Below, in pieces: positions 1 through 64,000 of a DNA stretch of 64,000 bases (within the stretch, counting starts at the first letter, position 1; every line of letters begins with the position of its first letter). The position numbers were made by a program, and so were the translations under genes. The notes beneath the pieces are model-generated. The model was not told where the DNA came from. It searched no databases and saw only the letters and a list, made by a program, of their open reading frames with translations. Source of the stretch: Chloroflexota bacterium (GTDB taxonomy: Bacteria > Chloroflexota > UBA11872); NCBI GenBank assembly GCA_026706485.1, contig JAPOYR010000010.1, positions 333,798 to 397,797 on the forward strand, written 5' to 3'.

Positions 1-396
1 CCGCGCGCGGCCCTGGGCCTCGTCTCCACGAGCAACGACGGCGGCCCCGGTCTCGTCTTCCTGAACTCGCGGGAAACACAGCGACTGGCCATCGGGTCGG
101 GCGACGCCGGACCGCAGGTCTTTCTCTACGACGCGAACAAAGCGCCGCGCATCCGCTTGGGCTATACGACGAGTGGGCCAACCGTCGCCCTCCACAACGC
201 GAGCGACGCGGAGCGCCTGAGTCTGGAACTCAACGAGGCGGGCGCGGGCATCGCCATCAACGATGTCGCCGGGGAGACGCGCACCGGCCTGGTCGTCACC
301 GCCTCGGGCTCATCGTTGGTCTTTCTCGATGCGCACGGCGCGACGCGCACAAACCTGGGCAGCGACGAGGCCGGGCGGAGCCGGCCACGGCCATAG
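1..396 (+). CDS. Hypothetical repeat protein, C-terminal part (5' end outside window)
   Basis: The reading frame is open from base 1 to a TAG at 394-396, so this is the last 131 residues of a longer protein. It is made of imperfect repeats of the kind 'GLVFLNSRETQRLAIGSGD', 'VFLYDANKAPRIRLG', 'LVFLDAHGATRTNLG'. Each ends in a short hydrophobic strand, Asp, Gly or Ala, then Arg and a small residue. The pattern suggests a beta-strand repeat protein, possibly surface-exposed. I do not recognise a family and assign no function. No other gene in the window shares the repeat. Confidence 0.6.
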   Translation, partial: PRAALGLVSTSNDGGPGLVFLNSRETQRLAIGSGDAGPQVFLYDANKAPRIRLGYTTSGPTVALHNASDAERLSLELNEAGAGIAINDVAGETRTGLVVTASGSSLVFLDAHGATRTNLGSDEAGRSRPRP

Positions 397-626
397 CCGA
401 CGACCGGTGGACCGCGACGCGCTCACCAGCGTTCTCGAACGGTGCGACTGCAAACCGAACATCGACTGCGGCTTTGGCTGAGGCACGCGATCGCCTGGAT
501 CCCATAACAACCAATGGCCGTTCGACGGGCCGCTGAGGACGCACGCGGCAAGCACCAAGATTCGTCGAGCAAAGGCTCGGATTTCACGAATTCCGGAACA
601 TCGTGGTCATCATCAGTGCCCAGCCA

Positions 627-664
627 TTATGTCAACGTGGGTTTTGGCGAGCCCGATACGTAGG
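627..664 (+). promoter_or_regulatory. Dispersed hairpin element, copy 1
   Basis: First of four copies of a 38-39 bp element. It shares TTATGTCAACGTGGGTTTTG and ends GAGCCCGATACGTAGG. A stem of GGGTT and AGCCC (one G-U pair) flanks a 6-nt loop, and outer ACGT arms extend it. It lies 117 bases before the start codon at 782. Twelve-base spaced homology with copy 4 includes TGAGAAACGCG at 729-739, about 42 bases before the start. Confidence 0.6.
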
Positions 665-781
665 TGATAGGCAGATCAGGAAAACGCCCTGGTGTACAGG
701 TGCTTGATGCGGCCTGACACGGTGGATCTGAGAAACGCGCAGGCCGCCACGCGCGTACGTGCTCTGTAGTACGCTCGGCCT

Positions 782-1207
782 ATGCATAAAGATCCACTCT
801 GGCTCAAGCAGGTCGGGCCGCGCCGAGATCCCCGCAGCGATCCGGATCCGGGGTGGATGGCCTCCAAGAACGAGGATGCTCGCGCCGTACGTTGGTTCGT
901 GGCCGCTGCTGTGGGCTATACGCTTTTCTCGCTGTTCACGGGATCGCTGGAAGAGGAAACACGAGGAAGGATCCTCATCGTGACCGTTGCGGTCATCCTG
1001 ACCGCTCATTGGCTGATTCCGCGAGTCCGCCGAATCCTGACCCGTTGGCGTGACCGACGTGCCGTGGCAGACGCATCTCCGTCCCACATGCTCGGGACGC
1101 ATGCCCACGGTCCGGATGTCGATCAGGCGCGCGCCGGTGACCAGCACCCGCGCAGCCGCACAGCCATCGAACAGTTCGACCACATCCGACCGCAACCGTA
1201 TCGCTGA
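782..1207 (+). CDS. Small membrane protein of unknown function
   Basis: A 141-residue protein with a charged N-terminus and two hydrophobic segments at about residues 37-53 (VRWFVAAAVGYTLFSLF) and 62-80 (GRILIVTVAVILTAHWLIP), followed by a basic, low-complexity tail. It is probably an inner-membrane protein. I know no family. It is the first of three small two-helix membrane proteins in a row (also 1482-1889 and 2242-2601), each behind a copy of the same hairpin element. The three do not align well beyond this architecture, so common regulation is better supported than common ancestry. The ATG is taken because the element-to-start arrangement matches the other loci. Confidence 0.55.
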   Translation: MHKDPLWLKQVGPRRDPRSDPDPGWMASKNEDARAVRWFVAAAVGYTLFSLFTGSLEEETRGRILIVTVAVILTAHWLIPRVRRILTRWRDRRAVADASPSHMLGTHAHGPDVDQARAGDQHPRSRTAIEQFDHIRPQPYR

Positions 1208-1368
1208 CACACGCTCGCGTTCGAGGGGCTCAGGCGGCTCGCCCTCCTCCTAGCGAACCAGCCCTGCCGGCCTGAGCATCAACGGCTCGGCTCCTGCGCG
1301 CACAGCCGATCCAGCACGCCCAGCCCCAATGGGTCTCACGGCGCCTCGCTCTGACGCATACGCGAACA

Positions 1369-1407
1369 TTATGTCGATGTGGGCTTTAGCGAGCCCTACA
1401 CGTAGGG
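1369..1407 (+). promoter_or_regulatory. Dispersed hairpin element, copy 2
   Basis: Copy with the best hairpin: GGGCT and AGCCC pair perfectly around a 6-nt loop, and outer TGT and ACA arms pair across one bulged T. It ends 74 bases before the start codon at 1482. Homology to copy 3 continues past the element, through GATCGGTAGCCGTCCGAGTG, to the start codon. Confidence 0.6.
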
Positions 1408-1481
1408 TGCGCGTCGATCGGTAGCCGTCCGAGTGGTTCAGCCGCGTCAAGGCTTTAGCGGCAGCCGTGTATCCTCACTAC

Positions 1482-1889
1482 ATGGACCCACGATGGCGTG
1501 ACGACATTGGCCCAAGCGGATCGTCGCTGAACCACCCGAAGTTCAAACGGCCTTGGGGGTTCCAGCGGCGCTATCCGACTTGGCAGTGGGGTGCCGTCCT
1601 TTTTCTAATATTCGTCGTCCATCCCGTGACTGTTCTCGCAACAGGCTCTCTAGGCTGGGGCGTAGGGATCTACTTCGCAGGGATCGGCCTGTTTATCTTG
1701 GCCAGATACCTCATCGGTCGTCGGGAACGGTCGGCCCGATCCACACGACGCGAGCAGGACTCCCTGTCCCCGACCCGGCAGACGGCGACACATCGGCCGG
1801 ACCGTTCCCTGCAAGACGAACGCGATCGCCTCGCCGCCGAGAATGCCCGACTCAAGGCGCGTCTGCGGCAAAGAGAACGCAGCGAATAA
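1482..1889 (+). CDS. Small membrane protein with C-terminal coiled coil
   Basis: 135 residues. Two hydrophobic helices are predicted at about residues 32-53 (ending HPVTVLATG) and 57-76 (GIYFAGIGLFILARYLIG). A charged C-terminus ends in a short coiled coil (DERDRLAAENARLKARLRQR), which suggests dimerisation in the cytoplasm. The ATG at 1482 is preferred over an in-frame GTG at 1467, because the next locus (2242) aligns at this point: both read ATGGACCC after the same duplicated upstream block. No family recognised. Probably regulated by the hairpin element at 1369-1407. Confidence 0.55.
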   Translation: MDPRWRDDIGPSGSSLNHPKFKRPWGFQRRYPTWQWGAVLFLIFVVHPVTVLATGSLGWGVGIYFAGIGLFILARYLIGRRERSARSTRREQDSLSPTRQTATHRPDRSLQDERDRLAAENARLKARLRQRERSE

Positions 1890-2126
1890 TCCCGGCCTGA
1901 CCACGACTAGTCGCCGATAGCTCGACGGCGCATCGGAGGTCCAGCGTCTTTTCTGCGAAGGTCCTCGAAGGCGCGGAGCCCTACTTGCAGTGACTACATG
2001 ACTATCTGGCAAAGGCCCAACGCGCGATAGCTGTTGATGTGATGAGGTTCGGCGCCGTACCACACCAGCAGGACGCAAGAGTGCTTGCTACCGCTAAACG
2101 CTACGCCGTCTGCAGGTGAGGCCTTG

Positions 2127-2165
2127 TTATGTCAACGAGGGTTTCCACCGTCCCTACACGCAGGG
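2127..2165 (+). promoter_or_regulatory. Dispersed hairpin element, copy 3 (diverged)
   Basis: The most diverged copy: GGGTTTCCACCGTCCC keeps only a three-pair core stem. The flank continues as a segmental duplication of copy 2 up to the start codon. It ends 76 bases before the ATG at 2242, nearly the same spacing as copy 2. Confidence 0.5.
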
Positions 2166-2241
2166 TGCCCGTAGATCGGTAGCCGTCCGAGTGGTCCGGC
2201 CGCGTGCAAAAGCTGCTGCGGCTGTGCGGTATTCTCTCCCT

Positions 2242-2601
2242 ATGGACCCAGATCCTTTCCGTGGCCTTGGGCCACCCAGGCTCCCTGCAGCTGGCCATGC
2301 GGCAAGGGATGAACGGCCTGCGGGTACACGGCGCCGGGGTGCGCCATACACCTCCAGTGCGCCGCGCGGCTTTTGGGCTAGGCGCTGGGAAAAGGCGTTC
2401 CATCTGGGAATCTTTCTCGCTCCGTTCTACGCCCTCCTTAGCGCCTCCTCGGACACGCCCCACTGGTACATAGTTGCTGGTTTCTGGGCCGGCTTGTGCG
2501 CGCTGCTCTGGCTTACCCTGCGGTCCATCCGGCTGCGGCTCCACCACCGTCTGCGCGACCACCTTGCGAGCGCCATTTCGCGCGTGAGAGATCGCATCTA
2601 G
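2242..2601 (+). CDS. Small membrane protein of unknown function
   Basis: 119 residues. A basic, Pro- and Arg-rich first third is followed by two hydrophobic helices at about residues 54-70 (FHLGIFLAPFYALLSAS) and 76-95 (WYIVAGFWAGLCALLWLTL), then a basic amphipathic tail. The start is set by alignment with the duplicated upstream block of 1482. It is the third membrane protein in this series and the last before the tail genes. A holin-like or host-envelope role is possible, but nothing in the sequence proves it. Confidence 0.5.
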   Translation: MDPDPFRGLGPPRLPAAGHAARDERPAGTRRRGAPYTSSAPRGFWARRWEKAFHLGIFLAPFYALLSASSDTPHWYIVAGFWAGLCALLWLTLRSIRLRLHHRLRDHLASAISRVRDRI

Positions 2602-2707
2602 CAAGCGACAGATACCGACCCCGGAGGTCGAGGCGAGCGGCGCCTCTCCCTAACTTCCCCACGCTGATCGCCACGATTCCCCAAGCATCTCTCCCATGCT
2701 GTCAACA

Positions 2708-2746
2708 TTATGTAAATGTGGGTTTCGGCAAGCCCTATACGTAAGG
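2708..2746 (+). promoter_or_regulatory. Dispersed hairpin element, copy 4
   Basis: The core is GGGTTTCGGCAAGCCC, with outer ATGT and ACGT arms. It ends 123 bases before the tape-measure start at 2870. Like copy 1, it is followed by TGAGAAACGCG, here at 2822-2832 and 37 bases before the start codon. The four copies therefore fall into two layouts, 1 with 4 and 2 with 3. Confidence 0.6.
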
Positions 2747-2869
2747 TCTGCCTGGGTCGGTCGTGATCCATGCGCCAGGACGCTCGGGTCATACCGACAT
2801 CGTGGAATTGAGAAGTGGCCTTGAGAAACGCGGGTCCGTGCCGGACGTGCCACTAAAGGAAATTCGCAG

Positions 2870-4837
2870 ATGGATGAGGACGAGATTCGGGAATTACTGG
2901 GTCTGGGCATAGGGACTGGTATCGAGACCATATTAGGGCTGGCTGCTGGGGGAGTTGCCGGCCTTCCCGGCATCATTGCGATGGCCGCCACTACGACGGC
3001 GTATAAGCACATGGCCGAAGAAGCCGCAATTGAGGCCGAGAATCGCGCACACACCTTCAAGGTACTTGCTGACGCCGGTCGAGCAGAAAGGGACCCGGAG
3101 TTCACGCCACCGGCGTCACTTCCTGATCCCTCCACGGTTCTCAGAAACTTCGAAGAGATTTTTAGCGGAAGTGTCGCAATAGGGCTTGACTACGCTGATC
3201 GCGAGTCAGTGGATTTTATGCCGCAAAAAGACGCGTCACTTGCCGCGCAAGCAATGAACATGGGACCGGAGGAGTTTCTGCGGTGGACAACGATGGCACG
3301 ACCAGTGGCGTACGGGAGCAACCGTGATCCTGGGGAAGTAATCACGGACATGACCAAGATCTGGTCGGGGCCCGGGCAGGAGCTTGATGTTGCTGCACGC
3401 GCCGTCGACGTGATCACTGACGACCTAGATGCCCTGGACCGAATGGCACTCGGCGCGAACCACCCAGCGATGCGGGCCATCCTGAACGAGGCTCAGAACT
3501 ACGCCCCCTATACGAGTGGGTTTAACCAACCGTTCGCCGAAGTGGACGGCCCGTGGGCTGATTACAGAAAGCAGGGCCAAGTCCCACGCCAGACTGACGA
3601 GGGCCTCGCCCGCGGCGCCTGGAGCCTCGAGCAGAGCATGGCCGACACGCGGGATTGGACCTCAGGCTTGCCGGCCACTACAGGCACCGGCCCTGAGTGG
3701 TCGCAAGGCGCCGGGCCGATATGGGACCCGGCGTACGGAGTCCCGTTCTGGACCTCAGGCTTGCCGGACGCTACAGGCGCCGGCCCTGAGTGGTCGCAAG
3801 ACGCCGGGCCAATGTGGGACCCGTTTTATGAAGGCCCGGGCTCGCAGCTAGGGCAGGTTGCCGACGAGTTGCAGGATTTTCAGAACACGGCCGGCGGCGA
3901 ATTGAACACGATGGGCAACGAACTCGAGCACACCGCCAATTCCGCGCTCCGCATGCAGGACGCCGTCGGCGGGGCGAGCTTCGAGCTGTGGGAGCTGGAG
4001 CACCCGCTGCTGCAGATCCGTGACGTCGCGATCAATCTCGCCGACACCATGGGGAGCGGCTACGGCGGCGATGGCGTGACCGGCGCCATGGACCATGCCG
4101 GATTCGCTGCCGACGGCCTCGCCCTCAGCACCGGCACCGCCGAGCAGGCGCTGCTGGCGGCCGGCCTGACCGGCGACTCGACCACCCAGGTGCTCGACCT
4201 GATGCGCCGGGCGGGCCTCGATCCCGCCACCAGCGCCTGGGGCGAGCTCGCCGCGGCCGTGCACGTGTGGGGCGACGCCACCGACACCGAGGTCGACCGC
4301 GTGATTGGGCGCCTCGGCGAGCTGGCCAGAGTCCAAGGCGGCGGCGGGCCCGGCTCGGGGGGCTCGGGAAGCTCGGGGGGCGGCTCCGCACAGGCAGCCC
4401 TGAGCCAACTTATGTCGCTGGCCTACCGCGTCGCCGTGGAACGCGCCGACATGGGCGATCTCAACCCGCAGCACCGAGCCCACGAGCTCGGCAAGGTTCT
4501 GGGCCAGCTCGGCGCCCCCGGCTCGGTTGCGGAAAAGCTGGCGCTGCTGCGGCTGTTCTTCGCCGGCAGCGCGCACGGCCTTTCCTTCGGGCTGGGGCCC
4601 TCGGCCAGCTCGCTGGGCTTCGACATCCCGCAGTTCGCCGGCGGCGGCACCGTGCCCGGTCCGCTGGGCGCGCCGCAGCTGATCTTGGCCCACGGCGGCG
4701 AGCACATCGTGCCCCACCGGGCCACGGGCAGCCCCACCATCATCCGCATCGAGCTGGACCGCGAGGTCCTGAGCCAGGCGGTGCTCGGCGACCTGCTGCG
4801 GCTGCAAGGCCGCGAAGTCACCCTGGGGCTCAGCTAA
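2870..4837 (+). CDS. Phage tail tape-measure-like protein
   Basis: 655 residues, preceded by AAGGAAA about ten bases before the ATG. The C-terminus (about residues 590-625) carries the Gly/Pro-rich segment FAGGGTVPGPLGAPQLILAH followed by GGEHIVPH, typical of tape-measure and tail-length proteins of siphophages. The N-terminus has a hydrophobic Gly/Ala stretch (residues 12-45). Residues about 260-325 hold two near-identical copies of a 'TSGLPxATGxGPEWSQ' unit, and a Gly/Ser linker lies near residue 490. Base and codon use change within the gene: the first ~800 bases are less GC-rich than the rest, which suggests a mosaic joined near 3600-3840. It is short for a tape measure. It opens the tail operon. 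Confidence 0.6.
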   Translation: MDEDEIRELLGLGIGTGIETILGLAAGGVAGLPGIIAMAATTTAYKHMAEEAAIEAENRAHTFKVLADAGRAERDPEFTPPASLPDPSTVLRNFEEIFSGSVAIGLDYADRESVDFMPQKDASLAAQAMNMGPEEFLRWTTMARPVAYGSNRDPGEVITDMTKIWSGPGQELDVAARAVDVITDDLDALDRMALGANHPAMRAILNEAQNYAPYTSGFNQPFAEVDGPWADYRKQGQVPRQTDEGLARGAWSLEQSMADTRDWTSGLPATTGTGPEWSQGAGPIWDPAYGVPFWTSGLPDATGAGPEWSQDAGPMWDPFYEGPGSQLGQVADELQDFQNTAGGELNTMGNELEHTANSALRMQDAVGGASFELWELEHPLLQIRDVAINLADTMGSGYGGDGVTGAMDHAGFAADGLALSTGTAEQALLAAGLTGDSTTQVLDLMRRAGLDPATSAWGELAAAVHVWGDATDTEVDRVIGRLGELARVQGGGGPGSGGSGSSGGGSAQAALSQLMSLAYRVAVERADMGDLNPQHRAHELGKVLGQLGAPGSVAEKLALLRLFFAGSAHGLSFGLGPSASSLGFDIPQFAGGGTVPGPLGAPQLILAHGGEHIVPHRATGSPTIIRIELDREVLSQAVLGDLLRLQGREVTLGLS

Positions 4838-4839
4838 CC

Positions 4840-6024
4840 ATGGCCCCTGCATTGCCCACGATGCGCGTGCTGATCGACTTCACCAACGACTGGAACCACA
4901 CGCCGCCGGAATTCACTGAACTCCAGGCCGTGACGCACGAGCTGCAGATTCGCCGCGGTCGCCAGTTCGAGCGCGACGCGGTGCAGTCCGGACGTCTCAC
5001 CCTCACGCTCGACAACGCCGCCGGCGACCTCTGGCCGGACACATCCGGTGGCATGCCAACCCGGCAGATCCGCCCCGGCTTGCAGACCCGTGTGGAGGCG
5101 GTGTGGCAGAACGTGGTCTACCCCCTGTTCACCGGCTTCATCGAGTCCTGGGAACCATCGGTGACCCCCGGCCAATCCATCGTGACCGTGACGGCCTATG
5201 ACGGCCTGAAGCTGCTGGCCACCCGCCAGCTCGAGACGGCGGGCTTTGTCCAGGGTCTGTCGGGAGCCCGCATCGGGCAGATTCTGGATGACATCGACTG
5301 GCCCGCAGGCGCGCGGCAGCTCGACGCGGGGCAGATGACGGTGACGGCGAGCGGCGCCCTGGACCGGGTGGCGGCCCGCGAGCACCTCAACCAGGTGCTC
5401 ACCGCGGAGCAGGGCTATGCCTTCATCGACGGGGCCGGCCGGTTCGCCTTCCACGACCGCGCCGCCCGCACGGTGGGCGGCGCCGCCCACGCCGTCTTCG
5501 GTCCCGCGACTCGCGGCGCCGTGCCCGCCTTGCCCTTCGCCGATCCGGTCTTCGAGATGACGGACGTGCGCGTGGTCAACGATGCCAGCGTGACCCGCAC
5601 CGGCGGCACGCCCCAAACCGCCGAGAACGAGACGTCGCAAGACTCCTACGGCGTGCGCTCCGAGACCCTGAACAACCTGCCGCTCACCAGCGACCTCGAG
5701 GCTCGCAGTCTGGCCCAGTACCGCGTGAGCCAGTGGGCCGAGCCGGGGATGCGGCTGCGGGCCATCACCCTGCGGCCGGAGGCGAATCCCGCCGCCATGT
5801 TTCCCCAGGCGCTGGGCCGCGAGATCGGCGACCGCGTGACCGTGCGCTGGCCGCCGGCGGGGATCGACGCCGACTTCTACATCGAGGGCATCCAGCACCG
5901 GCGCCGCGCCCACACGGGCTGGACCACCCAGTGGTGGCTCTCGCCCACCTCGGCCCTGACGTACTGGCGGCTGGGAATCGTGGGCGCGTCGGAGCTGGGC
6001 CAAACGACCCGCTTGTCGTTCTAG
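4840..6024 (+). CDS. Phage tail/baseplate-hub-like protein
   Basis: 394 residues, starting two bases after the tape-measure stop. The N-terminus reads MRVLIDFTNDWNHTPPEFTE, then 'GRQFERDAVQSGRLTLTLDN', 'FTGFIESWEP' and 'VTVTAYDGLKLL'. This is the pattern of phage tail proteins that bind the tube end or baseplate hub and carry a late-control-D-like beta domain. Position directly after the tape measure is the usual place for a distal-tail or hub gene. A second in-frame ATG at 4861 is possible. I cannot say which of Dit or hub it is. Confidence 0.6.
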   Translation: MAPALPTMRVLIDFTNDWNHTPPEFTELQAVTHELQIRRGRQFERDAVQSGRLTLTLDNAAGDLWPDTSGGMPTRQIRPGLQTRVEAVWQNVVYPLFTGFIESWEPSVTPGQSIVTVTAYDGLKLLATRQLETAGFVQGLSGARIGQILDDIDWPAGARQLDAGQMTVTASGALDRVAAREHLNQVLTAEQGYAFIDGAGRFAFHDRAARTVGGAAHAVFGPATRGAVPALPFADPVFEMTDVRVVNDASVTRTGGTPQTAENETSQDSYGVRSETLNNLPLTSDLEARSLAQYRVSQWAEPGMRLRAITLRPEANPAAMFPQALGREIGDRVTVRWPPAGIDADFYIEGIQHRRRAHTGWTTQWWLSPTSALTYWRLGIVGASELGQTTRLSF

Positions 6025-6035
6025 AGGAGTTGTTC

Positions 6036-6557
6036 ATGATTGCCGGAGATCGCATCAGCACCGCGTCGGACCAGGCGCGCGTATCGGTCGAGGACTACCT
6101 GCAAACGGCGGCGGAGCAGCTGCGGCTCGAGCCGCCGCGCGCGCCGGCCGTGGAGCTGGACCCGCCGCTGATGGCGCACATCGCCTTCGGCGGCTGGCAG
6201 GTGGGCTGCCCCTGGTGCCCGAACGAGCAGCTGCACGAGCCGGGCGCGGGGGTGACCTATTGCCTCAATCCCGAATGCCCGCGGCCCCACGGCGACCGCT
6301 GGCTCGCCGTGGTGGACCCACCGGCGGCCGACATCGCCGCCGCCGAGGAACTCCTGGTCGCGAGGGTCGAGGAGGTGGTGGACACCCGCAACGGCCAGCC
6401 CGCCCTGGGTCCCGACGGCCGGCCGATCCTGCGGGCGATGACCGAACGCCGGCACTGGCTCCCCGACCGCGGCGAGACGATCGACATGCTGCGCCGCGAA
6501 AACCACGCCCACGGATTCGCTACGACATTTCCTGGAGGTTCCCATGGCCTGGATTAG
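6036..6557 (+). CDS. Tail-region protein with a zinc-ribbon motif
   Basis: 173 residues, with AGAGGAG before the ATG. A CPWC pair at about residue 59 and a CLNPEC pair about 23 residues later make a four-Cys zinc ribbon. A charged C-terminal half follows (VARVEEVVDTRNGQPALGPD). The gene overlaps the next start by 14 bases (ATG at 6544). No family recognised. The position between the baseplate-like gene and the fibre genes suggests a structural or assembly role. Confidence 0.5.
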   Translation: MIAGDRISTASDQARVSVEDYLQTAAEQLRLEPPRAPAVELDPPLMAHIAFGGWQVGCPWCPNEQLHEPGAGVTYCLNPECPRPHGDRWLAVVDPPAADIAAAEELLVARVEEVVDTRNGQPALGPDGRPILRAMTERRHWLPDRGETIDMLRRENHAHGFATTFPGGSHGLD

Positions 6558-6638
6558 CCCTGTTTCGCGCGCCACCGGCTTTCTCGTCACCGCCGCGCGC
6601 TGGAACCAAGACGTCGTCGACAACGGGGTCGACCTCAA
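6522..6638 (+). repeat. 117-bp direct repeat, copy A
   Basis: Begins ACGACATTTCCTGGAGGTT, covers the ribosome-binding site and first ~32 codons of the tail-fibre gene at 6544, and ends at GACCTCAA. It is almost identical to 7399-7515, exactly 877 bases downstream. Confidence 0.85.
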
Positions 6639-7029
6639 TGATCGGGTGACAAGCTTGGAGGCCGGTGGCGGCCCCATCACCACGGCCAAGCTGGCCGACA
6701 GCGCGGTCACCAGTGCGAAGCTGGGCTCTAGTGCCGTGACCAGTGCGAAGCTCGCGAACGGCGCGGTCACCGGCGATAAGCTCGCCGCGAGTTTGCTCAG
6801 TTACGACGCGATCGGGAGCTACATGCTCGCCCGGCAGGTTTCCGCGGGGGCCACCAACGCCCCGGGCAGCACACGGGCGGGGTCGAGCCTCAACCCGTCG
6901 GCGTCCAGCGGCCTGTCATCGTCGGCCCATGTCAGCGGCACCTGGCGGTGCATGGGCTATTCCACGGACGGCGGCGGTGACTTTAGTCCGTGGGACGACG
7001 GCGTGACGCTGTGGGTGAGGATTAGCTGA
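6544..7029 (+). CDS. Tail-fibre-like protein, copy 1
   Basis: 161 residues. The N-terminal block (MAWISPVSRATGFLVTAARW, NQDVVDNGVDLN) is shared with the protein at 7421 and probably anchors the fibre to the particle. Residues about 44-80 hold tandem units of the 'SAVTSAKLGS' type (AVTSAKL, AVTGDKL), the repeat of trimeric phage fibre shafts. The C-terminal ~75 residues are Ser/Gly-rich and unique, so they are likely the receptor-facing tip. CTGGAGG precedes the start, and the stop overlaps the next ATG (TGATGG). Confidence 0.65.
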   Translation: MAWISPVSRATGFLVTAARWNQDVVDNGVDLNDRVTSLEAGGGPITTAKLADSAVTSAKLGSSAVTSAKLANGAVTGDKLAASLLSYDAIGSYMLARQVSAGATNAPGSTRAGSSLNPSASSGLSSSAHVSGTWRCMGYSTDGGGDFSPWDDGVTLWVRIS

Positions 7030-7379
7030 TGGCGCTGCCCCGTGGCGTGCGCAACGCCGAGCGACTTTCGGACGGCCGGATCGATTGCGAGATCAATCAC
7101 CCCGTGCATGGGTGGATTCCGACGACGGCCGACGCGGACGACCCGGATAGCCGCAAGCTGCACGCGGCGATCCTGGCGAGTGGCGAATCGCTGCCGGAGC
7201 GCTCCGTGGGCCCCGCGCTGGACCGTGCGCAGGTGCGCGAGGAGTTGCAGGCGCGGCTGCGGCGCCAATGGCTGGAGCAGGCGTTCAGGTCGGCCAAGGC
7301 CGACGAGCTGGCGGCCATCGACGCCGCGGTGGCCGCGGCCACGACGCCGCAGGCTCTCGCGGCCCTGCTCGACGCGTAG
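7029..7379 (+). CDS. Small phage tail protein, fibre-associated
   Basis: 116 residues. The N-terminus (LSDGRIDCEINHPVHGWIPT, then TADADDPDS) resembles short tail proteins that follow fibre genes and read 'DGxVDCEIxHPxxGWIPFTA'. The C-terminal half is helical and Ala/Arg-rich (about residues 55-115). The start overlaps the fibre stop, so the two are probably co-translated. An assembly or attachment-chaperone role is inferred from position and family resemblance only. Confidence 0.5.
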   Translation: MALPRGVRNAERLSDGRIDCEINHPVHGWIPTTADADDPDSRKLHAAILASGESLPERSVGPALDRAQVREELQARLRRQWLEQAFRSAKADELAAIDAAVAAATTPQALAALLDA

Positions 7380-7398
7380 CCGCGGCCCGGTGGCATCC

Positions 7399-7515
7399 AC
7401 GACATTTCCTGGAGGTTTCCATGGCCTGGATTAGCCCCGTTTCCCGCGCCACCGGCTATCTCGTCACCGCCGCGCGCTGGAACCAAGACGTCGTCGACAA
7501 CGGGATCGACCTCAA
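7399..7515 (+). repeat. 117-bp direct repeat, copy B
   Basis: Second copy of 6522-6638, again covering ribosome-binding site, start codon and anchor region of a fibre gene. Recombination between the copies would delete 877 bases and swap fibre tips. Confidence 0.85.
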
Positions 7516-7687
7516 CCAGCGGCTCAATAGCTTGTCGGCCGATGGCGCGATCACCACGAACCGGCTGGCCGACGGCGCCGTGACCGCCGACAAACTGGCC
7601 GACGCTGCTATCCGTCGCATCCATGTGAGCGACAACGCGCCTACGGCCTCTGACGGGGCGGTGGACGACCTGTGGATAACGCGCTGA
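7421..7687 (+). CDS. Tail-fibre-like protein, copy 2 (short)
   Basis: 88 residues. The anchor block (first ~33 residues) is nearly identical to the protein at 6544. A short 'GAITTNRLADGAVTADKLAD' shaft follows, with only two repeats, then a short tail ending LWITR. It lacks the long unique tip of copy 1. It is probably a duplicated fibre gene that exchanged or lost its distal part, or one whose tip is the separate protein at 7691, three bases downstream. Confidence 0.6.
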   Translation: MAWISPVSRATGYLVTAARWNQDVVDNGIDLNQRLNSLSADGAITTNRLADGAVTADKLADAAIRRIHVSDNAPTASDGAVDDLWITR

Positions 7688-7690
7688 CCT

Positions 7691-8524
7691 ATGTGGCCAA
7701 TCGCATCTAAGGGCACTGAAGGATGGGACGACGTGGCGCAACTGTTTGAAAAGACCGCGGAAGGGTGGCAAGAAATCCTGCCGGATGCGCTCGACTTCTA
7801 CACGGGCGTCCAAACGTCGGGGCTGACCTGGAATGGGACGCACTACGCCATCGCCAGCACCAGCCGCCTGTACATGTTCGACCGCAGCGGGCGCCGCGTG
7901 CCGTCTGCTGATGTCGTCGTCCCCTCGGGAGCGTTCAGCGTCCAAGTGAGGCGCATCGTCCAAGGTTTAACGTGGGACAAAACCAATTCCCTCTACTGGC
8001 TGCTCACGGAGAGCACCCCAGACGCCAGTGGGAACGAAGCGAACGTGAGGCGTTCGGATCTCGTGTCGCTGTCGCCAACAGGCACATTGGGAACGAAGCG
8101 CAACCTCAGTTCAGGGTCCGGCCAACGCTGGGGAGCGGTGATCTGGGCCAGTGATCTGCTGAATGTGGTTCGAACTGATGGGCAGGTGCGGCGTTGGACC
8201 ACGGCGCAGCCGCCAGTGGCGTCTGGATCGACCATCAACTTGCCCAGTGGCCCGGACAACATCGCCGGCGGCGTGTTCGTGAATTCGAAGTTCCTGGTGG
8301 CGGACTCTAGAGACTTGATGATGTACGGGTTCACAGACAGATGGGAGCGGTCGTCCGCCGACGACTTCGACCTCACCGACGTGCCCGGCGAGGAGGCCCG
8401 GCGCAACACCAACCCAGCCGGCGTCTCGTGGGATGGGCGGTTCGTGCGGGTAGCTGACAACAACTACTTCCGCCGCAAGGTGTTCACATACGGTCTCGAC
8501 GGAACTTACCTTGGAGCGGCGTGA
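7691..8524 (+). CDS. Putative beta-propeller tail-tip or receptor-binding protein
   Basis: 277 residues, starting just after the short fibre gene. Repeated blades of the form 'GLTWNGTHYAIASTSRLYMF', 'GLTWDKTNSLYWLL', 'SWDGRFVRVADN' (about residues 38, 90 and 245) suggest a propeller of the kind found at phage tail tips. It follows a fibre gene with an unusually short shaft, so the two may together form one adhesion device. No catalytic motif seen. The family is not named; the fold is inferred from repeats. Confidence 0.5.
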   Translation: MWPIASKGTEGWDDVAQLFEKTAEGWQEILPDALDFYTGVQTSGLTWNGTHYAIASTSRLYMFDRSGRRVPSADVVVPSGAFSVQVRRIVQGLTWDKTNSLYWLLTESTPDASGNEANVRRSDLVSLSPTGTLGTKRNLSSGSGQRWGAVIWASDLLNVVRTDGQVRRWTTAQPPVASGSTINLPSGPDNIAGGVFVNSKFLVADSRDLMMYGFTDRWERSSADDFDLTDVPGEEARRNTNPAGVSWDGRFVRVADNNYFRRKVFTYGLDGTYLGAA

Positions 8525-8686
8525 GCGGTCGGCGGCCGACTCAGGTTCCGCGCACGCACAGGATGGCGGGAGTGGTCGCCTCAGAGCAAAAGCACTCAGT
8601 CCCTATGGGTCCTGGCAGGCCGTGATCGACAACGACTACACCGCCTCAAAGCTCTGGATGGGCGGCAGCGGGTTGCTGGTGTCGTG
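8525..8686. other. Short spacer with possible ORF scrap
   Basis: About 160 bases between propeller and holin-like gene. A small open stretch near 8623-8688 reads VIDNDYTASKLWMGGSGLLV and then stops. It may be the end of a lost tail gene. No convincing ribosome-binding site. Confidence 0.3.
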
Positions 8687-8935
8687 ATGCCCACCGAATC
8701 TCGAACGTCGCTGAATGGCAATGGTCACCTGCTGGCGCGGATCGACGAACGGACGCTGCAGCTGCTCCGCGAGATCGCGCACCTCCGCGCCGACCTCGCC
8801 GCGCACGAGGCCCACGTGCACGAGGCCTATGTCACGCGGACCGAGTTCCGCCCCGTCCGGGCCGTAGTCTATGGGCTGGTGGGCCTGACCCTCACCAGCG
8901 TGGGCGGCGGCGTACTCGCGTTGGTGCTGCGATGA
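8687..8935 (+). CDS. Small coiled-coil membrane protein (holin/spanin-like)
   Basis: 82 residues from the ATG at 8687 (an in-frame GTG lies one codon earlier). Residues about 18-45 form a charged helix (RTLQLLREIAHLRADLAAHE), and residues about 58-81 a single membrane segment (VVYGLVGLTLTSVGGGVLAL). A soluble coiled coil plus one helix directly before the lysin fits a class of phage holin or lysis-accessory proteins. The stop overlaps the lysin ATG by four bases (ATGA), a sign of coupled translation. Confidence 0.5.
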   Translation: MPTESRTSLNGNGHLLARIDERTLQLLREIAHLRADLAAHEAHVHEAYVTRTEFRPVRAVVYGLVGLTLTSVGGGVLALVLR

Positions 8936-10911
8936 GAGTCGGTCTGCATTGGCCCAATCCGGACCGGCAGTATCCCGACGGCACGCCCTTCGTGGAGCTG
9001 TGCTATCTGCACGGTCGGGCTGCCGATGATCCGCATCATCCGGGCCCGGCCATGCGGCGCGTCGAGCGCCTGGCGGGACGGCATCCGGCCAGCTCGATCC
9101 TGTTGCGCGTGGACTGGCGGCAGGGGCAGTCCTATCCGGAGACTGGCGACGAGGTCGAGGCGTACGTCGCCGGCCTGCGGGAGTTGCACCGGCTGCGCCA
9201 TCTGGGTGACCGTTTGATCCTCCAGCCGGGCAACGAGCCGCAACTCGAGAGCGCGAGCGGCTGGCGCAGCGTCGACCGAGCAACGCTGGCCTTCGTCGCG
9301 CAGTGCCGGAAGACGTTGCCCGAGGCGCGGCTGGCGAGCGTTCCGGTGGCCACCTTTCACCCAAACCGTCTAGGCGCCCCGGCCGGGATCTCGCCGGAGG
9401 GATCGCCGTGGGCCGATCTGGACTACGTGCAACTGGATGCCTGGCGACGAGTGGCTGGGCCGCCAGACGTGCTAAGCGTTCACGTCTACGGCAATCCACG
9501 GTTGACGGTGACTGACGACCTGCAGACCCGCCATGAGCTGGGTTGGCGATTCGGGCTGAACGTGGCCGAGACCTGGGCCGAGACTCACCGCGCGCTGGGG
9601 CTCGACCATCTCCCCGTCTGGATCACCGAATACAACACGGCGGCGCGTGGCACCGACCCGCCGAATCGGCCCGCGCACAACTACCGCACGGGATGGCTCC
9701 AAGAATCCATGCGCGCCGTCGCGACGGCGTTGCCGCAAGCTGCGGCATGTTGTTGGTTCATCGGGCAGAAGCGTGGCGGCCATTGGGGGGACTTCGCGCC
9801 GGAGGCCAACGCGGATCTCGCTCGCGATCTCGACGCGACGGTGGGGACCCGAATCGCCGTACTGGACGAGGGGCCGGCGCCGGCGCCCGTCGTTGGACAG
9901 ACGCCACAAGAAACTCTCGCGTCACCACGTGCGCTCGTGCCACCCCTCGACGGCACGATCCGGGTCACGGATGTGTTTGACACGGACCGCGGCCGCTACC
10001 GGCACGGCGGCCTGGACATCGCTCTCGCATATCGCTCGGTGTACCGCCAGCCGGTGAAGGCGCCGGCGGCAGGGACGATCACGGCAGTCTGGACGACCGA
10101 CCACCCGAGCACGCGTGATCCCTCCCAGCGCGACGGCTGGCCGTACGGCAATGCGGTAGCCATGCAGGACACCAGCGGTGTGCTCTGGCGCTTCCTGCAC
10201 TTCGACGAGACACCGGCGCCAGCCATCGGGGACCGCGTGGAGCCCGGCCAGACTCTGGGTCGTTGCGATTCGACCGGGAACAGCACCGGGCACCACGTGC
10301 ATATGGATGCGTCGCCGGGCGGAGTGGTCGACCCGGAGACGTTCCGCGTGAAGGGGCCGCGGATCGACCCGCTGCGCCTGTACGCCGACGCCTACGCGCG
10401 GGAGGTTGGCTATGACCCAGCGGTCTTCCGACGGCAAGTCACGGTGGAAAGCGGCTGGAACCCGCAGGCGATCAGCACGGCGGGAGCGGAGGGGATCGCG
10501 CAGATCATTCCGCGCTGGCATCCAGCGATGCGGGGGAAGACGTTCGACCCGTTCGCGTCGCTGGAATATGCCGCCCGGCTCATGGCGGCGCACCTGGACC
10601 ACCGCGGCGGCAACTACCGCGAGGCCCTGGCGGACTACAACACGGGCCGCAATTCCAACGGCGGCTTCCGGGCTCAGGGCTACCGCTACGCGGATCACGT
10701 GCTGGAAGGAGTGGACATGGCCAGTACTCAGGAACTCGAAGCGTTGCGTAAGGACCGCGACGCCAACCACACCCGCAAGATGGCCGCGCTAGGGCAGCTT
10801 GGCACGGTTATCCAGGCGGCGCGGCGAGCCGGTGAAGACGCGTTCCGCCCGGAGGATTGGCAACGGGTCATGACCGCTGAGCGGTTCTATCACGACCCAG
10901 AGGCGGCATAA
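8932..10911 (+). CDS. Three-domain phage lysin: glycosidase-like + M23 peptidase + SLT transglycosylase
   Basis: 659 residues. Residues 1 to ~310 look like a clan-A glycoside-hydrolase barrel, with a 'NEP' at about residue 98 (LILQPGNEPQLES) and 'VWITEYN' at about residue 231 as the likely acid/base and nucleophile glutamates. Residues ~335-470 form an M23-type metallopeptidase (HGGLDIA near 358, HHVHMD near 453; the H-x(n)-D and HxH zinc ligands are present). Residues ~490-575 form a lytic-transglycosylase domain, with catalytic Glu in VTVESGWNPQAIS and the following AGAEGIAQIIP. The helical C-terminus is unassigned. Together these would cut glycan and peptide bonds of peptidoglycan. It lies between two holin-like genes. 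No signal peptide is visible, so export would depend on a holin. Confidence 0.75.
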   Translation: MRVGLHWPNPDRQYPDGTPFVELCYLHGRAADDPHHPGPAMRRVERLAGRHPASSILLRVDWRQGQSYPETGDEVEAYVAGLRELHRLRHLGDRLILQPGNEPQLESASGWRSVDRATLAFVAQCRKTLPEARLASVPVATFHPNRLGAPAGISPEGSPWADLDYVQLDAWRRVAGPPDVLSVHVYGNPRLTVTDDLQTRHELGWRFGLNVAETWAETHRALGLDHLPVWITEYNTAARGTDPPNRPAHNYRTGWLQESMRAVATALPQAAACCWFIGQKRGGHWGDFAPEANADLARDLDATVGTRIAVLDEGPAPAPVVGQTPQETLASPRALVPPLDGTIRVTDVFDTDRGRYRHGGLDIALAYRSVYRQPVKAPAAGTITAVWTTDHPSTRDPSQRDGWPYGNAVAMQDTSGVLWRFLHFDETPAPAIGDRVEPGQTLGRCDSTGNSTGHHVHMDASPGGVVDPETFRVKGPRIDPLRLYADAYAREVGYDPAVFRRQVTVESGWNPQAISTAGAEGIAQIIPRWHPAMRGKTFDPFASLEYAARLMAAHLDHRGGNYREALADYNTGRNSNGGFRAQGYRYADHVLEGVDMASTQELEALRKDRDANHTRKMAALGQLGTVIQAARRAGEDAFRPEDWQRVMTAERFYHDPEAA

Positions 10912-10923
10912 GGAGACGACAGG

Positions 10924-11199
10924 ATGGAAACCTACAGCATGAGATGGGGTGTCGTGCGGCGCTTCGCGCGCGTGGTCGCTGCCGCCTTCGTGGCGGGCGG
11001 CGTACCTGGGGCTGTGGTTGCGGTCCAGAGCCCCGAGGTGTACGAGCTCGGGACGCAACTCCTCGGCGCGGCCGGCGTGGCCGTAGCCGCAGGCGCGCTG
11101 GCGGCCCTGGATAAGTCAGTTCGGGCACGGTTTGGATCGTGGTCGGGGGTGTTCACGGCCGGACTAGCGGTACTGGCTACACACCGGCGAGACACCTGA
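10924..11199 (+). CDS. Holin-like membrane protein
   Basis: 91 residues, 12 bases after the lysin stop with AAGGAGA as ribosome-binding site. Two hydrophobic segments, about residues 12-35 (FARVVAAAFVAGGVPGAVVAV) and 46-62 (LLGAAGVAVAAGALAAL), with a charged C-terminus, fit a small two-helix holin. This would let the lysin reach the wall. It is the last gene of the phage module. Confidence 0.55.
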   Translation: METYSMRWGVVRRFARVVAAAFVAGGVPGAVVAVQSPEVYELGTQLLGAAGVAVAAGALAALDKSVRARFGSWSGVFTAGLAVLATHRRDT

Positions 11200-11299
11200 C
11201 AGGAGCGGGACCTCCACCGAAACTGGGGGGCTCAGCGCCGGGGCTTTCGTGTGGTGCCGAGACCGTCGCCTGGGACGCCGTGCCGGATCAATCCGCCCG

Positions 11300-11475
11300 T
11301 CTGATGGGACGCGGGGCCGCGATGGGCCCTGCGCGGTCGGGTAGACCGGGCGGATGCGCGCTTCCAGCCGCGCCCACGGCAGCAGCACGTCCATGCGCCG
11401 CAGAAAGCGCTCCCGCCGCGTCTGGCGCGGCTGTCCGTCATACTCCACATCGGCAAATGAGCGCTGGGGATGCAT
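11300..11475 (-). pseudogene. IS5-family transposase, N-terminal remnant
   Basis: On the minus strand from an ATG at 11475 the frame reads MHPQRSFADVEYDGQPRQTR, then REQF-like RERFLRRMDVLLPWARLEAR and IRPVYPTAQG. This is the conserved start of IS5-group transposases ('QxSFxDVEYxxxxxxTRRExFLxxMDxxxPW'). The homology breaks after about 55 residues and the catalytic DDE region is absent, so this is a scrap. I see no terminal inverted repeats around it. Confidence 0.55.
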
Positions 11476-11556
11476 CGAGGCCCTCACCGGCGATCGGTCA
11501 CCCCTGAGCATAGGCCCTGCCGACGGGCCGCGACCCGCGATTAAATCAGAGGTTTC

Positions 11557-11568
11557 CTAGCCCCTCAA
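11557..11568. other. Att-like core CTAGCCCCTCAA, copy 1
   Basis: Twelve bases identical to 12531-12542 (inside the tRNA-Leu 3' half) and 35368-35379. It lies just after the phage module and before the ArsR promoter. Possible old integration junction. Confidence 0.4.
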
Positions 11569-11593
11569 GGCTGTGGCGGGTGACGTTGAATCG

Positions 11594-11656
11594 TTGACAT
11601 GCAAGCGTGCTCTTGCCTATCGTAGGCCGCAGACATGCAAACGAACACTTGCCTTA
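11594..11656 (+). promoter_or_regulatory. Promoter and twin operator of the ArsR-VOC operon
   Basis: TTGACA at 11594-11599 and TATCGT at 11618-11623, 18 bases apart, form a plausible sigma-70-type promoter. Overlapping it are two 24-base direct repeats, ACATGCAAGCGTGCTCTTGC at 11597 and ACATGCAAACGAACACTTGC at 11633, exactly 36 bases apart and ending 11 bases before the GTG. Paired sites over the promoter suggest autorepression by the ArsR-type product. Confidence 0.55.
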
Positions 11657-11666
11657 GGCTGGTCGT

Positions 11667-11957
11667 GTGGACGTATATCGCGCGATCGCTGACCCAACCA
11701 GGCGAGCCATCCTGGATGAGCTCGTCGACCGGTCGGGGCAATCGCTCTTCGAGATTTGCGCACGCCTGACCATGAAACACGGCATCAACTCCTCACGGCA
11801 GGCGATCACGCAACACTTGGACGTCCTGGAGGCCGCCGGGCTGATTCGCACGAGGCGCGAGGGGCGATCGAAGCTCCATTGGTTTGTGGGCGGCCCGCTG
11901 AAGGCCATCGCGGAGCGTTGGCCGATCTCGACTGACGAAAGGGGATTGGAACGATGA
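11667..11957 (+). CDS. ArsR-family transcriptional regulator
   Basis: 96 residues from a GTG start. The winged helix-turn-helix begins MDVYRAIADPTRRAILDELV and continues through a recognition helix (SRQAITQHLDVLEAAGLIRT) to the wing (REGRSKLHWFV). This is the subgroup that pairs with VOC or SRPBCC proteins and lacks the metal-binding Cys motif of classical ArsR. It overlaps the VOC gene by four bases (ATGA), so they form one operon. Direct repeats over the promoter are its likely operator. Inducer unknown. Confidence 0.85.
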   Translation: MDVYRAIADPTRRAILDELVDRSGQSLFEICARLTMKHGINSSRQAITQHLDVLEAAGLIRTRREGRSKLHWFVGGPLKAIAERWPISTDERGLER

Positions 11958-12349
11958 GGATCAACCTGGCCGGCGTCTTCGTGGACGACCAACAGAAGGC
12001 GCTTCGCTTCTACACGGAAACGCTTGGCTTCCAGGTCAAGCACAACATTCCCTTGGGCGAGTACGCCTGGATTACGGTGGTATCCGCGGAAGACCCGGAG
12101 GGGACGGAGTTTCTGCTCGAGCCTGATGCCCATCCCGCGGTCCGCCCGTTCGTGGAGGCGCTTGTGGCGGACGGCATCCCCAGTACCTCCTTCGCGGTCG
12201 ACGACGTGCAAGCCGAACACGATCGTCTCGTGGAAAAAGGTGTGCGCTTCGTACAGCCGCCAACCGACCTCGGGACAGTCGTTACGGCGATATTCGACGA
12301 TACATGCGGCAACTTGATCCAGATCCAAGAGGAGAAACCTCAACCGTAA
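11954..12349 (+). CDS. VOC-family (glyoxalase/bleomycin-resistance fold) protein
   Basis: 131 residues with the two beta-alpha-beta-beta-beta modules of the vicinal-oxygen-chelate fold: 'LAGVFVDDQQKALRFYTETL' at the start and 'STSFAVDDVQAEHDRLVEKG' near residue 80. It ends in 'FDDTCGNLIQIQEEKP', the usual metal-site Glu strand. The family includes glyoxalases, dioxygenases and antibiotic-binding proteins; the substrate cannot be read from the sequence. It is co-transcribed with the ArsR regulator, suggesting an inducible detoxification role. Confidence 0.85.
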   Translation: MRINLAGVFVDDQQKALRFYTETLGFQVKHNIPLGEYAWITVVSAEDPEGTEFLLEPDAHPAVRPFVEALVADGIPSTSFAVDDVQAEHDRLVEKGVRFVQPPTDLGTVVTAIFDDTCGNLIQIQEEKPQP

Positions 12350-12361
12350 CGATCTTGAGCA

Positions 12362-12382
12362 GTCCCACCAGCCCCGTGGGAC
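12362..12382 (+). terminator. Possible hairpin terminator
   Basis: GTCCCAC and GTGGGAC form a perfect seven-base stem with a seven-base loop, 12 bases after the VOC stop. No T-tract follows, so it is a weak candidate. Confidence 0.3.
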
Positions 12383-12488
12383 GTGGCCGGTCGCCGATCG
12401 CAACGTGTCGCGCCCAAGAACGGAAGCCACGACTTGACGGTTGCCAGGAGGTCGAGCGCCTGCTTGGCTCAACTCACCAGCGGATCAC

Positions 12489-12542
12489 GGTGCCGAGGGC
12501 GGGACTCGAACCCGCACAGCCCGGAGGCCACTAGCCCCTCAA
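12489..12542 (-). pseudogene. tRNA-Leu(GAG), 3' half only (attachment-site remnant)
   Basis: Read on the minus strand it gives anticodon loop TTGAGGG, 3' anticodon stem GCTAG, a long leucine-type variable arm (TGGCCTCCGGGCTGT), T-arm GCGGG TTCGAGT CCCGC, acceptor strand CCTCGGC and discriminator A. The D-arm and 5' acceptor strand GCCGAGG are missing upstream (past 12542). An integration break in the anticodon loop of a tRNA gene is a classic footprint of tyrosine-recombinase elements. Confidence 0.7.
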
Positions 12543-12718
12543 CAGAGACCAACCCACCGCTGGTCACCACAAGAGCGTCTCGATTCAACTTACTGCCCAT
12601 GGTCGCCGTAACGTCCACAGGCTAGTAAACCCGATCCGCCAAATGCGGTTTCCAAACCACCGAAAACCGGTGGTAATTGCATTTTATCCGATAATTTCGG
12701 CTATGCCTAGTCCCTCAG
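12536..12718. repeat. 183-bp repeat with att-like ends, copy 1
   Basis: Starts CCCTCAACAGAGACCAACCC next to the tRNA-Leu break and ends CTAGTCCCTCAG (12707-12718), a near copy of the att-like core. Most positions match 42389-42572. A hairpin CCACCG-N5-CGGTGG is kept in both copies although its loop differs. Its right end overlaps the last codons of the PIN pseudogene. Confidence 0.75.
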
Positions 12719-13084
12719 TCCCGTGCTGAAGTCCTCGGAGTAGATGGCCTCACGCCCCGCCACGCGCGCTTCGGCGAGCATCGCCCCGTCCTAGTAGGAC
12801 GATCTGGACCGGTGGCTGATGGTGACGGCGGCCTGAAATCCCTCCACGGTCATGGCCTGAATCGGCAACGTGAGGTTCGGATCCAGGAACCGCAGGGTCT
12901 GGCCGTGGCTCAGACAATCTGGCCGACTGGGCCGCGTGGCCTGGTAATAGGACTCCTGAAGCACCTGCACCGACACGGCAAGGTCAGGCTCCGAGAGCAG
13001 TTCTCGCGCACGATTGCGCCTTTCGGGCTCTGCCGCCGCTCCGCTTGCCGCGTAAATGAGCACGTTGGTGTCGCCGAAGCGCAA
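12707..13084 (-). pseudogene. PIN-domain (VapC-type) toxin, broken by an in-frame stop
   Basis: Starts with TTG (as does the second copy at 42946): LRFGDTNVLIYAASGAAAEP, then ARELLSEPDLAVSVQVLQES. The PIN fold start (DTNVLIY) holds the first acidic residue. A TAG at 12791-12793 interrupts 'SSY*DGAMLAEA' where the second copy has Trp (SYWDGAIL). The frame then runs on through EAIYSEDFSTGLRD to a TAG inside the att-like core. The last ~25 residues, seen in part in the second copy, are lost. The matching antitoxin is missing: upstream sequence turns into decayed phage genes. A VapC would be a ribonuclease; this one should be inactive. Confidence 0.7.
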
Positions 13085-13128
13085 GGCTGCTACCCCCGCG
13101 ACTTCACCAGCAGCTTGGCAGCCGGCGA

Positions 13129-13254
13129 TTGATCGACTTGCTGGGTCGCTGGCTCACCAGCACTGTCCCGATCGCGCCGGTGGTGACGGGCACTGGCGAC
13201 AGAAGTTCCTTCGTACTGCTTGACCGCTACGGCCGCACGAAGGGCGTGGCGTGA
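13129..13254 (+). CDS. Small phage-like ORF ahead of decayed head genes
   Basis: TTG-started frame of 41 residues: LIDLLGRWLTSTVPIAPVVT, GTGDRSSFVLLDRYGRTKGVA. The stop overlaps the next frame's GTG (GTGA at 13251). It is probably the tail of a phage head or portal-region gene. It could be a remnant; no family named. Confidence 0.3.
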   Translation: MIDLLGRWLTSTVPIAPVVTGTGDRSSFVLLDRYGRTKGVA

Positions 13255-14186
13255 TCGAACTCGTTCACCCCGCGGCGATCGACCGCTACCCGGCGCTGCT
13301 CGTAGACGGGCGTGCCGGGGCCACCGCGCGCAGGGCGATCAATCCCGAGGCCAACGTGCCCGTGATACTGACGGACGCGCAGATCGACTCATGGTGGACC
13401 GCTACGTCGAGCGCCTCACCTAGAGCTAGACGCTGCGCAAGCGGCGCTTCGCCAAGGTGGCTGTAGAACCCGTGCGCCCGCGCGCGATGGACGCCCCTGT
13501 CTACGACCGCGCCATTCGGCGAGGCCTGCTCGCGCCCCTCATGCGCAACATCCGGTCGGGACTCAGCACCGCCGTTGCCGCCGCAGAGGCCATCGAGCGC
13601 CTGGACGAGGTGCCGCTGCTGACGACTCGGCGAAGAGGGTCTCGTGGCACGCGAAGTCGCGAAGCAAGCCCGGCGCCTGAACGGCTACCTGCGCCGGCGG
13701 CTGATCCAGACTTTCCGCGCCGCGCTGGGCGTCGACATTGCGGCCCTGCTGGACAACGAGGCGATCCGCCCGCCCATGGACGCTTGGCGGCGAGAGACCA
13801 TCGACCTGATTCGCACGGTGCCGACGCGCTTACGCGGCGACCTACCCGCGGCGATCAACCACGCGTTTGCCGAGAAGCCGTTCGATCAGTAGGAGCTGAC
13901 GCGCGTGGCGCGGGAGAAAGGGGAGAGTAGCGGCTAGAACTTACGCCAGATTGCGCCCGATCAGACCAACAAAGTGATCGGCAATTTGACGGCGGCGCGG
14001 CATGGGCAGCTTGGCATCGCGGAGTACGTGTGGGGGGCCGCGCAAGGCGAACGCGTGTGCGATGAGCACGCGGCGTTGGAAGGCACGACGCACCCCTGGG
14101 ACGCTGAGGGTATTACGCCGGGCAGTGAAATTTCGTGCCGCTGTTCGGCAGAGCCGGTGCTTCCCGAAGACGGCATTGCCGCATGA
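13251..14186 (+). pseudogene. Phage head-morphogenesis (Mu F / SPP1 gp7-like) remnants
   Basis: Pieces of one or two head genes in changing frames. 13251 onwards encodes VIELVHPAAIDRYPALLVDG. Then 'VAVEPVRPRAMDAPVYDRAI' and 'LAPLMRNIRSGLSTAVAAAE' come in another frame to about 13620. A frameshift leads to 'AREVAKQARRLNGYLRRRLI' and 'FRAALGVDIAALLDNEAIR'. The frame continues past TAG codons at 13890 and 13935 into 'APDQTNKVIGNLTAARHGQL' and the diagnostic 'GERVCDEHAALEGT...GSEISCRC' C-terminus of minor head proteins. In an intact phage this protein sits at the portal and helps package DNA. At least two frame changes and two stops make it non-functional. Confidence 0.65.
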
Positions 14187-14530
14187 CCGTCAAGTCGCCG
14201 CCGCGCCGCCCATCACCGACATCAAGCCGCGCTGCTGGAGGTCTCGGAAGCTGTTAGCGATGCAAGTGACGCGGCCATGGCGGATCGACTGCTCGCGCTG
14301 TAAGGCCGGGAACGCGAGCCCCCGTAGCCTGCTGACGACCGCCCAAGACTATTATTGTTGCTTGACCCGTCGCCACAGCTGGGCGACACTCGGAAGGTGC
14401 GCTATCTGCCGACTTAGAATGACGTCAAGGTCAGCGACAACGGCGGATGCAAGGCCGTCAAAGGCACCTTGGGACCACTGGCGAAGGACTACTACATGAG
14501 AGTTAGTGATTGAGAAATACGAAAAGCAAT
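14187..14530. other. No intact gene; probable further phage decay
   Basis: Short open stretches in several frames (for example KVRYLPT, then NDVKVSDNGGCKAVKG before DYYMRVSD) look like fragments of a phage structural gene. None has a start signal and full frame. The sequence becomes AT-rich from about 14490. Confidence 0.3.
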
Positions 14531-14564
14531 AGAGTGTGACGGTCCAGGATTCTGGGCCGAGCGC

Positions 14565-14813
14565 GTGCTAAAGAAAACAGAAAAAGAGTACAGAGAGCTT
14601 TACCAACCTAATACGGAAGAGGATAAAACAAAAACCAACGACCCTAGCATGATATCAATTGCCCATTTTCTGTTCATATTCGGAAACGAAGACATTTCAA
14701 GAACTGTGGCGCACCTATACATGATTGGCGACTCGGAAGAAGAAAGGATAGGTAGAATAGCGCACTTCTTCTACCACCTGATAAGGAGGCACGACCGCCA
14801 AATATTCAAATGA
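14565..14813 (+). CDS. AT-rich ORF of unknown origin
   Basis: 82 residues from a GTG. The open frame extends upstream to a TGA near 14512 without a better start, giving 'IECDGPGFWAERVLKKTEKE'. The product is charged and helical, with MISIAHFLFIFGNED and HLYMIGDSEEERIGRIAHFF. Its AT-rich codons differ sharply from all neighbours, pointing to recent import. No family recognised. It may be the 3' part of a gene cut at the junction near 14500. Confidence 0.4.
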   Translation: MLKKTEKEYRELYQPNTEEDKTKTNDPSMISIAHFLFIFGNEDISRTVAHLYMIGDSEEERIGRIAHFFYHLIRRHDRQIFK

Positions 14814-14847
14814 CCGATCGCTAGATTAGCTGCTTCATAATACAGAT

Positions 14848-15003
14848 CTAGAATTCATATGAGAGCGGACAAATAAGGCCAAGACTTTCCGAAGGGCAAA
14901 CATGATCGTTTTTGTCGTACGCGTATCGCTTAAATTGAGATTCAGCGTCAAGGTCACCAGGTTCAACATCAAGACCATGAAACTTATCTTTGTTGCCGTC
15001 ATT
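14848..15003 (-). pseudogene. 3' fragment of an AT-rich gene
   Basis: A minus-strand frame with coding-like composition (DGNKDKFHGLDVEPGDLDAE, SQFKRYAYDKNDHVCPSESL, GLICPLSYEF) ends at 14848. It has no start codon after the TGA at 15004-15006, where GC-rich sequence begins. It looks like the C-terminus of a gene truncated at the edge of the AT-rich patch. Family unknown. Confidence 0.35.
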
Positions 15004-15055
15004 TCACACTTGTCACACTTTATCTAACCTGAGCTTCGCCCGTCTCGGCCGGTGG

Positions 15056-15163
15056 CTACCCCGCCGCGCCGAGGCGGGTGAAGCCCCAGGCGAGTAGCCC
15101 GAGCGCCAAGTAGGTTGCCAGCAGCTCGGCCCGAATCTCGCGATCTGGCGCTGAGCCTGGCAA
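15056..15163 (-). CDS. Possible 35-residue single-helix membrane peptide
   Basis: TTG-started frame after the stop of the 15189 gene: MPGSAPDREIRAELLATYLA, then LGLLAWGFTRLGAAG. The second half is one membrane helix. No clear ribosome-binding site. Similar tiny hydrophobic frames follow or accompany the other members of this cluster, which is the main reason to record it. Confidence 0.3.
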   Translation of the reverse strand: MPGSAPDREIRAELLATYLALGLLAWGFTRLGAAG

Positions 15164-15188
15164 GACCTTCTTGACCGGCGCCTACGCC

Positions 15189-15737
15189 CTACGATGGCTT
15201 GAGATCGCCGAGGCGCTTGAATGTCACCCACCACATCACGTCGGCGGGGATGGCGTGGACCTCCACGATCACCGCCCCCGGCGTGAAGGTCACCAACTCG
15301 GGGTGCTGCCAATCGCCCACGTGAATGGCTGCCCACGCGGTGCCCGTCCATCCCATCCCGCCGCAGCATCCGACCGCGTGGACGGTCACGCCTGGAAGTG
15401 GCCCGTGGGTCGGGGGCGTGTAGTCGTTGAAGCGCACGTCCACGATCCACAGGCCCGACGTCAATTCGATGGGGTCCGCGGACGAGGCGCCCCATCCGTA
15501 AGCCCAGACGCTGACCTCTGGAGAGACGGGGACGTCAAACACGTGGCGGGCGTCAGTGCGCGCACGGTCCAGCATTGTCACGTATGCCGCCGTCATGCCC
15601 GTGCCTGAGGCATCGAGTGGCGCCTGCTGCCGGCGCAACTGGAGCATTTCAACTGCCGCGGTCACGCTGAGTGCGCCAGCGATCACCACCGCAGCCAGCA
15701 TCAAAAGGCCGCGCGAAACGTAGCGGCGGGTGTTCAT
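15189..15737 (-). CDS. Membrane-anchored protein, unrecognised domain, family member 1
   Basis: 182 residues. One N-terminal helix (about residues 10-30, LLMLAAVVIAGALSVTAA) with basic residues before it anchors the protein. The rest is a beta-rich extracytoplasmic domain with 'ELTSGLWIVDVRFND', a Gly/Cys loop (VGCCGGMGWTG) and a closing 'GAVIVEVHAIPADVMWWVTF-KRL'. The order 'L-x-x-G-x-W-x-V' early and 'V-x-W-x-V-x-x-x-R-L' late recurs in the proteins at 16187 and 17387. Function unknown. Confidence 0.6.
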   Translation of the reverse strand: MNTRRYVSRGLLMLAAVVIAGALSVTAAVEMLQLRRQQAPLDASGTGMTAAYVTMLDRARTDARHVFDVPVSPEVSVWAYGWGASSADPIELTSGLWIVDVRFNDYTPPTHGPLPGVTVHAVGCCGGMGWTGTAWAAIHVGDWQHPELVTFTPGAVIVEVHAIPADVMWWVTFKRLGDLKPS

Positions 15738-15866
15738 CGGCTCCCTTGTCGACGCCGTCTGCCGATGCCCTAAAGGCTATCAAGTCCCTATTCGACGCCC
15801 CTGGAATCCCGAGCTACGGTGCGAGGAGGTGAGCAATTGCGCCCACCCAAGAGGAAGGAGACAGCA

Positions 15867-15983
15867 ATGTCTCACGTACTCACACGCACCCGGGCCGTGG
15901 TTGGCGGCGGAATCCTGGCGGTGCTCCTCTTGGCCTGTTTCAGCGTGTGGAGCCAGCACACGAGCGCGACCGTCGACGAGTAG
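15867..15983 (+). CDS. 38-residue single-helix membrane protein
   Basis: MSHVLTRTRAVVGGGILAVL then LLACFSVWSQHTSATVDE, with the strong ribosome-binding site GAGGAAGGAGA directly upstream. Basic N-terminus, one helix, acidic tail. It lies divergent from 15189 and upstream of 16187. The following ~100 bases contain another hydrophobic frame (AIATLLAVLVPVVVATVAAG) with no start, possibly a decayed sister. Confidence 0.45.
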   Translation: MSHVLTRTRAVVGGGILAVLLLACFSVWSQHTSATVDE

Positions 15984-16186
15984 ACGCGGCTGATGGGCCG
16001 AGAGCGATTGCGACCCTGCTTGCAGTCCTTGTGCCTGTCGTGGTGGCCACCGTGGCTGCTGGCCGCCGGTGGCACCTGCACCTGAATTGACGACGGGCCG
16101 GCCCGCACTGGCACGACGCTGACCGCCGGGCCGGTGGTCGGTCAGACCCTCCGGCCCCGGCCCGGCCGCAATCAAAGGAGCACCCA

Positions 16187-16663
16187 ATGAACCGTGCAGT
16201 GAAGGGCGCGGCGCTGGCGACCGTGGGCCTCGTGTTTGCGGTGATGGCCGTCGCGATGGTCTGGCACACCGTGCGCATGGAGTTGATCTTCTGGGGCGCG
16301 TCCCCATCGTCAATGACGGTCGCCGGCGATGAAGAGGCGTTGCACGGCAAAATCGTGCATGAGGTCCTGCTGGTCGACGGCGTCGGACGCGAGGATCAAC
16401 GGTTCACGCTGACGCCGGGCGTTTGGCGCGCCACCGTCGAGGCGATGGACGCAACGGTCGATGAGGCGCGACTCAGCTCGACCGGTGACCGCAACAGCAC
16501 GTCCATGTGGAACCTGGACTACCCGCTGGTGTTCACGGTGGGAGAGTTCTCGCGAGCCAAATTCACCCACGGGCCGGAGTTGGCGATCCGGGTCAACACG
16601 CTTGAGGATGACGTGGAATGGTCCGTGACGCTGGAACGGTTCGCGGAGCCGGTCTGGCCGTGA
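16187..16663 (+). CDS. Membrane-anchored protein, unrecognised domain, family member 2
   Basis: 158 residues with AAAGGAG before the ATG. N-terminal helix at about residues 8-27 (ALATVGLVFAVMAVAMVWHT). The exported part carries 'FTLTPGVWRATVEAMDATVD' and ends 'LAIRVNTLEDDVEWSVTLER', the same early and late motifs as members 1 and 3. This is a single-domain member. Conserved aromatic and hydrophobic positions suggest a beta-sandwich, but this is only inferred. Function unknown. Confidence 0.6.
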   Translation: MNRAVKGAALATVGLVFAVMAVAMVWHTVRMELIFWGASPSSMTVAGDEEALHGKIVHEVLLVDGVGREDQRFTLTPGVWRATVEAMDATVDEARLSSTGDRNSTSMWNLDYPLVFTVGEFSRAKFTHGPELAIRVNTLEDDVEWSVTLERFAEPVWP

Positions 16664-16732
16664 TACTCGACGAGTAACGCCAAGCGGTCCGACTATGCCC
16701 GGCTAGAGGAGAACGCTTTCGGACCCGTCGAG

Positions 16733-16843
16733 TTGGTGCTGACCTTCGTGCTGCCGGCGGCGCTGATCCTGGCTGGAGCGGCCGTGGTGGTCATCGCCGT
16801 CTTCAGCCGAACCGTCGGCCGCCCCCCTGCGCGAGGAGGCTGA
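16733..16843 (+). CDS. Possible short hydrophobic ORF behind member 2
   Basis: In the same frame as the 16187 gene and separated from it only by TGA (16661-16663) and a linker. It encodes LVLTFVLPAALILAGAAVVV and IAVFSRTVGRPPARGG. Only TTG or GTG starts are available. It may be a separate small membrane peptide, or a C-terminal helix cut off by a nonsense mutation. Confidence 0.25.
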   Translation: MVLTFVLPAALILAGAAVVVIAVFSRTVGRPPARGG

Positions 16844-17189
16844 CTCGAGCGATCGGTGGACGCGGCTCGGTGTCCTAGGAGAGTGAGTTCCCGCAGGCTG
16901 TCGATGGCGCCACCGCGGCGGCACCGTCATGCTGTCATGGCTCGTGGCCCCACTGACGCTTGGTGCACCCCGCATCGCTAGTGCCCTCGTGATGATGGTG
17001 CGGGACCACCATCGCAGCCTCTACGATTTGCTCGGCGGCACCGTCGTGATGACCGGCGTGTACTAGCGTTTCACGTATTGCTTCGGTGGCCTCCAATCAG
17101 AGTTGTCGAATAGACGCACCAGGATCCAGTCGCCGGCGGCCCCGCCGCCCGTGATCGCCGGTCCAATCAGCACCGGTCAGGAACGGAAG
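16844..17189. other. No gene recognised
   Basis: Between the member-2 gene and the convergent minus-strand operon. Short hydrophobic frames occur (e.g. near 16930, MLSWLVAPLTLGAPRIASA) but none has a start signal and a complete frame I trust. Confidence 0.3.
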
Positions 17190-17390
17190 TCAACCGAAGG
17201 CATTCCACAGCCACTCGACGGCGCGGGTCACCTTGTCGAAGCCCCAGATACCGAATTGCGTTCGACCATACTGCCGATGGGCGTGCAGCTGCTGCTCAGG
17301 GCCATAGACCGGGCCGTAGATCACCGGTGGCCGCTCCTTGAGTTTCAGGGCTCGCTTTAGGTGCCGCCAGCACCGGGATGCTCCGGTCAC
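17190..17390 (-). CDS. 66-residue hypothetical protein, coupled to family member 3
   Basis: GTG start overlapping the stop of the 17387 gene (GTGA). Sequence: MTGASRCWRHLKRALKLKER, PPVIYGPVYGPEQQLHAHRQ, YGRTQFGIWGFDKVTRAVEW and so on. Basic N-terminus, Tyr/Gly/Pro-rich middle, amphipathic end. No family recognised. The overlap implies co-translation with member 3. Confidence 0.45.
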   Translation of the reverse strand: MTGASRCWRHLKRALKLKERPPVIYGPVYGPEQQLHAHRQYGRTQFGIWGFDKVTRAVEWLWNAFG

Positions 17391-18316
17391 AGGCACTCGC
17401 CGTCGTCGGCGGCGCCGGTGGGAAACGGCGTGAACGCCACCGCCCAGGTGAAGCCCGGCGGCACGTTGGCGGTGACCGCCACCTCGCCCGGATCCACGCG
17501 CGGCCCGCTCACGCGCTGGCCAGCACTGGACCCCACATATAGCACGGTGCACGATCGACTACTCCATGACCCGCCACCGAACCCCTCGACGGATTCGTAG
17601 CTGCCGTCCCACACCCAGTTGGATGGCTGCTCACCGGATGTCCACAAGAGGTCCACCCGCCAGAGGCCCGGCGACAGGTCCGCGATCGCCGACTCGTCAC
17701 CAACGACCTCGACCCTGATCGACGCATCGCTCTCGGAAACAAGCCGCTCGATGTCGATTCCCCAGCGCACATCAGGGCCGGGCGGATTCACGGTGATGCG
17801 TGTGGGACCCGAATACAACGCGTCGTCGCCGTGATCGCCCACCGCAAACGAGACTGACTTGGTACGCCCCCAGGTGAAGCGGCTGCGTCCATCCACGGAC
17901 TCCATGGTGACGTCGAGGGCGAAGGTGTCACCGCAGATCGTGGCGGTGTAGACGCCGGGCGCAAGGTCGCGGACCTCAGTGCCAGGGCCGACGCCCTTTA
18001 GGTCGATGGATTCGCAGAGACTCGGCAGCGTCGGGTCCGTGACGTCCGGCGGCACGATATTCGTGACCTTGCCGGTGACGATCCCGTCGCCGCTTCCTGG
18101 GATCGCACGAACCGGAACTCGCTCGACGGGGACTTCCCTCACAATCTCCGAGGAGACGATCTGCTCTCCCATGCTGGCCCGCGCGGCCATTTCCATGAAC
18201 GTACGCGTCTCGCGGCGGGCCAACTCATCGCTGACGGTCTGCCACACGAGGCACCCGGCAATGACGAGGCCAAGGGTCAGCCACACGAGCCGTTCAGAGC
18301 GGGCCACGTGATTCAC
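17387..18316 (-). CDS. Membrane-anchored protein, unrecognised domain, family member 3 (two domains)
   Basis: 309 residues. N-terminal helix at about residues 10-27 (LVWLTLGLVIAGCLVWQT). Two exported copies of the cluster domain follow. The first has 'VRDLAPGVYTATICGDTFAL' and ends 'TVNPPGPDVRWGIDIERLV'. The second has 'IADLSPGLWRVDLLWTSGEQ' and ends 'VTANVPPGFTWAVAFTPF'. Members 1 and 2 carry one copy each. An exposed, tandem beta-domain anchored in the membrane suggests an adhesin-like or ligand-binding role, but nothing shows the ligand. It overlaps the 17190 gene. Confidence 0.6.
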   Translation of the reverse strand: MNHVARSERLVWLTLGLVIAGCLVWQTVSDELARRETRTFMEMAARASMGEQIVSSEIVREVPVERVPVRAIPGSGDGIVTGKVTNIVPPDVTDPTLPSLCESIDLKGVGPGTEVRDLAPGVYTATICGDTFALDVTMESVDGRSRFTWGRTKSVSFAVGDHGDDALYSGPTRITVNPPGPDVRWGIDIERLVSESDASIRVEVVGDESAIADLSPGLWRVDLLWTSGEQPSNWVWDGSYESVEGFGGGSWSSRSCTVLYVGSSAGQRVSGPRVDPGEVAVTANVPPGFTWAVAFTPFPTGAADDGECL

Positions 18317-18416
18317 CTTCCGCTCTCAAGCGTACGTGCAGGCGCCGGGCCGATGGTCGGACATCCCCAACGCCGCTTGCGTGACGGTGCGCTGGTCCTA
18401 ATGGCCTCAGGGGCCG

Positions 18417-18728
18417 TCAACCATTCCCCTCGTCGGCGGGCTGCGGTTCGACCCAGAACTCCATGCACGCGCCCGCCTGGACGTGCCGGTCGGGCTGAAA
18501 CCTGATCACGAGCTGCCGACCGGCCAGTAGCGGAAACGACGTGCCCACGTCCACCAGCCACTCGTGGACGTGTGGCCGCAGGTCCTCAGCCAAGGCCCAG
18601 GCCCATTTCAGCGCGGCGGCCGTTTCCACGTCGGGAATGGAGCCGCGCGGAATTGCCGTTGGGTCTGCCATCGCCACAGCTGGCCGCCCAGCGGTGGCCG
18701 GCGCTGGCGCCCCTCCGTTAGGCGTCAC
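18417..18728 (-). CDS. Hypothetical protein, 103 residues
   Basis: GTG start overlapping the end of the 18718 gene by 11 bases. The first 35 residues are Ala/Pro-rich. The rest is 'ALKWAWALAEDLRPHVHEWL' then 'LLAGRQLVIRFQPDRHVQAG' and 'FWVEPQPADE', a small alpha/beta domain I do not recognise. Operon with 18718 and probably 17387. Confidence 0.4.
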   Translation of the reverse strand: MTPNGGAPAPATAGRPAVAMADPTAIPRGSIPDVETAAALKWAWALAEDLRPHVHEWLVDVGTSFPLLAGRQLVIRFQPDRHVQAGACMEFWVEPQPADEGNG

Positions 18729-18915
18729 AGCCGACCACCGTCTCGGTGGTGGTCAGCCGTGGATCCGCACCGGAGGAGGGCAGCAGGTGGTCGCCCGGCA
18801 CCTCCGTTTCTGGGCCCGCTGCGCCAGCCCCGGCGATGAACGGAGAGAGCCCGAAGGCCAAAGTGGTGGTCGCGGCAGCCGTCCTGGCTGCCGTGCGAAG
18901 GAGACACCGTTTCAT
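18718..18915 (-). CDS. Small secreted protein
   Basis: 65 residues from the ATG at 18915, which has AAGGAGG eight bases upstream (better than the longer frame). A signal peptide is clear: MKRCLLRTAARTAAATTTLA, then FGLSPFIAGAGAAG with an AxA cleavage site. The mature ~30 residues contain one Cys near the end. First gene of the minus-strand operon in this cluster. Confidence 0.5.
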   Translation of the reverse strand: MKRCLLRTAARTAAATTTLAFGLSPFIAGAGAAGPETEVPGDHLLPSSGADPRLTTTETVVGCDA

Positions 18916-18959
18916 GGCGGACCTCCTTATCATCAGGTAGTCACCATTGGCTACCTACC

Positions 18960-19500
18960 AGCACAGTAGCTCGCCATGCGCGCGTGTCAATCTTCTCCTT
19001 CGAAGTGACTGCACCGGACGGAAACGACGCAACTGGCAGCCGCTGATGCGACTGCCAGCAACCCGCACGGGTGCGGGTGAGTCGATGCTACTGCTGCGTC
19101 CCATGAGTACGAAATGAGCCGAGTCGGTGCTGAGGCATCAGTGGCCTGTTCCAACCAACTCGTGACCTGCGATGGGTCTTGGGTCCGCGCCAATCACAGA
19201 AATCACAAGGCTTGAATCCGTCGGCCGCGCTGCCCGCGCTGTGACTATGGCTGCGGCCACGGTGCAGGTGGCGCAGCGAATACGATCGGTCTTCCAAGAT
19301 ACGGATCGTCACCCCCCATCAGCGACTGGGGAGGCGGATGCTGCTGGACGTGAATGTCTGGAGCGCCTGGCCAGCGTCGTGACCCACAGGCCGGACCCTC
19401 CCGCCACCTCGCGCGACGCCGAACGCGTCGACGACCGGCCGGTGATTGCTCCACGGCAACCGCCTGTTTGCCTATCTCGACTGCTCGGGCCCGTCGACTG
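18960..19500. other. No gene recognised
   Basis: Several overlapping frames on both strands, none with convincing composition, start signal or family resemblance. Confidence 0.35.
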
Positions 19501-19507
19501 TGAATGC

Positions 19508-19573
19508 CATGTAATCGGACGGCAGATACCTTGCAATCAGACGAGTGTAGACCTTGCAATTGGACGGTAGCCG
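19508..19573 (+). repeat. Three imperfect ~22-bp tandem repeats before the ATPase gene
   Basis: Units read ATGTAATCGGACGGCAGATA, CTTGCAATCAGACGAGTGTA and CTTGCAATTGGACGGTAGCC, spaced 22-23 bases. TNCAATCGGACG-like cores on the same helix face (two turns apart) suggest binding of a regulator to the gene that follows. Confidence 0.45.
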
Positions 19574-19660
19574 GCTGACGATCAGGCGGAGCCTGACCTT
19601 CCGTTCTGCCGGCGTTACGTCGACCGTCGGCTGGCCGAGGCCCTGGAGGACTCGCCCGCG

Positions 19661-20926
19661 GTGCTCATTCATGGGCCGCGCCAGTGCGGGAAGCCCGCTC
19701 TCGCCCAGGTCGTGTGCGCTCCGAGGCAATTGCCCTGGCGGAACGCCGGGGCACCGTGGGCTGGAAGCCCCGAAGCACGCGGGGCCGAGTACGCCTATAT
19801 CAGCTTCGACGACGATGTGGTGCGCGGCGGGGCCGAGGCTGATCCCATGGGCTTCGTCGCGTCCCTGCCCGAGCGCGTCGTCCTCGACGAAGTCCAGCGT
19901 GTCCCAGGGTTGTTCGCCGCCCTGAAACCGGCCATCGATCGCCGGCGTGTCCCGGGGCGCTTTGTCCTCACCGGATCGAGCAACGCGCTGCGGGTTCCCA
20001 CGCTCGCGGACTCGCTGGCGGGACGCCTGCAAATCGTCCGGCTCCATCCGCTCGCGCAATCCGAGCTCGCTGCCGGACCAGTCGGTGCCACCGTCCCAGA
20101 TCCGATGCCGCGCTTTCTCGACACGCTGTTTCACGGCCGGTTCCCGACCCGGCAGACCGACCCGCTGGGCGGGCAGCTGGGCGAGCGGATCGTGGCCGGG
20201 GGATTCCCGGCGGCCCTGGCACGCCCCACAGGTCGGCGGCGGACGGCCTGGTATCGCGATTACGTACAGGCGCACCTGGAGAAGGATGTGCGGGACATGG
20301 CCCGCGTCACGATGCTCGACGCCCTGCCCCGGCTCCTGATGCTGGCGGCGGCGCAGACGGCCACCCTGCTCAACGTGTCCAATCTCGCATCATCGTTCAG
20401 CCTCAGCCGCCCCTCCATTAGCGCCTATCTGGGTCTCCTCGAACGGGTCTTCATGCTCGAGCTGCTCCGCCCGTGGCATAGCAATCGCCTGCGCCGCCTC
20501 GTCAAGACACCCAAGCTGCATATCGGCGATACCGGCCTCGGATGCGCACTACTCGGGCTCGATGCCCGCGGCCTGGCGAAGCATCGCGGGCTCCTGGGCC
20601 AGCTTCTCGAAACGTTCGTCTTCCAAGAGTTGCGGCGCCAGGCCAGCTGGCACGACGCGCACCTCGAGCTTTTTCACTACCGGGATAAGGATCAGGTCGA
20701 GGTCGATATCGTCATTGAGCAAGGGGCTTTGGCGCTGGCGGGCGTTGAGGTCAAGGCGTCGGGCACCGTGACTGGAGCGGACTTCCAAGGCTTGCGCCGT
20801 CTCAGGCGAGCGGTTGGTGACCGATTCGCTGCGGGTGTGGTGCTCTACGACGGTGAGGTCTGCACCAGCTTTGGCGATGGGCTTTTCGCGGTACCGATCC
20901 GCGCCCTCTGGGAAACCGCCGCCTGA
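19661..20926 (+). CDS. AAA+ ATPase with DUF4143-type C-terminus (possibly damaged)
   Basis: 421 residues from a GTG. The family core is present: 'LIHGPRQCGKPALAQVV', the Walker B region 'PERVVLDEVQRVP', sensor 'RFVLTGSSNA', and a C-terminal PD-(D/E)xK-like block (DKDQVEVDIVIEQGALALAG then VEVKASG). Two defects stand out. Walker A has GKP where GK[ST] is needed. An extra ~20 residues (PWRNAGAPWAGSPEARG) interrupt the usual link to 'YAYISFDDD'. The family N-terminus (CRRYVDRRLAEALEDSPA) is encoded upstream but has no ATG, GTG or TTG. It may not be functional. Such ATPases often accompany toxin or mobile genes; role unknown. Confidence 0.65.
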   Translation: MLIHGPRQCGKPALAQVVCAPRQLPWRNAGAPWAGSPEARGAEYAYISFDDDVVRGGAEADPMGFVASLPERVVLDEVQRVPGLFAALKPAIDRRRVPGRFVLTGSSNALRVPTLADSLAGRLQIVRLHPLAQSELAAGPVGATVPDPMPRFLDTLFHGRFPTRQTDPLGGQLGERIVAGGFPAALARPTGRRRTAWYRDYVQAHLEKDVRDMARVTMLDALPRLLMLAAAQTATLLNVSNLASSFSLSRPSISAYLGLLERVFMLELLRPWHSNRLRRLVKTPKLHIGDTGLGCALLGLDARGLAKHRGLLGQLLETFVFQELRRQASWHDAHLELFHYRDKDQVEVDIVIEQGALALAGVEVKASGTVTGADFQGLRRLRRAVGDRFAAGVVLYDGEVCTSFGDGLFAVPIRALWETAA

Positions 20927-21722
20927 CCCCGGCACCGAATCCATCGGTGCGGCCGCGGCGCTCGGCTGGCAGGAGGATCTGGGCTGACGGTCTGACCACG
21001 AACCCGCCACTGCACCCGACACCCCAGCTTCAAGCGTCTCGACCATGCACAGGGCGTGACGGAACGTGGCCTCCTCGACGCCCTGGCAGTTTAGTCGTGA
21101 CCCACCCCGCAACGCCCTGGACAACGCCTGCCGCTAGCGAACCGGGCTAAGCGGCGGTGGCCGTGGATATTCGCACTCGTGACTTCCACCGATCGCAGCG
21201 CATGCACCGGCGCCTGCCGAGAGTCCGCCACCGGCGCCTGCTCCTCGGCCAGCCCGCCCAACTCACCGGCCACGCTCCGCGCCAAGTCCGCCGTCACCGT
21301 CCACGCACACCGTGTCCGATCTCGAATCAACGAAGACGACGGCCTCATCCCCAGCACAGCCTCCCGAGAATCCGGCCATACCCATCCAAGACGAACAACG
21401 TTGCCAGCCGCGGATCATGCGTCCTCACGACGAGCTGTGAAGGAAATCGTCCGGACGCCGCACTCCCAAGTACGGTTCCTGCTCACCACTCATGGGATCT
21501 GATTTGGATGTGGCCAGGTCAGAAGAACGGCCTAAGGCGCGGCTCGGATGCGAAGGCGATCCAGCAATGCCAAGAACTGGTAAGACTTCACGTACGGTGC
21601 TGCAGTTTTTCCGGTGGGAGACTCGACGCTGACGCTCGCCCCAAGTCGGCGAGCCTGCCTGAAGGGGCAAGCACACGGCGTGTCAAGGTTGTCAATCAGG
21701 CCCCGAGGCCACAGGCGTGACG
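20927..21722. other. No gene recognised
   Basis: Long but low-quality frames on both strands (Arg/Pro/His-rich, typical of shadow frames in GC-rich DNA). No start signals, tRNA or clear repeats. Confidence 0.35.
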
Positions 21723-22328
21723 CTAGCTGATGGTCCGTCTACGGCACCAAGGCTTCCAGTTCAGATCCAGGCGACGACGACCACCGGCCATATCACGCGC
21801 GCGCAGACCGTCAATCCGGGATCTTTGGGCGCGTATCCCGACTGGCGACCAGAACTTCGTTTCCCTCCAACCAATCCCCCTAAAGGAAATCAGGGGACGT
21901 CGGATCGCCTCGCAAAACCTCCCGGCGACAACGTCATCGACCATTTCGTGGAGCCGCTCGATCTCGCCTTCTGCGGGCTCGTCGCACGCGTCGCAGCCAC
22001 AACTCGGAAAAAGCTCGCCGTACCACCGCCCGAATCGGACGTGAAGACCCGGAAAGGTTGAGAACACCACCACAATTGGGGCGGAGTCGTGGTTCCTCGG
22101 GTTGAGTCGCACATGCGGACGTGCAGGGTCCAGTCCCTGCTCCAGTTCCGCCTCCAGGCCATACCCCTCGATACGCTCGACGTCGAAGTCGTTCTCCAGG
22201 CGGTCGACAGTCTCCAGCATGGCCGAATGCAACGGTCGAAAGCGCTCGGCGTTGGTCACGCGGCTGTACGCTGGATCTGGAGGTGGTCCCGCACTTCCAC
22301 ATTTCGCATATCCAAACCAGCCAGGCAT
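21723..22328 (-). CDS. DUF6226-like protein
   Basis: 201 residues from the ATG at 22328. The frame is open further upstream, but the homologous part starts here: MPGWFGYAKCGSAGPPPDPA, then YSRVTNAERFRPLHSAMLET, 'RPHVRLNPRNHDSAPIVVVF', 'FPGLHVRFGRWYGELFPSCG', 'CDACDEPAEGEIERLHEMVD'. These match the layout I know for DUF6226: a conserved 'GLYVRFGRW...FPxCGCDACDE' centre with a CGCDAC cluster that may bind metal. Function of the family is unknown. Solitary gene with no clear operon partner. Confidence 0.6.
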   Translation of the reverse strand: MPGWFGYAKCGSAGPPPDPAYSRVTNAERFRPLHSAMLETVDRLENDFDVERIEGYGLEAELEQGLDPARPHVRLNPRNHDSAPIVVVFSTFPGLHVRFGRWYGELFPSCGCDACDEPAEGEIERLHEMVDDVVAGRFCEAIRRPLISFRGIGWRETKFWSPVGIRAQRSRIDGLRARDMAGGRRRLDLNWKPWCRRRTIS

Positions 22329-22439
22329 CTCCCTACGTTCCTTGTTCCACGCCAGCCTCACGCCGCAAGATAGTCCAATTGTGACGTGTGGACGCCGCGG
22401 AGGTCGACCTGCCGAGGCGACCGCGCCCAGCTTCGTATC

Positions 22440-22601
22440 CGCTGAGGAGCGCGCGGCACACCGCCGGCGCCAGGTACCTGCCGTGATGGCAATGACACCC
22501 TCTTCCGCACCGCCTTTGATAGCGGCGCGGACATCGCCCAACTCGTCAGCCAGGGCGAACAGCCGTAGCCGGTGTCGGCACAACACGTCATCATGGGGCA
22601 T
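22440..22601 (-). pseudogene. Helix-turn-helix transposase remnant (low confidence)
   Basis: From an ATG at 22601 the frame begins MPHDDVLCRHRLRLFALADE, then LGDVRAA. This resembles the start of IS481-type transposases ('...YRHRLRLLALAEELGNVSAACRxxGVHRSTxYRW'). After RAA the homology drops out of frame, and no catalytic region follows. Fragment only. Confidence 0.35.
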
Positions 22602-22936
22602 GAGCGGGTGCCTCGCACTCATCTCATCACTAGATCCCGACGAGACGCCGCGTGCACCGCTCCCTGGTGTCAGCCCAATCCGCTGCAAAGTGTCGCGTCT
22701 CTTTGGGACGTGAACACTTTAGGCACTAGCCGACTATGTATCTCGTGTCATGCAGCGTTGCCCCAAACGAAGGTCGCAGTTGCCCGGCCTGCACGATATG
22801 AGCGACGATCCGTCGGTAACTGCGCAATTTCGTCTCGGATAGGTTCGATTCTTGGGCCACGACTTGCCTGCGACTATTCGGCTATGTCACGATTCCGCGA
22901 TTCAACGCAGACTGTTCGACGGGAGTCGAGAAACAC

Positions 22937-23197
22937 ATGAAGCTCAAAGAGGTGGTACCGGCGAGTGACTGGAAGCAGCGACCGCAGCGGTCACGGCGCA
23001 TTAGCCCTGAGATTCGCGAGATTGTCAGCCGTCTAGACAAGACGTCGCGTGGCGAATGGGTCGTTATTGGCCTCACCGAGCAGGAGAAGAAGCGCCAGCC
23101 CACGATTCGCGGCCAGATCACGTCGGCGGCCGCACAGTCGGGACTCAAAGTAAAGTTTGAGATGCGAGCGGGCGATTTGGGCGTACAGAAGGCGTAG
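22937..23197 (+). CDS. Small hypothetical protein, basic
   Basis: 86 residues: MKLKEVVPASDWKQRPQRSR, then 'EIREIVSRLDKTSRGEWVVI', 'IRGQITSAAAQSGLKVKFEM'. A helix of alternating charge and a short beta segment suggest a small DNA- or RNA-binding protein, by composition only. GGGAG lies a little far (about 12 bases) before the ATG. No family recognised. The end is close to a convergent GmrSD-type gene. Confidence 0.45.
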   Translation: MKLKEVVPASDWKQRPQRSRRISPEIREIVSRLDKTSRGEWVVIGLTEQEKKRQPTIRGQITSAAAQSGLKVKFEMRAGDLGVQKA

Positions 23198-23518
23198 GCT
23201 TACGTCGGCGGCGTTCGGCCTTCCGAGTGAACCACGGCGCCGGGACCGGTAGCGCTAGCCGCACACCCTGCCTCGCTGCTGCAGGCTGGGCCCGCTGGCA
23301 CCGGCAGCCGTCCGGGCTCGGGACCAGCGTCAAGGGCCGGGACGGCCACGCTGCCGAACGGTCTCTTGGGACCCAGGGGCGGACGGCCTGCCCCGGCCGG
23401 GTGCTTCCCCAAAGACAATCCGCGGGCCTTGCAACATACAAGAGGCGGTTCGCGAGCCGCCCCCACCGCTTGGTCGGCTCGGCGGGGCAGTACTTGCTCG
23501 CGGCGGTACCTCCTGGCG
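23198..23518. other. No gene recognised; GC-rich
   Basis: Rich in GCCGG/CCGGC runs, so many weak stems are possible, but I cannot fold a recognisable RNA (no RNase P, tmRNA or SRP signature sequences). Confidence 0.35.
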
Positions 23519-25267
23519 CTAGTCCACGCGAGCCGAGCTGTCGGAAGCGAGTCGGTGTCGCAGATTCTCCAAAATGCGCTTTCGGCGCTCCTCGTAGAAG
23601 CGCAGAAATCCATTGACATCAGCCGGCACTTCACCGAGATCGTGCAGCTGGCAGTGATTTCGCCTCTCAGAGTCAGACGGGAGTTCCGCGCGCAGCCAGT
23701 CAGCCGGCGGCATGGCGCCCTTGCGCGAGTTCGTTGATCCCTCCAGGAGCTGGAGGTTGGCTAGACGGTTCATCCGCTCGCGAAATGCGGGGATCTTCTC
23801 CTCGTTGACTCCGGCCTTCTTCAGACACGCCGGTGTCATCAGCGCACGCGGAAAGACATGGTCGATGTGGAAGCGGTTTGTGGCCACGTCGACGAAATCG
23901 TACAGAAGGAACAGGAGGCTATAGGCATTACCACCGTACGTGGCGTCGGCAAAGTCTTGGATTTCCTCGTCGACAAAGGTGAGGCTCATGCCAGGCGGCA
24001 TCGCTTGCTCGATCGCGCGAGCCGGGAAGCCATCGTGACAGGACCTCTCCCGAATGGCCCTGCGGATTGCCACCAGCAAGTTATCGACACCGCCGCCCCA
24101 GATCCCGCGCTTTAGCAGGGAGCGAATCAGCCAGTTACGTATCGCCGCGCGATCCTCCACGCCCAGCGCTTGCTGACGGTGGTAGAGGAAGTACGCGATC
24201 GGCAACAGGGCATTTGCCGATGTCAGGCTCAGCCTGGAATACCCGAAAGATGAAACCAGTTCCACCGTTTCTGAGATTGTGCTTCTGATGCGATCCCATT
24301 GATCCTGAAGGGCGCCGATCTTCGATTTACCGAAGTTCTCGACCTTGAATCGGACGCTGCTGCTGTCCCCAAGCATCAGGCAGGCCTTGAGCACAAAGTC
24401 GTGGTCGAAAGAGAAGCCACTGCCAACGTTGTTGATCTCGTCAACCAGAGCATGGATTTCTTGCCGCGCGTCGACCTTGTCCCATTGGGCTACTGCCATG
24501 CTGAGAAGCATGTCCGAATATGAAAGGGGCGTGCCGCCGCTGTTGGTCCGTACAAAGATGTTGAGAACCCGTTCTGGGTCCTGGTCCGGCTCTTCGTAGG
24601 CCGAGACGGTGCCATTGCTGTGAACGACGTGGTGTAGCCGGTTGAGTATCTTCTGGGGCTCGCGCGTATCCGCGAGCCCCAGGTCATGAACGACGTCAAT
24701 CAGGTCTGCTGGATCCTCAACGTCAAGGATGTCTCCCACTCGGTACCAGTGTTCGTGGTCGTCACGGCAGTTCCGATCGTAGGCCTCCTTCTCCGGGAGC
24801 AGGCTGAATTTATACGCGAGCTCGTCGTCGTTCTCCGTCTGGGACGCGAGGAGATTCAAGTAGAGCCGTCGTTCCGGAAAGGCGTCCGGGTTGTTCCACC
24901 ACAGGCGTGGAAGTTTCCATCTCCCACTGCCGTGGAGTGCGACATTTAGCGCGGTCAAGCGTTGTTGTCCATCGAGCACCGCCGTCAGGCCGGGTACGGT
25001 GGACGGCGCCCCGTGGACGGGATTGTGGGGCTTCCGTTGATCGTAGTTCGTGATGAACTGGTAGAAGCTGTAACTCTTGGCAGTCTCGGGATCGACTCGC
25101 CAGAACAGGAAGGATCCAATCGGATAGCCGCGCATAAGGCTGTCAAAGAGCCTTTCGATCTGACGCGGCTGCCACACAAACTCCCGTTGAATGGCCGGAA
25201 GCAGGTACTGGTTGTTGTGAATGTGGCCGATCGCCTGCTTGATGGTGATTGGCGTCTGGAATGCCAC
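23519..25267 (-). CDS. GmrSD-type restriction protein (DUF262 + DUF1524/HNH)
   Basis: 582 residues. The DUF262 part has 'LLPAIQREFVWQPRQIERLF' at about residues 22-41, 'GLTAVLDGQQRLTALNVALH' near residue 95 (DGQQR binds nucleotide in the family) and 'FVRTNSGGTPLSYSDML' near 235. The C-terminal DUF1524 part has the HNH-type 'RFHIDHVFPRALM' near 470 and 'RMNRLANLQLLEGSTNSRKG' near 510. GmrSD proteins are type IV enzymes that cleave glucosylated or otherwise modified phage DNA in an NTP-dependent way. All key motifs are intact and the length is normal for a single-chain GmrSD. Two small membrane-protein genes lie upstream on the same strand, with gaps of 71 and 45 bases. Confidence 0.85.
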   Translation of the reverse strand: MAFQTPITIKQAIGHIHNNQYLLPAIQREFVWQPRQIERLFDSLMRGYPIGSFLFWRVDPETAKSYSFYQFITNYDQRKPHNPVHGAPSTVPGLTAVLDGQQRLTALNVALHGSGRWKLPRLWWNNPDAFPERRLYLNLLASQTENDDELAYKFSLLPEKEAYDRNCRDDHEHWYRVGDILDVEDPADLIDVVHDLGLADTREPQKILNRLHHVVHSNGTVSAYEEPDQDPERVLNIFVRTNSGGTPLSYSDMLLSMAVAQWDKVDARQEIHALVDEINNVGSGFSFDHDFVLKACLMLGDSSSVRFKVENFGKSKIGALQDQWDRIRSTISETVELVSSFGYSRLSLTSANALLPIAYFLYHRQQALGVEDRAAIRNWLIRSLLKRGIWGGGVDNLLVAIRRAIRERSCHDGFPARAIEQAMPPGMSLTFVDEEIQDFADATYGGNAYSLLFLLYDFVDVATNRFHIDHVFPRALMTPACLKKAGVNEEKIPAFRERMNRLANLQLLEGSTNSRKGAMPPADWLRAELPSDSERRNHCQLHDLGEVPADVNGFLRFYEERRKRILENLRHRLASDSSARVD

Positions 25268-25338
25268 GGATCTGCTCTCCTAGCGCTGTGCGCTTTCCAG
25301 TGCGACCGCGTCGGCGGGTGCTTGGCGGCAATACACTA

Positions 25339-25743
25339 TCATTCGCCAACATCGAGTCTTTCGTGTATCGCCATCCGAATACGTATGAGTGCGGCCAGCA
25401 TCTGGTTTTGCTTGGAGGATAGTCTTGCATTCTTCTTATCGTCACAAGTCAATTCTTCCAATATGTGACTCATCGCTAAAATGTGACTCTGAATCCTCCG
25501 CACATCGATCTCGGCATTCGAAAGGCGTGTAGATACATCATCGTTAAACGCTTTCTGTGTTCGCGGGAAGGTCCACGGGTGGCGTGCATAGTTGAGCGCC
25601 CCTTTCAGCAGTCGCCATAGCCGTCGGCAGCCGCCGCGTACCTGTGCTGGGATTCTTGGCAAATTGATCCATCTGATGATTGCCCCAACAGAGACAACCA
25701 ACGTGCCTATCGCAGCGGCAATGTAAACGGCTTCAGGTGTCAT
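25339..25743 (-). CDS. Membrane protein with helical cytoplasmic domain
   Basis: 134 residues. One N-terminal helix (about residues 5-25, AVYIAAAIGTLVVSVGAIIR) then a helical, charged domain (TRLSNAEIDVRRIQSHILAM, SHILEELTCDDKKNARLSSK) that could be a coiled coil. No family recognised. Located between the GmrSD gene and another membrane-protein gene, all on the minus strand, so it may be an accessory of that defence gene. Confidence 0.5.
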   Translation of the reverse strand: MTPEAVYIAAAIGTLVVSVGAIIRWINLPRIPAQVRGGCRRLWRLLKGALNYARHPWTFPRTQKAFNDDVSTRLSNAEIDVRRIQSHILAMSHILEELTCDDKKNARLSSKQNQMLAALIRIRMAIHERLDVGE

Positions 25744-25788
25744 CGTGCGTTACCCGCGTGCATGGGACTGGCGCATGGTCGTCGCTGC

Positions 25789-26241
25789 TTACGCCGACCA
25801 ATCGGGTCCGCCGGTCAAGAGCCTACGAGCGACGAATTCGCGAATGCGCCAGCGACTCGATCCGACCCACCCCAGAAAGGCAAGACCGACCACGGCAATT
25901 GGGCCGAAGATCCCGCACATGAACAGGGTCGAGAGCCGCAGTTCTTTCCAGGACTGCGGTACTTCAATGTCCTCAAACAGTTCAGGCGGAACACGATCGT
26001 CACCGGGTGCTGCGTCCAAAGCTATGCGTCGGGGCTCTTGAAGAGCCATGCGTGGGAGCTCTTCCGGGTAAGCATCCGGGTATGTCTCCTTGTGAATCTG
26101 CTCGTGCGTGCGTCGTCGTGCGCGAGGGGACGCTAGGCTCCTGATCACGTAGAACGATCCGTAGACGCCGATGGATACCCACGCGATCAGGGCAAGAAGC
26201 CCGTGCTGGAAGATCTGCACCCACTCTAGTGGACCATTCAT
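25789..26241 (-). CDS. Two-helix membrane protein of unknown function
   Basis: 150 residues. Hydrophobic helices at about residues 12-32 (GLLALIAWVSIGVYGSFYVI) and 106-126 (TLFMCGIFGPIAVVGLAFLG) frame an acidic middle domain. It starts just after the end of the broken methyltransferase gene (26246). No family recognised. With 25339 it forms a pair of small membrane proteins ahead of the GmrSD gene. Confidence 0.5.
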   Translation of the reverse strand: MNGPLEWVQIFQHGLLALIAWVSIGVYGSFYVIRSLASPRARRRTHEQIHKETYPDAYPEELPRMALQEPRRIALDAAPGDDRVPPELFEDIEVPQSWKELRLSTLFMCGIFGPIAVVGLAFLGWVGSSRWRIREFVARRLLTGGPDWSA

Positions 26242-26245
26242 CAGT

Positions 26246-27591
26246 TCAACCCCCCGCCATGTATCCCAGCCGCCGATTCCGGCGCCGCAGCCCAGAGAGC
26301 GTGTAGATTTTGCCCTTGAGTCGGTTGCACGGGCCGCAGAGCAGCACGCGGTTGGTGATGTGGTTCAGGCCGCCGTCGGAGCGCGGCGTGTTGTGATCCA
26401 GCTCGAGGTAGCGCGGGTAGTCGAAGGTACGGTCGCAGCCCGGGCAGCGTGAGCCGTGCTGCGCCAGCTGGTAGTCGTAAGTCTCGACGCGTGACATGCG
26501 CAGTCCCTCCGGCTCGGCGTAGCGCACCGTGACCTGGAGGAACGGCACGGCTTCCTGGCCGTCGTCGGTGCGCACGGGCGGCTCGGTGACGTAGTGGATC
26601 TGCGGGTCGGCGTCGGTGAGCAGCTGGCGGTTGTCGGCCATGCGCTGGCGGACGATATCCACGGCGCCCGCCCAGATGTCCATGGCGACCCAATGGCGGC
26701 CCAGGCGTTCGGCGGCGATGGGCATGGTGGCGTAGCCGGCGAACCGGTCGAGGACGATGTCGCCGGGGTTGCTGCTGGCGTTGATGATGCGCTGGTAGAG
26801 GGGGCGAGACTGTTGGGTGGGCCAGCCAGTGCGCTCTTTGGCTGATGACGAAAGCACGGTCATCGCCCACCCATCCGACACCGCTTTGCCCTCGGCGATA
26901 ATCTCTGAGATTCGCTTGAGCCTGCTCTTGCTATATCCCCGGCCACCAGGCATCCATATCCACTCTGTTCCGTCGTCGTCAAGGTGGACCTCTTGCTTTC
27001 GTGTCTTGATGATCTCCTCACGAGTACACGGGATCTTCGGCATCGTGATTCTGGCTGCCGGCGATTTAGCATAGAACAAGATTACGTCATGCTTTCGGTG
27101 TTGATTCGATCAAGGTACATCAGGCGGAATGTATAGTCCCAAATGATCTCGTTTCTGAAGTTCCCCCGCCCAAACATCACATCCAGCAGCGCCTTGAGGT
27201 AGTGGCTTGTCGTCGGGTCGCAGTGGAGGTGCAGGCTCCCGTCGTCCCGCAGCACGCGCCGCATTTTGATCGGCCGCACGCCCATGAAGCACAGGAACGC
27301 CGCCATGTCCTCGCCCCAGGCCGCCCGGGCCGCGTCGATGACCTGCCACACCTCCGGCCAGTCGTCTTGAATCTGATCGATCCACTCGCCCTCCACGTCG
27401 TCGGCCCACTACCAGCGGTCCTGGAACTTCCCGCCGCTCGCCAATCTGTCGGGCGTGGCGTGGAAGTCGCGGCCCGTGTTGAACGGCGGGTCAGTGGCGA
27501 TCAGGTGGACGCTGCCGGAGTTCATGCCGCGCAGGAAGTCGAGGTTATCTTCGTGAAAAAGCGTCCGGTTGGCGAAGTTCGGCTCAGCCAT
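26246..27591 (-). pseudogene. DNA methyltransferase fused to HNH nuclease, broken by a stop and a frameshift
   Basis: Three pieces make one gene. Piece 1 (27591-27409): MAEPNFANRTLFHEDNLDFL to 'LIATDPPFNTGRDF', the DPPF catalytic motif of N4/N6 methyltransferases. It ends at TAG (27409-27411), after which the same frame continues WADDVEGEWIDQIQ. Piece 2 runs on to 'LHLHCDPTTSHYLKALLDVM' and 'NFRNEIIWDYTF', then leaves frame near 27085. The lost frame is KHDVILFYAKSP. Piece 3 holds 'PGDIVLDRFAGYATMPIAAE' (SAM-binding motif I region) and a C-terminal HNH domain, 'CPGCDRTFDYPRYLELDHNT' to 'LLCGPCNRLKG'. Methyltransferase plus HNH in one chain suggests self-marking with cleavage. The two lesions should inactivate the methylase, although an internal start could still give the HNH part. 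Confidence 0.75.
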
Positions 27592-27844
27592 CCGCGCTCG
27601 GCTCGCGCCATTCGATCAATGCCAGCATGCCCGGCGACGGTCGGTAGGACAGGGGATGCCCGGATTCCGGGAGATGCTTCGAAACTCGCGCCTGCACCTG
27701 CTTGCGTGTGGGCGGGCGTCCCTCCCCGTTTCCCTTCTGCCTGACATAGAGGCGGCACCGCGCGATCTCTTCGGTCACGAACGTCACATGACGCGGTTCA
27801 CCGGCGCGCACCAGCACGTCGCGGATGGCCTCACGATGCGTCAT
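27584..27844 (-). CDS. Small hypothetical protein upstream of the broken methyltransferase
   Basis: 86 residues: MTHREAIRDVLVRAGEPRHV, then 'VTEEIARCRLYVRQKGNGEG' and 'RKQVQARVSKHLPESGHPLS'. The order helix, short link, 'ARxSKHxxxxG' resembles a winged helix used in small regulators of restriction genes. This is inferred, not recognised by family. Its end overlaps the methyltransferase ATG by eight bases, so they were co-translated. Confidence 0.5.
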   Translation of the reverse strand: MTHREAIRDVLVRAGEPRHVTFVTEEIARCRLYVRQKGNGEGRPPTRKQVQARVSKHLPESGHPLSYRPSPGMLALIEWREPSADG

Positions 27845-27892
27845 GCGTTCTCTCCCTTCTCCTTGGCTCCGCGGACTGTTTCCGTAGGCGTC

Positions 27893-28096
27893 CTAATCAC
27901 GTGGCGCGAGCGGGCTGGTATCGCGAGGGTCGGCGGGCTGCTTTGGGCGCATATCTGGATAGGGACGCATACCTGGCCCGCGCGGCCTGCCTTCCCTTTC
28001 AGGAGGTAGAGACGGCGTCCCTCCAAAATAAGGGGCATTTGGGGCGTCATCGTAGGGGGCGAGGAGTTCTGAATTGCCCATCAAACCGATGGCCAC
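27893..28096 (-). CDS. 67-residue Pro/Arg-rich hypothetical protein
   Basis: GTG start just after the stop of the 28098 gene. MAIGLMGNSELLAPYDDAPN, APYFGGTPSLPPEREGRPRG and so on; disordered composition. Recorded because it fits the tightly packed chain of small genes here. Could be spurious. Confidence 0.3.
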   Translation of the reverse strand: MAIGLMGNSELLAPYDDAPNAPYFGGTPSLPPEREGRPRGPGMRPYPDMRPKQPADPRDTSPLAPRD

Positions 28097-28097
28097 C

Positions 28098-28214
28098 CTA
28101 CCACTCGCCCTTTAGTGTTTTCCGGTCACGCCAGCACTTCGGGCAGTACGGGCCGTATGGTTCTTCTTGAACCAGCAGGGTGCGGCAATCGGAGCATAGA
28201 CCGTCATTCGGCAC
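28098..28214 (-). CDS. 38-residue zinc-ribbon protein
   Basis: GTG start: MPNDGLCSDCRTLLVQEEPY, GPYCPKCWRDRKTLKGEW. Two CxxC pairs 16 residues apart form a compact zinc ribbon, typical of tiny phage and plasmid proteins. A longer frame upstream (to 28343) has shadow-like composition, so the GTG at 28214 is preferred. Confidence 0.5.
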   Translation of the reverse strand: MPNDGLCSDCRTLLVQEEPYGPYCPKCWRDRKTLKGEW

Positions 28215-28236
28215 GGCTATCCCCAGTTCCCCCGGC

Positions 28237-28545
28237 TTATCCCCGAGCCAGCTGGCTGATGTTCGTCTCGAGGATCCACGGGCGACACCCGCGCACGACC
28301 GCGCGGGCGGGCGCCTGTAGCTCCGGCTCCTGCGCCAGGTCAATCGACGACCACGTCGGATGGTCGCGGAACTCCCGCTCGAGCTGGTCGCGAAACGTGT
28401 CGAGCGAGTCCAGGCAATACCTCGGGCCGCCGACGATGTCCGGCTGGGCGCTGGCGTTGTTGAGCGGCACCGCGATCCTCATGAGGGCCGCGCCCGCCAG
28501 CAGGAACTGCACCGCCTTGGTCATGATCCGGTCGCGGCGGATCAC
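28237..28545 (-). CDS. Hypothetical protein, 102 residues
   Basis: GTG start overlapping the 28542 gene stop (GTGA). An N-terminal hydrophobic stretch (VQFLLAGAALMRIAVPLNNA) precedes 'RYCLDSLDTFRDQLEREFRD' and 'CRPWILETNISQL'. No family recognised. Part of a run of small overlapping genes that looks like the early region of a phage or integrative element. Confidence 0.4.
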   Translation of the reverse strand: MIRRDRIMTKAVQFLLAGAALMRIAVPLNNASAQPDIVGGPRYCLDSLDTFRDQLEREFRDHPTWSSIDLAQEPELQAPARAVVRGCRPWILETNISQLARG

Positions 28546-28853
28546 TCGGGCGGCGGCGGCTCGGCACGGCGAAGCGAGAGCGCCTGAGCCAGGACTTCCT
28601 GGTCTGCCCGCACCACTTGCTGAAGTGCAACGAGAGACTCGGCAATCTTGCGAATGCTGAGCTCCTGCAACTCATCGTCGGAAGTCGCGCCAGCCAACCG
28701 CTCAAGGGATTCCTGTGCCTCGTCGTGCAATTGCGGACGGCAGTATTCGCAGTCATAGGGTCCGACGTCTTGACCGCAGTCTTCAGCGGCCCGATGTGCG
28801 CCAGCATAGGTGGCATACGTGCCGCCGCTCAGGGGATGCCAGCGAGTGTTCAT
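28542..28853 (-). CDS. Hypothetical protein with CxxC motif, 103 residues
   Basis: ATG at 28853 chosen because the longer frame upstream is Gly/Pro-rich and lacks a start signal. MNTRWHPLSGGTYATYAGAH, then 'DCGQDVGPYDCEYCRPQLHD', a possible zinc site, and a helical C-terminus (ALQQVVRADQEVLAQALSLR). Family unknown. Overlaps 28237 by four bases. Confidence 0.4.
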   Translation of the reverse strand: MNTRWHPLSGGTYATYAGAHRAAEDCGQDVGPYDCEYCRPQLHDEAQESLERLAGATSDDELQELSIRKIAESLVALQQVVRADQEVLAQALSLRRAEPPPPE

Positions 28854-29132
28854 GGTTCGGTGGCCACCAGGCCCGGCGAATGAACAGGAAAGCCGATGAA
28901 TCCTGGTATACCGGCCAGCGCCGTGGTTTTCCCCCACCACGAAGCCGCCAGGCCCCCGCGCTAGCATCCGCCAGCCTCCCCAGGACATCGCAGCAGGCGC
29001 CGGGACCACCCAAGGCCACGCGTGCGCTCCCACGGCTCGCCGGCGCGCACCAGCACGGCGTTGGTCATGCCGCGGTCGCGGGGAGCATGTCAGGTCGATC
29101 CGCTAGCTGGTTGCCGTTCCCAAATCGCTCGG

Positions 29133-29450
29133 CTACAGGATCGTCGTAGGGCGTTGATGCCATTGGATGTCCCGCCGACACAGCAATGCAGACGCACAGG
29201 AGGGTAGCAGGCACCGCGGGAAACTCTCGGAGAGTCTCCGAGAGGGCGCTTGCGGGGGCCCAATCCGCGAACTACGGTGCTGGCAGGTGGAGCACCGCCG
29301 GTCGCCCGGCAGCAGCGTGCTTCGCGCCACATCCATCCCAATCGGCCAGAACGGACAATCCGGTCGCCAGTGCGCCAGGGCACGGCGACTATGGCGCAGC
29401 CGATAGCGCGCGGGCAGATTCTCATGGTCACTTGAATGTTGAGCGCTCAT
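29133..29450 (-). CDS. Possible small protein, 105 residues
   Basis: MSAQHSSDHENLPARYRLRH, then 'WRPDCPFWPIGMDVARSTLL', 'GDRRCSTC'. Cys-x-x-Cys with an upstream Cys could bind zinc. The C-terminal half is Arg/Ser-rich and less convincing. It continues the string of small genes in this region. Confidence 0.3.
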   Translation of the reverse strand: MSAQHSSDHENLPARYRLRHSRRALAHWRPDCPFWPIGMDVARSTLLPGDRRCSTCQHRSSRIGPPQAPSRRLSESFPRCLLPSCASALLCRRDIQWHQRPTTIL

Positions 29451-29548
29451 TGGCAGCGCCCCCACAATACGTGTGCTGCCGTGTCGGCGCCGTGCATCTC
29501 GACCAGTCGTACGGCCCCACAACTGCAGGACCTGCCGACCCGAAAGGA

Positions 29549-29674
29549 TTGTCTGACGTGCTTGACTTGGAGTTCTTTCAGTTGGTCCTGCTCCTGTTTG
29601 CCATCTGACTGATCAGCATGCTCTCCATGCTTGGCCTCTGGGCTCTCTGGCAGGGCGTGCAGGGACGCTTGTAG
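29549..29674 (+). pseudogene. Small membrane protein interrupted by TGA
   Basis: TTG (or GTG at 29558) after GAAAGGA: LSDVLDLEFFQLVLLLFAI, TGA at 29606-29608, then LISMLSMLGLWALWQGVQGR L. The two hydrophobic halves read as one helical hairpin or long helix in one frame, with the stop exactly in the middle. A Trp codon at the stop would restore a 41-residue protein. Confidence 0.35.
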
Positions 29675-30055
29675 CGCGCCCATAAGCGGACGGGCCGGCC
29701 CGGACGCGACGTATCGGGTGTACGTGAATTGGGCTATGCGACCGTTCATTTGCCCGATTACCACGTCAACACGCGCGGGCGCGAGCTGCGCACGAGCGGT
29801 CGGCCCATAGCCTCGCAGTGCCTTGGACCGTTCCCGGCCCTCAAGCGCGCCTGGGTGGTGGCGAACATCGAGGGCCTCGTTCGCCGGCGCTGCCAGTCCT
29901 GCTGGCCCAGCGTCAGGCACTGATTGGTCTTAGCTTGGCCGCTGGCCTACATCTGGCGAGTGGAGACAGCTGCGGCGGAGGGAGGGCATAAGAGAGGCGC
30001 GTCGTGACAGGTGCGGGGTGTCGAGTTCGCGCCTGGCCCGGCAGGAGGCAATAAA
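29675..30055. other. No secure gene
   Basis: A plus-strand frame at 29729-29923 (MGYATVHLPDYHVNTRGREL ...) has a plausible start but unremarkable composition. I do not call it. Confidence 0.3.
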
Positions 30056-30226
30056 ATGCCCCGCCACCCAGGAGGCAAAGTGATCCACTACCACTACACG
30101 GATGCGTTTGACCGGTTTGAGTATCTTGACTCTCTCGTGCAATACGACCTAGACCAGTTCTGCACGCTCGGATGCTTTGACTGGAGGGGGCGGGGACGGT
30201 TCCCCGCAGCAGTCGGGAGAGATTGA
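30056..30226 (+). CDS. 56-residue hypothetical protein
   Basis: The ribosome-binding site GCAGGAGG is ideally placed before the ATG. MPRHPGGKVIHYHYTDAFDR, FEYLDSLVQYDLDQFCTLGC and so on: hydrophilic, aromatic-rich, two Cys. The strong start signal is the main evidence. No family. Confidence 0.4.
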   Translation: MPRHPGGKVIHYHYTDAFDRFEYLDSLVQYDLDQFCTLGCFDWRGRGRFPAAVGRD

Positions 30227-30572
30227 AGCCGTACGGGAGCGTTGGCCCCCGCTTTCGGAGGGGCTCGTTGGTGGCAGCCTCGACCGGTTACTCGAGTCGA
30301 AGCAGGCAGTTGATGCACTGGCGGCACGACGCCGTCGCCGATGAAGTTCGATTCCGCCGAACTAGCTTGGCGCAATCTGGAGTTCTGACGTCGGCCGACT
30401 GCCACTGATCGGTGGGCATTCGAATCGGCGGCAGATCGAGGACTACGCGAACGGGTTGTCACTCCCGGCCTGGATCGTTCGGGGCGTCACCGAAGTCGTC
30501 CAGCGCAAGCGTGCCTACATCCGTCTACCCGAGACCACCGAAGTTGTGCTCGTCCCAAGTTGTAGCGACCGG
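30227..30572. other. No secure gene; possible truncated 3' end of a gene
   Basis: A plus-strand frame from a TAG near 30362 (LPLIGGHSNRRQIEDYANGL, SLPAWIVRGVTEVVQRKRAY, IRLPETTEVVLVP) has coding-like composition but no start. It runs antisense into the STAND gene. It may be a gene fragment. Confidence 0.25.
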
Positions 30573-33500
30573 TCAGCGCTCGTACTGCTTCCTCAACTGC
30601 TCATTGAGCCCGTAGAAGCCTGCACGCACCATCTTGTCGATCACATCGAGAATGCGCTTTCGAAGCGCAGGCTCGCTCGTCTCCTCATGCAGTCGAACCA
30701 TCAGCGGCGACAAGTTGTGGGCGACACCTGCCTCCTTGAAGTGGATCGAGCTCGCCTTGGAGCCATACGCAAGAACTGCACGCTCCGCCAAGTCGCACAG
30801 TTCGATAGGGAGTGGTTGTTGCGTGTTTCGTAGGCGGTGCACTAGCGACGTTAAGTCGGACCCAGAGTCCATTGATTGCGCAAACGCAGCGATGAGGGGG
30901 CCCCGCGATGCGATCTGATCGGGCCCCAGTGCGCTCCAGCACTCGCCGGCTGCCCGCCGAACGGCTTCACTCTCATCCACAAAGGACTCTCGCAGGCGTT
31001 TCTCGCACTCGACCCCAACGGTCTTATCGGACAGGTTGTGGGCGTAGACACTAGCAGCGCCAACCCGCGCTACCTCGCCCATCCCAAGCAAACTGTCGCC
31101 ATCTTCACGGGCCTCGTCCAGCCAGAGCGCGGCGAGAGCAATGTGTCTTGCCCCAGCCCGCGCCGCAGCAGGCTGGGAGGACTTCAACATCCGCCGAAGG
31201 ACTGTTCTGACTGCCGGATAGTCACGGAAGATTGCGTAGTTGAGAAACCGTTCGACGAACTGGTACCCAAGGATTGCATCGGCTCCCTCAGCAAGTCTTT
31301 CGAAGCAACCAAAGGCATCGCCGCGGTGCGCGTCTAGGATGGCAAGCAGCGACTCAACTGCCACCGATCGCACGGCGAGCACTGGATCTTCCACGAGGTG
31401 CTGGATGGTGGGCTTGAGACGAGTCCAGCGGCCTTTGTCCGCGAAGAGCAACCGAGCCAGAGCCGTTGCCGCGGCGCCACGCGCCGAATTGATGGCCTGG
31501 GTGACCGGATCTCCGAAGCCGCCGGCTTCCTGCCATTTGTCAGACTCTGGATCAGGATCGTCTTGAGCAACGCGGACTAACATCTCGACGATGTCGTCCG
31601 AAAGATCCTCCTCTGCCAGCGCTCCTATAGCATTCGCGATTTCTCTTCCAGGGACTTGGACACCAACGTGTGCAATGCGGCGCAAGACCGAGCACGCTTG
31701 GTCACGCGTTCCGGACCGGCCAACTTCGTTCTCGTGAGCTGTGAGTCCTCGGAGGATGGCCTCGAAGTAGATTGGCGTGTGCGTTGCATCCATCCGATTT
31801 GCCAGCGCAGCAAAGCGCGCTGGCTCCTTGCGCACCAACGTCGTGAGACCGCGCGACAGTTCAACTGCGCCGCCCACGAACCGTCCTCCACGAAAGGTTG
31901 CCCTGGGTTTGGCGTACGCGGCCATCGCCGAGAGCCAGTGATCGTCCGACATACTCAACTGGGCCTCAGCGGGGATGGGGGGACCCGCCGCCTGGAATCC
32001 GTGCTCCGCAGCCGGTGGACGTGCGGCACCACGCTCTGAAGCCTTAGGAAATCGGCGATCAAGTTCCTGGATCCGCCGATGTGTCGTCCCCGCGATCCGT
32101 TCTTGGGCAAGGGCGCGCAGTAGCGCGAGTTCGGTGCGGCCTACGAATCGTTCGTCGCGTTCCCAGCTTGGCGTAAAGTGCAATATGGCGCTCTCAAGCT
32201 GTTTGAACGACATCTGAGAGCAGACTGCCGATGCTGCAGCTACGGCAGTTCGGCTGACGGCTGCGATAGCGTCTGTTTCTCCCATCGAGACGTCATATCC
32301 GATATCAAGCCGCTGGGCCGGGCAACGCAGAAGGAAGCGCACAATGCGCTCCGCGTAGTAGTCCGGGTTTGCGCTCCAGGTCTGAAGTAGCAGCGCAGAA
32401 ATCCACTTTCCGTCGCTCCTGCGCTCTTTGCCCACGATGCAATCGAGTTCCGTGGGGTTGTTCTTGGCAATCAGTCTCATCGCCTTTGCGAGCGCCTCTC
32501 GGAGTTGATCATCTGGCTTCCCGTGCATGCCGGGTGCCACGATCCATCTCTTTGGGACCCTCAGGTCGAAGCTCGCAAATCTTGGGAACAGCTCCCGAAC
32601 AAACGCGCAGGGTGCACCTGTCGCGCACTCCTCGATTACGTGCGCGCTGAACTGACTCGAGGTGACCAGTCCTGTCTCTTCGCCGAATGGATCGTTGCGG
32701 CCGAGTTCGATAGCACGGATGCACTGCCGGTCGAACCATGCCGCCAACACCCTTGCGGTAAACTTTGGTCTCTCGATACTCGGCGCATACCAGATCGACC
32801 ACCAGTCGTCATTGATCGCAATCATCGGTCTTGCTTCATCAAGCGTTCCGACAGAAATTAGGGCGATAACCAAATCCTGCATCTCGGAGCTCGTATAGCC
32901 GTATCCGCCCGCAACCAGCGACCGCAATCGGTCGCGCCATTTGCTAGACCCTCCGCGGAACGACTCAACCATCGCAGCTACCACCGACGATCTCGCATTA
33001 AGTACGTCGGTCATTCGAATCAGCCAAATGGCGCGGTCGATGTGTTCGTCATCACGGCTTAGCCACGACTCCCACCGACCCATTTCTTGAAGTACATCGA
33101 ACCAGGGCACGGAATTTGCGATGACGTTCCACGCGTGCCAGTCTAGTTCATCTGTGAGATTTTCAATTACCTGCCACTCATCACTGGTTGGATTTGGCAG
33201 TGCGCCAAGCCAATCTAGAACGACCTTCTTGATGTGGAATCGGACACTTTTGCTTTCGAGAAGGCTGCTTAGCGTACGCAGGTAGCGAAATCGATCGGGT
33301 TCACGATCTCGGAGGAATGCGAGTACTTGCCTGACCTGTGACCGGCGAAACAGGTGCTGTTCGTCAGACGAAAGCCATTGAACTAAGTCGCTATTCTTCC
33401 GGAGGAACGTTCTCGCAAACGCGTAGTCAAAGAACGACTCATGGAAGAACCGAATAGTGCGACAGTGAACGTACACAACCGCCTCTGATGCCAGCGCCCC

Positions 33501-35090
33501 GGACGCTGCCGGGAATTCGTCCAAGATCAATTGCGGTGCAACAAGTGATTCCCTTTGGCTGAGTGCGTCGCAAAGCGAACCAATTGCGCTCGGAAATACC
33601 CCCGGCTGCTCGGCTCTATCGTCCACCGCTCTTGCCTTGTAGTCCCAAAACGCATCGAACAGGTCGCCTGCCGTACTAAAGTTGAGTGGCTCGGAACGTG
33701 CCGCCTCGATGAACAAGTAAAGGTGCAGAGCTACCGATAGAAGCTCCATTTGGTTTCGGCTCAATGTTGTTTGCGTTATACCAGAAGCTCTGATCGCAGA
33801 TAGGATTGTGCTGTCGTCCAGTTTCCCGACGCCAATACGCTTAGCGCCATCCTGATCCTCGACCAACTCTCGAAGTCGCGAATCCTGGTCAAGGTCAAAG
33901 CTCCGACAGGCAAAGAGAATTCGCATCTTAGGATAGTTACGCACTTCTCTCAGTAGCGCATTAAACGGACCCCAAAACGCCTGCCGTCGTCCTGACACAA
34001 GGCTGAGCGCGTCTATCTGGTCCAAGCACAGGACAGACGTTTCGTCGCCGGCAAACTCACCAAGCGAGATAGCTGGCGAGTCAGGCAAACCGCGGCGCGT
34101 TCCAATCTCCTGGGCCGTAAAGTCGTTGGGAGTGAGCCAGTCCAGGCGGATCGCTAGGGTTGGGATGTTCTTGGAAGCAAGTTGCTTTAGCACCTGAGCC
34201 AAAACACAACTCTTGCCGCTGCCGGCCGAACCTTCAAGCATTACGTGCTTGCTGTCGCCCAACAACGCCTCTAGTACAGTGGTGCTTTCGTGCCGGACGA
34301 TTTCTGCCCGATTGATCAGCAGTGCTTCGACTTCATCGATACACGCTTGCGTAAGTGTCTGGATCTGCTTGCCGACGGCCTCATTACCCACCAGCTGTGA
34401 TTTCTGGACCCCGTGCCCAGCAAGATATTCCAAGAGCTCTTCCGCAGTGAGCGGAATGGCCACCCTTTGGGTCATGAAATCCGCGATCAAGAGCCGGACT
34501 GCTGTCGCGTCAATTGGATCTCCATTCCGCATCCGAAACAAAAAGCGAACACGCCGTTCGACATCTTCCTCAAGTTCTGGCTCACCCTTGGTTCGCACGG
34601 TCAGCAGTTGTAGACCGGCGAAAGCGGCCTGCTCGGTGCGGTAGATCGGGACGATGTACTTGCGAAACTGTCCCGACAGCCGGCCACTTCCTTCTATGTG
34701 CTGTTGGAACCTCTCAAGCGTGTCGCTCGACTTCGCCCTCCCGATTAGCTCTCGCAGATCTTCTGCGCTTGTGCCAGAACTAAAGAACCCGCAATCGCCT
34801 TCTCGTGTCTTCGCGATCAAGTCGCCCAGGACGCTCCGGCCAGTAGTGCCCTTCTCTGTCAAGCGGCTCAGTCTCCACTCGCCCTCGTGGTGTGAGCGCT
34901 TAACGGAATGATGCTCGTGAATACCAGCATTCGTTATTCGCCGGAAGTCAATCCCCGCACGCTCGTCGCCTAGGGCCTCAAATTCAACGCTTGCATAATC
35001 ACCCTCGATAAGGTCTAGCGCGCCATCGACGGCCCACAGACCTTCGTATCGGTTTCCAAGCTTGTCGGCTTCGCCACCAAGTCTCGGCAC
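30573..35090 (-). CDS. Giant STAND NTPase, predicted anti-phage sensor-effector
   Basis: 1505 residues. The N-terminus ('KLGNRYEGLWAVDGALDLIE', 'VEFEALGDERAGIDF', 'HEHHSVKR', residues ~10-70) has the pattern of Cap4/Mrr-like PD-(D/E)xK nucleases fused to STAND proteins. Residues ~285-295 hold Walker A (LEGSAGSGKSCVLAQ), and ~350-357 Walker B with following Asp (SVLCLDQIDAL). A winged-helix region follows. Residues ~620 to the end are a long alpha-helical array (e.g. 'DPVLAVRSVAVESLLAILDA', 'DESEAVRRAAGECWSALG') resembling HEAT repeats and probably used for sensing. Size and order match AVAST-type (Avs) proteins, which bind a phage protein, oligomerise and cut DNA. It is longer in the repeat arm than I would expect and is not assigned to a subtype. 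Less GC-rich than its flanks, suggesting transfer. Confidence 0.75.
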   Translation of the reverse strand: MPRLGGEADKLGNRYEGLWAVDGALDLIEGDYASVEFEALGDERAGIDFRRITNAGIHEHHSVKRSHHEGEWRLSRLTEKGTTGRSVLGDLIAKTREGDCGFFSSGTSAEDLRELIGRAKSSDTLERFQQHIEGSGRLSGQFRKYIVPIYRTEQAAFAGLQLLTVRTKGEPELEEDVERRVRFLFRMRNGDPIDATAVRLLIADFMTQRVAIPLTAEELLEYLAGHGVQKSQLVGNEAVGKQIQTLTQACIDEVEALLINRAEIVRHESTTVLEALLGDSKHVMLEGSAGSGKSCVLAQVLKQLASKNIPTLAIRLDWLTPNDFTAQEIGTRRGLPDSPAISLGEFAGDETSVLCLDQIDALSLVSGRRQAFWGPFNALLREVRNYPKMRILFACRSFDLDQDSRLRELVEDQDGAKRIGVGKLDDSTILSAIRASGITQTTLSRNQMELLSVALHLYLFIEAARSEPLNFSTAGDLFDAFWDYKARAVDDRAEQPGVFPSAIGSLCDALSQRESLVAPQLILDEFPAASGALASEAVVYVHCRTIRFFHESFFDYAFARTFLRKNSDLVQWLSSDEQHLFRRSQVRQVLAFLRDREPDRFRYLRTLSSLLESKSVRFHIKKVVLDWLGALPNPTSDEWQVIENLTDELDWHAWNVIANSVPWFDVLQEMGRWESWLSRDDEHIDRAIWLIRMTDVLNARSSVVAAMVESFRGGSSKWRDRLRSLVAGGYGYTSSEMQDLVIALISVGTLDEARPMIAINDDWWSIWYAPSIERPKFTARVLAAWFDRQCIRAIELGRNDPFGEETGLVTSSQFSAHVIEECATGAPCAFVRELFPRFASFDLRVPKRWIVAPGMHGKPDDQLREALAKAMRLIAKNNPTELDCIVGKERRSDGKWISALLLQTWSANPDYYAERIVRFLLRCPAQRLDIGYDVSMGETDAIAAVSRTAVAAASAVCSQMSFKQLESAILHFTPSWERDERFVGRTELALLRALAQERIAGTTHRRIQELDRRFPKASERGAARPPAAEHGFQAAGPPIPAEAQLSMSDDHWLSAMAAYAKPRATFRGGRFVGGAVELSRGLTTLVRKEPARFAALANRMDATHTPIYFEAILRGLTAHENEVGRSGTRDQACSVLRRIAHVGVQVPGREIANAIGALAEEDLSDDIVEMLVRVAQDDPDPESDKWQEAGGFGDPVTQAINSARGAAATALARLLFADKGRWTRLKPTIQHLVEDPVLAVRSVAVESLLAILDAHRGDAFGCFERLAEGADAILGYQFVERFLNYAIFRDYPAVRTVLRRMLKSSQPAAARAGARHIALAALWLDEAREDGDSLLGMGEVARVGAASVYAHNLSDKTVGVECEKRLRESFVDESEAVRRAAGECWSALGPDQIASRGPLIAAFAQSMDSGSDLTSLVHRLRNTQQPLPIELCDLAERAVLAYGSKASSIHFKEAGVAHNLSPLMVRLHEETSEPALRKRILDVIDKMVRAGFYGLNEQLRKQYER

Positions 35091-35610
35091 AATCCCTCAG
35101 ACCATCATCGTGGTATGACGCTCCTAGCCGTCTGCAATTGCGTCAACTGGGAAATTCAAGCGTACCGTAGTTCAGTACCGGCTCCGCCAGTTGCTGGCTA
35201 TTGCAGGGAAACTGATGAGAATCACTGGGGGCAGAGGCGCCGCCATTGGGCCGGACTGGACCAAACCATTCGTACATTACGTCGCGCGATGCCGAGGCTG
35301 GCGAACGACTGCCACTCCTAGAGGTGAGGTATCGAGGCCGGATGCCAAGCCACACGGCCGGAGGTCGCTAGCCCCTCAACGCTAGACACCCAGCTCAGAG
35401 AGACCGGCGTCACGACTGTCACGGTCGGTCCTCGGAGCAGCTGGCCCGAGGCGTGACAGGCCTCCGGCCAAATGGCGTCAGGGCATGAGGTCCTGATCGT
35501 TAGAGTCACAAGCCTAGCTGCCGGCAATGCCTTGGTGATGCTGCCGTGGTGGTCCTAGCGCCAATACGCCGCGAACAACGGCTCAGTACGCGCTGACGAC
35601 TGACGATCGA
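35091..35610. other. Non-coding gap with a decayed tRNA-Leu-like att site
   Basis: No gene found. At 35352-35386, minus strand, GTTGAGGGGCTAG is followed by CGACCTCCGGCCGTGTGG, resembling the anticodon-to-variable-arm part of tRNA-Leu (compare 12489-12542). It contains the exact 12-mer CTAGCCCCTCAA (35368-35379). Anticodon-loop length and T-arm are altered, so it is not a working tRNA. Probably an old integration junction. Confidence 0.45.
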
Positions 35611-36522
35611 CTAAGTGTCCGCTGACGTCCTGAGGCCAGAATCGATATCGCCCGGTGGCCGGACACTGGCAGCATCAGTCGGCAGCAGCGACTCCTCCCG
35701 GTCGGGGACGAACATTGGTGTCCACACGGCCCCGCTCGGATTCGCCAGAAACGCCGCTTCCCACGTCACCGCCACGACGAACCCGGCTACCAGCGCATCG
35801 TGCTCGGCCCGGTCGAATCTCCGCACTGCGTCCTCCACCTCCGCCAGCATTCGCAGCACCCGGGGCCGATGGGCGGTCACGATCCGCACCTCGGGAAACG
35901 TCGCGTACTCCCGCCGCCAGCTGCCCGAGAGACAGAAGCGCGCATAGCGCCGCAGCTTCAGCCCGTAGCGCCGCAACTCCGCCGTGCCCCGATCCACCTC
36001 CAGATAGATCCAGCGGCGCCGGCCATCCACGTCAATCTCGGCGATGGCGTCGGGGTGCACCGTCCGCCAGCTCCGCCCCACCTGATATCGCACCCGCGCG
36101 TGCGGGTCGGCCCTCCACTCGCGCAGGGTGGCCCCGGGATCGGCCTGACAGGCCTGCCGGATCGCCAGCATGCAGCGGTTGACGGCCAGTTGGTGATTCA
36201 CGTAGCGGGGCTCCAGGGCCTCGGGCCCGGCGACCGTCGGGATGTCGGCCAGCGGGATCCCGGCTAACGCCACGAGCACGTCGGCACCCGCGGCGGAGAG
36301 ACCGTAGACGTAGCCGCTGCGGCCGCCCCCAGCGCCCCCATGGAGGGGCTCGGCCCGCACCACCCACCCTTTGCGATGCAACCGCTGCAGGCAGATCTCG
36401 CAGGTGCGCCGCGTGGCGGTCTCAAAGGCCAGGGCCTGGACCTGAGCGGCCGTCAGCAGGCGATGGGTGAAGAGCAGGCGCAGCACCTGGAGCTGCCGGG
36501 ATCCCACACGGACGCGCATCAC
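35611..36522 (-). CDS. Replication-relaxation family protein
   Basis: 303 residues. The N-terminal winged helix (RQLQVLRLLFTHRLLTAAQV, QALAFETATRRTCEICLQRL, HRKGWVVRAEPL) and the following 'GYVYGLSAAGADVLVALAGI', 'PRYVNHQLAVNRCMLAIRQA', 'AIAEIDVDGRRRWIYLEVDR-GT' match the replication-relaxation family found on Gram-positive and Chloroflexota plasmids and integrative elements. There it is thought to assist replication or transfer initiation. Its start lies next to an array of tandem repeats (36540-37085) that may be its DNA target. Confidence 0.7.
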   Translation of the reverse strand: MMRVRVGSRQLQVLRLLFTHRLLTAAQVQALAFETATRRTCEICLQRLHRKGWVVRAEPLHGGAGGGRSGYVYGLSAAGADVLVALAGIPLADIPTVAGPEALEPRYVNHQLAVNRCMLAIRQACQADPGATLREWRADPHARVRYQVGRSWRTVHPDAIAEIDVDGRRRWIYLEVDRGTAELRRYGLKLRRYARFCLSGSWRREYATFPEVRIVTAHRPRVLRMLAEVEDAVRRFDRAEHDALVAGFVVAVTWEAAFLANPSGAVWTPMFVPDREESLLPTDAASVRPPGDIDSGLRTSADT

Positions 36523-36539
36523 GAGATCCGATACTGCCG

Positions 36540-37085
36540 AGGGCGTTGGGAATGGCGCAGACGCCGGATCTGCCGGGGCTTGGACCCCGCGGGAAGCGAC
36601 AACGTGAGGCTTGGGGACGCCAGGGGTCGTGGGTATGGCGCAGTCGCTGGAACTGCCAGAGCTCGGACCCCACGGGAATCGGGAACTTGAGGCTTGGGGA
36701 TGCCAGGGGTCGTGGGTATGGCGCAGTCGCTGGAACTGCCAGAGCTCGGACCCTGCGGGAACAGCAAGCTCGCGGCTTGGGGATGCCAGGGGTTGTGGGT
36801 ATGGCGCAGTCGCCGGAACTGCGAGAGCTCGGACCTCACGGGAATTGACAGCTTGAGGATTGGGGATCCCAGGGGTCGTGGGTATGGGGCAGTCGCTGGA
36901 GCTGCTGGGGCTTGGACCCTATGGGACTCGGGAGCTTGAGGATTGGGGATCCCAGGGGTCGTGGGCATGGGGCAGTCGCTGGAGCTGCGGGTGCTCGGAC
37001 CCTGCGGGAATTGACAGCTTGAGGACTGGGGATCCCAGGGGTCGTGGGCATGGAGCAGTCGCTGGAACTGCGAGGGCTTGGATCG
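36540..37085. repeat. Seven tandem 83-bp repeats (iteron-like)
   Basis: Seven copies of a unit around CCAGGGGTCGTGGGTATGGC, GCAGTCGCTGGAACTGC and CTTGAGGATTGGGGAT. Period is 83 bases; the first and last copies are the most diverged. 83 is not a multiple of three, so each unit shifts frame and a repeat protein is unlikely. No unique spacers, so not CRISPR. Position between the replication-relaxation gene and the coupling ATPase suggests origin iterons or a transfer-origin binding array. Confidence 0.8.
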
Positions 37086-37091
37086 GCCGGG

Positions 37092-37145
37092 AACCCGTAC
37101 CCCCAAGACGAGGATCGAAGAGGACGAGGAGTGGGGGTACGGGTT
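37092..37145. promoter_or_regulatory. Perfect 13-bp inverted repeat, possible oriT or origin hairpin
   Basis: AACCCGTACCCCC (37092-37104) and GGGGGTACGGGTT (37133-37145) are exact reverse complements separated by 28 bases. It begins right after the last 83-bp repeat. Such arms next to iterons are typical of nick regions or single-strand origins. Confidence 0.6.
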
Positions 37146-37347
37146 AACAGTTCCACGAAGCGAAAGGTCACCAATGCTTGACGAATGCGAAACATTGGGC
37201 CTCGTCCATCAGGTTTGGCGGGAGGCCGGTGCACGGCCCAGACGTTCGCGTCGAGCGCTCGGGCCATTCGAAACGCCTTTCGAGCACGCTATCGAGCCAC
37301 CTATCGCAACGTCATCCGATGGGTCATCCGAATGGCTGGCGCCGCGG

Positions 37348-38751
37348 TCATGCGCCCCCTCTCGGGTTGGGATCCAGTCCGTCCAACGGCTCCGACGTGC
37401 CCACTTTGACGCCGGTCGTGGTCGAAGGCTCGGGCGGTGTGGCAGGTTTGGAATTGGCTTCCTTGGTCTTTCGGGAGGCGTCCTTAGGCGGCTCGCCGTA
37501 GCGCTCCGCCACCAGCGCCTCGATCCGCGCCCGCGGCTTGCCCACCTGCTGCCGGCACTGGTCCCGCACTCCGTCGGCCGTCACCGGGTCACCGGCGGGG
37601 ATGGGCACCACCCGCGCCTCGAACGGGCGCGCCGGCCGATTGTCCACGAGCGTCGTGATCGCCATGTGATACGCCGGCAGCCCGTCGAGCTGCTGGCGGG
37701 TGAACGTCGGCACCATCTCATCGACGAAGTGCCGCACTTGTGCCCGCAGGCCTCCAAACACCACGTGCGTGCGGGTGTTGATCAGCACGCTGTCCAGGAT
37801 CGGCCGCAGCCGCGGATGGCCGGGGTTCTGCGTCGCCACCGTCAGTCCCACCCCGTAGCTGCGCGAGCGCTCGAAGAACGCCGCCATGTCCCGCCCCGTG
37901 TCCAGGAACTCCTGGAACTCGTCGAACACGGCGAAGAACGGTGGCCGGATATCGGCTGGTCGTCGGAGCACCGCCTGCCAGAATTGGGTCACCAGGATGC
38001 TGCCCAGCAGCCGCGAACCCGCCGCGCCCAGCGCCGTGTCCGCCTGGTCCAGATTGGCCAGCACGATCTTGCGATTGGCCAGCGCCCCGTCCCAGCCCAC
38101 CGCCGAGCGCGGCTGCACCAGGATGTTGCGCACCCGCGGGTCCTGCACCAGCATCGCCATGCGCCGCAGCGCCCCGCCGAAGGTCAGCTCGAACTGCCGC
38201 GTCGAGGTGCGGTCGACCTGGTTCTGCCAGTAGGACCGCAGGAACGGGTCGGTCACCTGCGGCAGCAGCGTCTGCCGCCAGTCGCGGTCGAAGAACAGCC
38301 GCTCCAAGTCGAGCATGGAGGGCTTGATCTGAGGATTGGCGGCCAGGGTGCGGAAGCCGTAGGCGAAGGCCTGGGACATTGACGTGCCCCAGTGCAGGTC
38401 CTCGCCCTTCACCAGTTCCTTCATCATCGTGTAGACGGCCCCGGCCACGCGTTCGCCCTCGGCCGCGTCCCGGACGTCCAGCGGGTTGAGCGCCACCGGC
38501 CACTCGGTGTCGGCGAAGTCCAGCAGAATCGTGTCCTGGACGCGACCGGGCGGCACGGCGGCCAACAGCGCCTCGACCAGGTCGCCCTTGGGATCAAGCA
38601 CGAGCAGGCCGTAGCCCTGTTCCATGACGGAGCGCGCCCACCAGTACAGGAAGGTGCTCTTGCCCACGCCCGTGGGGCCGACCACGAGGCCGTGTTTGAG
38701 GGCGTCGTGGGGCTTGATGCAGGCCCACTCTTTACCCGGATGCTCGGTCAT
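37348..38751 (-). CDS. VirD4/TraG-like DNA-transfer ATPase
   Basis: 467 residues. Walker A at about residues 23-34 (VVGPTGVGKSTFLYWWARSV), followed by 'YGLLVLDPKGDLVEALLAAV'. Walker B is in 'PPFFAVFDEFQEFLDTGRDM' near residue 265, and the arginine/sensor region in 'SYGVGLTVATQNPGHPRLRP'. The 'VLDPKGDL' and 'FDEFQ' blocks are those of conjugative coupling proteins and TraM-recognition-type ATPases. No N-terminal membrane helices, so it is a short soluble form, as in many Gram-positive or archaeal-type elements. The Pro/Lys/Thr-rich C-terminus may bind partners. ATGA overlap with the upstream gene. Confidence 0.75.
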   Translation of the reverse strand: MTEHPGKEWACIKPHDALKHGLVVGPTGVGKSTFLYWWARSVMEQGYGLLVLDPKGDLVEALLAAVPPGRVQDTILLDFADTEWPVALNPLDVRDAAEGERVAGAVYTMMKELVKGEDLHWGTSMSQAFAYGFRTLAANPQIKPSMLDLERLFFDRDWRQTLLPQVTDPFLRSYWQNQVDRTSTRQFELTFGGALRRMAMLVQDPRVRNILVQPRSAVGWDGALANRKIVLANLDQADTALGAAGSRLLGSILVTQFWQAVLRRPADIRPPFFAVFDEFQEFLDTGRDMAAFFERSRSYGVGLTVATQNPGHPRLRPILDSVLINTRTHVVFGGLRAQVRHFVDEMVPTFTRQQLDGLPAYHMAITTLVDNRPARPFEARVVPIPAGDPVTADGVRDQCRQQVGKPRARIEALVAERYGEPPKDASRKTKEANSKPATPPEPSTTTGVKVGTSEPLDGLDPNPRGGA

Positions 38752-39701
38752 GCGTCGCCGCTCTGCCCCAGGCGCAGGTCACGGCCGTGGGGCACGTCGC
38801 CGTAGCGGCCGCCCCAGCGCGTCCAGACCTGGGTCCCGACGAGGGTCTCCAGCTCGACCAAGGGCCGGCCGGTGAGCGCGTGGGCCTCGGCCAGGCTCAC
38901 CACGAAGCTGGCGCCCGGCCACCAGCCCTGATCCAGGAAGCAGCGGTCGAAGCGATCCTTGCGCCAGGGACGGCGGGGCACGAGCCAGTTGAATGCGCCC
39001 CGGGTGGGCTCGAAGCACGCCAGCAGCAGGTCGAAGCGATCCTCGGCCTCCGTGCGGCTCGGTGCGTGCAGCCAGAGCTGGAGCTGCATGGTGAGCAGCG
39101 GGCTGTGGGCCTTGGACTCGGCGGCCCGGGCCTGGGCCTGCATCTCATGGGTGGGCTCACGGCGCGTCGGGTGGTAGTCCTGGCCGGTCATGAGGAAGGC
39201 CAGCATCTCTCGCAGCGCGCTGCCGATCTCGCGCAACACGGTGCGTCCCAGCCCGCCGCCCGACAGTCGCTGCCCGGCGCGGAGTTGGGCGACGCAGCGC
39301 TGTGCCTCCCGGGCCCGGCGTTCGCCCGCCCGCGCCACGAGGAAGCGCACCGCCACGCGCTCGCCCGCCGTCTGGTGGGCGAGGCCGCGGTCGAGTAGGA
39401 CGACCGGGTCCTGGGCGAAGTCGTGGCGCAGCGGTAATGCCCAGTGCTGCTTGGGCGCCAGGTACGCGCGAATCGTATGGGGCGTGGGGACGTCCTCCCC
39501 GCTCGTCGGGGGCATGCGCTCACCGCTGGCGCCGTTGCTCGCGGCGGCTCGCATCGCACCGCCGACGTCAATAGCTCGTGGGGCGATAGCCCTGGGACGG
39601 TCGTAGGTCGATAGGGGCGGAGGACACCACGGCTCCGGTGCGCGTCCGGTGTAGTACGGACGCCCCAGCAACGAGGTCGATCCGCCGAGGTCGCCGATCA
39701 C
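38748..39701 (-). CDS. Conjugative-element protein, paralogue B
   Basis: 317 residues from a GTG that overlaps the stop of the upstream paralogue (GTGA). A shorter start at 39554 is possible. After a Pro-rich leader the core reads 'PHTIRAYLAPKQHWALPLRH', 'VLLDRGLAHQTAGERVAVRF', 'FVVSLAEAHALTGRPLVELE', 'TQVWTRWGGRYGD'. The same blocks in the same order occur in the protein at 39698. Four-base overlaps join both to the TraG-like ATPase, so all three are likely one machine. Family not recognised; no membrane helices. Confidence 0.6.
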   Translation of the reverse strand: MIGDLGGSTSLLGRPYYTGRAPEPWCPPPLSTYDRPRAIAPRAIDVGGAMRAAASNGASGERMPPTSGEDVPTPHTIRAYLAPKQHWALPLRHDFAQDPVVLLDRGLAHQTAGERVAVRFLVARAGERRAREAQRCVAQLRAGQRLSGGGLGRTVLREIGSALREMLAFLMTGQDYHPTRREPTHEMQAQARAAESKAHSPLLTMQLQLWLHAPSRTEAEDRFDLLLACFEPTRGAFNWLVPRRPWRKDRFDRCFLDQGWWPGASFVVSLAEAHALTGRPLVELETLVGTQVWTRWGGRYGDVPHGRDLRLGQSGDA

Positions 39702-40426
39702 GCCTCGGGCCCCTTGCTCGACTGCGGTCCGGTGGCGTGAAGCGCCTCGCCGTCGCCACCGCTCCATCGCGTCCAGACCTGCCGCTCATTTAGGGTCGCC
39801 AGCGCCAGCAGCGGCAGGCCCGTCAGCGCGTAGGCTTCCTCATGACTGACCAGGAACGTCGCTCCCGGCCACGACCGTTCCCCGGCGAAGCCGCGGTCGA
39901 AGCGCCGCCGGCGCCGCGGCTCGTGCGTCTGCAGCCAGTTGCGCCAGCTCGCGCACGCATTGAAGCCCTGCAGCAGCCACCCCATACGGCCCTCAGCGAG
40001 ATCCCGCGTCGGTGCCCGCACCCGGCAATGGATCTGCAGGCTCAGCAGGCGGGCGCGGGCCTTCGCTTCCACTGCCGGTGCGTCCCGTCGCAGCCGGGAC
40101 CAGGACGCGCGCTGGTGCACGCTCCACCAGAGGCTGCTCGCAAGGTGGCGGATGCGCCCGCCCAGAGTGTCGGGCGGCGCATGCCGCTCGGCCCACAGGC
40201 GTTCGGCCTGGGCGCGAAAGTCGCGCACGGTGGCCGCGTCCGCCGGCGCGATGATGAAGCGGACGGCCAGGCGTTCGTCGGCCACAAGGTCCGCGAACCC
40301 CTGATCGAGCGGGGCATGGGGAACTTGGACTCGGGCATGGTCAAACGGCATAGCCCAGCTTTGTGCCGGCTTCAGATAAGCCCGAATCGTGTGGTGACCG
40401 GGGGCGCTGCGGCGCAACGTCCTCAT
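39698..40426 (-). CDS. Conjugative-element protein, paralogue A
   Basis: 242 residues from the ATG at 40426, chosen by alignment with paralogue B. Matching blocks: 'HHTIRAYLKPAQSWAMPFDH', 'LDQGFADLVADERLAVRFII', 'FLVSHEEAYALTGLPLLALA', 'RQVWTRWSGGDGEALHATGP'. The domain ends in a helical region followed by the conserved Tyr-Ala-Leu-Thr-Gly loop. It is the first gene of the transfer operon. Role unknown; a relaxosome or ATPase-adaptor function would fit the context. Confidence 0.55.
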   Translation of the reverse strand: MRTLRRSAPGHHTIRAYLKPAQSWAMPFDHARVQVPHAPLDQGFADLVADERLAVRFIIAPADAATVRDFRAQAERLWAERHAPPDTLGGRIRHLASSLWWSVHQRASWSRLRRDAPAVEAKARARLLSLQIHCRVRAPTRDLAEGRMGWLLQGFNACASWRNWLQTHEPRRRRRFDRGFAGERSWPGATFLVSHEEAYALTGLPLLALATLNERQVWTRWSGGDGEALHATGPQSSKGPEA

Positions 40427-40985
40427 GTCACGGACCCCACCACCACTCGGGCCGCTGGCTCGGCTGCACAGGGTCGATCTCGACGGCTCCGTCGTTCGGG
40501 TGCTGCGGTCCATCGGCGTCGTCCAAGACTGGAGCGAAATGCACCGCCGCCAACGCATCGTGTGCGATTCATCGGGGGAACTCCTTGGCGGGTCGGCTCG
40601 CAAGCGGCAGTTGCGGATGGGCTCGGGCCGTCCGCCGACCGACCTGCATCTGTCACAGCCCACCGTAGGGGTAGACGGCACCCGGCGGAATCCAGGTTTC
40701 CGTAATCGCGCACCTCAATCGGGTCGGTGGAACGTGGCGTTGTTGAGTGGCTCGGTAGCGAGTCGGCGGCTAGACCGGCACACAGACGCGTCGAAGTCGT
40801 CGGTTTCGCGGGCAACCCAATCGCAGCTCAGCTACGCGACTGCTCCTATGCACCTCTTCTCCGAAATCCGAGAACAAGGCACTAACCGTTTTGGACGGCT
40901 GGCGTTGCCTCGGTCCGCTGCTGGCCGCCGTTGGGTCCGGCGACGCTCGTCGGCGCGTCGCGAGTGGCTACTAGGCCGATGCGCT
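40427..40985. other. No gene recognised
   Basis: Upstream region of the transfer operon. Overlapping low-quality frames only; no clear promoter found. Confidence 0.35.
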
Positions 40986-41315
40986 AGTGGTAGGGAGCGC
41001 GCGGTTGCACGTCGATCATGCCCCGCTTGGTGATCTCGCCCTGCAGGCGGCTGGGAACGTGCGTTGCGTCGGAACGTCCTGCCCCAAGTCGAGCGACTCC
41101 GCGATCTCGGGCGGCGTGGCGTGGAGAAATGCCACGAGCTGCGCCAGGTCCACGCAGGATCCCGGTCGTAGTCCCGCAAGTTGCCGCCTAACTAGCCCGC
41201 GCCGTGGGCCGGCGGCCGCTCGCGCGTCGCGTCCCCGCCGCCGCGTCGCAGTGCTGCCCGCCGGCACCCTGCAGATGCGGCGCTCAAGCCCGCCCTCGCT
41301 GGTGTCGGTGGTCAC
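40986..41315 (-). pseudogene. hsdR: Type I restriction subunit HsdR, N-terminal remnant
   Basis: A GTG start gives MTTDTSEGGLERRICR, as in HsdR proteins that begin 'MTTDTSERGLERLI'. Frame changes follow, through 'GSCVDLAQLVAFLHATPPEI', 'AESLDLGQDVPTQRTF' and, in another frame, 'SRLQGEITKRGMIDV'. These are the known N-terminal steps of this HsdR group (approximately residues 1-120 of ~1000). The nuclease and helicase domains are absent. At least two frameshifts and a deletion make it a fossil of a lost type I system. No HsdM or HsdS nearby. Confidence 0.65.
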
Positions 41316-41333
41316 GAGGTCTCTTTCCCGTCT

Positions 41334-41651
41334 TCAGATCTGGACTTCCTGCAACTCACCAGGTTGCGTCGTGACGACGGCAGCTCGAATCTCTTCGATC
41401 TTCGACCGAGCATAGGGCCAGGAACCCGAGCGCAGCACAATGACGGCCAAGCGTCTGTCGTCGAGGTTCTGCTGGTACCTCATGCTCTGGTCGGTGGTAA
41501 TCAGGACCTCGAAACCCTCTTCTTCCGCGATGTCCAGCAACTCACCGTTGCTCAGCGCCGCCCATCCTCTCGGTCCGGGCGTGTCGACGGTGTGTTCGGG
41601 AAGGAAGTTGCGGAGCGGTCTGGGCGTCCCCTGATCAAACAGGATTCTCAA
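41334..41651 (-). CDS. DUF5615-type PIN-like toxin
   Basis: 105 residues: MRILFDQGTPRPLRNFLPEH, 'TPGPRGWAALSNGELLDIAE', 'EGFEVLITTDQSMRYQQNLD', 'LAVIVLRSGSWPY'. The N-terminal Asp (LFDQ), the 'TTDQ' Asp and the spacing fit the Mut7-C/DUF5615 PIN-like ribonucleases that pair with DUF433 antitoxins. Overlaps the DUF433 gene by 17 bases in the usual antitoxin-first order. Confidence 0.8.
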   Translation of the reverse strand: MRILFDQGTPRPLRNFLPEHTVDTPGPRGWAALSNGELLDIAEEEGFEVLITTDQSMRYQQNLDDRRLAVIVLRSGSWPYARSKIEEIRAAVVTTQPGELQEVQI

Positions 41652-41883
41652 GAGTGCTCACGGGCACGGGAGCCTTCAAGGATTCGGCCGCGTGCCGCAA
41701 CACCGCCCTGACCTTCCAGTCTTCGGCACCCTCAAACCATTCGAGGAATTCCTCAACGGTGGCGCCGCTCTCCAGGTTCTCGAAGAGGGCGGATACGGGC
41801 AGCCTGGTACCGGTGAAGACCCAGGCTCCGCTTAGTCTGTCGGGAACGCTCTCGACCACCGGACACGTTTCCCAGTCCGTCAT
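41635..41883 (-). CDS. DUF433-type antitoxin
   Basis: 82 residues from the ATG at 41883, with GGAGGTGA upstream. Core: 'VPDRLSGAWVFTGTRLPVSA', 'LFENLESGATVEEFLEWFEG'. This is the DUF433 helix-turn-helix (xGxPvi-GTRIpV), which neutralises and autoregulates with a DUF5615 partner, here encoded directly downstream with overlap. Confidence 0.8.
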   Translation of the reverse strand: MTDWETCPVVESVPDRLSGAWVFTGTRLPVSALFENLESGATVEEFLEWFEGAEDWKVRAVLRHAAESLKAPVPVSTLENPV

Positions 41884-41925
41884 TCGATCACCTCCCACTC
41901 TGCGGCCAGTGTATCTGTCGCCTCG

Positions 41926-42144
41926 TCAGGGGGTGTGCGGAGATTCGTCCCAAATGAAGTGCGAACCGACGACCCTCAGCTCGACCTCGCAACCGAAGTG
42001 GCAGATCACGGCATCCTTGATCGTCGCCTTCAAGTCGGTCCAGTCGTCCCCCTGCGTGAAGATGCTGTAGCCCAGCGCACGAGCGTCGAAACCGCCCTCC
42101 GCTGCCTCCGTCACCTTGAAAACGATCTCTGCTGGCGCCTTCAC
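41926..42144 (-). CDS. HicB-like small protein
   Basis: 72 residues: MKAPAEIVFKVTEAAEGGFD, ARALGYSIFTQGDDWTDLKA, TIKDAVICHFGCEVELRVVG. The 'F-x-V-x-E-A-x-E-G-G-[FY]-x-A-x-x-L-G' strand-loop and the 'DDWxDLKAxIKDAV' helix match the partial RNase H fold of HicB-type antitoxins, without the C-terminal DNA-binding part. No HicA partner is visible nearby, so it may be solitary. Confidence 0.6.
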   Translation of the reverse strand: MKAPAEIVFKVTEAAEGGFDARALGYSIFTQGDDWTDLKATIKDAVICHFGCEVELRVVGSHFIWDESPHTP

Positions 42145-42275
42145 CTGATTTCCCTGGCCCGCGAGTCCGAGCTCTTCCGTGTCCTCAGCCGCATGGATGC
42201 TGTGTGTTCACAGTGTAGAAATGTGGCAACCGGCACAAAGCAGCCGAGCGTTGGCGTCGCCAGAGCGCATCGCAT

Positions 42276-42335
42276 TCAGGCAGCCCCGTAGCGCCGGCAG
42301 GTCGCGTCGGCGACGGAAACGGTGATGATCCGCAT
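42276..42335 (-). pseudogene. Ribbon-helix-helix antitoxin, 19-codon remnant
   Basis: MRIITVSVADATCRRYGAA then stop. The DNA around the start (CTGTGAGATTGTG) and the 'ITVSV-D-AT' strand match the intact antitoxin at 42970-43281, so this is its truncated duplicate. Confidence 0.5.
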
Positions 42336-42388
42336 GGCCACAATCTCACAGATCTAGTGATGCACAACTCATGGGGGAGAGGTCTTAT

Positions 42389-42572
42389 CCCTCAACAGAG
42401 ACCAGCCCACCGCCGGTCACAGCAATAGCGTCTCGATTCAACTTACTGCCCACGGTCGCCGTATCGTCAGCAGGCTGGTTAACCCGATCCGCCAGATGCC
42501 GTTTCCAAAACCACCGAAGTCCGGTGGTGGTCGGGTTCTATCCAACTAGCTCGGCTGTGCCTAGCCCCTCAG
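42389..42572. repeat. 183-bp repeat with att-like ends, copy 2
   Basis: 184 bases from CCCTCAACAGAGACCAGCCC to CTAGCCCCTCAG (42561-42572). Matches 12536-12718 at most positions, including the CCACCG-N5-CGGTGG hairpin. Like copy 1, it lies beside the 3' end of a PIN pseudogene. Confidence 0.75.
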
Positions 42573-42652
42573 CGCCGTACCGACGCGGCTTCCAAGTGCT
42601 CGCTCGCTGGTGTCATTGGTCATCAAGCCGCTGCGGCCTGCATGAACGGGTT

Positions 42653-42946
42653 GATCACCCGCAGGCCGCCACAGTCCTGTTGCGTGCTGAAGTCCTCTGA
42701 GTAGCTGGCCTCGCACCGCGCCACGCGCGCTGCGGCAAGAATCGCGCCGTCCCAGTAGGACAAACCGAACCGGCGGCTGCCTGGTCGAGTGGGTCGCGTG
42801 GCCTAGTGATAGAACTCTTGAAGCACTTGCAAGGAAACGGCAAGGTCAGGCTCCGAGAGCAGTTCTCGCGCGCGATGGCGCCTTTCAGGCTCTGCCGTCG
42901 CTCGGCTTGCCGCGTATATGCACACGTTGGTGTCGACAAAGCGCAA
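42653..42946 (-). pseudogene. PIN-domain toxin, second broken copy
   Basis: TTG start, LRFVDTNVCIYAASRATAEP, 'ELLSEPDLAVSLQVLQEFYH', then TAG, ATRPTRP, and a deletion of about 40 codons to 'LSYWDGAILAAARVARCEAS' and 'YSEDFSTQQDCGGLRG', ending early by a two-base insertion. It is homologous to 12707-13084 but carries different lesions, so the copies decayed independently after duplication. The antitoxin upstream (42970-43281) is intact. Confidence 0.7.
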
Positions 42947-42969
42947 GGCTGCTACTCACCGGCCTGCTC

Positions 42970-43281
42970 CTAGGGCCTCGGTGCGGCCTCGGCGACCTCC
43001 GCTCTGGCCCGCGCCCGGTCGTACAAGTCCTCCCGGGGCAGGCTATCGCGCGTGTCCAATCCCACCCCACGCGCCCCGAAGTCCGCCACCACCTCATCCA
43101 GGAGCCAGCCGCGCCGTTCGGCCGCTGTCTCCACGCGCGCTTCCCCGGCCTGCCTAACAGCCAGGGTCCGCAAGTAGTCCCGCACCAGAGCCGATACCGA
43201 CGTGTCGAGCTCCGCCGCGCAAATGCGGGCACGCCAGTAAGTCGCCTCATCGACGGAGACGGTGATGTCTTTCCTGGACAC
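42970..43281 (-). CDS. Ribbon-helix-helix antitoxin (VapB-type)
   Basis: 103 residues from a GTG at 43281 (an ATG at 43305 would add eight residues). The first strand MSRKDITVSVDEATYWRARI and helices 'CAAELDTSVSALVRDYLRTL' form the ribbon-helix-helix DNA-binding fold. The C-terminus (LLDEVVADFGARGVGLDTRD) would wrap the toxin. The partner toxin at 42653-42946 is dead, so the protein is now an orphan antitoxin, perhaps kept as an anti-addiction factor. Confidence 0.7.
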   Translation of the reverse strand: MSRKDITVSVDEATYWRARICAAELDTSVSALVRDYLRTLAVRQAGEARVETAAERRGWLLDEVVADFGARGVGLDTRDSLPREDLYDRARARAEVAEAAPRP

Positions 43282-43309
43282 AATCTCACAGCTACCGTGG
43301 CTCACAGTA

Positions 43310-43990
43310 AATGCTGGCGAGCCTCGGCGACCGCGCTGGCGTTATACCAGGACACGTTCTGGCGCTGCGCCCAACCCAATCTCAGCGGCGAGCCGCGATC
43401 GACAAATGAGTCGGATTCCAACCCGGCGAGCCCCGGGTCGGGAACCTGGACTCCACTGGCTGGGATAGTCTCAGAGTCCGGCGGCAGTTCTGCGACAACG
43501 TGAACCACTGCAACTGGCACGGGTCCGTGAGTGACCACATCACCACTCTGCGCGGGGGCTGGTGAAGGCACCTTTAGCAAGTCGACCCAGACTGCCGAGC
43601 GGCGCAGGCTCGGACGGCAGTGCGGTAGTGCACTCCGGCGCTGCCAGCCGGGCCAAAGCGAAGGTGTTGGTTCCAACCCCTTGTAGCCGGACAAGCATGA
43701 TTGGAACGATCGAGGACCTGCCCGGTCCGCGATGGCTTAAGCGTTCATCGGGTACCAGGACGTCCAACGTCCTATTGGCGGCCAGCAACTACCGTCCACC
43801 CAGAACCCTAGTGAGGCCCTGCGCCGCTGCGAATCTGTTGGCTCTCTGGGTACCGGACCGGACGGATTCCAGGCTGCTAGCGGAGTATCGCGCTATGGGC
43901 GTGGCTCGATCTGGATGCCTGGTTCGATGCCGTCCTGTTATTCTTTTCGCCCTCATTCGGGAATATGCGCATTCATTCACTGCGCAGGGT
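43310..43990. other. No secure gene; possible frameshifted minus-strand gene
   Basis: Two minus-strand frames, 43788-43600 (VLVPDERLSHRGPGRSSIVP) and 43610-43302 (AELPPDSETIPASGVQVPDP), have coding-like composition and could be one gene with a frameshift. No family recognised. Confidence 0.25.
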
Positions 43991-43997
43991 GCGGTCG

Positions 43998-46055
43998 ATG
44001 GAGGCCAGGGCGGCACATTGGCGGTTCGCGCGCATGACGCCATCGCAGGTCAACGAAGACCCGGTGCAGGGCGAGTTCTTCACTGCAGCTGCCGATCTAC
44101 CTGATCGGCTGGTCCGGGAGTCGATTCAGAATTCGCTCGACGCACGCCGGGGAAGGGAAACGGTGCGCGTCCGCTTTGCCTTCAGCGGGTCGCAGCACGC
44201 CTTGCCTGTACATGCCGCGCAGCGCTGGCTGGCAGGACTTGCTCCTCACCTCGAGGCCCTCGCCCGACCGGGCTCTGACGAGTCTTCCGGTTCGACCAGA
44301 ATTGGTGCAGAAGCGGATGCGATGCGCGGTGCCCTGGCCTGCCTCAACCAGCCAATGACGTGGCTCACAGTTGGCGACTCCGGCACCACCGGTCTGCTCG
44401 GTGACATTACGGCCAACCGTGAGCGGGAGGCAGGAAACGATTTCTGGGGCTTTTTTCGTAGCGTTGGAATCTCGCCTAAGGGCCAAGACTCTGGCGGCTC
44501 GTGGGGTCTAGGCAAGTGGGTATTCCCCGACGCCTCCCGCATCAATGCCTACCTGGGCGTCACGCACCGAGCAAATGAGGATCACGCCATGCTGATGGGC
44601 ATGGCGATGCTCAAGACCCATCACATGACGGCTCAAGACGGGGACGAGGTCAAGTACCCGCCGTATGGCTACTACGCTGCCGCAGCACACGAGGACGACG
44701 ACGAATGGCTGCCGCTACCAGTCACGGCCGACTCTAGTCCCGCCGGACTCGTGGCCAACGCAATTGCTGACTTTCAGCTTGAGCGGCGTGGAGACGGACC
44801 CGGGCTCTCAGTTGTCGTGCCCTACCCGAGGGAAACCGGGGAAGAGGATGAAGAGGTCCTCACGCCGGCCACGATCGCCCGTGCTGTGGTCATCCAGTAC
44901 TTCCTGCCTATCGTACGCGGTGACCTGGAGGTGGAGATCGTTAGGCCCGGCGAGGGCGCCCGCGTCATCGATGCCGCGACCATCGAACGCGAACTGGCGA
45001 TCATTAAGCCCCGGCGCGATGACAACGCACCAGACTGGTTGCGCGGCGCGGTAGAGCTCGCACGCTGGGCCGTCGGGCTCGACGATGGTGCACACCTTGA
45101 GCTTCCCGTCCCGACCGGCAGGGACAGCGACTTCGAGGGTGTGGACCTTCCGGCACTCCGTGAGCGATACGACCGAGGGGAACGTCTGGCATTCCAACTG
45201 GCGCTGGATGTGCGCACCCGTGACCCCGACGAGCTGACTCCAGCCAATTTCCGCGTCTATCTCGAACGCGATGATGACTTGCCCAGGGGGCACGACTATT
45301 TCGTGCGCGGCCATCTGCGCATCCCCGAGATGGATCACATTCGGAGCCATAGGGCACGCGCTCTCGTGCTGGCTCACGGCGAGTCGGATTTGGGTCACCT
45401 GCTGCGTGATTCAGAAGGACCCGCGCACGCATCTTGGAGTCCGCAGGCACAAAGGCTAAAGGACCGATGGATTGGTGGTTACTCCCGAGTTCAAGCCGTG
45501 CGCCGCGCTGCGGCTGTGCTCTTGCAGCGCCTGGCCGAGCGCCCCGAGGAGAAACAGTACGACGCCCTAGCGGACTTGTTCCCATCCAATCTGACGGCGG
45601 AGCGCGGCCGCGGGCGAACGCGGCGTCCGGGGACGGGCGGCCTGGATCCAGTGGAGCCCATCAACGGCGGGGCAACGGCGGCGCTGGCGACGGTATCGGT
45701 CCCTGGGGGATTCCGCGTGCGCGCGGGGACGTTGGGCGGGAATGGAGTTTCAGGCTCTGAGTGGTCGCTGCGCTTTGCCTACGACGTAGCACGCGGCGGC
45801 AAGAGCCGTGCCTTCCGGCAATACGCGCGGGGCGCCGACCAGGAAGCGCCTGATTTCTCGCTCCGCAGCGGGCAGGTGCGCGTCGAGCAGCAAAACTGCG
45901 AGCACGAAGTTACGGGCGAGAATGAGTTGCGATTCCTTGCGCTTGCCGATGACTTCAGCCTGACTGTGACCGGCTTAGATGAGCGCGATGTGCTAGTTGA
46001 AGTGCAGCAAGTTGACACAGCCCCGGCACAAGCGACCGACGGAGAGCAGGAATGA
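43998..46055 (+). CDS. GHKL-type ATPase, first gene of a three-gene operon
   Basis: 685 residues from the ATG at 43998. An earlier ATG at 43965 is possible, but no good ribosome-binding site marks either. The GHKL fold is shown by 'DLPDRLVRESIQNSLDARRG' (N-box, residues ~35-54), 'TWLTVGDSGTTGL' (G1 box, ~120) and 'GGSWGLGKWVFP' (G2/lid, ~165). The rest has an S5-like transducer region (about 340-470) and a C-terminal beta domain. MORC/Hsp90-like ATPases of this shape work as ATP-gated clamps and appear in several defence systems (e.g. with nucleases or methylases). It overlaps the next gene by ATGA. It is transcribed away from the leftward defence genes. Confidence 0.7.
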   Translation: MEARAAHWRFARMTPSQVNEDPVQGEFFTAAADLPDRLVRESIQNSLDARRGRETVRVRFAFSGSQHALPVHAAQRWLAGLAPHLEALARPGSDESSGSTRIGAEADAMRGALACLNQPMTWLTVGDSGTTGLLGDITANREREAGNDFWGFFRSVGISPKGQDSGGSWGLGKWVFPDASRINAYLGVTHRANEDHAMLMGMAMLKTHHMTAQDGDEVKYPPYGYYAAAAHEDDDEWLPLPVTADSSPAGLVANAIADFQLERRGDGPGLSVVVPYPRETGEEDEEVLTPATIARAVVIQYFLPIVRGDLEVEIVRPGEGARVIDAATIERELAIIKPRRDDNAPDWLRGAVELARWAVGLDDGAHLELPVPTGRDSDFEGVDLPALRERYDRGERLAFQLALDVRTRDPDELTPANFRVYLERDDDLPRGHDYFVRGHLRIPEMDHIRSHRARALVLAHGESDLGHLLRDSEGPAHASWSPQAQRLKDRWIGGYSRVQAVRRAAAVLLQRLAERPEEKQYDALADLFPSNLTAERGRGRTRRPGTGGLDPVEPINGGATAALATVSVPGGFRVRAGTLGGNGVSGSEWSLRFAYDVARGGKSRAFRQYARGADQEAPDFSLRSGQVRVEQQNCEHEVTGENELRFLALADDFSLTVTGLDERDVLVEVQQVDTAPAQATDGEQE

Positions 46056-46822
46056 TCCGCCGGCTGAATAGCACCGGGCGTCGGACGGTCAAGCGTGAGC
46101 ATGCCAAGGTGAGCCTGCGCCCGGCGGAGAATGGCGCTCCGTCGATTCACGACATGCAACTCGATCTCGCTGGCTACGGCTTCCCGCCGGACGCTCGCGT
46201 GCGCGTCGAGGCCTGGCGCAGCAATGCCGTACAGCGCTGGGACTACGGCACCGTGGGCGCGCTCACGCCACCATCTGCCGAGCAGCGCCGAATGACTGAG
46301 GTGCCGGAATCGTCCCAGTTTCGCGTGCTGGTGGTTGCCGGAGACGGTTCCGGACGGCTGCTGGGACACATGCCCAGCATCAAGCCAGTTCTCCCGCTGC
46401 GCTCGTTGCTTCCGGTGCGTGAAGTCGACGAAGACGAGCTTGGCGGAGAGATTTGGCGCGTCGACTTCGGGGATGGCGACTTACCCGAGCTGTGGGTCAA
46501 TCGCGCGGTCGGCGGGATCAGCGAATTCGTCCGCACTAACAAGGACTTTCGGGCCCTCGTAATGCCCGCCGTGCTACGCGTGATTCTCACACGCATTCTT
46601 ATAGACGAGCGCGCCGATCCAGAGGACGGTGAGAGCGCTTGGGAGGGCTGGTTCCGGCTGGCAAGCAACCTTCTCCCGGATGCAGACGTCCCACGGATTG
46701 AATCGAATGGGGAGGCAAACGACCTAAGCGAAGCCAGGAGTTGGATCGACTCGGTGGTGGGGGCATTCGCGCGCGACAGAGTATTCGCTGTCGGTGCTTA
46801 CTCAAAGCCTTGGGACTACTAG
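46052..46822 (+). CDS. Hypothetical protein, second gene of the GHKL operon
   Basis: 256 residues, start overlapping the GHKL stop. An N-terminal beta domain (VSLRPAENGAPSIHDMQLDL, 'GFPPDARVRVEAWRSNAVQR', 'QFRVLVVAGDGSGRLLG') is followed by 'GEIWRVDFGDGDLPELWVNR' and a helical C-terminus. The motif 'G-x-I-W-R-V-D-F-x-x-x-x-x-P-x-L-W-V-N' is probably the family signature. I know no name for it. The coupling implies a subunit of the same complex. Confidence 0.55.
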   Translation: MIRRLNSTGRRTVKREHAKVSLRPAENGAPSIHDMQLDLAGYGFPPDARVRVEAWRSNAVQRWDYGTVGALTPPSAEQRRMTEVPESSQFRVLVVAGDGSGRLLGHMPSIKPVLPLRSLLPVREVDEDELGGEIWRVDFGDGDLPELWVNRAVGGISEFVRTNKDFRALVMPAVLRVILTRILIDERADPEDGESAWEGWFRLASNLLPDADVPRIESNGEANDLSEARSWIDSVVGAFARDRVFAVGAYSKPWDY

Positions 46823-46853
46823 GCAGCGTAGTGCGTGCTCCTGATCTGGCTCA

Positions 46854-48608
46854 GTGCAACGGCTGCCTACCAGGCGCCAGGCGTCCGGGCAGGTGATGTG
46901 TTGGCGAGATGCCCATGAACTGTTGCAGCGCTATTCGGATTACCAGACCGCTCAAGAAGCCCGGACATTCGGCCGATATCCGCGCGGACAGAGAATCTGG
47001 CCGCCCATCGTTGGGCTTGCCGATTTGCCAGACAGCGCACTGCTGCATGCCCGTCTCGTTCCGTCCGCGATCGACCGCCATCCGAGCGATCCGGAATTGT
47101 CAGACACCATGGACGCACGTTTGGCAGGCACCGGCGGCTGGAAGCCCCGTGGCACCGATTCAGATGGGGCGACGGTGAGCGAGCACGGCCACTCCCCCCG
47201 GTCCACCGACGTTCAAGCGGCGCTTGCGGCATTGGTTGGGGCGCGCGCGCACATCACGGCCGAACAGGGACTGCCTGGTCGCGTCGACCTGCACGACCTC
47301 ACCGGCGGTAATCCACTCGCCATGAGACTGTTGAGCGACGCTCTTGGTCACCCCGCAACGCGCGTGCGAAAGCGCTCGGCGCGCAGCGCAATCATGTCCG
47401 CCCTCAGCGCTCTTGATGGTCCGCCGCAAGCCGATCGCCCTGGCACAACGACCCTGCCCGGAAGTCCGGTGACGAATGAACCGGCCGATCGGACCAGCCC
47501 CGAAGGTGGGAGACCGCCCGGCGCCTTGGTTCGCCGACTAACCGCGGATGGCCTGCGGCGTGCGCGTGAGTTTCTTGCCGAAATTCGCGAGCGCCCGACG
47601 GCCCTGTCCGAACCGCCGCGCGATCTCCTCTACGACGAGCGCTACAGCCGCCCATTCCAACCAGAAGTTTGGATCGAGCGTCGCTCCTTCCGCACGCGCC
47701 GCGAGGCTGCCGAGTATTTCGCTCCCAAGCTTGCGTCCATCCGGCATCTCGTGGCCGACCATGCGGGCGTTTGGTCTTGGCTCGGGATGTACTACTTTGC
47801 CGAAACGGTGCGCGTCGAAGACGGCGAGGTTCGACTGTCGCCGCTTGACGAGACCTTTGTTGTACACCGCGAGGACACTCGGTCCTACATGCTGAGATTC
47901 CGCCATTACCTCTGGGGAGCATGGAGGCTCTATGAGATGCACGGCGAGACGGCTGCATTCCTGCTGAACCAGGAATTGACTTCGTTCGGTGATATTGCGC
48001 AACGAACGTTTGGTGCAATCCGAATATTTAACTCGGCTGGAATTGTCCCGCTAATTCTGCGCCTATATACCAAAGACGGGCAACAGAAGCGAGGCTTTGG
48101 CCACGGCCCCGGAGGCTTGCGGCATCTTCTCCGGGTGTTGGACCAACTCGAACGGACGTACGACGTTTACGGCATGGCACCTGATGCACTAGCAAGGGTG
48201 CTGCCCGACGAATTCCGGCGCTGGGATGGTGTGGCCGAAAGTGCTCCGGATTTGGGGGGCACCAACGCATCGGACTCTTCCTCGGTTCGCAGCGTCGACG
48301 ACGATCCGCCCGCGGGAGATCATTTGACGCCTGCGAGCGATTCAGCAACCAGTAGTGTTCCCGCTCGCGCGGTCGACGAGGCTGGCTTGGCCTCGGTCGA
48401 AGTCACGATCCGCGAGCTCGTCGACGCGCGCGCAAGGATCCAGGCGCTCGAACCAGTGACGTGGGTGGACCTGCGAGGATATCTCGAGGAAGGCTCCGAG
48501 TGCTGGAAGGCGTACGTTTCAGCGCACGGAATCCCTGAGACTCGCCTCTTTCGCGATATTGCCCTGAGCCGACTAGCTGACGCCATCCAGTCGATCGGCG
48601 GTGGCTAA
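46854..48608 (+). CDS. Hypothetical protein, third gene of the GHKL operon
   Basis: 584 residues from a GTG, 31 bases after 46822 (an ATG at 46896 is possible). The N-terminal ~90 residues (CWRDAHELLQRYSDYQTAQE, 'FGRYPRGQRIWPPIVGLADL') and the central part (WSWLGMYYFAETV, 'RSYMLRFRHYLWGAWRLYEM', 'AFGAIRIFNSAGIVPLILRL' with T for A) look like a large alpha-helical protein of the kind filed as DUF6339. That name is tentative. Two linkers of low complexity (about residues 85-230 and 470-520) suggest a scaffold. No nuclease motif seen. Confidence 0.5.
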   Translation: MQRLPTRRQASGQVMCWRDAHELLQRYSDYQTAQEARTFGRYPRGQRIWPPIVGLADLPDSALLHARLVPSAIDRHPSDPELSDTMDARLAGTGGWKPRGTDSDGATVSEHGHSPRSTDVQAALAALVGARAHITAEQGLPGRVDLHDLTGGNPLAMRLLSDALGHPATRVRKRSARSAIMSALSALDGPPQADRPGTTTLPGSPVTNEPADRTSPEGGRPPGALVRRLTADGLRRAREFLAEIRERPTALSEPPRDLLYDERYSRPFQPEVWIERRSFRTRREAAEYFAPKLASIRHLVADHAGVWSWLGMYYFAETVRVEDGEVRLSPLDETFVVHREDTRSYMLRFRHYLWGAWRLYEMHGETAAFLLNQELTSFGDIAQRTFGAIRIFNSAGIVPLILRLYTKDGQQKRGFGHGPGGLRHLLRVLDQLERTYDVYGMAPDALARVLPDEFRRWDGVAESAPDLGGTNASDSSSVRSVDDDPPAGDHLTPASDSATSSVPARAVDEAGLASVEVTIRELVDARARIQALEPVTWVDLRGYLEEGSECWKAYVSAHGIPETRLFRDIALSRLADAIQSIGGG

Positions 48609-48619
48609 GCCGCCTGCCA

Positions 48620-48778
48620 CGGCGTGACTTTGCCCCCGCACCTGACCTTTCGTCCGGCCGAGGCGCCCATGTGGGCGGACTTCGAGCGGCTGCTCGATTC
48701 ACCGGGCCGTTGTACTGCTGGTGCATGCCGCCGCGGGCGATGGCCACAGAGGGAACGGCTCCAGCAAGGAGGTCGCCG
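48620..48778 (+). pseudogene. GNAT acetyltransferase, N-terminal scrap
   Basis: 'LTFRPAEAPMWADFERLLDS' continues, after a frameshift, as 'SPGPLYCWCMPPRAM'. The 'W-x-D-F-x-x-L...CWCM' pattern is the start of a GNAT subgroup. The acetyl-CoA-binding part is missing. Confidence 0.4.
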
Positions 48779-48985
48779 ATGACTAGCCATAAGACGCGCA
48801 AGGCTGAACCGCGGGCATCTGCCTCGTTTACGCGCGAGCTGGAGGCATTTGTCCGCGACTGGGAAGAACACCTAGTCCGAGTCGGCTATGCGCCGCGCAC
48901 AGTGAAAACACACGTCCGCGGCCCAAGCGTGATGTTGCGCTGGCTGCGTGGTGAAGTGATTGCGCCGGGGCAGACGGGACGCTGA
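48779..48985 (+). CDS. Short integrase-like N-terminal domain protein
   Basis: 68 residues with AAGGAGG at ideal distance before the ATG. MTSHKTRKAEPRASASFTRE, LEAFVRDWEEHLVRVGYAPR, TVKTHVRGPSVMLRWL. This resembles the SAM-like core-binding domain of tyrosine recombinases ('F-x-x-W-x-x-x-L...G-x-A-x-x-T-V-x-x-H-x-R'). The catalytic domain is absent, so it is a truncated integrase or a stand-alone binding domain. Confidence 0.4.
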   Translation: MTSHKTRKAEPRASASFTRELEAFVRDWEEHLVRVGYAPRTVKTHVRGPSVMLRWLRGEVIAPGQTGR

Positions 48986-49436
48986 TCGGCTCGTGGGCCG
49001 CTGGCCAGACTTACCACATGGACAACCCGCAACGGCCCTACGGGTCGTGCAATCGGATCAACGGTTAACGCGCGGCGGCTTATCTGCAGACTAAGCTTCA
49101 GCTGCGGCAACGCCTTTGCCTGTCGCATCGTCCGGCGGAGGTCGGTATGCCGTTAGCGTCAACAGGCGCAGTGGCAGGTATGCGCGGTGTCCGAGGAGGT
49201 CTTGTATTCCGCGCTGGCTCGGCGAAACCGCGCTTGACTCGCGAGCAACTCGCGATCGATTGATCACGGCCAGCGACTGAAGCAAGGATTCCCCAGGGCA
49301 AGAGAAAAAGCCCATCGTCGGTCGAAACTTGACTGCCCGGTTTGGCTCGCAGGATCCCGGTAGGGCGCCGATTGGGGTAAGTCCTGCGGAGCCTCCGATT
49401 GCTCCTGGCCCTGGTGGCACCCGCGAAGGTCAGGAC
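48986..49436. other. No gene recognised
   Basis: Convergent junction between the GHKL operon and the leftward defence genes. Short frames only. Confidence 0.35.
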
Positions 49437-50234
49437 TCAGTCAAGGTCGATGACCAGACGACAATGGTCGCTCGGTCCCCACTCGTCAGGTTCGTTTAGG
49501 GCGCGTGCCGTCACGCGGTCGGCAATGTTCTCCGTGGCAAAGACGTAGTCAGCTTGCGCCCAGGCTTGCGCAGGCGTCTCGCTGATTGACCGGAAGGTCA
49601 CGACATCACCACGATCGCTGCGGCGTCCCTCAGGCACGACGTGGCGAAAGCCCAGCGCCTGCATTCGGTCGAATGCCGTCCTGAAGTGCAGGGCCTCCCG
49701 CTTGTTCCAGATCGCGGTCGGATGGGTGCTCCATCCCGGATAGATGACCCAGTCGCCAGCGGCAATGACTCGGCTCCGGCGGCCAACCAGGCGCGCGAGA
49801 TCGGAGATCAGCCGGTGCACCGAACCGATGGGCTCGCGGCGACTCGGGGAGCCCGACTCGTGCGTGAAGGCGTTGGACCAGGGCGCCATCGAAATGACGG
49901 TGAGCGGCTCGCCGCCGTCAACCGGGGTCACTATCGCGGCACCGAGCGTGGCCCACTCGCTGGTGTAAAAGTCGTTACTGAATTGATCTCCGATTGGCCC
50001 CGTGGCAATGAACTTGACGCCGACACGGTCCGATAGCCGGGCCACGACCGAGGGATAGCCCTGGCCGGCATTGCGGCGCCTTTGCCAAAGTCGGTGGTCG
50101 ACGTCGACGAGCTGATGAAGGTCCTCAGGCACGCGCGAGGCTTCCTGCAAGAGCCCGATGTCGACATCGGCCATCTGCACCAGGTCAGCCCATGATCGGC
50201 GCTTGGCCTCCATGTTCCAGCAGACGATCTTCAT
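49437..50234 (-). CDS. Endonuclease/exonuclease/phosphatase-family protein
   Basis: 265 residues from the ATG at 50234; the longer frame upstream is shadow-like. The fold is set by 'MKIVCWNMEAKRRSW' (Asn), 'DIGLLQEASRV' (metal Glu), 'SRVIAAGDWVIYPGW' (Asp) and 'EWGPSDHCRLVIDLD' (Asp-His at the C-terminus). In standard members the third block reads GDxN; here Asn is replaced by Val, which may alter activity. Family members hydrolyse phosphodiesters in DNA, RNA or lipids. It lies 222 bases past the DUF499 stop, on the same strand, so it may be the nuclease of that system. Confidence 0.75.
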   Translation of the reverse strand: MKIVCWNMEAKRRSWADLVQMADVDIGLLQEASRVPEDLHQLVDVDHRLWQRRRNAGQGYPSVVARLSDRVGVKFIATGPIGDQFSNDFYTSEWATLGAAIVTPVDGGEPLTVISMAPWSNAFTHESGSPSRREPIGSVHRLISDLARLVGRRSRVIAAGDWVIYPGWSTHPTAIWNKREALHFRTAFDRMQALGFRHVVPEGRRSDRGDVVTFRSISETPAQAWAQADYVFATENIADRVTARALNEPDEWGPSDHCRLVIDLD

Positions 50235-50455
50235 TGGACGTGCACCCCAATCAGTTCGATTCTCTGGTCCAGCTTCAACGTTTGCCTGTAGGAGTAGGAC
50301 GACGGTCAGTACGGTGCCGGCCCGACCTGGTCGGCGGCTGCGTAACTTCGCCCAATAGGTCTTGCGCTTGTCGTTGCCGCCCTTGTTCTGGCGGTTCGTA
50401 TGATTCCGCCAGCACCGCGGATTCGGACGTCGACTCTGAGAAGCACGGCGCCGTC

Positions 50456-53218
50456 CTACGACCGTTGCATCCGCACCTGGTCTTGAAGTCCCAGGTCGCT
50501 CAGAATCTGCGTTAGCTCCGTCTCCATGTTTTGCGCATGCGCGGAGCCGACGGTCACTGAGAAGTCGACCGTCACCACGAGATCGTCGCCAGCGCGCAGC
50601 TTTGGAATCAGCTTCGTCCCGAGTCGGTTCCAAGTCTCCGGCGGAACAGGCCCGGAGAGGCGAATAGTTGTGGTGCCTGTGCCGGGACCCGGGCCAACGA
50701 TCGGTGGTGGTTCGGGGCCTGGCGGCGGTTCGGTGCCCGGACCCGTCCCGTTGTCCGGTTTCGGCGGCGGAGCTTCGCTTGCCGCCCTGAGTTCCTCAGC
50801 TTTGGCCTTGGTCAGGAGAAACACATCGGCCTCAAACGCCACTTCCTCTGGCAGAACAGGCTCCCGATACCACCAGCGCTCGAAGCCGCCGTCGGGCTTT
50901 GCGCCGGACGCTAGGCCGAAGTCACCCCGCGCTACAAAGTCGACGATCTGCCGTCGCAGGATGGCGTCTGGATCGATCAGGCGGGTCAGCGCGCCCGTAA
51001 GGAAGCTCTGGCGCAAGCTCAGCAGCGGCCAGGCCGCCGCATCTTTGAACGCGGGCGGCCAATGGCGATCGATATACCCCGCGCCGACGGACTCGTTGAG
51101 CAGCGCCTCGGTCTTTAGAGCGCTGATGATCCGTCCGCAAAGCGTGTCGCTGGCGCTGGCGTGCCCCGCGCCAAGGTCGATCACCTTGAGTCCGTTGCTT
51201 TCGTGGGAGTCGGCAAGCACAACGAACCGATAGGCGGCCCAAACCTCGTCCATTGCAGCCTGCTCCGCCTCTCGGACGCTGGCCCGCACGTCGGAGCGAT
51301 CCGCGCTGTCAAATTCGCTGCCCAGAGCGCCGTCGCGCACCTCTTTCTCCACTCGCCGCCACGCCAGCCACATTTCGGCTTTGTCGCGAAGCTCTCGGCC
51401 CGGTCTCCTCGCGCACCAGACCAAGGAACCCGGATACAGCCGGGGGGAACTACCCCGTTCCTTGGTCCATCGGCCAATGCGCTCGACGACCCCGATTGCC
51501 TGCCACTCCATCTCCGGATCGAGGACGACCAGCGTGAGGCGCGATGAGTCTTGAACGGCACTGCTGTCCTGTGGGAAGAAAACGACCGGAACGCTCGCAC
51601 TGGCTTTGAAGGCATCTTCGACAAGCCTGCGAATTGCAGGCCTGACTTCAGTTTCCTCATCGAGCGAGGCGCGACGGTCGCTTACGACCTTCTTCAGGGT
51701 CGCCTGATGGTGGATCAGGTAGCCGTCCGTTCCGTACCGGCGCACGAAGAAGCTGCGTGCTTCCAGCGCGTTCGCCATGCTGTCAATGGTCGTAGTCTCG
51801 ACTTCCGGCTCACCGAGGGCGAACCGCAATTCCGGCAGGTGCGCCACTTTCTCGAACTGTCCCCCGGACGACTCGAAGAGGATTGCCGTGCCCACCCGGC
51901 GGTGGATATCCCGCAGCGCTCCCTTGGTGTCCGCGTCAAGAGCCCTGGCATGGGCCATCGGTCCCGCCAGGTCGGCTTCGATTGCCACGTCGAGCCGTGT
52001 CTCTCCTAGTTGACCGAGAACGACAGCGCGGAACTCGGGCACGTGCAAGGGCGCCGAGCCCAGCGTGATCAACGGCTCAGTTCGAGCTTGTCGAAACTGC
52101 TCACGCGAAGCCCACGAGATCCACTGCGCCAGCATGGCCAGGGCGCCGCGGGTCTGTTGAAACTGGGGGAGCGCTTGCCACTTGCGCTGAAAGACCGAAA
52201 GCGTCGCCGGATGGAAGGGATAGCAGGCTTCGAATCGGCCTCTCAAGAACTCCTTGGCTCGGTCTTCCGTCGTCGCGGTATCCACGGCAAGCCACTCGGG
52301 TGGGAGCCGGGCAGTTCGTTCGAAGCACCAGTCGGCGTAGGCCCTGGCAACCCGCTTGCGAATGCGAGGCTTGCCCAAATCCTCGAAGAGCCGCCGTCGC
52401 ACGACCTCGCTTATTTCGGACTCGTCATTGGCGATCAGATCCCGAGCAACGCGCCGCACCACCTTGGTAATCCGTTCCTGCCATTGCTGATCCCAATCGG
52501 TCATTTCTACCTGGCTGCGCGGCAGGCTGATGACTGCCGCAGCTTGCGTGGTGCCGGTCACGGCGACGGTCAGGTTTTGTAGGAACGCGTGAAAGCTGTC
52601 GGCCATTCCTCGATGGCGGTTAACAAAGTTCAGCACTTCGTCGAACAGCAGTAGCACCGGGGCATCCGCGGCAGCGAAGACTCGGGCCAGCGCTTCGGTG
52701 CCTGGTGGAGCAGTTCGCGCGGCGGCGCCCAGGGCGACGACGCCCGCGTCCCCCGCCAGTTGGCGGGCCAAATCGATCCAGGGCGTTTCGCGCCCCTCGG
52801 TTGGGTCCCAAGCATTGCCGACAAACACGCCGACGCGGGCCGATGGCACAGTCGCAACCCCGGCCATGGTGAGCAGACCCGACACGCCCGGCAGCCCAAC
52901 GGCATCCGCACCGGTGTTGGCCAGGTGATACAGCGCGGTGAGTGTGTGCGTCTTGCCACCGCCGAACTGCGTGATGAGCGCCAGCACCGGCGCCGTGTTC
53001 TCAGTCCGCCCGGACAAGCGCCGCAGCACCATGCCGGCGTGCTCGGTCAGCGCACGGGTAAAGCACGTGCGGGAGAAGAAGTGCGCAGGGTCCCGGTAAT
53101 CCGGGGGCGCGGTTCCCGCCACTACCTGCTCGAGGGCGATGGCGAACTCGTCGGGACTGAAGGATCGGCCTTCCCGAACTTCCGGACGGAGAGTTACAAC
53201 TCGATACCAGGGATCCAT
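50456..53218 (-). CDS. DUF499-type AAA ATPase
   Basis: 920 residues. The start 'PWYRVVTLRPEVREGRSFSP' and 'DPAHFFSRTCFTRALTEHAG' is the DUF499 signature. Walker A is 'ALITQFGGGKTHTLTALYHL' (~residues 85-100) and Walker B 'PVLLLFDEVLNFVNRHRG' (~190). The middle has 'QFQQTRGALAMLAQWI', also typical. A Pro/Gly-rich linker (GPGTEPPPGPEPPPIVGPGP) separates a small C-terminal beta domain. In the family this ATPase sits beside a DUF1156 DNA methylase and an SNF2 helicase, as here, and is predicted to drive DNA restriction or translocation. 85 bases after the methylase stop, same strand. Confidence 0.8.
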   Translation of the reverse strand: MDPWYRVVTLRPEVREGRSFSPDEFAIALEQVVAGTAPPDYRDPAHFFSRTCFTRALTEHAGMVLRRLSGRTENTAPVLALITQFGGGKTHTLTALYHLANTGADAVGLPGVSGLLTMAGVATVPSARVGVFVGNAWDPTEGRETPWIDLARQLAGDAGVVALGAAARTAPPGTEALARVFAAADAPVLLLFDEVLNFVNRHRGMADSFHAFLQNLTVAVTGTTQAAAVISLPRSQVEMTDWDQQWQERITKVVRRVARDLIANDESEISEVVRRRLFEDLGKPRIRKRVARAYADWCFERTARLPPEWLAVDTATTEDRAKEFLRGRFEACYPFHPATLSVFQRKWQALPQFQQTRGALAMLAQWISWASREQFRQARTEPLITLGSAPLHVPEFRAVVLGQLGETRLDVAIEADLAGPMAHARALDADTKGALRDIHRRVGTAILFESSGGQFEKVAHLPELRFALGEPEVETTTIDSMANALEARSFFVRRYGTDGYLIHHQATLKKVVSDRRASLDEETEVRPAIRRLVEDAFKASASVPVVFFPQDSSAVQDSSRLTLVVLDPEMEWQAIGVVERIGRWTKERGSSPRLYPGSLVWCARRPGRELRDKAEMWLAWRRVEKEVRDGALGSEFDSADRSDVRASVREAEQAAMDEVWAAYRFVVLADSHESNGLKVIDLGAGHASASDTLCGRIISALKTEALLNESVGAGYIDRHWPPAFKDAAAWPLLSLRQSFLTGALTRLIDPDAILRRQIVDFVARGDFGLASGAKPDGGFERWWYREPVLPEEVAFEADVFLLTKAKAEELRAASEAPPPKPDNGTGPGTEPPPGPEPPPIVGPGPGTGTTTIRLSGPVPPETWNRLGTKLIPKLRAGDDLVVTVDFSVTVGSAHAQNMETELTQILSDLGLQDQVRMQRS

Positions 53219-53303
53219 GTTCTAGGTCACTACCGGCATGAGAACGACGGCGTCGCGAAATGACTCTCGGTTCCCAGGAATGACCATCGTGTAGCCCACT
53301 AAA

Positions 53304-56234
53304 TCACCGCGGCACCGCAAGGAGCATGGCGTCGAGCAGACGTTTTTCCTGGCTGCCGCGAGGGTAAAGGGCGGAGAGAGCGTTGGCGAGACGCAGGAAG
53401 TCGGGTCCGCGGTCCTGCTCAGCCTCCAGCAAGTTGCGCAGCGCCTGTGTGCGCCCCGACCCTTGAAAGAGCATCGCGATGTGGACCCGGTCCAGCGTGG
53501 TGGCTTCCAGCGTAGCTCGAAGTTCGTCTCCCGCAGCCTGTGCGCGTACGCGGCGCCGCGCACGGGTTCGCGTGCCGGCGGGCTCGGCAGGGAACAGGGT
53601 GAGCTGCGCCGCGGCTTCCGCGCTGGACTCGATCTCGTCGGCCAGTCCGCCGGCCCCGGACTGGCCGAAGAGTTGCCGGCTGCGTGCCGCGACCGGCAGC
53701 AAGCGCACAACGCCCTTACGCGTCTCGATGATGCGCGATCCCCAGTCGTCCAGATGGATGCCCAGCGGCTGGGCGAACCGGCGCACCACGTCGAAAGGCA
53801 GGCTGTAGGCGGCGGCCGTTCCGCGCGGAATCTCATCTTCGTCGGAATCCCCGCCCCCGCTGGTGCTCTGCAGCGTCCAGAGAAACAACGCGGTCAGGCG
53901 GGCGTCTTCTTCAAGCGCCGCGGCGAGACCATTGCGGGCCTGGGCCTCGGCGGTTCCCAGCACCTGGCGCAACGCCTCCGTTCCGACAACCTCCCAAACT
54001 CTCTCAAGGTATTCCGAGAGGGCGACCTCTCGACCCTCCGCAGTCTCAACGGCGGAATAGCGGCTGTAGATCTCCAGAGCCGGACCAACGCACGCAAAGA
54101 CCAAGTCCGCGCCGCGGATACCTTCGCCCTGCAGGCGCTCCATCCATGAACCGACGCGCACCGGCAGCTCCCGCAGTACATCGGCCCAATCGCCAATTCG
54201 TGCATCTCGAGACCGCGGCCGGCAAATCAGATGCACACTGGTTGCCAATGCTGCAGAGTCCTGCGAACGAAGCCGACCAGGCCTCTCAGTTGCTATGGGC
54301 CAGGAACCCGTGATAGTCCAACCACCCTGGATCATGCCGGAAAGAAGAGCTTCCCATCCTTCTGTGGTCTTGTGGGCGAAGACCACCGAGCCGATTCCAT
54401 CCTCATGCAATATGCGCCGGCCCTCAGTGAAGGCAACAGCCATGCCATCTTCGAAGAACTGTTGGTCCTTGTGAGGGTAACGCTCGGAGTCCCAGTGGGC
54501 CATTTCACATAGTTCTTGGTCCTTGGGAGTCAGTTGGTTGTCCGGATCGAAGGGATCTTTCAGCAAAGGATGATTGGGCAATGCACGCTTCAGCCATACA
54601 AAGAAAAAGTCAGAAAGGTCGGCATAGGGGACTGCAAAGTAGTACGGCGGGTCAGTAAACCAGACGCTGGCCGAATGGTCAGGCAGTGGATGGTCGGCCC
54701 CATCGGCCTGCTCAACTTGACCTGTTGGACACCCGGGGATTGCGTTGATAACTCTAGCGATCCACCCTATTGCTCCGTCGATATTTCCAGACGAATCCGT
54801 TAACTGTGCGGCCTCGGCAAAGTCCCAGACCATAGGCAACGCTTGTCTGCCAAAAGTATGGGCGACAAATTCGCCCCCTTCTGCCCAAATCACGCCAGAA
54901 CTTCCGTAGTCAGCACATCTTCCAACTACCATAGCTAGAGCCAAGCTCGCTACATCTCCATCTGAACTTCTCGCAATCCCGCTCGCGAATTCTACCAACG
55001 CCAGCTTCTGCCTAGCCGTAAACAAGTCGCCCCATGTATTGATGCCGTAAATCGGAACGTTAAAGGTTCCGCTCATCAGCGGCAGCACCTCATTTGGTAC
55101 AGGACAGAGACTCTGCTGCCCGCTGCGCTCCCACTCGACCAAGAGACTCTCCACACGCTTCTGCGCCGATCGAACCGCCGCATAGTCAGTGTGCGTCGGC
55201 AGCCGGTATCGGCGGCCCCGCTCGCTGGACCTGAGCGTCACCACCGCCGTCATGCGGGCACCTCCGATGCGATTGCCCTCCGCATCGAAAACCGTGTCCG
55301 TGCCGCCGCGCTGACTGGCAAGCTGTGCGCGAACCCTCTCCGGCGCGAGCACCGCGCCGCAGCAGAGACAGGTGGCCCTGGCTCGGGCGACAGTGCCGCC
55401 AGGAACCTCATGGTCGGCTGTTGGGATGAATATCTCGAAGTTCACCCACGGCGCAACGCCGTCCGCCCGTTCCACCCTGGGCCACAGGGCCCGCTTGCGC
55501 TTCGGTTTCTTGCACAGCCATAGTGACCGCAGCAGTGGTATCTCGGCACCGCAGTTGGGAGCTTCGCAGCGCACGGTGCGCGCCCAGAGATAGGCGATGG
55601 GCGTGGCCCCATCTGGGTCTTTGGGATACAGGTCTGCCAGCTCCCGCTCAGCCTTGGCCTTGATTTCCGCGCCGACCCGCTGAAGCTCCTCGGCCAGCTT
55701 CGGACCGTGCCGCGGGATGTCCTCCAGCATCACCTTGAGGATCAGGCAGGCCACCGGGTTGAGGTCACTGGCGAAGGCCTCGCAGCCCAGCCGCAGCGCC
55801 TCCAACGGAATGGATCCACCCCCCGCAAACGGGTCCACCACCAGCGGCGTCTCCTGCGGGTGCGCAGCCTTTACCAGCATTCGCGCAACGCGCAGATAGA
55901 CCGGAAATGCCGCCATGTCCCAGTTGGCGAATGCGCCGATGAACCAGAGCAGCGCCCGGCGAAGCTCCTCATCGCTGCGTGGCGGCTGCCGAACTTCGCT
56001 TAGGATCGTTGGCGCCTGGGTCTTGAACGCCTCAGGACAGTTGGGATCACAAGGATCGGGCAGCAGCAGCGCCATAAGCACCGCGCGCGACGAGGCCAGT
56101 GGCCTCCGCGCCCACCAAATGTGCAACGTTGACGGATGCCCATGCCGGATTGATTTCTCACGCGCCGCGTGCCGCGAGACCTCGGCAATGGGGAAGTCCA
56201 CCTCAGCCAGGCGTTTGCATGCCTTAGGAATCAT
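53304..56234 (-). CDS. DUF1156 DNA methyltransferase
   Basis: 976 residues. The N-terminal DUF1156 block reads 'AEVDFPIAEVSRHAAREKSI', 'RHGHPSTLHIWWARRPLASS', 'RAVLMALLLPDP' (residues ~9-55). Motif I for SAM is 'VVDPFAGGGSIPLEALRLGC' (~137-156), and the catalytic motif IV is 'VWFTDPPYYFAVPYADLSDF' (~527-546). The length is usual for the family, annotated as adenine-specific methylases. DUF1156-DUF499-helicase neighbourhoods were predicted as a restriction-like system. The methylase would protect host DNA. Intact, with all key residues. Confidence 0.85.
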   Translation of the reverse strand: MIPKACKRLAEVDFPIAEVSRHAAREKSIRHGHPSTLHIWWARRPLASSRAVLMALLLPDPCDPNCPEAFKTQAPTILSEVRQPPRSDEELRRALLWFIGAFANWDMAAFPVYLRVARMLVKAAHPQETPLVVDPFAGGGSIPLEALRLGCEAFASDLNPVACLILKVMLEDIPRHGPKLAEELQRVGAEIKAKAERELADLYPKDPDGATPIAYLWARTVRCEAPNCGAEIPLLRSLWLCKKPKRKRALWPRVERADGVAPWVNFEIFIPTADHEVPGGTVARARATCLCCGAVLAPERVRAQLASQRGGTDTVFDAEGNRIGGARMTAVVTLRSSERGRRYRLPTHTDYAAVRSAQKRVESLLVEWERSGQQSLCPVPNEVLPLMSGTFNVPIYGINTWGDLFTARQKLALVEFASGIARSSDGDVASLALAMVVGRCADYGSSGVIWAEGGEFVAHTFGRQALPMVWDFAEAAQLTDSSGNIDGAIGWIARVINAIPGCPTGQVEQADGADHPLPDHSASVWFTDPPYYFAVPYADLSDFFFVWLKRALPNHPLLKDPFDPDNQLTPKDQELCEMAHWDSERYPHKDQQFFEDGMAVAFTEGRRILHEDGIGSVVFAHKTTEGWEALLSGMIQGGWTITGSWPIATERPGRLRSQDSAALATSVHLICRPRSRDARIGDWADVLRELPVRVGSWMERLQGEGIRGADLVFACVGPALEIYSRYSAVETAEGREVALSEYLERVWEVVGTEALRQVLGTAEAQARNGLAAALEEDARLTALFLWTLQSTSGGGDSDEDEIPRGTAAAYSLPFDVVRRFAQPLGIHLDDWGSRIIETRKGVVRLLPVAARSRQLFGQSGAGGLADEIESSAEAAAQLTLFPAEPAGTRTRARRRVRAQAAGDELRATLEATTLDRVHIAMLFQGSGRTQALRNLLEAEQDRGPDFLRLANALSALYPRGSQEKRLLDAMLLAVPR

Positions 56235-56259
56235 CTAGAGATTCCGGCTTCGGCTGACT

Positions 56260-58377
56260 TCACGCCGCCTTTCCCCAGCGGTGCTGCACGTACTTCACCG
56301 CCTCGTTCACCGGAAGCGGGCGGGTGGCATTGCCAGTGCGAAGGAAAAAGACCGCGGAATTTCGGTCATCCACGTAGATCGGATGGTCGCTCGCTTCGAC
56401 CGTCACCTGGCAAACGTCATGTCCGTCGATCTCGTGGAAGGTGATTGTCAGGTACGACGACGCCGCTTCGCCGAGATCGCGCGCGACGAGCTGTTGCAGG
56501 TGCAGCTCGAATCCGTCTCGATCCTTTTTCTTCAAGGTCCCGTAGTCAGCCGAGATCCCAACAGCGGCTCCGGCGTCGTCGACGCCGATTAGGAGTGTGC
56601 CGCCGTTCCCGTTCAGGAATCCGGCCATCGTCTTGATAGCAACCTTCTCGAGTTCCTTGTTCACACGCTCATCGCGACGGTCCCAGCGAAGACTTGACTT
56701 GAATTCGAGCGTGTCGTTCTCGCCCGCCTCCATGCGCCGTCGAACGGCAGACTCGTCCGTCTCATCCTCTTCACCCTTGGGAATCCAGCTGGCAATGAAC
56801 TCATTCATGGCCTGGGCCAGCAACTGCCTGCGGGCAGCAAGGAAGTTGAAGAAGCTATCCGCCCCCCATAGCTCCCGATCCATCGGCACTCTTTGTGCTC
56901 GGAGTGCGCCCGGCTGATTCCCTTCAATGTCGACGAGGTACTCCGCCGGGGACGCGGCGGCTATCTTTCGATTGGCCTTCTGTGTGAGGAAAGCCCGGTT
57001 TGCAACCTCGTTGATTGACCGGCTATCAGACTTTGAGTGCAGCCCCGCCTTTAGGAGAATCTTTCTCGGAAAGATGTGGTGAGACTCAAGGCCGTTGCGT
57101 TTGCCAACGGCGTCGTCGTAAAGCCGAATACCCGAGAACCAGTCTCGAGCGCCACGAGCTCGGGCCAACACATAGCTGAATCGTCCCAAGGCCGAGCCGA
57201 TGCCCGCCCCGGCTAGGTCGGACGCCTCCAGGGTAAGCCGACCCCGCTCGCGCAAGATGGCTGCCTCAAGCTCAGGCGTGGGATCGGGGTCACTGTTGGA
57301 CACCAGGGCCGTGTCTTGCTGAAGCTTCGTCTCGGTTGCGCCCGAGTACCGCGCCCACAGGCCGGCCAAATACATCCAACGGATAAACCGGCGCTTGATC
57401 GCGTCATTCGGAAAGCTACCCCCCTGCCGCGCGAGGTATACGGTCATCGGCACGAGGACGTTGCTGGTCGGCAAGTCATTTAGATCGTCGACAAATGCCT
57501 CGTGCTTCAAGACGTTCACGAGATGCTCAAACGCCACCTGCGTCTCAAGCCAGGCATCTTGAAGCTGCTCCGCAGGAACTCTAAGGAACGCACCTTCCAG
57601 CGTCACCGATCCAGTTGCTATACCGGCGAGGCATCGGACGAGGAAACCGAAATCCCCCCCGAACCCGTGCTTGGTCATCTCCCCATTGAATGTGCGCAGC
57701 TCTGCGCGGGCCTCGGGCCAAATGCTGCAAATGTGGGCCAACGCTAGATCAACCTTGGTAAGCGGCGTTCCACTGCTATTGACCCGATTAAAGATGTCTA
57801 CCACTTCGTCGACGGTATAGTTGTCTCCCGTCACCTGGTCGACCGTATAGTTGTAGCCGCGAATCTGGTCAAGCCTGGCAAGTCTGGACAGATTGTTCTG
57901 GATGATTTCCCGGAGCTCATCAGGCAAATCTCCTAGCCTGTCCAGCAAGCTATTCAGCCCCTCACTAAGAAAGTCGTGAACACTGAACCAGGCGGGATTG
58001 TTTTCCATATGGGTCTTTTGCCAAAACCGGAATTCTTCAGTTTGCACATTGAAGTAGAGGTCGAAGAACAGCGACTCACCTTCGTAGAACGGCGGCGCCT
58101 TCCCTTCGACTAGAACGTATAGCGTCGTAAGCCGCTGCTGGCCATCGAGGAGCAACAGGGAGTGGCCGTTGGAACTCGAATCATCCCCGCGAACTGTGGA
58201 CGGCTTGTAGGTTCGCCATACAAGCAGATGGCCCGTTGGGTGCTTGCGATACAGCGACTGCATGAGGCCTCGTACCTGGTCACGCTTCCACACATAGCCG
58301 CGCTGGAACTCAGGCAACAGAATTTCATTCCGCTCGATCTGGCTGAGCAAGTCCTGGATGGATTTCACTTCATGCAT
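56260..58377 (-). CDS. DUF262/HNH protein fused to an AlbA_2 (Schlafen-type) domain
   Basis: 705 residues. N-terminal DUF262: 'LLPEFQRGYVWKRDQVRGLM' (~19-38), 'LLLLDGQQRLTTLYVLVEGK' (~74-93), 'NRVNSSGTPLTKVDLALAHI' (~200). Then a DUF1524-like part with 'GLESHHIFPRKILLKAG' (~437) and 'VANRAFLTQKANRKIAAASP'. From ~555 a Schlafen AlbA_2 domain follows: 'ENDTLEFKSSLRWDRRDERV', 'AIKTMAGFLNGNGGTLLIGV', 'DDAGAAVGI'. DUF262 proteins are NTP-driven nucleases for modified DNA, and AlbA_2 domains bind or cut nucleic acid. The fusion suggests an added recognition or cleavage module. Moderately lower GC than the methylase. Confidence 0.75.
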   Translation of the reverse strand: MHEVKSIQDLLSQIERNEILLPEFQRGYVWKRDQVRGLMQSLYRKHPTGHLLVWRTYKPSTVRGDDSSSNGHSLLLLDGQQRLTTLYVLVEGKAPPFYEGESLFFDLYFNVQTEEFRFWQKTHMENNPAWFSVHDFLSEGLNSLLDRLGDLPDELREIIQNNLSRLARLDQIRGYNYTVDQVTGDNYTVDEVVDIFNRVNSSGTPLTKVDLALAHICSIWPEARAELRTFNGEMTKHGFGGDFGFLVRCLAGIATGSVTLEGAFLRVPAEQLQDAWLETQVAFEHLVNVLKHEAFVDDLNDLPTSNVLVPMTVYLARQGGSFPNDAIKRRFIRWMYLAGLWARYSGATETKLQQDTALVSNSDPDPTPELEAAILRERGRLTLEASDLAGAGIGSALGRFSYVLARARGARDWFSGIRLYDDAVGKRNGLESHHIFPRKILLKAGLHSKSDSRSINEVANRAFLTQKANRKIAAASPAEYLVDIEGNQPGALRAQRVPMDRELWGADSFFNFLAARRQLLAQAMNEFIASWIPKGEEDETDESAVRRRMEAGENDTLEFKSSLRWDRRDERVNKELEKVAIKTMAGFLNGNGGTLLIGVDDAGAAVGISADYGTLKKKDRDGFELHLQQLVARDLGEAASSYLTITFHEIDGHDVCQVTVEASDHPIYVDDRNSAVFFLRTGNATRPLPVNEAVKYVQHRWGKAA

Positions 58378-58492
58378 TGCGGTACCTCAAACTGCTGAGG
58401 CCATTTGGGCGGATCCGCGTGGCTCGGAGGACAGGGGCGTGTGGCATCCATCTGCCAATCGCGTGATCGAGCCCCACTGATTCATATCGCGT

Positions 58493-59190
58493 TCACGCAT
58501 CGTGCGTCCGCCCTCCATAGGGAGGCTGATCTTCCCGAACGACCATCGGCTGGGTCAATGCGTCGACCGCCAGCCGATAGTGTTGCACTTTTCGGACCTC
58601 GTGACAGGGGCGCTGGGCCGGATCCTTGATGGCCTCCTGCAGTTTCGGTTCGGCCGCGCAGTTGGTGACGACAAACAGCCAGTAGTTGAGATCGCTCTCC
58701 AAGCCTTCACAGCCCAGTCGCAGCACATCCAGCGGTATTGCGCCTACGCACGCAAGCCGGTCCACTACCACCGGCTTCTCCACCGGGAGCTCGGCCCGCA
58801 CCAACGACCGGCCCACCGTTACGTATTCGGGATCCACGGAGTTATCATAGTCAGCGAAGCTTGCGATGAACTGAAGCATCACACCCCGCAACCCCGCATC
58901 AGTTCTGACGGCCTTGCCTCACCCTGCCAGACCCAAGCGCAGCCCAACCACAGAGCGAAACGCCTCTTCCTTGAACTGCTCTGGGCACTGAGAATCGCCA
59001 GTGTCGGGCAGGACCGGAGACACGAGCATAGCGCACGACGAGCCGAAAGGTCGCCGTGCCCACCAGAGAGTTAACATGCAGGGGTGTCCACACCGAATCG
59101 CCATCTCTGGAGCCGCATGCCGTCAAGCTCCAGCGATTGCGAAGACCAATTCAGCGAGGCGTTTGCGGTCTTTCGGGATCTCAGTAGCGC
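58493..59190 (-). pseudogene. Chimeric pseudogene: DUF1156 methylase start joined to helicase end
   Basis: From about 59190 the minus strand reads TEIPKDRKRLAELVFAIAGA, TGA, RHAA..., 'AIRCGHPCMLTLWWARRPFG', 'EQFKEEAFRSVVGL', then in another frame 'MLQFIASFADYDNSVDPEYV' and 'VVVDRLACVGAIPLDVLRLG', 'CEGLESDLN'. All of this matches the first ~160 residues of the DUF1156 methylase at 53304. It switches mid-gene to 'YWLFVVTNCAAEPKLQEAIK', 'DPAQRPCHEVRKVQHYRLAV' and 'DALTQPMVV', the last ~60 residues of the helicase at 62159. A deletion must have fused the start of one gene to the end of another from a second copy of the system. Confidence 0.75.
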
Positions 59191-59312
59191 CTAGCCCGAA
59201 CACATCTACGCTCCGTTCCGAGGAGGGGTCCTCAGCGGAGTCTTATCCGACATGCGTCGCATCAGGCGACAAAGTAAACTGAACCATTAACGATTTCATG
59301 CCTTGCTCTGCT

Positions 59313-61049
59313 CTAATTCCTGTTCTGTCTCCGCATATTCTCCACGGATTCGTTGAAGTCCGGAACATCTCGCTCCTGAGACCACTCGTCCCAAAAGTCT
59401 ATCGTAGCGCTCAATGGCTTCTCGCTAGGCGGATGAATTCGAATCCGACTCGGCAAGAGAACAGAATCACCAACCACAAGAGCTTCTCCGATATCAAGAA
59501 TCGGAAGCGTGTCCATGAGACCTTCGAGACTCTCTGGCATCAAACGACGCACTGTTGATTGATCGTCACTATTAGTAAGTCGCAGAGACATAACGTTATG
59601 GCACTGACTCAATATTGTCGCACTCACGTCAGACGGTCGCTGGCTCACCACTAACAGTGCCACCCCATATTTCCGGCCTTCCTTGGCAATTTTCTCAAAA
59701 TTCTCAATTGCACGTTGCTCCACGGGATTCGCACCTTCCTTATGCGACAGATAAACGTGAGCTTCGTCGCATACCAGTGCCATAGGCTTGCGATTCTTTC
59801 GATCCGTCCAAAACTGGACCTGGTAAATAACTCGGGCAACGAGCCCGACAATAACAGGCAATATCTCAGCTGGTACTTCCGAAAAGTCAATGACTTTGAT
59901 CTGGGATTCATCGGCCGAGTAGTCGACGAGCTGTTTGACGATATCTGCCATCGCGAAATACTCGTGTGACGCAGACGGTGCTTGAAAGAGGAATCCATAT
60001 CGCTTGTCAGTAAGCCTACTATTCAGACGCAGAAGCAAACGGCTAAACTGACCATGAAACGGACCGTTCTTTTCTCCCCTGGAACCTGGTATGCGCTCCT
60101 CATTTAGTCGCTTTAGCTCTTGCACTACATCGTCTATCGCAAAAGGGATGGGGCTGTCCAATGTGAAAGCACTCAAGACTTCCACATTATTCAGTTCCTC
60201 CAAGCCCTTCTTTTTCTCAGCTACCACCGCGTCCTGAAACACCATCACCTGGTTGTGCGCGCTAAACTCACTTCTGTCTATGAACATTGCCTGAAGCTCT
60301 TCGGCATTCAGCAACCAGTAGGGCAGGAAGAGAAGTGACTCGCTGGACTGCCCTAGTTCCTCGGGACCCGGAACGCGAAGATGACGGGCGTAAGAGAGCT
60401 CTCCATATTCCCCGTGAAGATCGAACACGATCAAGTTGGCCGACGGAAGGCGTGAGGCTTGCTCCAATATTGCTGCGACTGACCACGATTTCCCGGATCC
60501 AGTGCTACCAAGTAGTGACGCATGACGTTGAAAGAATCGATTGCCATCCAAATATGCCGCAGCATTCTCGTCTATCGTATACCTACCAACTTCAAGCGAG
60601 TGAGCTCCCTTAGTCTCCGCCGACAGAAGGGCCATAAACGCTTGCAGAGGAGCATCCCTCAGCACAAGGCACTTGCCATCAATCTCCGGCACTTGGATTA
60701 GCGAACGCGAGAATTGAGACTCATTTTCAAGACTTTGCGAGACAGTGCCCACGAGGGTAATTCGAACAGAGTTAAGAACTCGCTCCCGCTGGACCGTCAA
60801 GTTCGCTATCTCCGGATCTTCGTCGAGCTCCGAATCCGTAAGGTCTTCAAGAACAGGCGTCTTTACCACGCGATCGATTACACCAATCAGCCATTCATCG
60901 ATCGGTCCCGGCAACTCAATTGCCACCAACTGGCCGACCCGTGCTTTCCGGAGATCTTCGTCACTGTCTACCTGAACGTCAACCCGTCGCGTGTCCACAG
61001 CGCGAATGCTACCGAGTTCGTGCGACGCATCGAACGCAAAAATCGCCAT
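59313..61049 (-). CDS. herA: HerA-type ATPase of a SIR2-HerA defence pair
   Basis: 578 residues from the ATG at 61049, one base after the SIR2 stop. An N-terminal beta-barrel (HAS-type) domain is followed by Walker A 'ASLLGSTGSGKSWSVAAILE' (~180) and Walker B 'KPMALVCDEAHVYLSHKEGA' (~425), with the HerA-type 'EGRKYGVALLVVSQRPSDVS' and 'ATILSQCHNVMSLRLTN'. HerA forms hexameric rings and, with SIR2, assembles into a large complex that senses phage DNA. Visibly AT-richer than its flanks, like SIR2, so the pair was probably acquired as one unit. Confidence 0.85.
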   Translation of the reverse strand: MAIFAFDASHELGSIRAVDTRRVDVQVDSDEDLRKARVGQLVAIELPGPIDEWLIGVIDRVVKTPVLEDLTDSELDEDPEIANLTVQRERVLNSVRITLVGTVSQSLENESQFSRSLIQVPEIDGKCLVLRDAPLQAFMALLSAETKGAHSLEVGRYTIDENAAAYLDGNRFFQRHASLLGSTGSGKSWSVAAILEQASRLPSANLIVFDLHGEYGELSYARHLRVPGPEELGQSSESLLFLPYWLLNAEELQAMFIDRSEFSAHNQVMVFQDAVVAEKKKGLEELNNVEVLSAFTLDSPIPFAIDDVVQELKRLNEERIPGSRGEKNGPFHGQFSRLLLRLNSRLTDKRYGFLFQAPSASHEYFAMADIVKQLVDYSADESQIKVIDFSEVPAEILPVIVGLVARVIYQVQFWTDRKNRKPMALVCDEAHVYLSHKEGANPVEQRAIENFEKIAKEGRKYGVALLVVSQRPSDVSATILSQCHNVMSLRLTNSDDQSTVRRLMPESLEGLMDTLPILDIGEALVVGDSVLLPSRIRIHPPSEKPLSATIDFWDEWSQERDVPDFNESVENMRRQNRN

Positions 61050-61050
61050 A

Positions 61051-62169
61051 TCAGTCCCCAATCAGTTCCACTGTGAACTTCGAAATATCCCACAGTTGCT
61101 TCCCTGGCAACCTAAGCCAATCGGCGTACTGCCTATTGAAAATACGCGTCCCACATGCGTCCTCCTCCGGAATCTTGCAGACAAGCCAAAGGTTGTCTGC
61201 CCGATCGAGTAGCGATTCAATCCGCACGTTTGAGTCTCTAGTCACAATAAGCCCCTTGCACGAATGGTCAATGAGCTTGCGATTGATGTATGATTCAAGA
61301 TGATTGTCGTTGAAGCCATAGCCGAGAAATAAGAACCGAGACGCTTTGTCGATTGCCGCGTCAGCAGAAGCCAATAGTTCGCGTCTATGAATCTGCAATT
61401 CTCGAAACTTCGAAAGCCCTGGAGTAATCATCACGCGGCTCGCAAAACCGGGCGCATTCCACATCCACGAATTGTTCTCGACTAGCACATTATTATGAAA
61501 GAATAGATTAAGCGAGCCATGAACCTTATATACGCGGATGTGTTTGCGGTATTTCGTAACGGTGCGCATCCGGCTGCCCTGCATCACATTGCGTTTATAC
61601 TGCATAGACTGCGCCGCCATTGCCCAATCAAGATCGCGCTGAATTCCACCACAGAATCCGGTTGTATATGGTATAGAGTGATAATCGCAGCTGTGCTCAA
61701 ATAGCGTGTCATAGTTCGGTGTTAAGACATGCAGCGTGCTATCTGATGGTGGAAGCGTGTCCACTATGCGCTTGAAGAACCCCGCCGCTGGCCACTCGAT
61801 GTCACCCTTAGACAACCTTAAAGAAAATTGACGATCGATTTTCGAAATGAACTCAGCCGTCGCATGTGTGATGGCAGCCACTAGTTCGGAGTCCGCGACG
61901 TTGTCGAGTGCAGCCTCGAGATCGTGTCCGCTCTTGAGGGATTTCAAGGCTTCGTTCCACTGCATAGCTTGCCTGGAATTGCAGCCATCAACGGTGACTG
62001 AGTTCGTGAGTTCCTCCGTGAGCGCCGGCATTCCGAAGCGCGGGTCAAGTGCACACGACATACCACTCCCCAGAAAGACAAATGGCTTGTCGCGAAAGAA
62101 ATCGCGCAAAGCCGTCTTCGCAATATCCTCGGTAAGGGACGGTCTTCCTGCTTTGTCGCTACTTGTCAT
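61051..62169 (-). CDS. SIR2-like NADase of a SIR2-HerA defence pair
   Basis: 372 residues. 'KPFVFLGSGMSCALDPRFGM' (~29-48) is the NAD-binding G-x-G-x-S-like loop, 'LHVLTPNYDTLFEHSCDYHS' (~145-164) gives the T-x-N-Y-D motif, and 'RVYKVHGSLNLFFHN' (~217) gives the HGS catalytic His. Proteins of this kind hydrolyse NAD+ when infection is sensed, starving the cell and phage. Its start overlaps the helicase stop by 11 bases and its stop nearly touches the HerA start. AT-richer than the helicase, so it appears inserted behind it. No distinct promoter visible, so it relies on read-through. Confidence 0.8.
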   Translation of the reverse strand: MTSSDKAGRPSLTEDIAKTALRDFFRDKPFVFLGSGMSCALDPRFGMPALTEELTNSVTVDGCNSRQAMQWNEALKSLKSGHDLEAALDNVADSELVAAITHATAEFISKIDRQFSLRLSKGDIEWPAAGFFKRIVDTLPPSDSTLHVLTPNYDTLFEHSCDYHSIPYTTGFCGGIQRDLDWAMAAQSMQYKRNVMQGSRMRTVTKYRKHIRVYKVHGSLNLFFHNNVLVENNSWMWNAPGFASRVMITPGLSKFRELQIHRRELLASADAAIDKASRFLFLGYGFNDNHLESYINRKLIDHSCKGLIVTRDSNVRIESLLDRADNLWLVCKIPEEDACGTRIFNRQYADWLRLPGKQLWDISKFTVELIGD

Positions 62170-64000
62170 TCAGGGTCTGATATTGCCGTTCAGATTCGTT
62201 GAGCACCACGGGCTGCGTGAGGGCATCCACTTGCAGCCAATAGTGTTGCACTTTGCGGACTTCGTGCCACGGGCGCTGGGCCGGATCCTTGACCGGCTCC
62301 TGCAATTGAGGGTCTCCCGCGCAATTGGTGACGACGTACAGCCAGTAGCAGTCGCGGCGGTCCTCGGCGACACGGCGCTCATTGGGTGTGAGCAAGATGG
62401 TCCCGGACGCGGCAGCCAGTCCCTTCACCTCGATGAGCCGCAGCTCGCCGGACTTCGTGTCGAGGCTCGTCACGTCGTAGCCGAGGTTCTTGGTGTGCAC
62501 GTCCTCCACCAGCCGTCCTTCGGACTTCTCGTGTTCCATAACCACCCGCATGGCCGTCATCTCTGTCTCCGGATTGGGCCGCAGTCGCCTAACCTCCGGG
62601 TGCTCAATCTCTGGATGGGGTAGCACGAGCACGCTGGCCAGCCGCTCGACGCCCTGCAGTGTCAGCGCGCGCTGCCGGGTGAGCTCGCGCCGTCGACGGT
62701 CGCGGCGTGTCAGCACTTCGTCGTAGCGAGCTTCGGCCTGGGCCTTGCGGCCCTCGGCGCCCGGAATCTGCTGCTCCACCTCCTCGACGGCGCGGCCGAT
62801 CTCCTGGTCGGTGCGCTGCAGCACCTCGGTCAAGGCCAACTCGACATGCTCGGCGATGCGATCGACCTCGGCCAGCCGCTCTTCGCGCTCTCTGTCGATG
62901 AACGGCGCGAGAGCATGCTCATGCAGCCAGGTGCTTGGTTCTGGCAAAGACGCCACGGCAGGCAGATCGTCGGGCGGGACGGCGGGCGTCAGATTTCCGA
63001 GGATCTCCGGCTCCCGCAGGCGGGGCGTGTCGCCGTCGGCCAATTCCACTGTGAATAGCCGTTCGTGGATGACGTTACTTAGGCCGTCCACAACTCTCGC
63101 GCGGTAGATATCGAGCCGAGCCGGCATCTCGTGATCCAGCGAATGGAAGCAGGCGCCTTTGGCGAAAGCCTCTCGTCCCGCCTCGAGACCATGCCGCCGC
63201 AAGGCTTCGAAGAGTGAATGTCCGGGCGTGACCCATTCCAGGCTGCCAGCCTCCGCCGTCTCGCGGTCGGTGGATAGACGCGGATAGCGGGACGCAATGT
63301 CGGCCAGTTTCCAGTCCGGAGCGCGGTCGTAGGCCTTGAGCACTGAGGACGTGCGGCCAGGATCGAACGAATGGGGCATGTGGCGCACCGGCGTGAGCGT
63401 GAGCGCAGCGTTTTCCGCGCAGGCCGCCATGAAACGGGCGATGGTCTCGGGCACCATGCGGCGCTCCTGGGCGCGGGCGCGGCGTTCGACGAGCATGTCG
63501 AGGTTCAGCCGCTTGGCTGCCAGGCCCTCCAGCGCCGTCTGGCAGATATCGCGGAAGCGCACTTCATCCACGTCCCTCAGCAGCCGCTCCTCTAGATCGG
63601 CGTCGCCCAACCTGCCCGCGTAGTAGTCCCGGAACACGCGCTCTACGTGGGCCGCGGGCAGCACCTCGCCAACCACGTTGAACACGGCGTCGTCATCCAG
63701 GGCGTTGCGGATTTCCTGCAGCTTGTCCAGCAGCCGCTGCAGCACGCGCCCCTCGATCGTATTGGTAGCGACGAAGTTGAAGATTAGGCAGTCGAGCCGT
63801 TGGCCATACCGGTGGATGCGCCCCATGCGCTGTTCCAGGCGATTGGGATTCCAGGGGATGTCGTAGTTGAAGAGGAAGTTGCAGCACTGCAGGTTGATGC
63901 CCTCACCCGCCGCCTCCGTGGCCACCAGGACCTGAATCTTGCCGTCGCGGAACTGCTGCTCGGCGTGGAGACGTGTGCCAGGCTCGTCGCGCGAGCCCGG
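62159..64000 (-). CDS. SNF2-type helicase with DUF3883-like C-terminus (5' end outside window)
   Basis: The frame is open to the window edge, so 613 codons of the C-terminal part are seen. Helicase motifs V and VI are present: 'IQVLVATEAAGEGINLQCCN' and 'DIPWNPNRLEQRMGRIHRYG' (first ~60 visible residues). A helical middle follows (two coiled-coil stretches, near 62730-62900), then the DUF3883-like end 'KNLGYDVTSLDTKSGELRLI', 'EVKGLAAASGTILLTPNERR', 'DCYWLYVVTNC'. This build is that of DrmD-type and related restriction-system helicases. The upstream motifs (Walker A/B) are outside the window. It heads the leftward defence array. Confidence 0.8.
   Translation of the reverse strand, partial: PGSRDEPGTRLHAEQQFRDGKIQVLVATEAAGEGINLQCCNFLFNYDIPWNPNRLEQRMGRIHRYGQRLDCLIFNFVATNTIEGRVLQRLLDKLQEIRNALDDDAVFNVVGEVLPAAHVERVFRDYYAGRLGDADLEERLLRDVDEVRFRDICQTALEGLAAKRLNLDMLVERRARAQERRMVPETIARFMAACAENAALTLTPVRHMPHSFDPGRTSSVLKAYDRAPDWKLADIASRYPRLSTDRETAEAGSLEWVTPGHSLFEALRRHGLEAGREAFAKGACFHSLDHEMPARLDIYRARVVDGLSNVIHERLFTVELADGDTPRLREPEILGNLTPAVPPDDLPAVASLPEPSTWLHEHALAPFIDREREERLAEVDRIAEHVELALTEVLQRTDQEIGRAVEEVEQQIPGAEGRKAQAEARYDEVLTRRDRRRRELTRQRALTLQGVERLASVLVLPHPEIEHPEVRRLRPNPETEMTAMRVVMEHEKSEGRLVEDVHTKNLGYDVTSLDTKSGELRLIEVKGLAAASGTILLTPNERRVAEDRRDCYWLYVVTNCAGDPQLQEPVKDPAQRPWHEVRKVQHYWLQVDALTQPVVLNESERQYQTLNDK

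What the first reader, a model, noticed from the sequence alone, without database searches (positions are those of the whole stretch)
43998..48608. Three-gene GHKL operon: candidate undescribed defence system
A MORC-like GHKL ATPase, a ~256-residue beta/alpha protein and a ~580-residue helical protein are joined by overlap and short spacing, next to and divergent from known defence genes. GHKL ATPases recur in defence, but I cannot match this trio to a named system. No nuclease is encoded in it; the neighbouring EEP protein or the methylase operon could supply one.
Basis: inference. Interest (0 to 1): 0.65.

Follow-up and report, generated by a model that had tools for sequence, protein, structure and literature searches.

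The report
Three-gene paraMORC restriction-like defence module
Three linked genes, led by a MutL/MORC-type ATPase, form a conserved cassette found across many bacterial phyla and some archaea, often beside a cytosine methyltransferase, and are probably an untested DNA-restriction-like defence against foreign DNA.

Summary
The three-gene operon is real. A (GHKL ATPase), B (~256 aa) and C (~570-584 aa) lie in order on the + strand at 43998-48608. B and C follow A in 70 of 71 related genome loci with room for them, across many bacterial phyla and some archaea. A keeps every GHKL ATP-site residue plus an invariant ExxxH motif, the stated signature of paraMORC2; the MORC-specific motif is absent. 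B is predicted to be an FN3/Ig-like sandwich plus helices. C's core is all-helical with no PDB match. No nuclease family was recognised in A, B or C. The layout is not wholly undescribed: PADLOC holds it as an uncharacterised candidate, PDC-M33 (third gene = DUF6339). The window trio is a separate, divergent branch: A matches PDC-M33A weakly, B and C are linked only by profile-profile comparison. In 23 of 80 relatives the trio is beside a C5-cytosine methyltransferase, usually with Vsr or an HhH glycosylase and mostly no restriction enzyme, so it appears to fill the restriction slot. The window's own clade has no such partner. Hma and the EEP gene are neighbours, not partners, and are convergent, not divergent. 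Best reading: a MutL/MORC-like ATP-gated DNA-restriction module. Antiphage activity is untested.

The parts
43998..46055 (+). gene A: GHKL ATPase, paraMORC2-like (685 aa); N-box R40-E41xxQ44-N45-S-x-D48, D127-x-G-T130-x-G132-L133, G167-S-W-G170-L-G172-K173, E473xxxH477
   Evidence: ORF; PADLOC PDC-M33A E=3e-16; motif residues invariant in all window-type (80) and M33-type (13) sequences aligned, except two gapped rows and K173
46052..46822 (+). gene B: 256 aa, predicted FN3/Ig-like beta sandwich (res. 8-117) plus C-terminal helices; remote counterpart of PDC-M33B
   Evidence: AlphaFold model pLDDT 91.7; VIA-align Z up to 8.5 to Ig/FN3-like domains only; hhalign score 36.5 to M33B against a null maximum of 20.0
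46854..48608 (+). gene C: 584 aa as listed (start probably ~46893/46896); all-helical core at about 47529-48248, remote homologue of DUF6339/PDC-M33C, flanked by low-complexity linkers
   Evidence: model of residues 215-470, pLDDT 93.5; no PDB match; hhalign to M33C prob 90.7, score 54.9 against a null maximum of 18.1
47211..47436 (+). first copy of a ~60-75 aa accessory domain (R) inside gene C
   Evidence: aligned with the C-terminal copy, score 53 against a shuffled maximum of 43 in 500
48396..48605 (+). second copy of domain R, C-terminal in gene C; in relatives L013 and L023 the same domain is N-terminal

Best explanation
The trio is a mobile, ATP-driven defence module of the paraMORC/PDC-M33 kind. 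Proposed mechanism: a dimeric GHKL ATPase (A) closes on DNA when ATP binds, as MutL, type II topoisomerases and MORC do. B (Ig-like) and C (helical, DUF6339-like) are obligatory partners that recognise DNA or regulate loading. The complex restricts incoming DNA, either by exciting a nuclease held in C or supplied by the host, or by clamping and looping the DNA. In the ~30% of relatives that carry it, the linked C5-cytosine methyltransferase would mark self DNA and Vsr or an HhH glycosylase would repair the resulting 5mC deamination, leaving the trio in the place usually taken by the restriction enzyme. The window's clade runs the trio without a linked methyltransferase, so self/non-self would be told by another cue or by an unlinked methylase. 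Shown: gene set, order, motifs, predicted folds of B and C, distribution, methyltransferase/Vsr linkage. Inferred: ATP-gated clamping, roles of B and C, restriction as the outcome.
For: A-B-C kept in 70 of 71 loci over many bacterial phyla and some archaea. Patchy presence: 8 of 101 relatives and absent from the five same-genus genomes searched; 12 of 400 genomes in the phylum with the family profile. ATP-site residues and ExxxH invariant. C5-methyltransferase within 5 kb in 23 of 80 relatives against under 1% expected from the density of C5-methyltransferases in 43 of these genomes. Compact operons A-B-C-Dcm-Vsr (L063, L073, L093) and A-B-C-Dcm-HhH glycosylase (L066, L071, L095) with no restriction enzyme seen; EcoRII is added in L087 and L096. 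The seven PDC-M33-like plasmid loci read all lie by restriction-modification genes: Dcm, Vsr, AlwI, MutH/Sau3AI, type II enzymes, Shedu. The window's neighbourhood is a defence island: Hma, HEC-05, GmrSD, SIR2-HerA, a mad8-like HerA, a PDC-M54A/Avs2-like STAND NTPase. MORC/paraMORC proteins were assigned to restriction systems on neighbourhood grounds (PMC2292703), and a paraMORC3-type GHKL-nuclease, VcSduA, protects against phage and needs its ATPase Glu (PMC12137116).
Against: No nuclease was recognised in A, B or C, and 57 of 80 relatives, including the whole window clade of 20, have no linked methyltransferase, so 'restriction' rests on a subset of relatives. Several members sit among housekeeping genes (secA, enoyl-CoA hydratase, P-type ATPase). 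No antiphage test of any member was found. No structure of A was predicted.
Confidence: 0.5

Rival explanations
1. Non-nucleolytic silencing: the trio is a self-sufficient clamp/loop-trapping machine that compacts or silences foreign DNA, as eukaryotic MORCs compact DNA; methyltransferase and Vsr are optional add-ons.
For: Most relatives and all 20 members of the window clade lack a linked methyltransferase or conserved nuclease; no nuclease signature in A, B or C; B and C are obligatory.
Against: In the methyltransferase-linked operons a self mark appears to matter, which a pure silencer would need less; C keeps H137, K198, D223 and E239 (model numbering) at 82-99%, so a hidden active site is not excluded.
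Confidence: 0.2
2. Repair or maintenance of C5-methylated DNA: a dedicated MutL-like helper for Vsr/glycosylase correction of deaminated 5mC, with no defence role of its own.
For: Operon linkage with Dcm plus Vsr or an HhH-GPD glycosylase; MutL-Vsr interplay is known in other bacteria (established knowledge; also cited in PMC12907096).
Against: 57 of 80 relatives lack a linked methyltransferase; the PDC-M33 sister occurs with restriction enzymes without Vsr; plasmid and viral-contig residence of PDC-M33.
Confidence: 0.12
3. Abortive-infection effector: A senses infection and B/C kill or arrest the cell.
For: Defence-island setting; an AIPR gene follows Dcm-A-B-C in L068; a paraMORC4-TIR family exists (PMC2292703).
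Against: No toxin-like domain by sequence or fold in B or C.
Confidence: 0.12
4. The trio is an accessory of the neighbouring Hma (helicase-methylase-ATPase) system.
For: Adjacent in the window; HmaC and HmaB models match 50456-56234 strongly.
Against: Convergent orientation; no HmaB, HmaC or EEP homologue in 83 trio loci, and only two weak HmaA C-terminal helicase matches.
Confidence: 0.03

Closest known systems
PADLOC candidate PDC-M33 (PDC-M33A/B/C; C = DUF6339, PF19866)
   Same: Same three-gene order and sizes; A homologous (E=3e-16 to the PDC-M33A model); B and C colinear and detectably related by profile-profile comparison.
   Different: Window B and C are invisible to the PDC-M33B/C and DUF6339 models; A forms a separate branch of the tree; window C carries extra domains; the window has no restriction-modification partner directly linked.
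paraMORC2 GHKL family (Iyer et al. 2008, PMC2292703)
   Same: GHKL ATP motifs with a strongly conserved ExxxH C-terminal to them; neighbourhoods with C5-methyltransferase and Vsr in relatives.
   Different: That paper reports SFII helicases and restriction endonucleases as common neighbours; the compact trio operons here mostly have neither, and B and C are not described in its text.
Shedu with GHKL N-domain (paraMORC3, VcSduA, PMC12137116)
   Same: GHKL ATPase of the MORC/paraMORC radiation in phage defence.
   Different: VcSduA is one polypeptide with a DUF4263 nuclease; the trio has no DUF4263 and needs two other conserved genes.
Hma (helicase-methylase-ATPase) system
   Same: Immediate neighbour in the window.
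   Different: None of the three proteins matches an Hma model; not co-conserved.

Membership tests
PDC-M33 | A matches PDC-M33A | tested here: met
   57 bits, E=3e-16, best stretch 26-228; far weaker than a typical member (279 bits)
PDC-M33 | B matches PDC-M33B | tested here: inconclusive
   No HMM hit at E<1; hhalign score 36.5 against a null maximum of 20.0, partial, colinear
PDC-M33 | C matches PDC-M33C / DUF6339 | tested here: inconclusive
   No HMM hit; hhalign prob 90.7 over 237 columns, score 54.9 against a null maximum of 18.1
PDC-M33 | gene order A-B-C, overlapping or closely spaced | tested here: met
PDC-M33 | antiphage activity | not testable with these tools
   PDC-M33 is itself only a candidate; no paper on it found
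paraMORC2 | intact GHKL ATP-binding motifs | tested here: met
paraMORC2 | conserved ExxxH in the C-terminal part of the S5 domain | tested here: met
   E473/H477 invariant 80/80 and 13/13; that it lies in an S5 fold was not checked
paraMORC2 | sequence kinship to named paraMORC2 proteins of the 2008 paper | not tested
   those sequences were not at hand
MORC proper | GhXhhpXXRhl motif in the S5 domain | tested here: not met
   0 of 93 sequences
Shedu / paraMORC3 | C-terminal DUF4263 nuclease | tested here: not met
   no Pfam hit in A at E<1
Hma | homology of the trio to HmaA/B/C | tested here: not met
Hma | co-occurrence of trio and Hma | tested here: not met
   no HmaB/HmaC in 83 trio loci; two weak HmaA C-terminal helicase matches

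The most novel reading that the evidence does not exclude
A restriction-modification-like system without a conventional restriction enzyme: a C5-methyltransferase marks self DNA, Vsr or a glycosylase repairs deaminated 5mC, and a three-protein paraMORC machine (GHKL clamp, Ig-like protein, helical DUF6339-like protein) does the restriction, possibly without cutting DNA. The window carries a branch that has dispensed with the linked methyltransferase.
Probability: 0.3. Interest if true: 0.8.

Novelty: new variant of a known kind. Interest (0 to 1): 0.52.

Why it matters
Prokaryotic MORC/paraMORC ATPases have been predicted since 2008 to work in restriction systems, but the papers found here report a test only for the nuclease-fused Shedu form. 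This cassette is small, widespread (224 relatives in one scan of species genomes) and in many genomes stands alone, or with only a methyltransferase and a mismatch enzyme. That makes it a clean test of what a MORC-type ATPase does to foreign DNA without a helicase or an evident nuclease, and it links an uncharacterised PADLOC candidate to a second large branch that current models miss.

Tried and rejected
Hma or EEP as functional partner: rejected, convergent and never co-conserved. Nuclease in B or C: no family or fold hit; C has a few conserved charged residues, so not excluded. MORC proper: motif absent. VIA-align showed only Ig/FN3-like domains for B (LacZ/GH2, FN3, antibody domains) and nothing at Z>=2 for C; that shows neither a function nor that the C fold is new. 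Hhalign of A1 against A8 is circular because rows are shared; not used. Window-type trio in viral contigs: none confirmed, while PDC-M33-type A gave 8; in the phage collection window A gave none and the M33-type one. Integrase-like ORF after the trio (48671-48985): no Pfam hit for its C-terminal part, no second copy in the genome. Empty-site search with the right flank in 7 relatives: nothing matched, so uninformative. L077 lacks B and C but its A is a chimeric ORF, set aside.

Full report
Observation. The window holds three + strand ORFs at 43998-46055, 46052-46822 and 46854-48608, here A, B and C. A-B overlap by 4 bases. C is listed from a GTG 31 bases after B; the best-matching relative suggests a start about 13-14 codons later. 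The genes to the right (49437-63925) are all on the - strand, so the trio is convergent with them; it is divergent only from the - strand genes at its left.

Surroundings. Right: an EEP-like protein (49437-50237, sub-threshold PF03372), HmaC, HmaB, a GmrSD-N/AlbA protein, a SIR2-HerA pair and an HmaA C-terminal helicase. Left: a mad8/HerA-like ATPase, a STAND-type 1505-residue protein near PDC-M54A/Avs2 and a HEC-05 GmrSD protein. The trio lies in a defence island.

Conservation. The window lies in a Chloroflexota genome, judged by its nearest named relatives. A occurs in 8 of 101 relatives and none of the five same-genus genomes searched, and with a family profile in 12 of 400 genomes of the phylum: accessory, not core. 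One scan of species genomes gave 224 relatives of A; the best 80 were read. Of 71 loci with at least 1.7 kb after A, 70 carry B and C in order; the exception, L077, has a chimeric A. The loci span Chloroflexota, Acidobacteriota, Gemmatimonadota, Planctomycetota, Pseudomonadota, Nitrospirota, Bacteroidota, Verrucomicrobiota, Actinomycetota, Nitrososphaerota and others. Seven loci, all near the window branch, carry two C genes.

A. All GHKL ATP-site residues are kept: E41, N45, D48, D127, T130, G132, G167, G170, G172 and, with few exceptions, K173; E473xxxH477 is invariant in 80 of 80 window-type and 13 of 13 M33-type sequences. ExxxH in the C-terminal part of the S5 domain is given as the mark of paraMORC2 (PMC2292703). 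The MORC-specific motif is absent in 93 of 93. No solved structure matches by sequence, and I did not predict A's structure, so the S5 domain is assumed.

B and C. B: model pLDDT 91.7; residues 8-117 resemble FN3/Ig-like sandwiches (best Z 8.5, a level that can mean only a common arrangement), followed by helices. C core: pLDDT 93.5, all-helical, no PDB match. C of the window also has two copies of a ~60-75-residue domain, one before and one after the core; in L013 and L023 it is N-terminal. No nuclease family matched.

Relation to PDC-M33. Plasmid relatives annotated with DUF6339 as the third gene match PADLOC PDC-M33A, B and C and Pfam DUF6339. Window A matches PDC-M33A at E=3e-16; B and C match nothing. 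Profile-profile comparison with enlarged M33 sets: C-C prob 90.7, score 54.9 (60 column-permuted controls at most 18.1; cross pairs at most 22); B-B score 36.5 (controls at most 20.0). A tree puts the M33 sequences apart from the window-type family (FastTree, with several long branches). I conclude that the trio is a divergent branch of the PDC-M33 layout; it is not a member by PADLOC's own B and C models. I found no paper on PDC-M33 or DUF6339 in the library.

Partners. 23 of 80 relatives have a C5-methyltransferase within 5 kb of the trio, usually with Vsr, or in three loci an HhH-GPD glycosylase. Expected by chance: under 1% per locus, from at most ~92 matches in ~186 Mb of 43 of these genomes (my arithmetic). 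In L063, L066, L071, L073, L093 and L095 the genes run as one operon A-B-C-Dcm-(Vsr or glycosylase). A sample of other neighbours shows EcoRII in two loci (L087, L096), Mrr and GmrSD in one, AIPR in one, and otherwise unrelated or housekeeping proteins. Methyltransferase linkage changes 17 times on the tree; the window's clade of 20 has none, although individual members lie near a GmrSD/AlbA protein, type I-like or type III-like restriction genes (L013, L025, L031). The seven PDC-M33-like plasmid loci read all adjoin restriction-modification genes. The window genome's only C5-methyltransferase match is on another contig.

Mechanism. Established for MutL, topoisomerase and MORC ATPases: ATP-driven N-terminal dimerisation and DNA capture. 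Inferred here: A is the clamp; B and C are recognition or effector subunits; the complex restricts foreign DNA. The methyltransferase plus deamination-repair operons are what a C5 restriction-modification system looks like with its restriction enzyme replaced by the trio. Whether the trio cuts, or only clamps and silences, cannot be told from sequence. A recent paper shows that a Vsr-like protein can lead to DNA damage when its methyltransferase is missing (PMC12907096), so Vsr might also contribute nicks.

Limits. Loci were chosen by similarity to A, so the families are biased toward the window's side. Gene calls in the relatives are mechanical. Neighbour annotation was sampled, not complete; masked or short contigs hide partners. 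No function was tested.

Noticed in passing
window 48671-48985 (+): Short ORF directly after the trio whose second half (..FVRDWEEHLVRVGYAPRTVKTHVRGPSVMLRWLRGE..) reads by eye like the N-terminal SAM-like part of a tyrosine recombinase; no Pfam hit for that half, no second copy in the genome. Possibly an integrase remnant at the island edge.
   Followed up: partly
window 47211-47436 and 48396-48605 (+): A ~60-75-residue domain occurs twice in gene C, before and after the core; in relatives it is N-terminal only (L013, L023) or C-terminal only (L025), i.e. it moves within the family.
   Followed up: partly
L019, L020, L022, L023, L026, L027, L029: Two C paralogues per trio in the window's clade; in L027 one lies upstream of A. 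The window itself has one.
   Followed up: partly
L066:9528-10229, L071:8966-9640, L095:5541-6179: An HhH-GPD glycosylase takes the place of Vsr after the C5-methyltransferase, including in an archaeal genome: apparent exchange of one deamination-repair enzyme for another.
   Followed up: partly
window 56260-62169: A GmrSD-N/AlbA fusion protein and a SIR2-HerA pair lie between HmaB and the HmaA C-terminal helicase, so the Hma operon has other defence genes nested inside it. GmrSD/AlbA-type proteins also appear near the trio in L013 and L036.
   Followed up: no
L017:563-3501 and 9893-13636: A haloarchaeal plasmid carries two divergent PDC-M33-like trios around a C5-methyltransferase.
   Followed up: no
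L068:8206-15421: Dcm-A-B-C followed at once by an AIPR (abortive infection) gene on the same strand.
   Followed up: no
window 26246-27079 (-): One ORF matches both an N6/N4 DNA methylase (C-terminal part) and an HNH endonuclease: a possible fused methylase-nuclease, or the truncated remnant of one.
   Followed up: no
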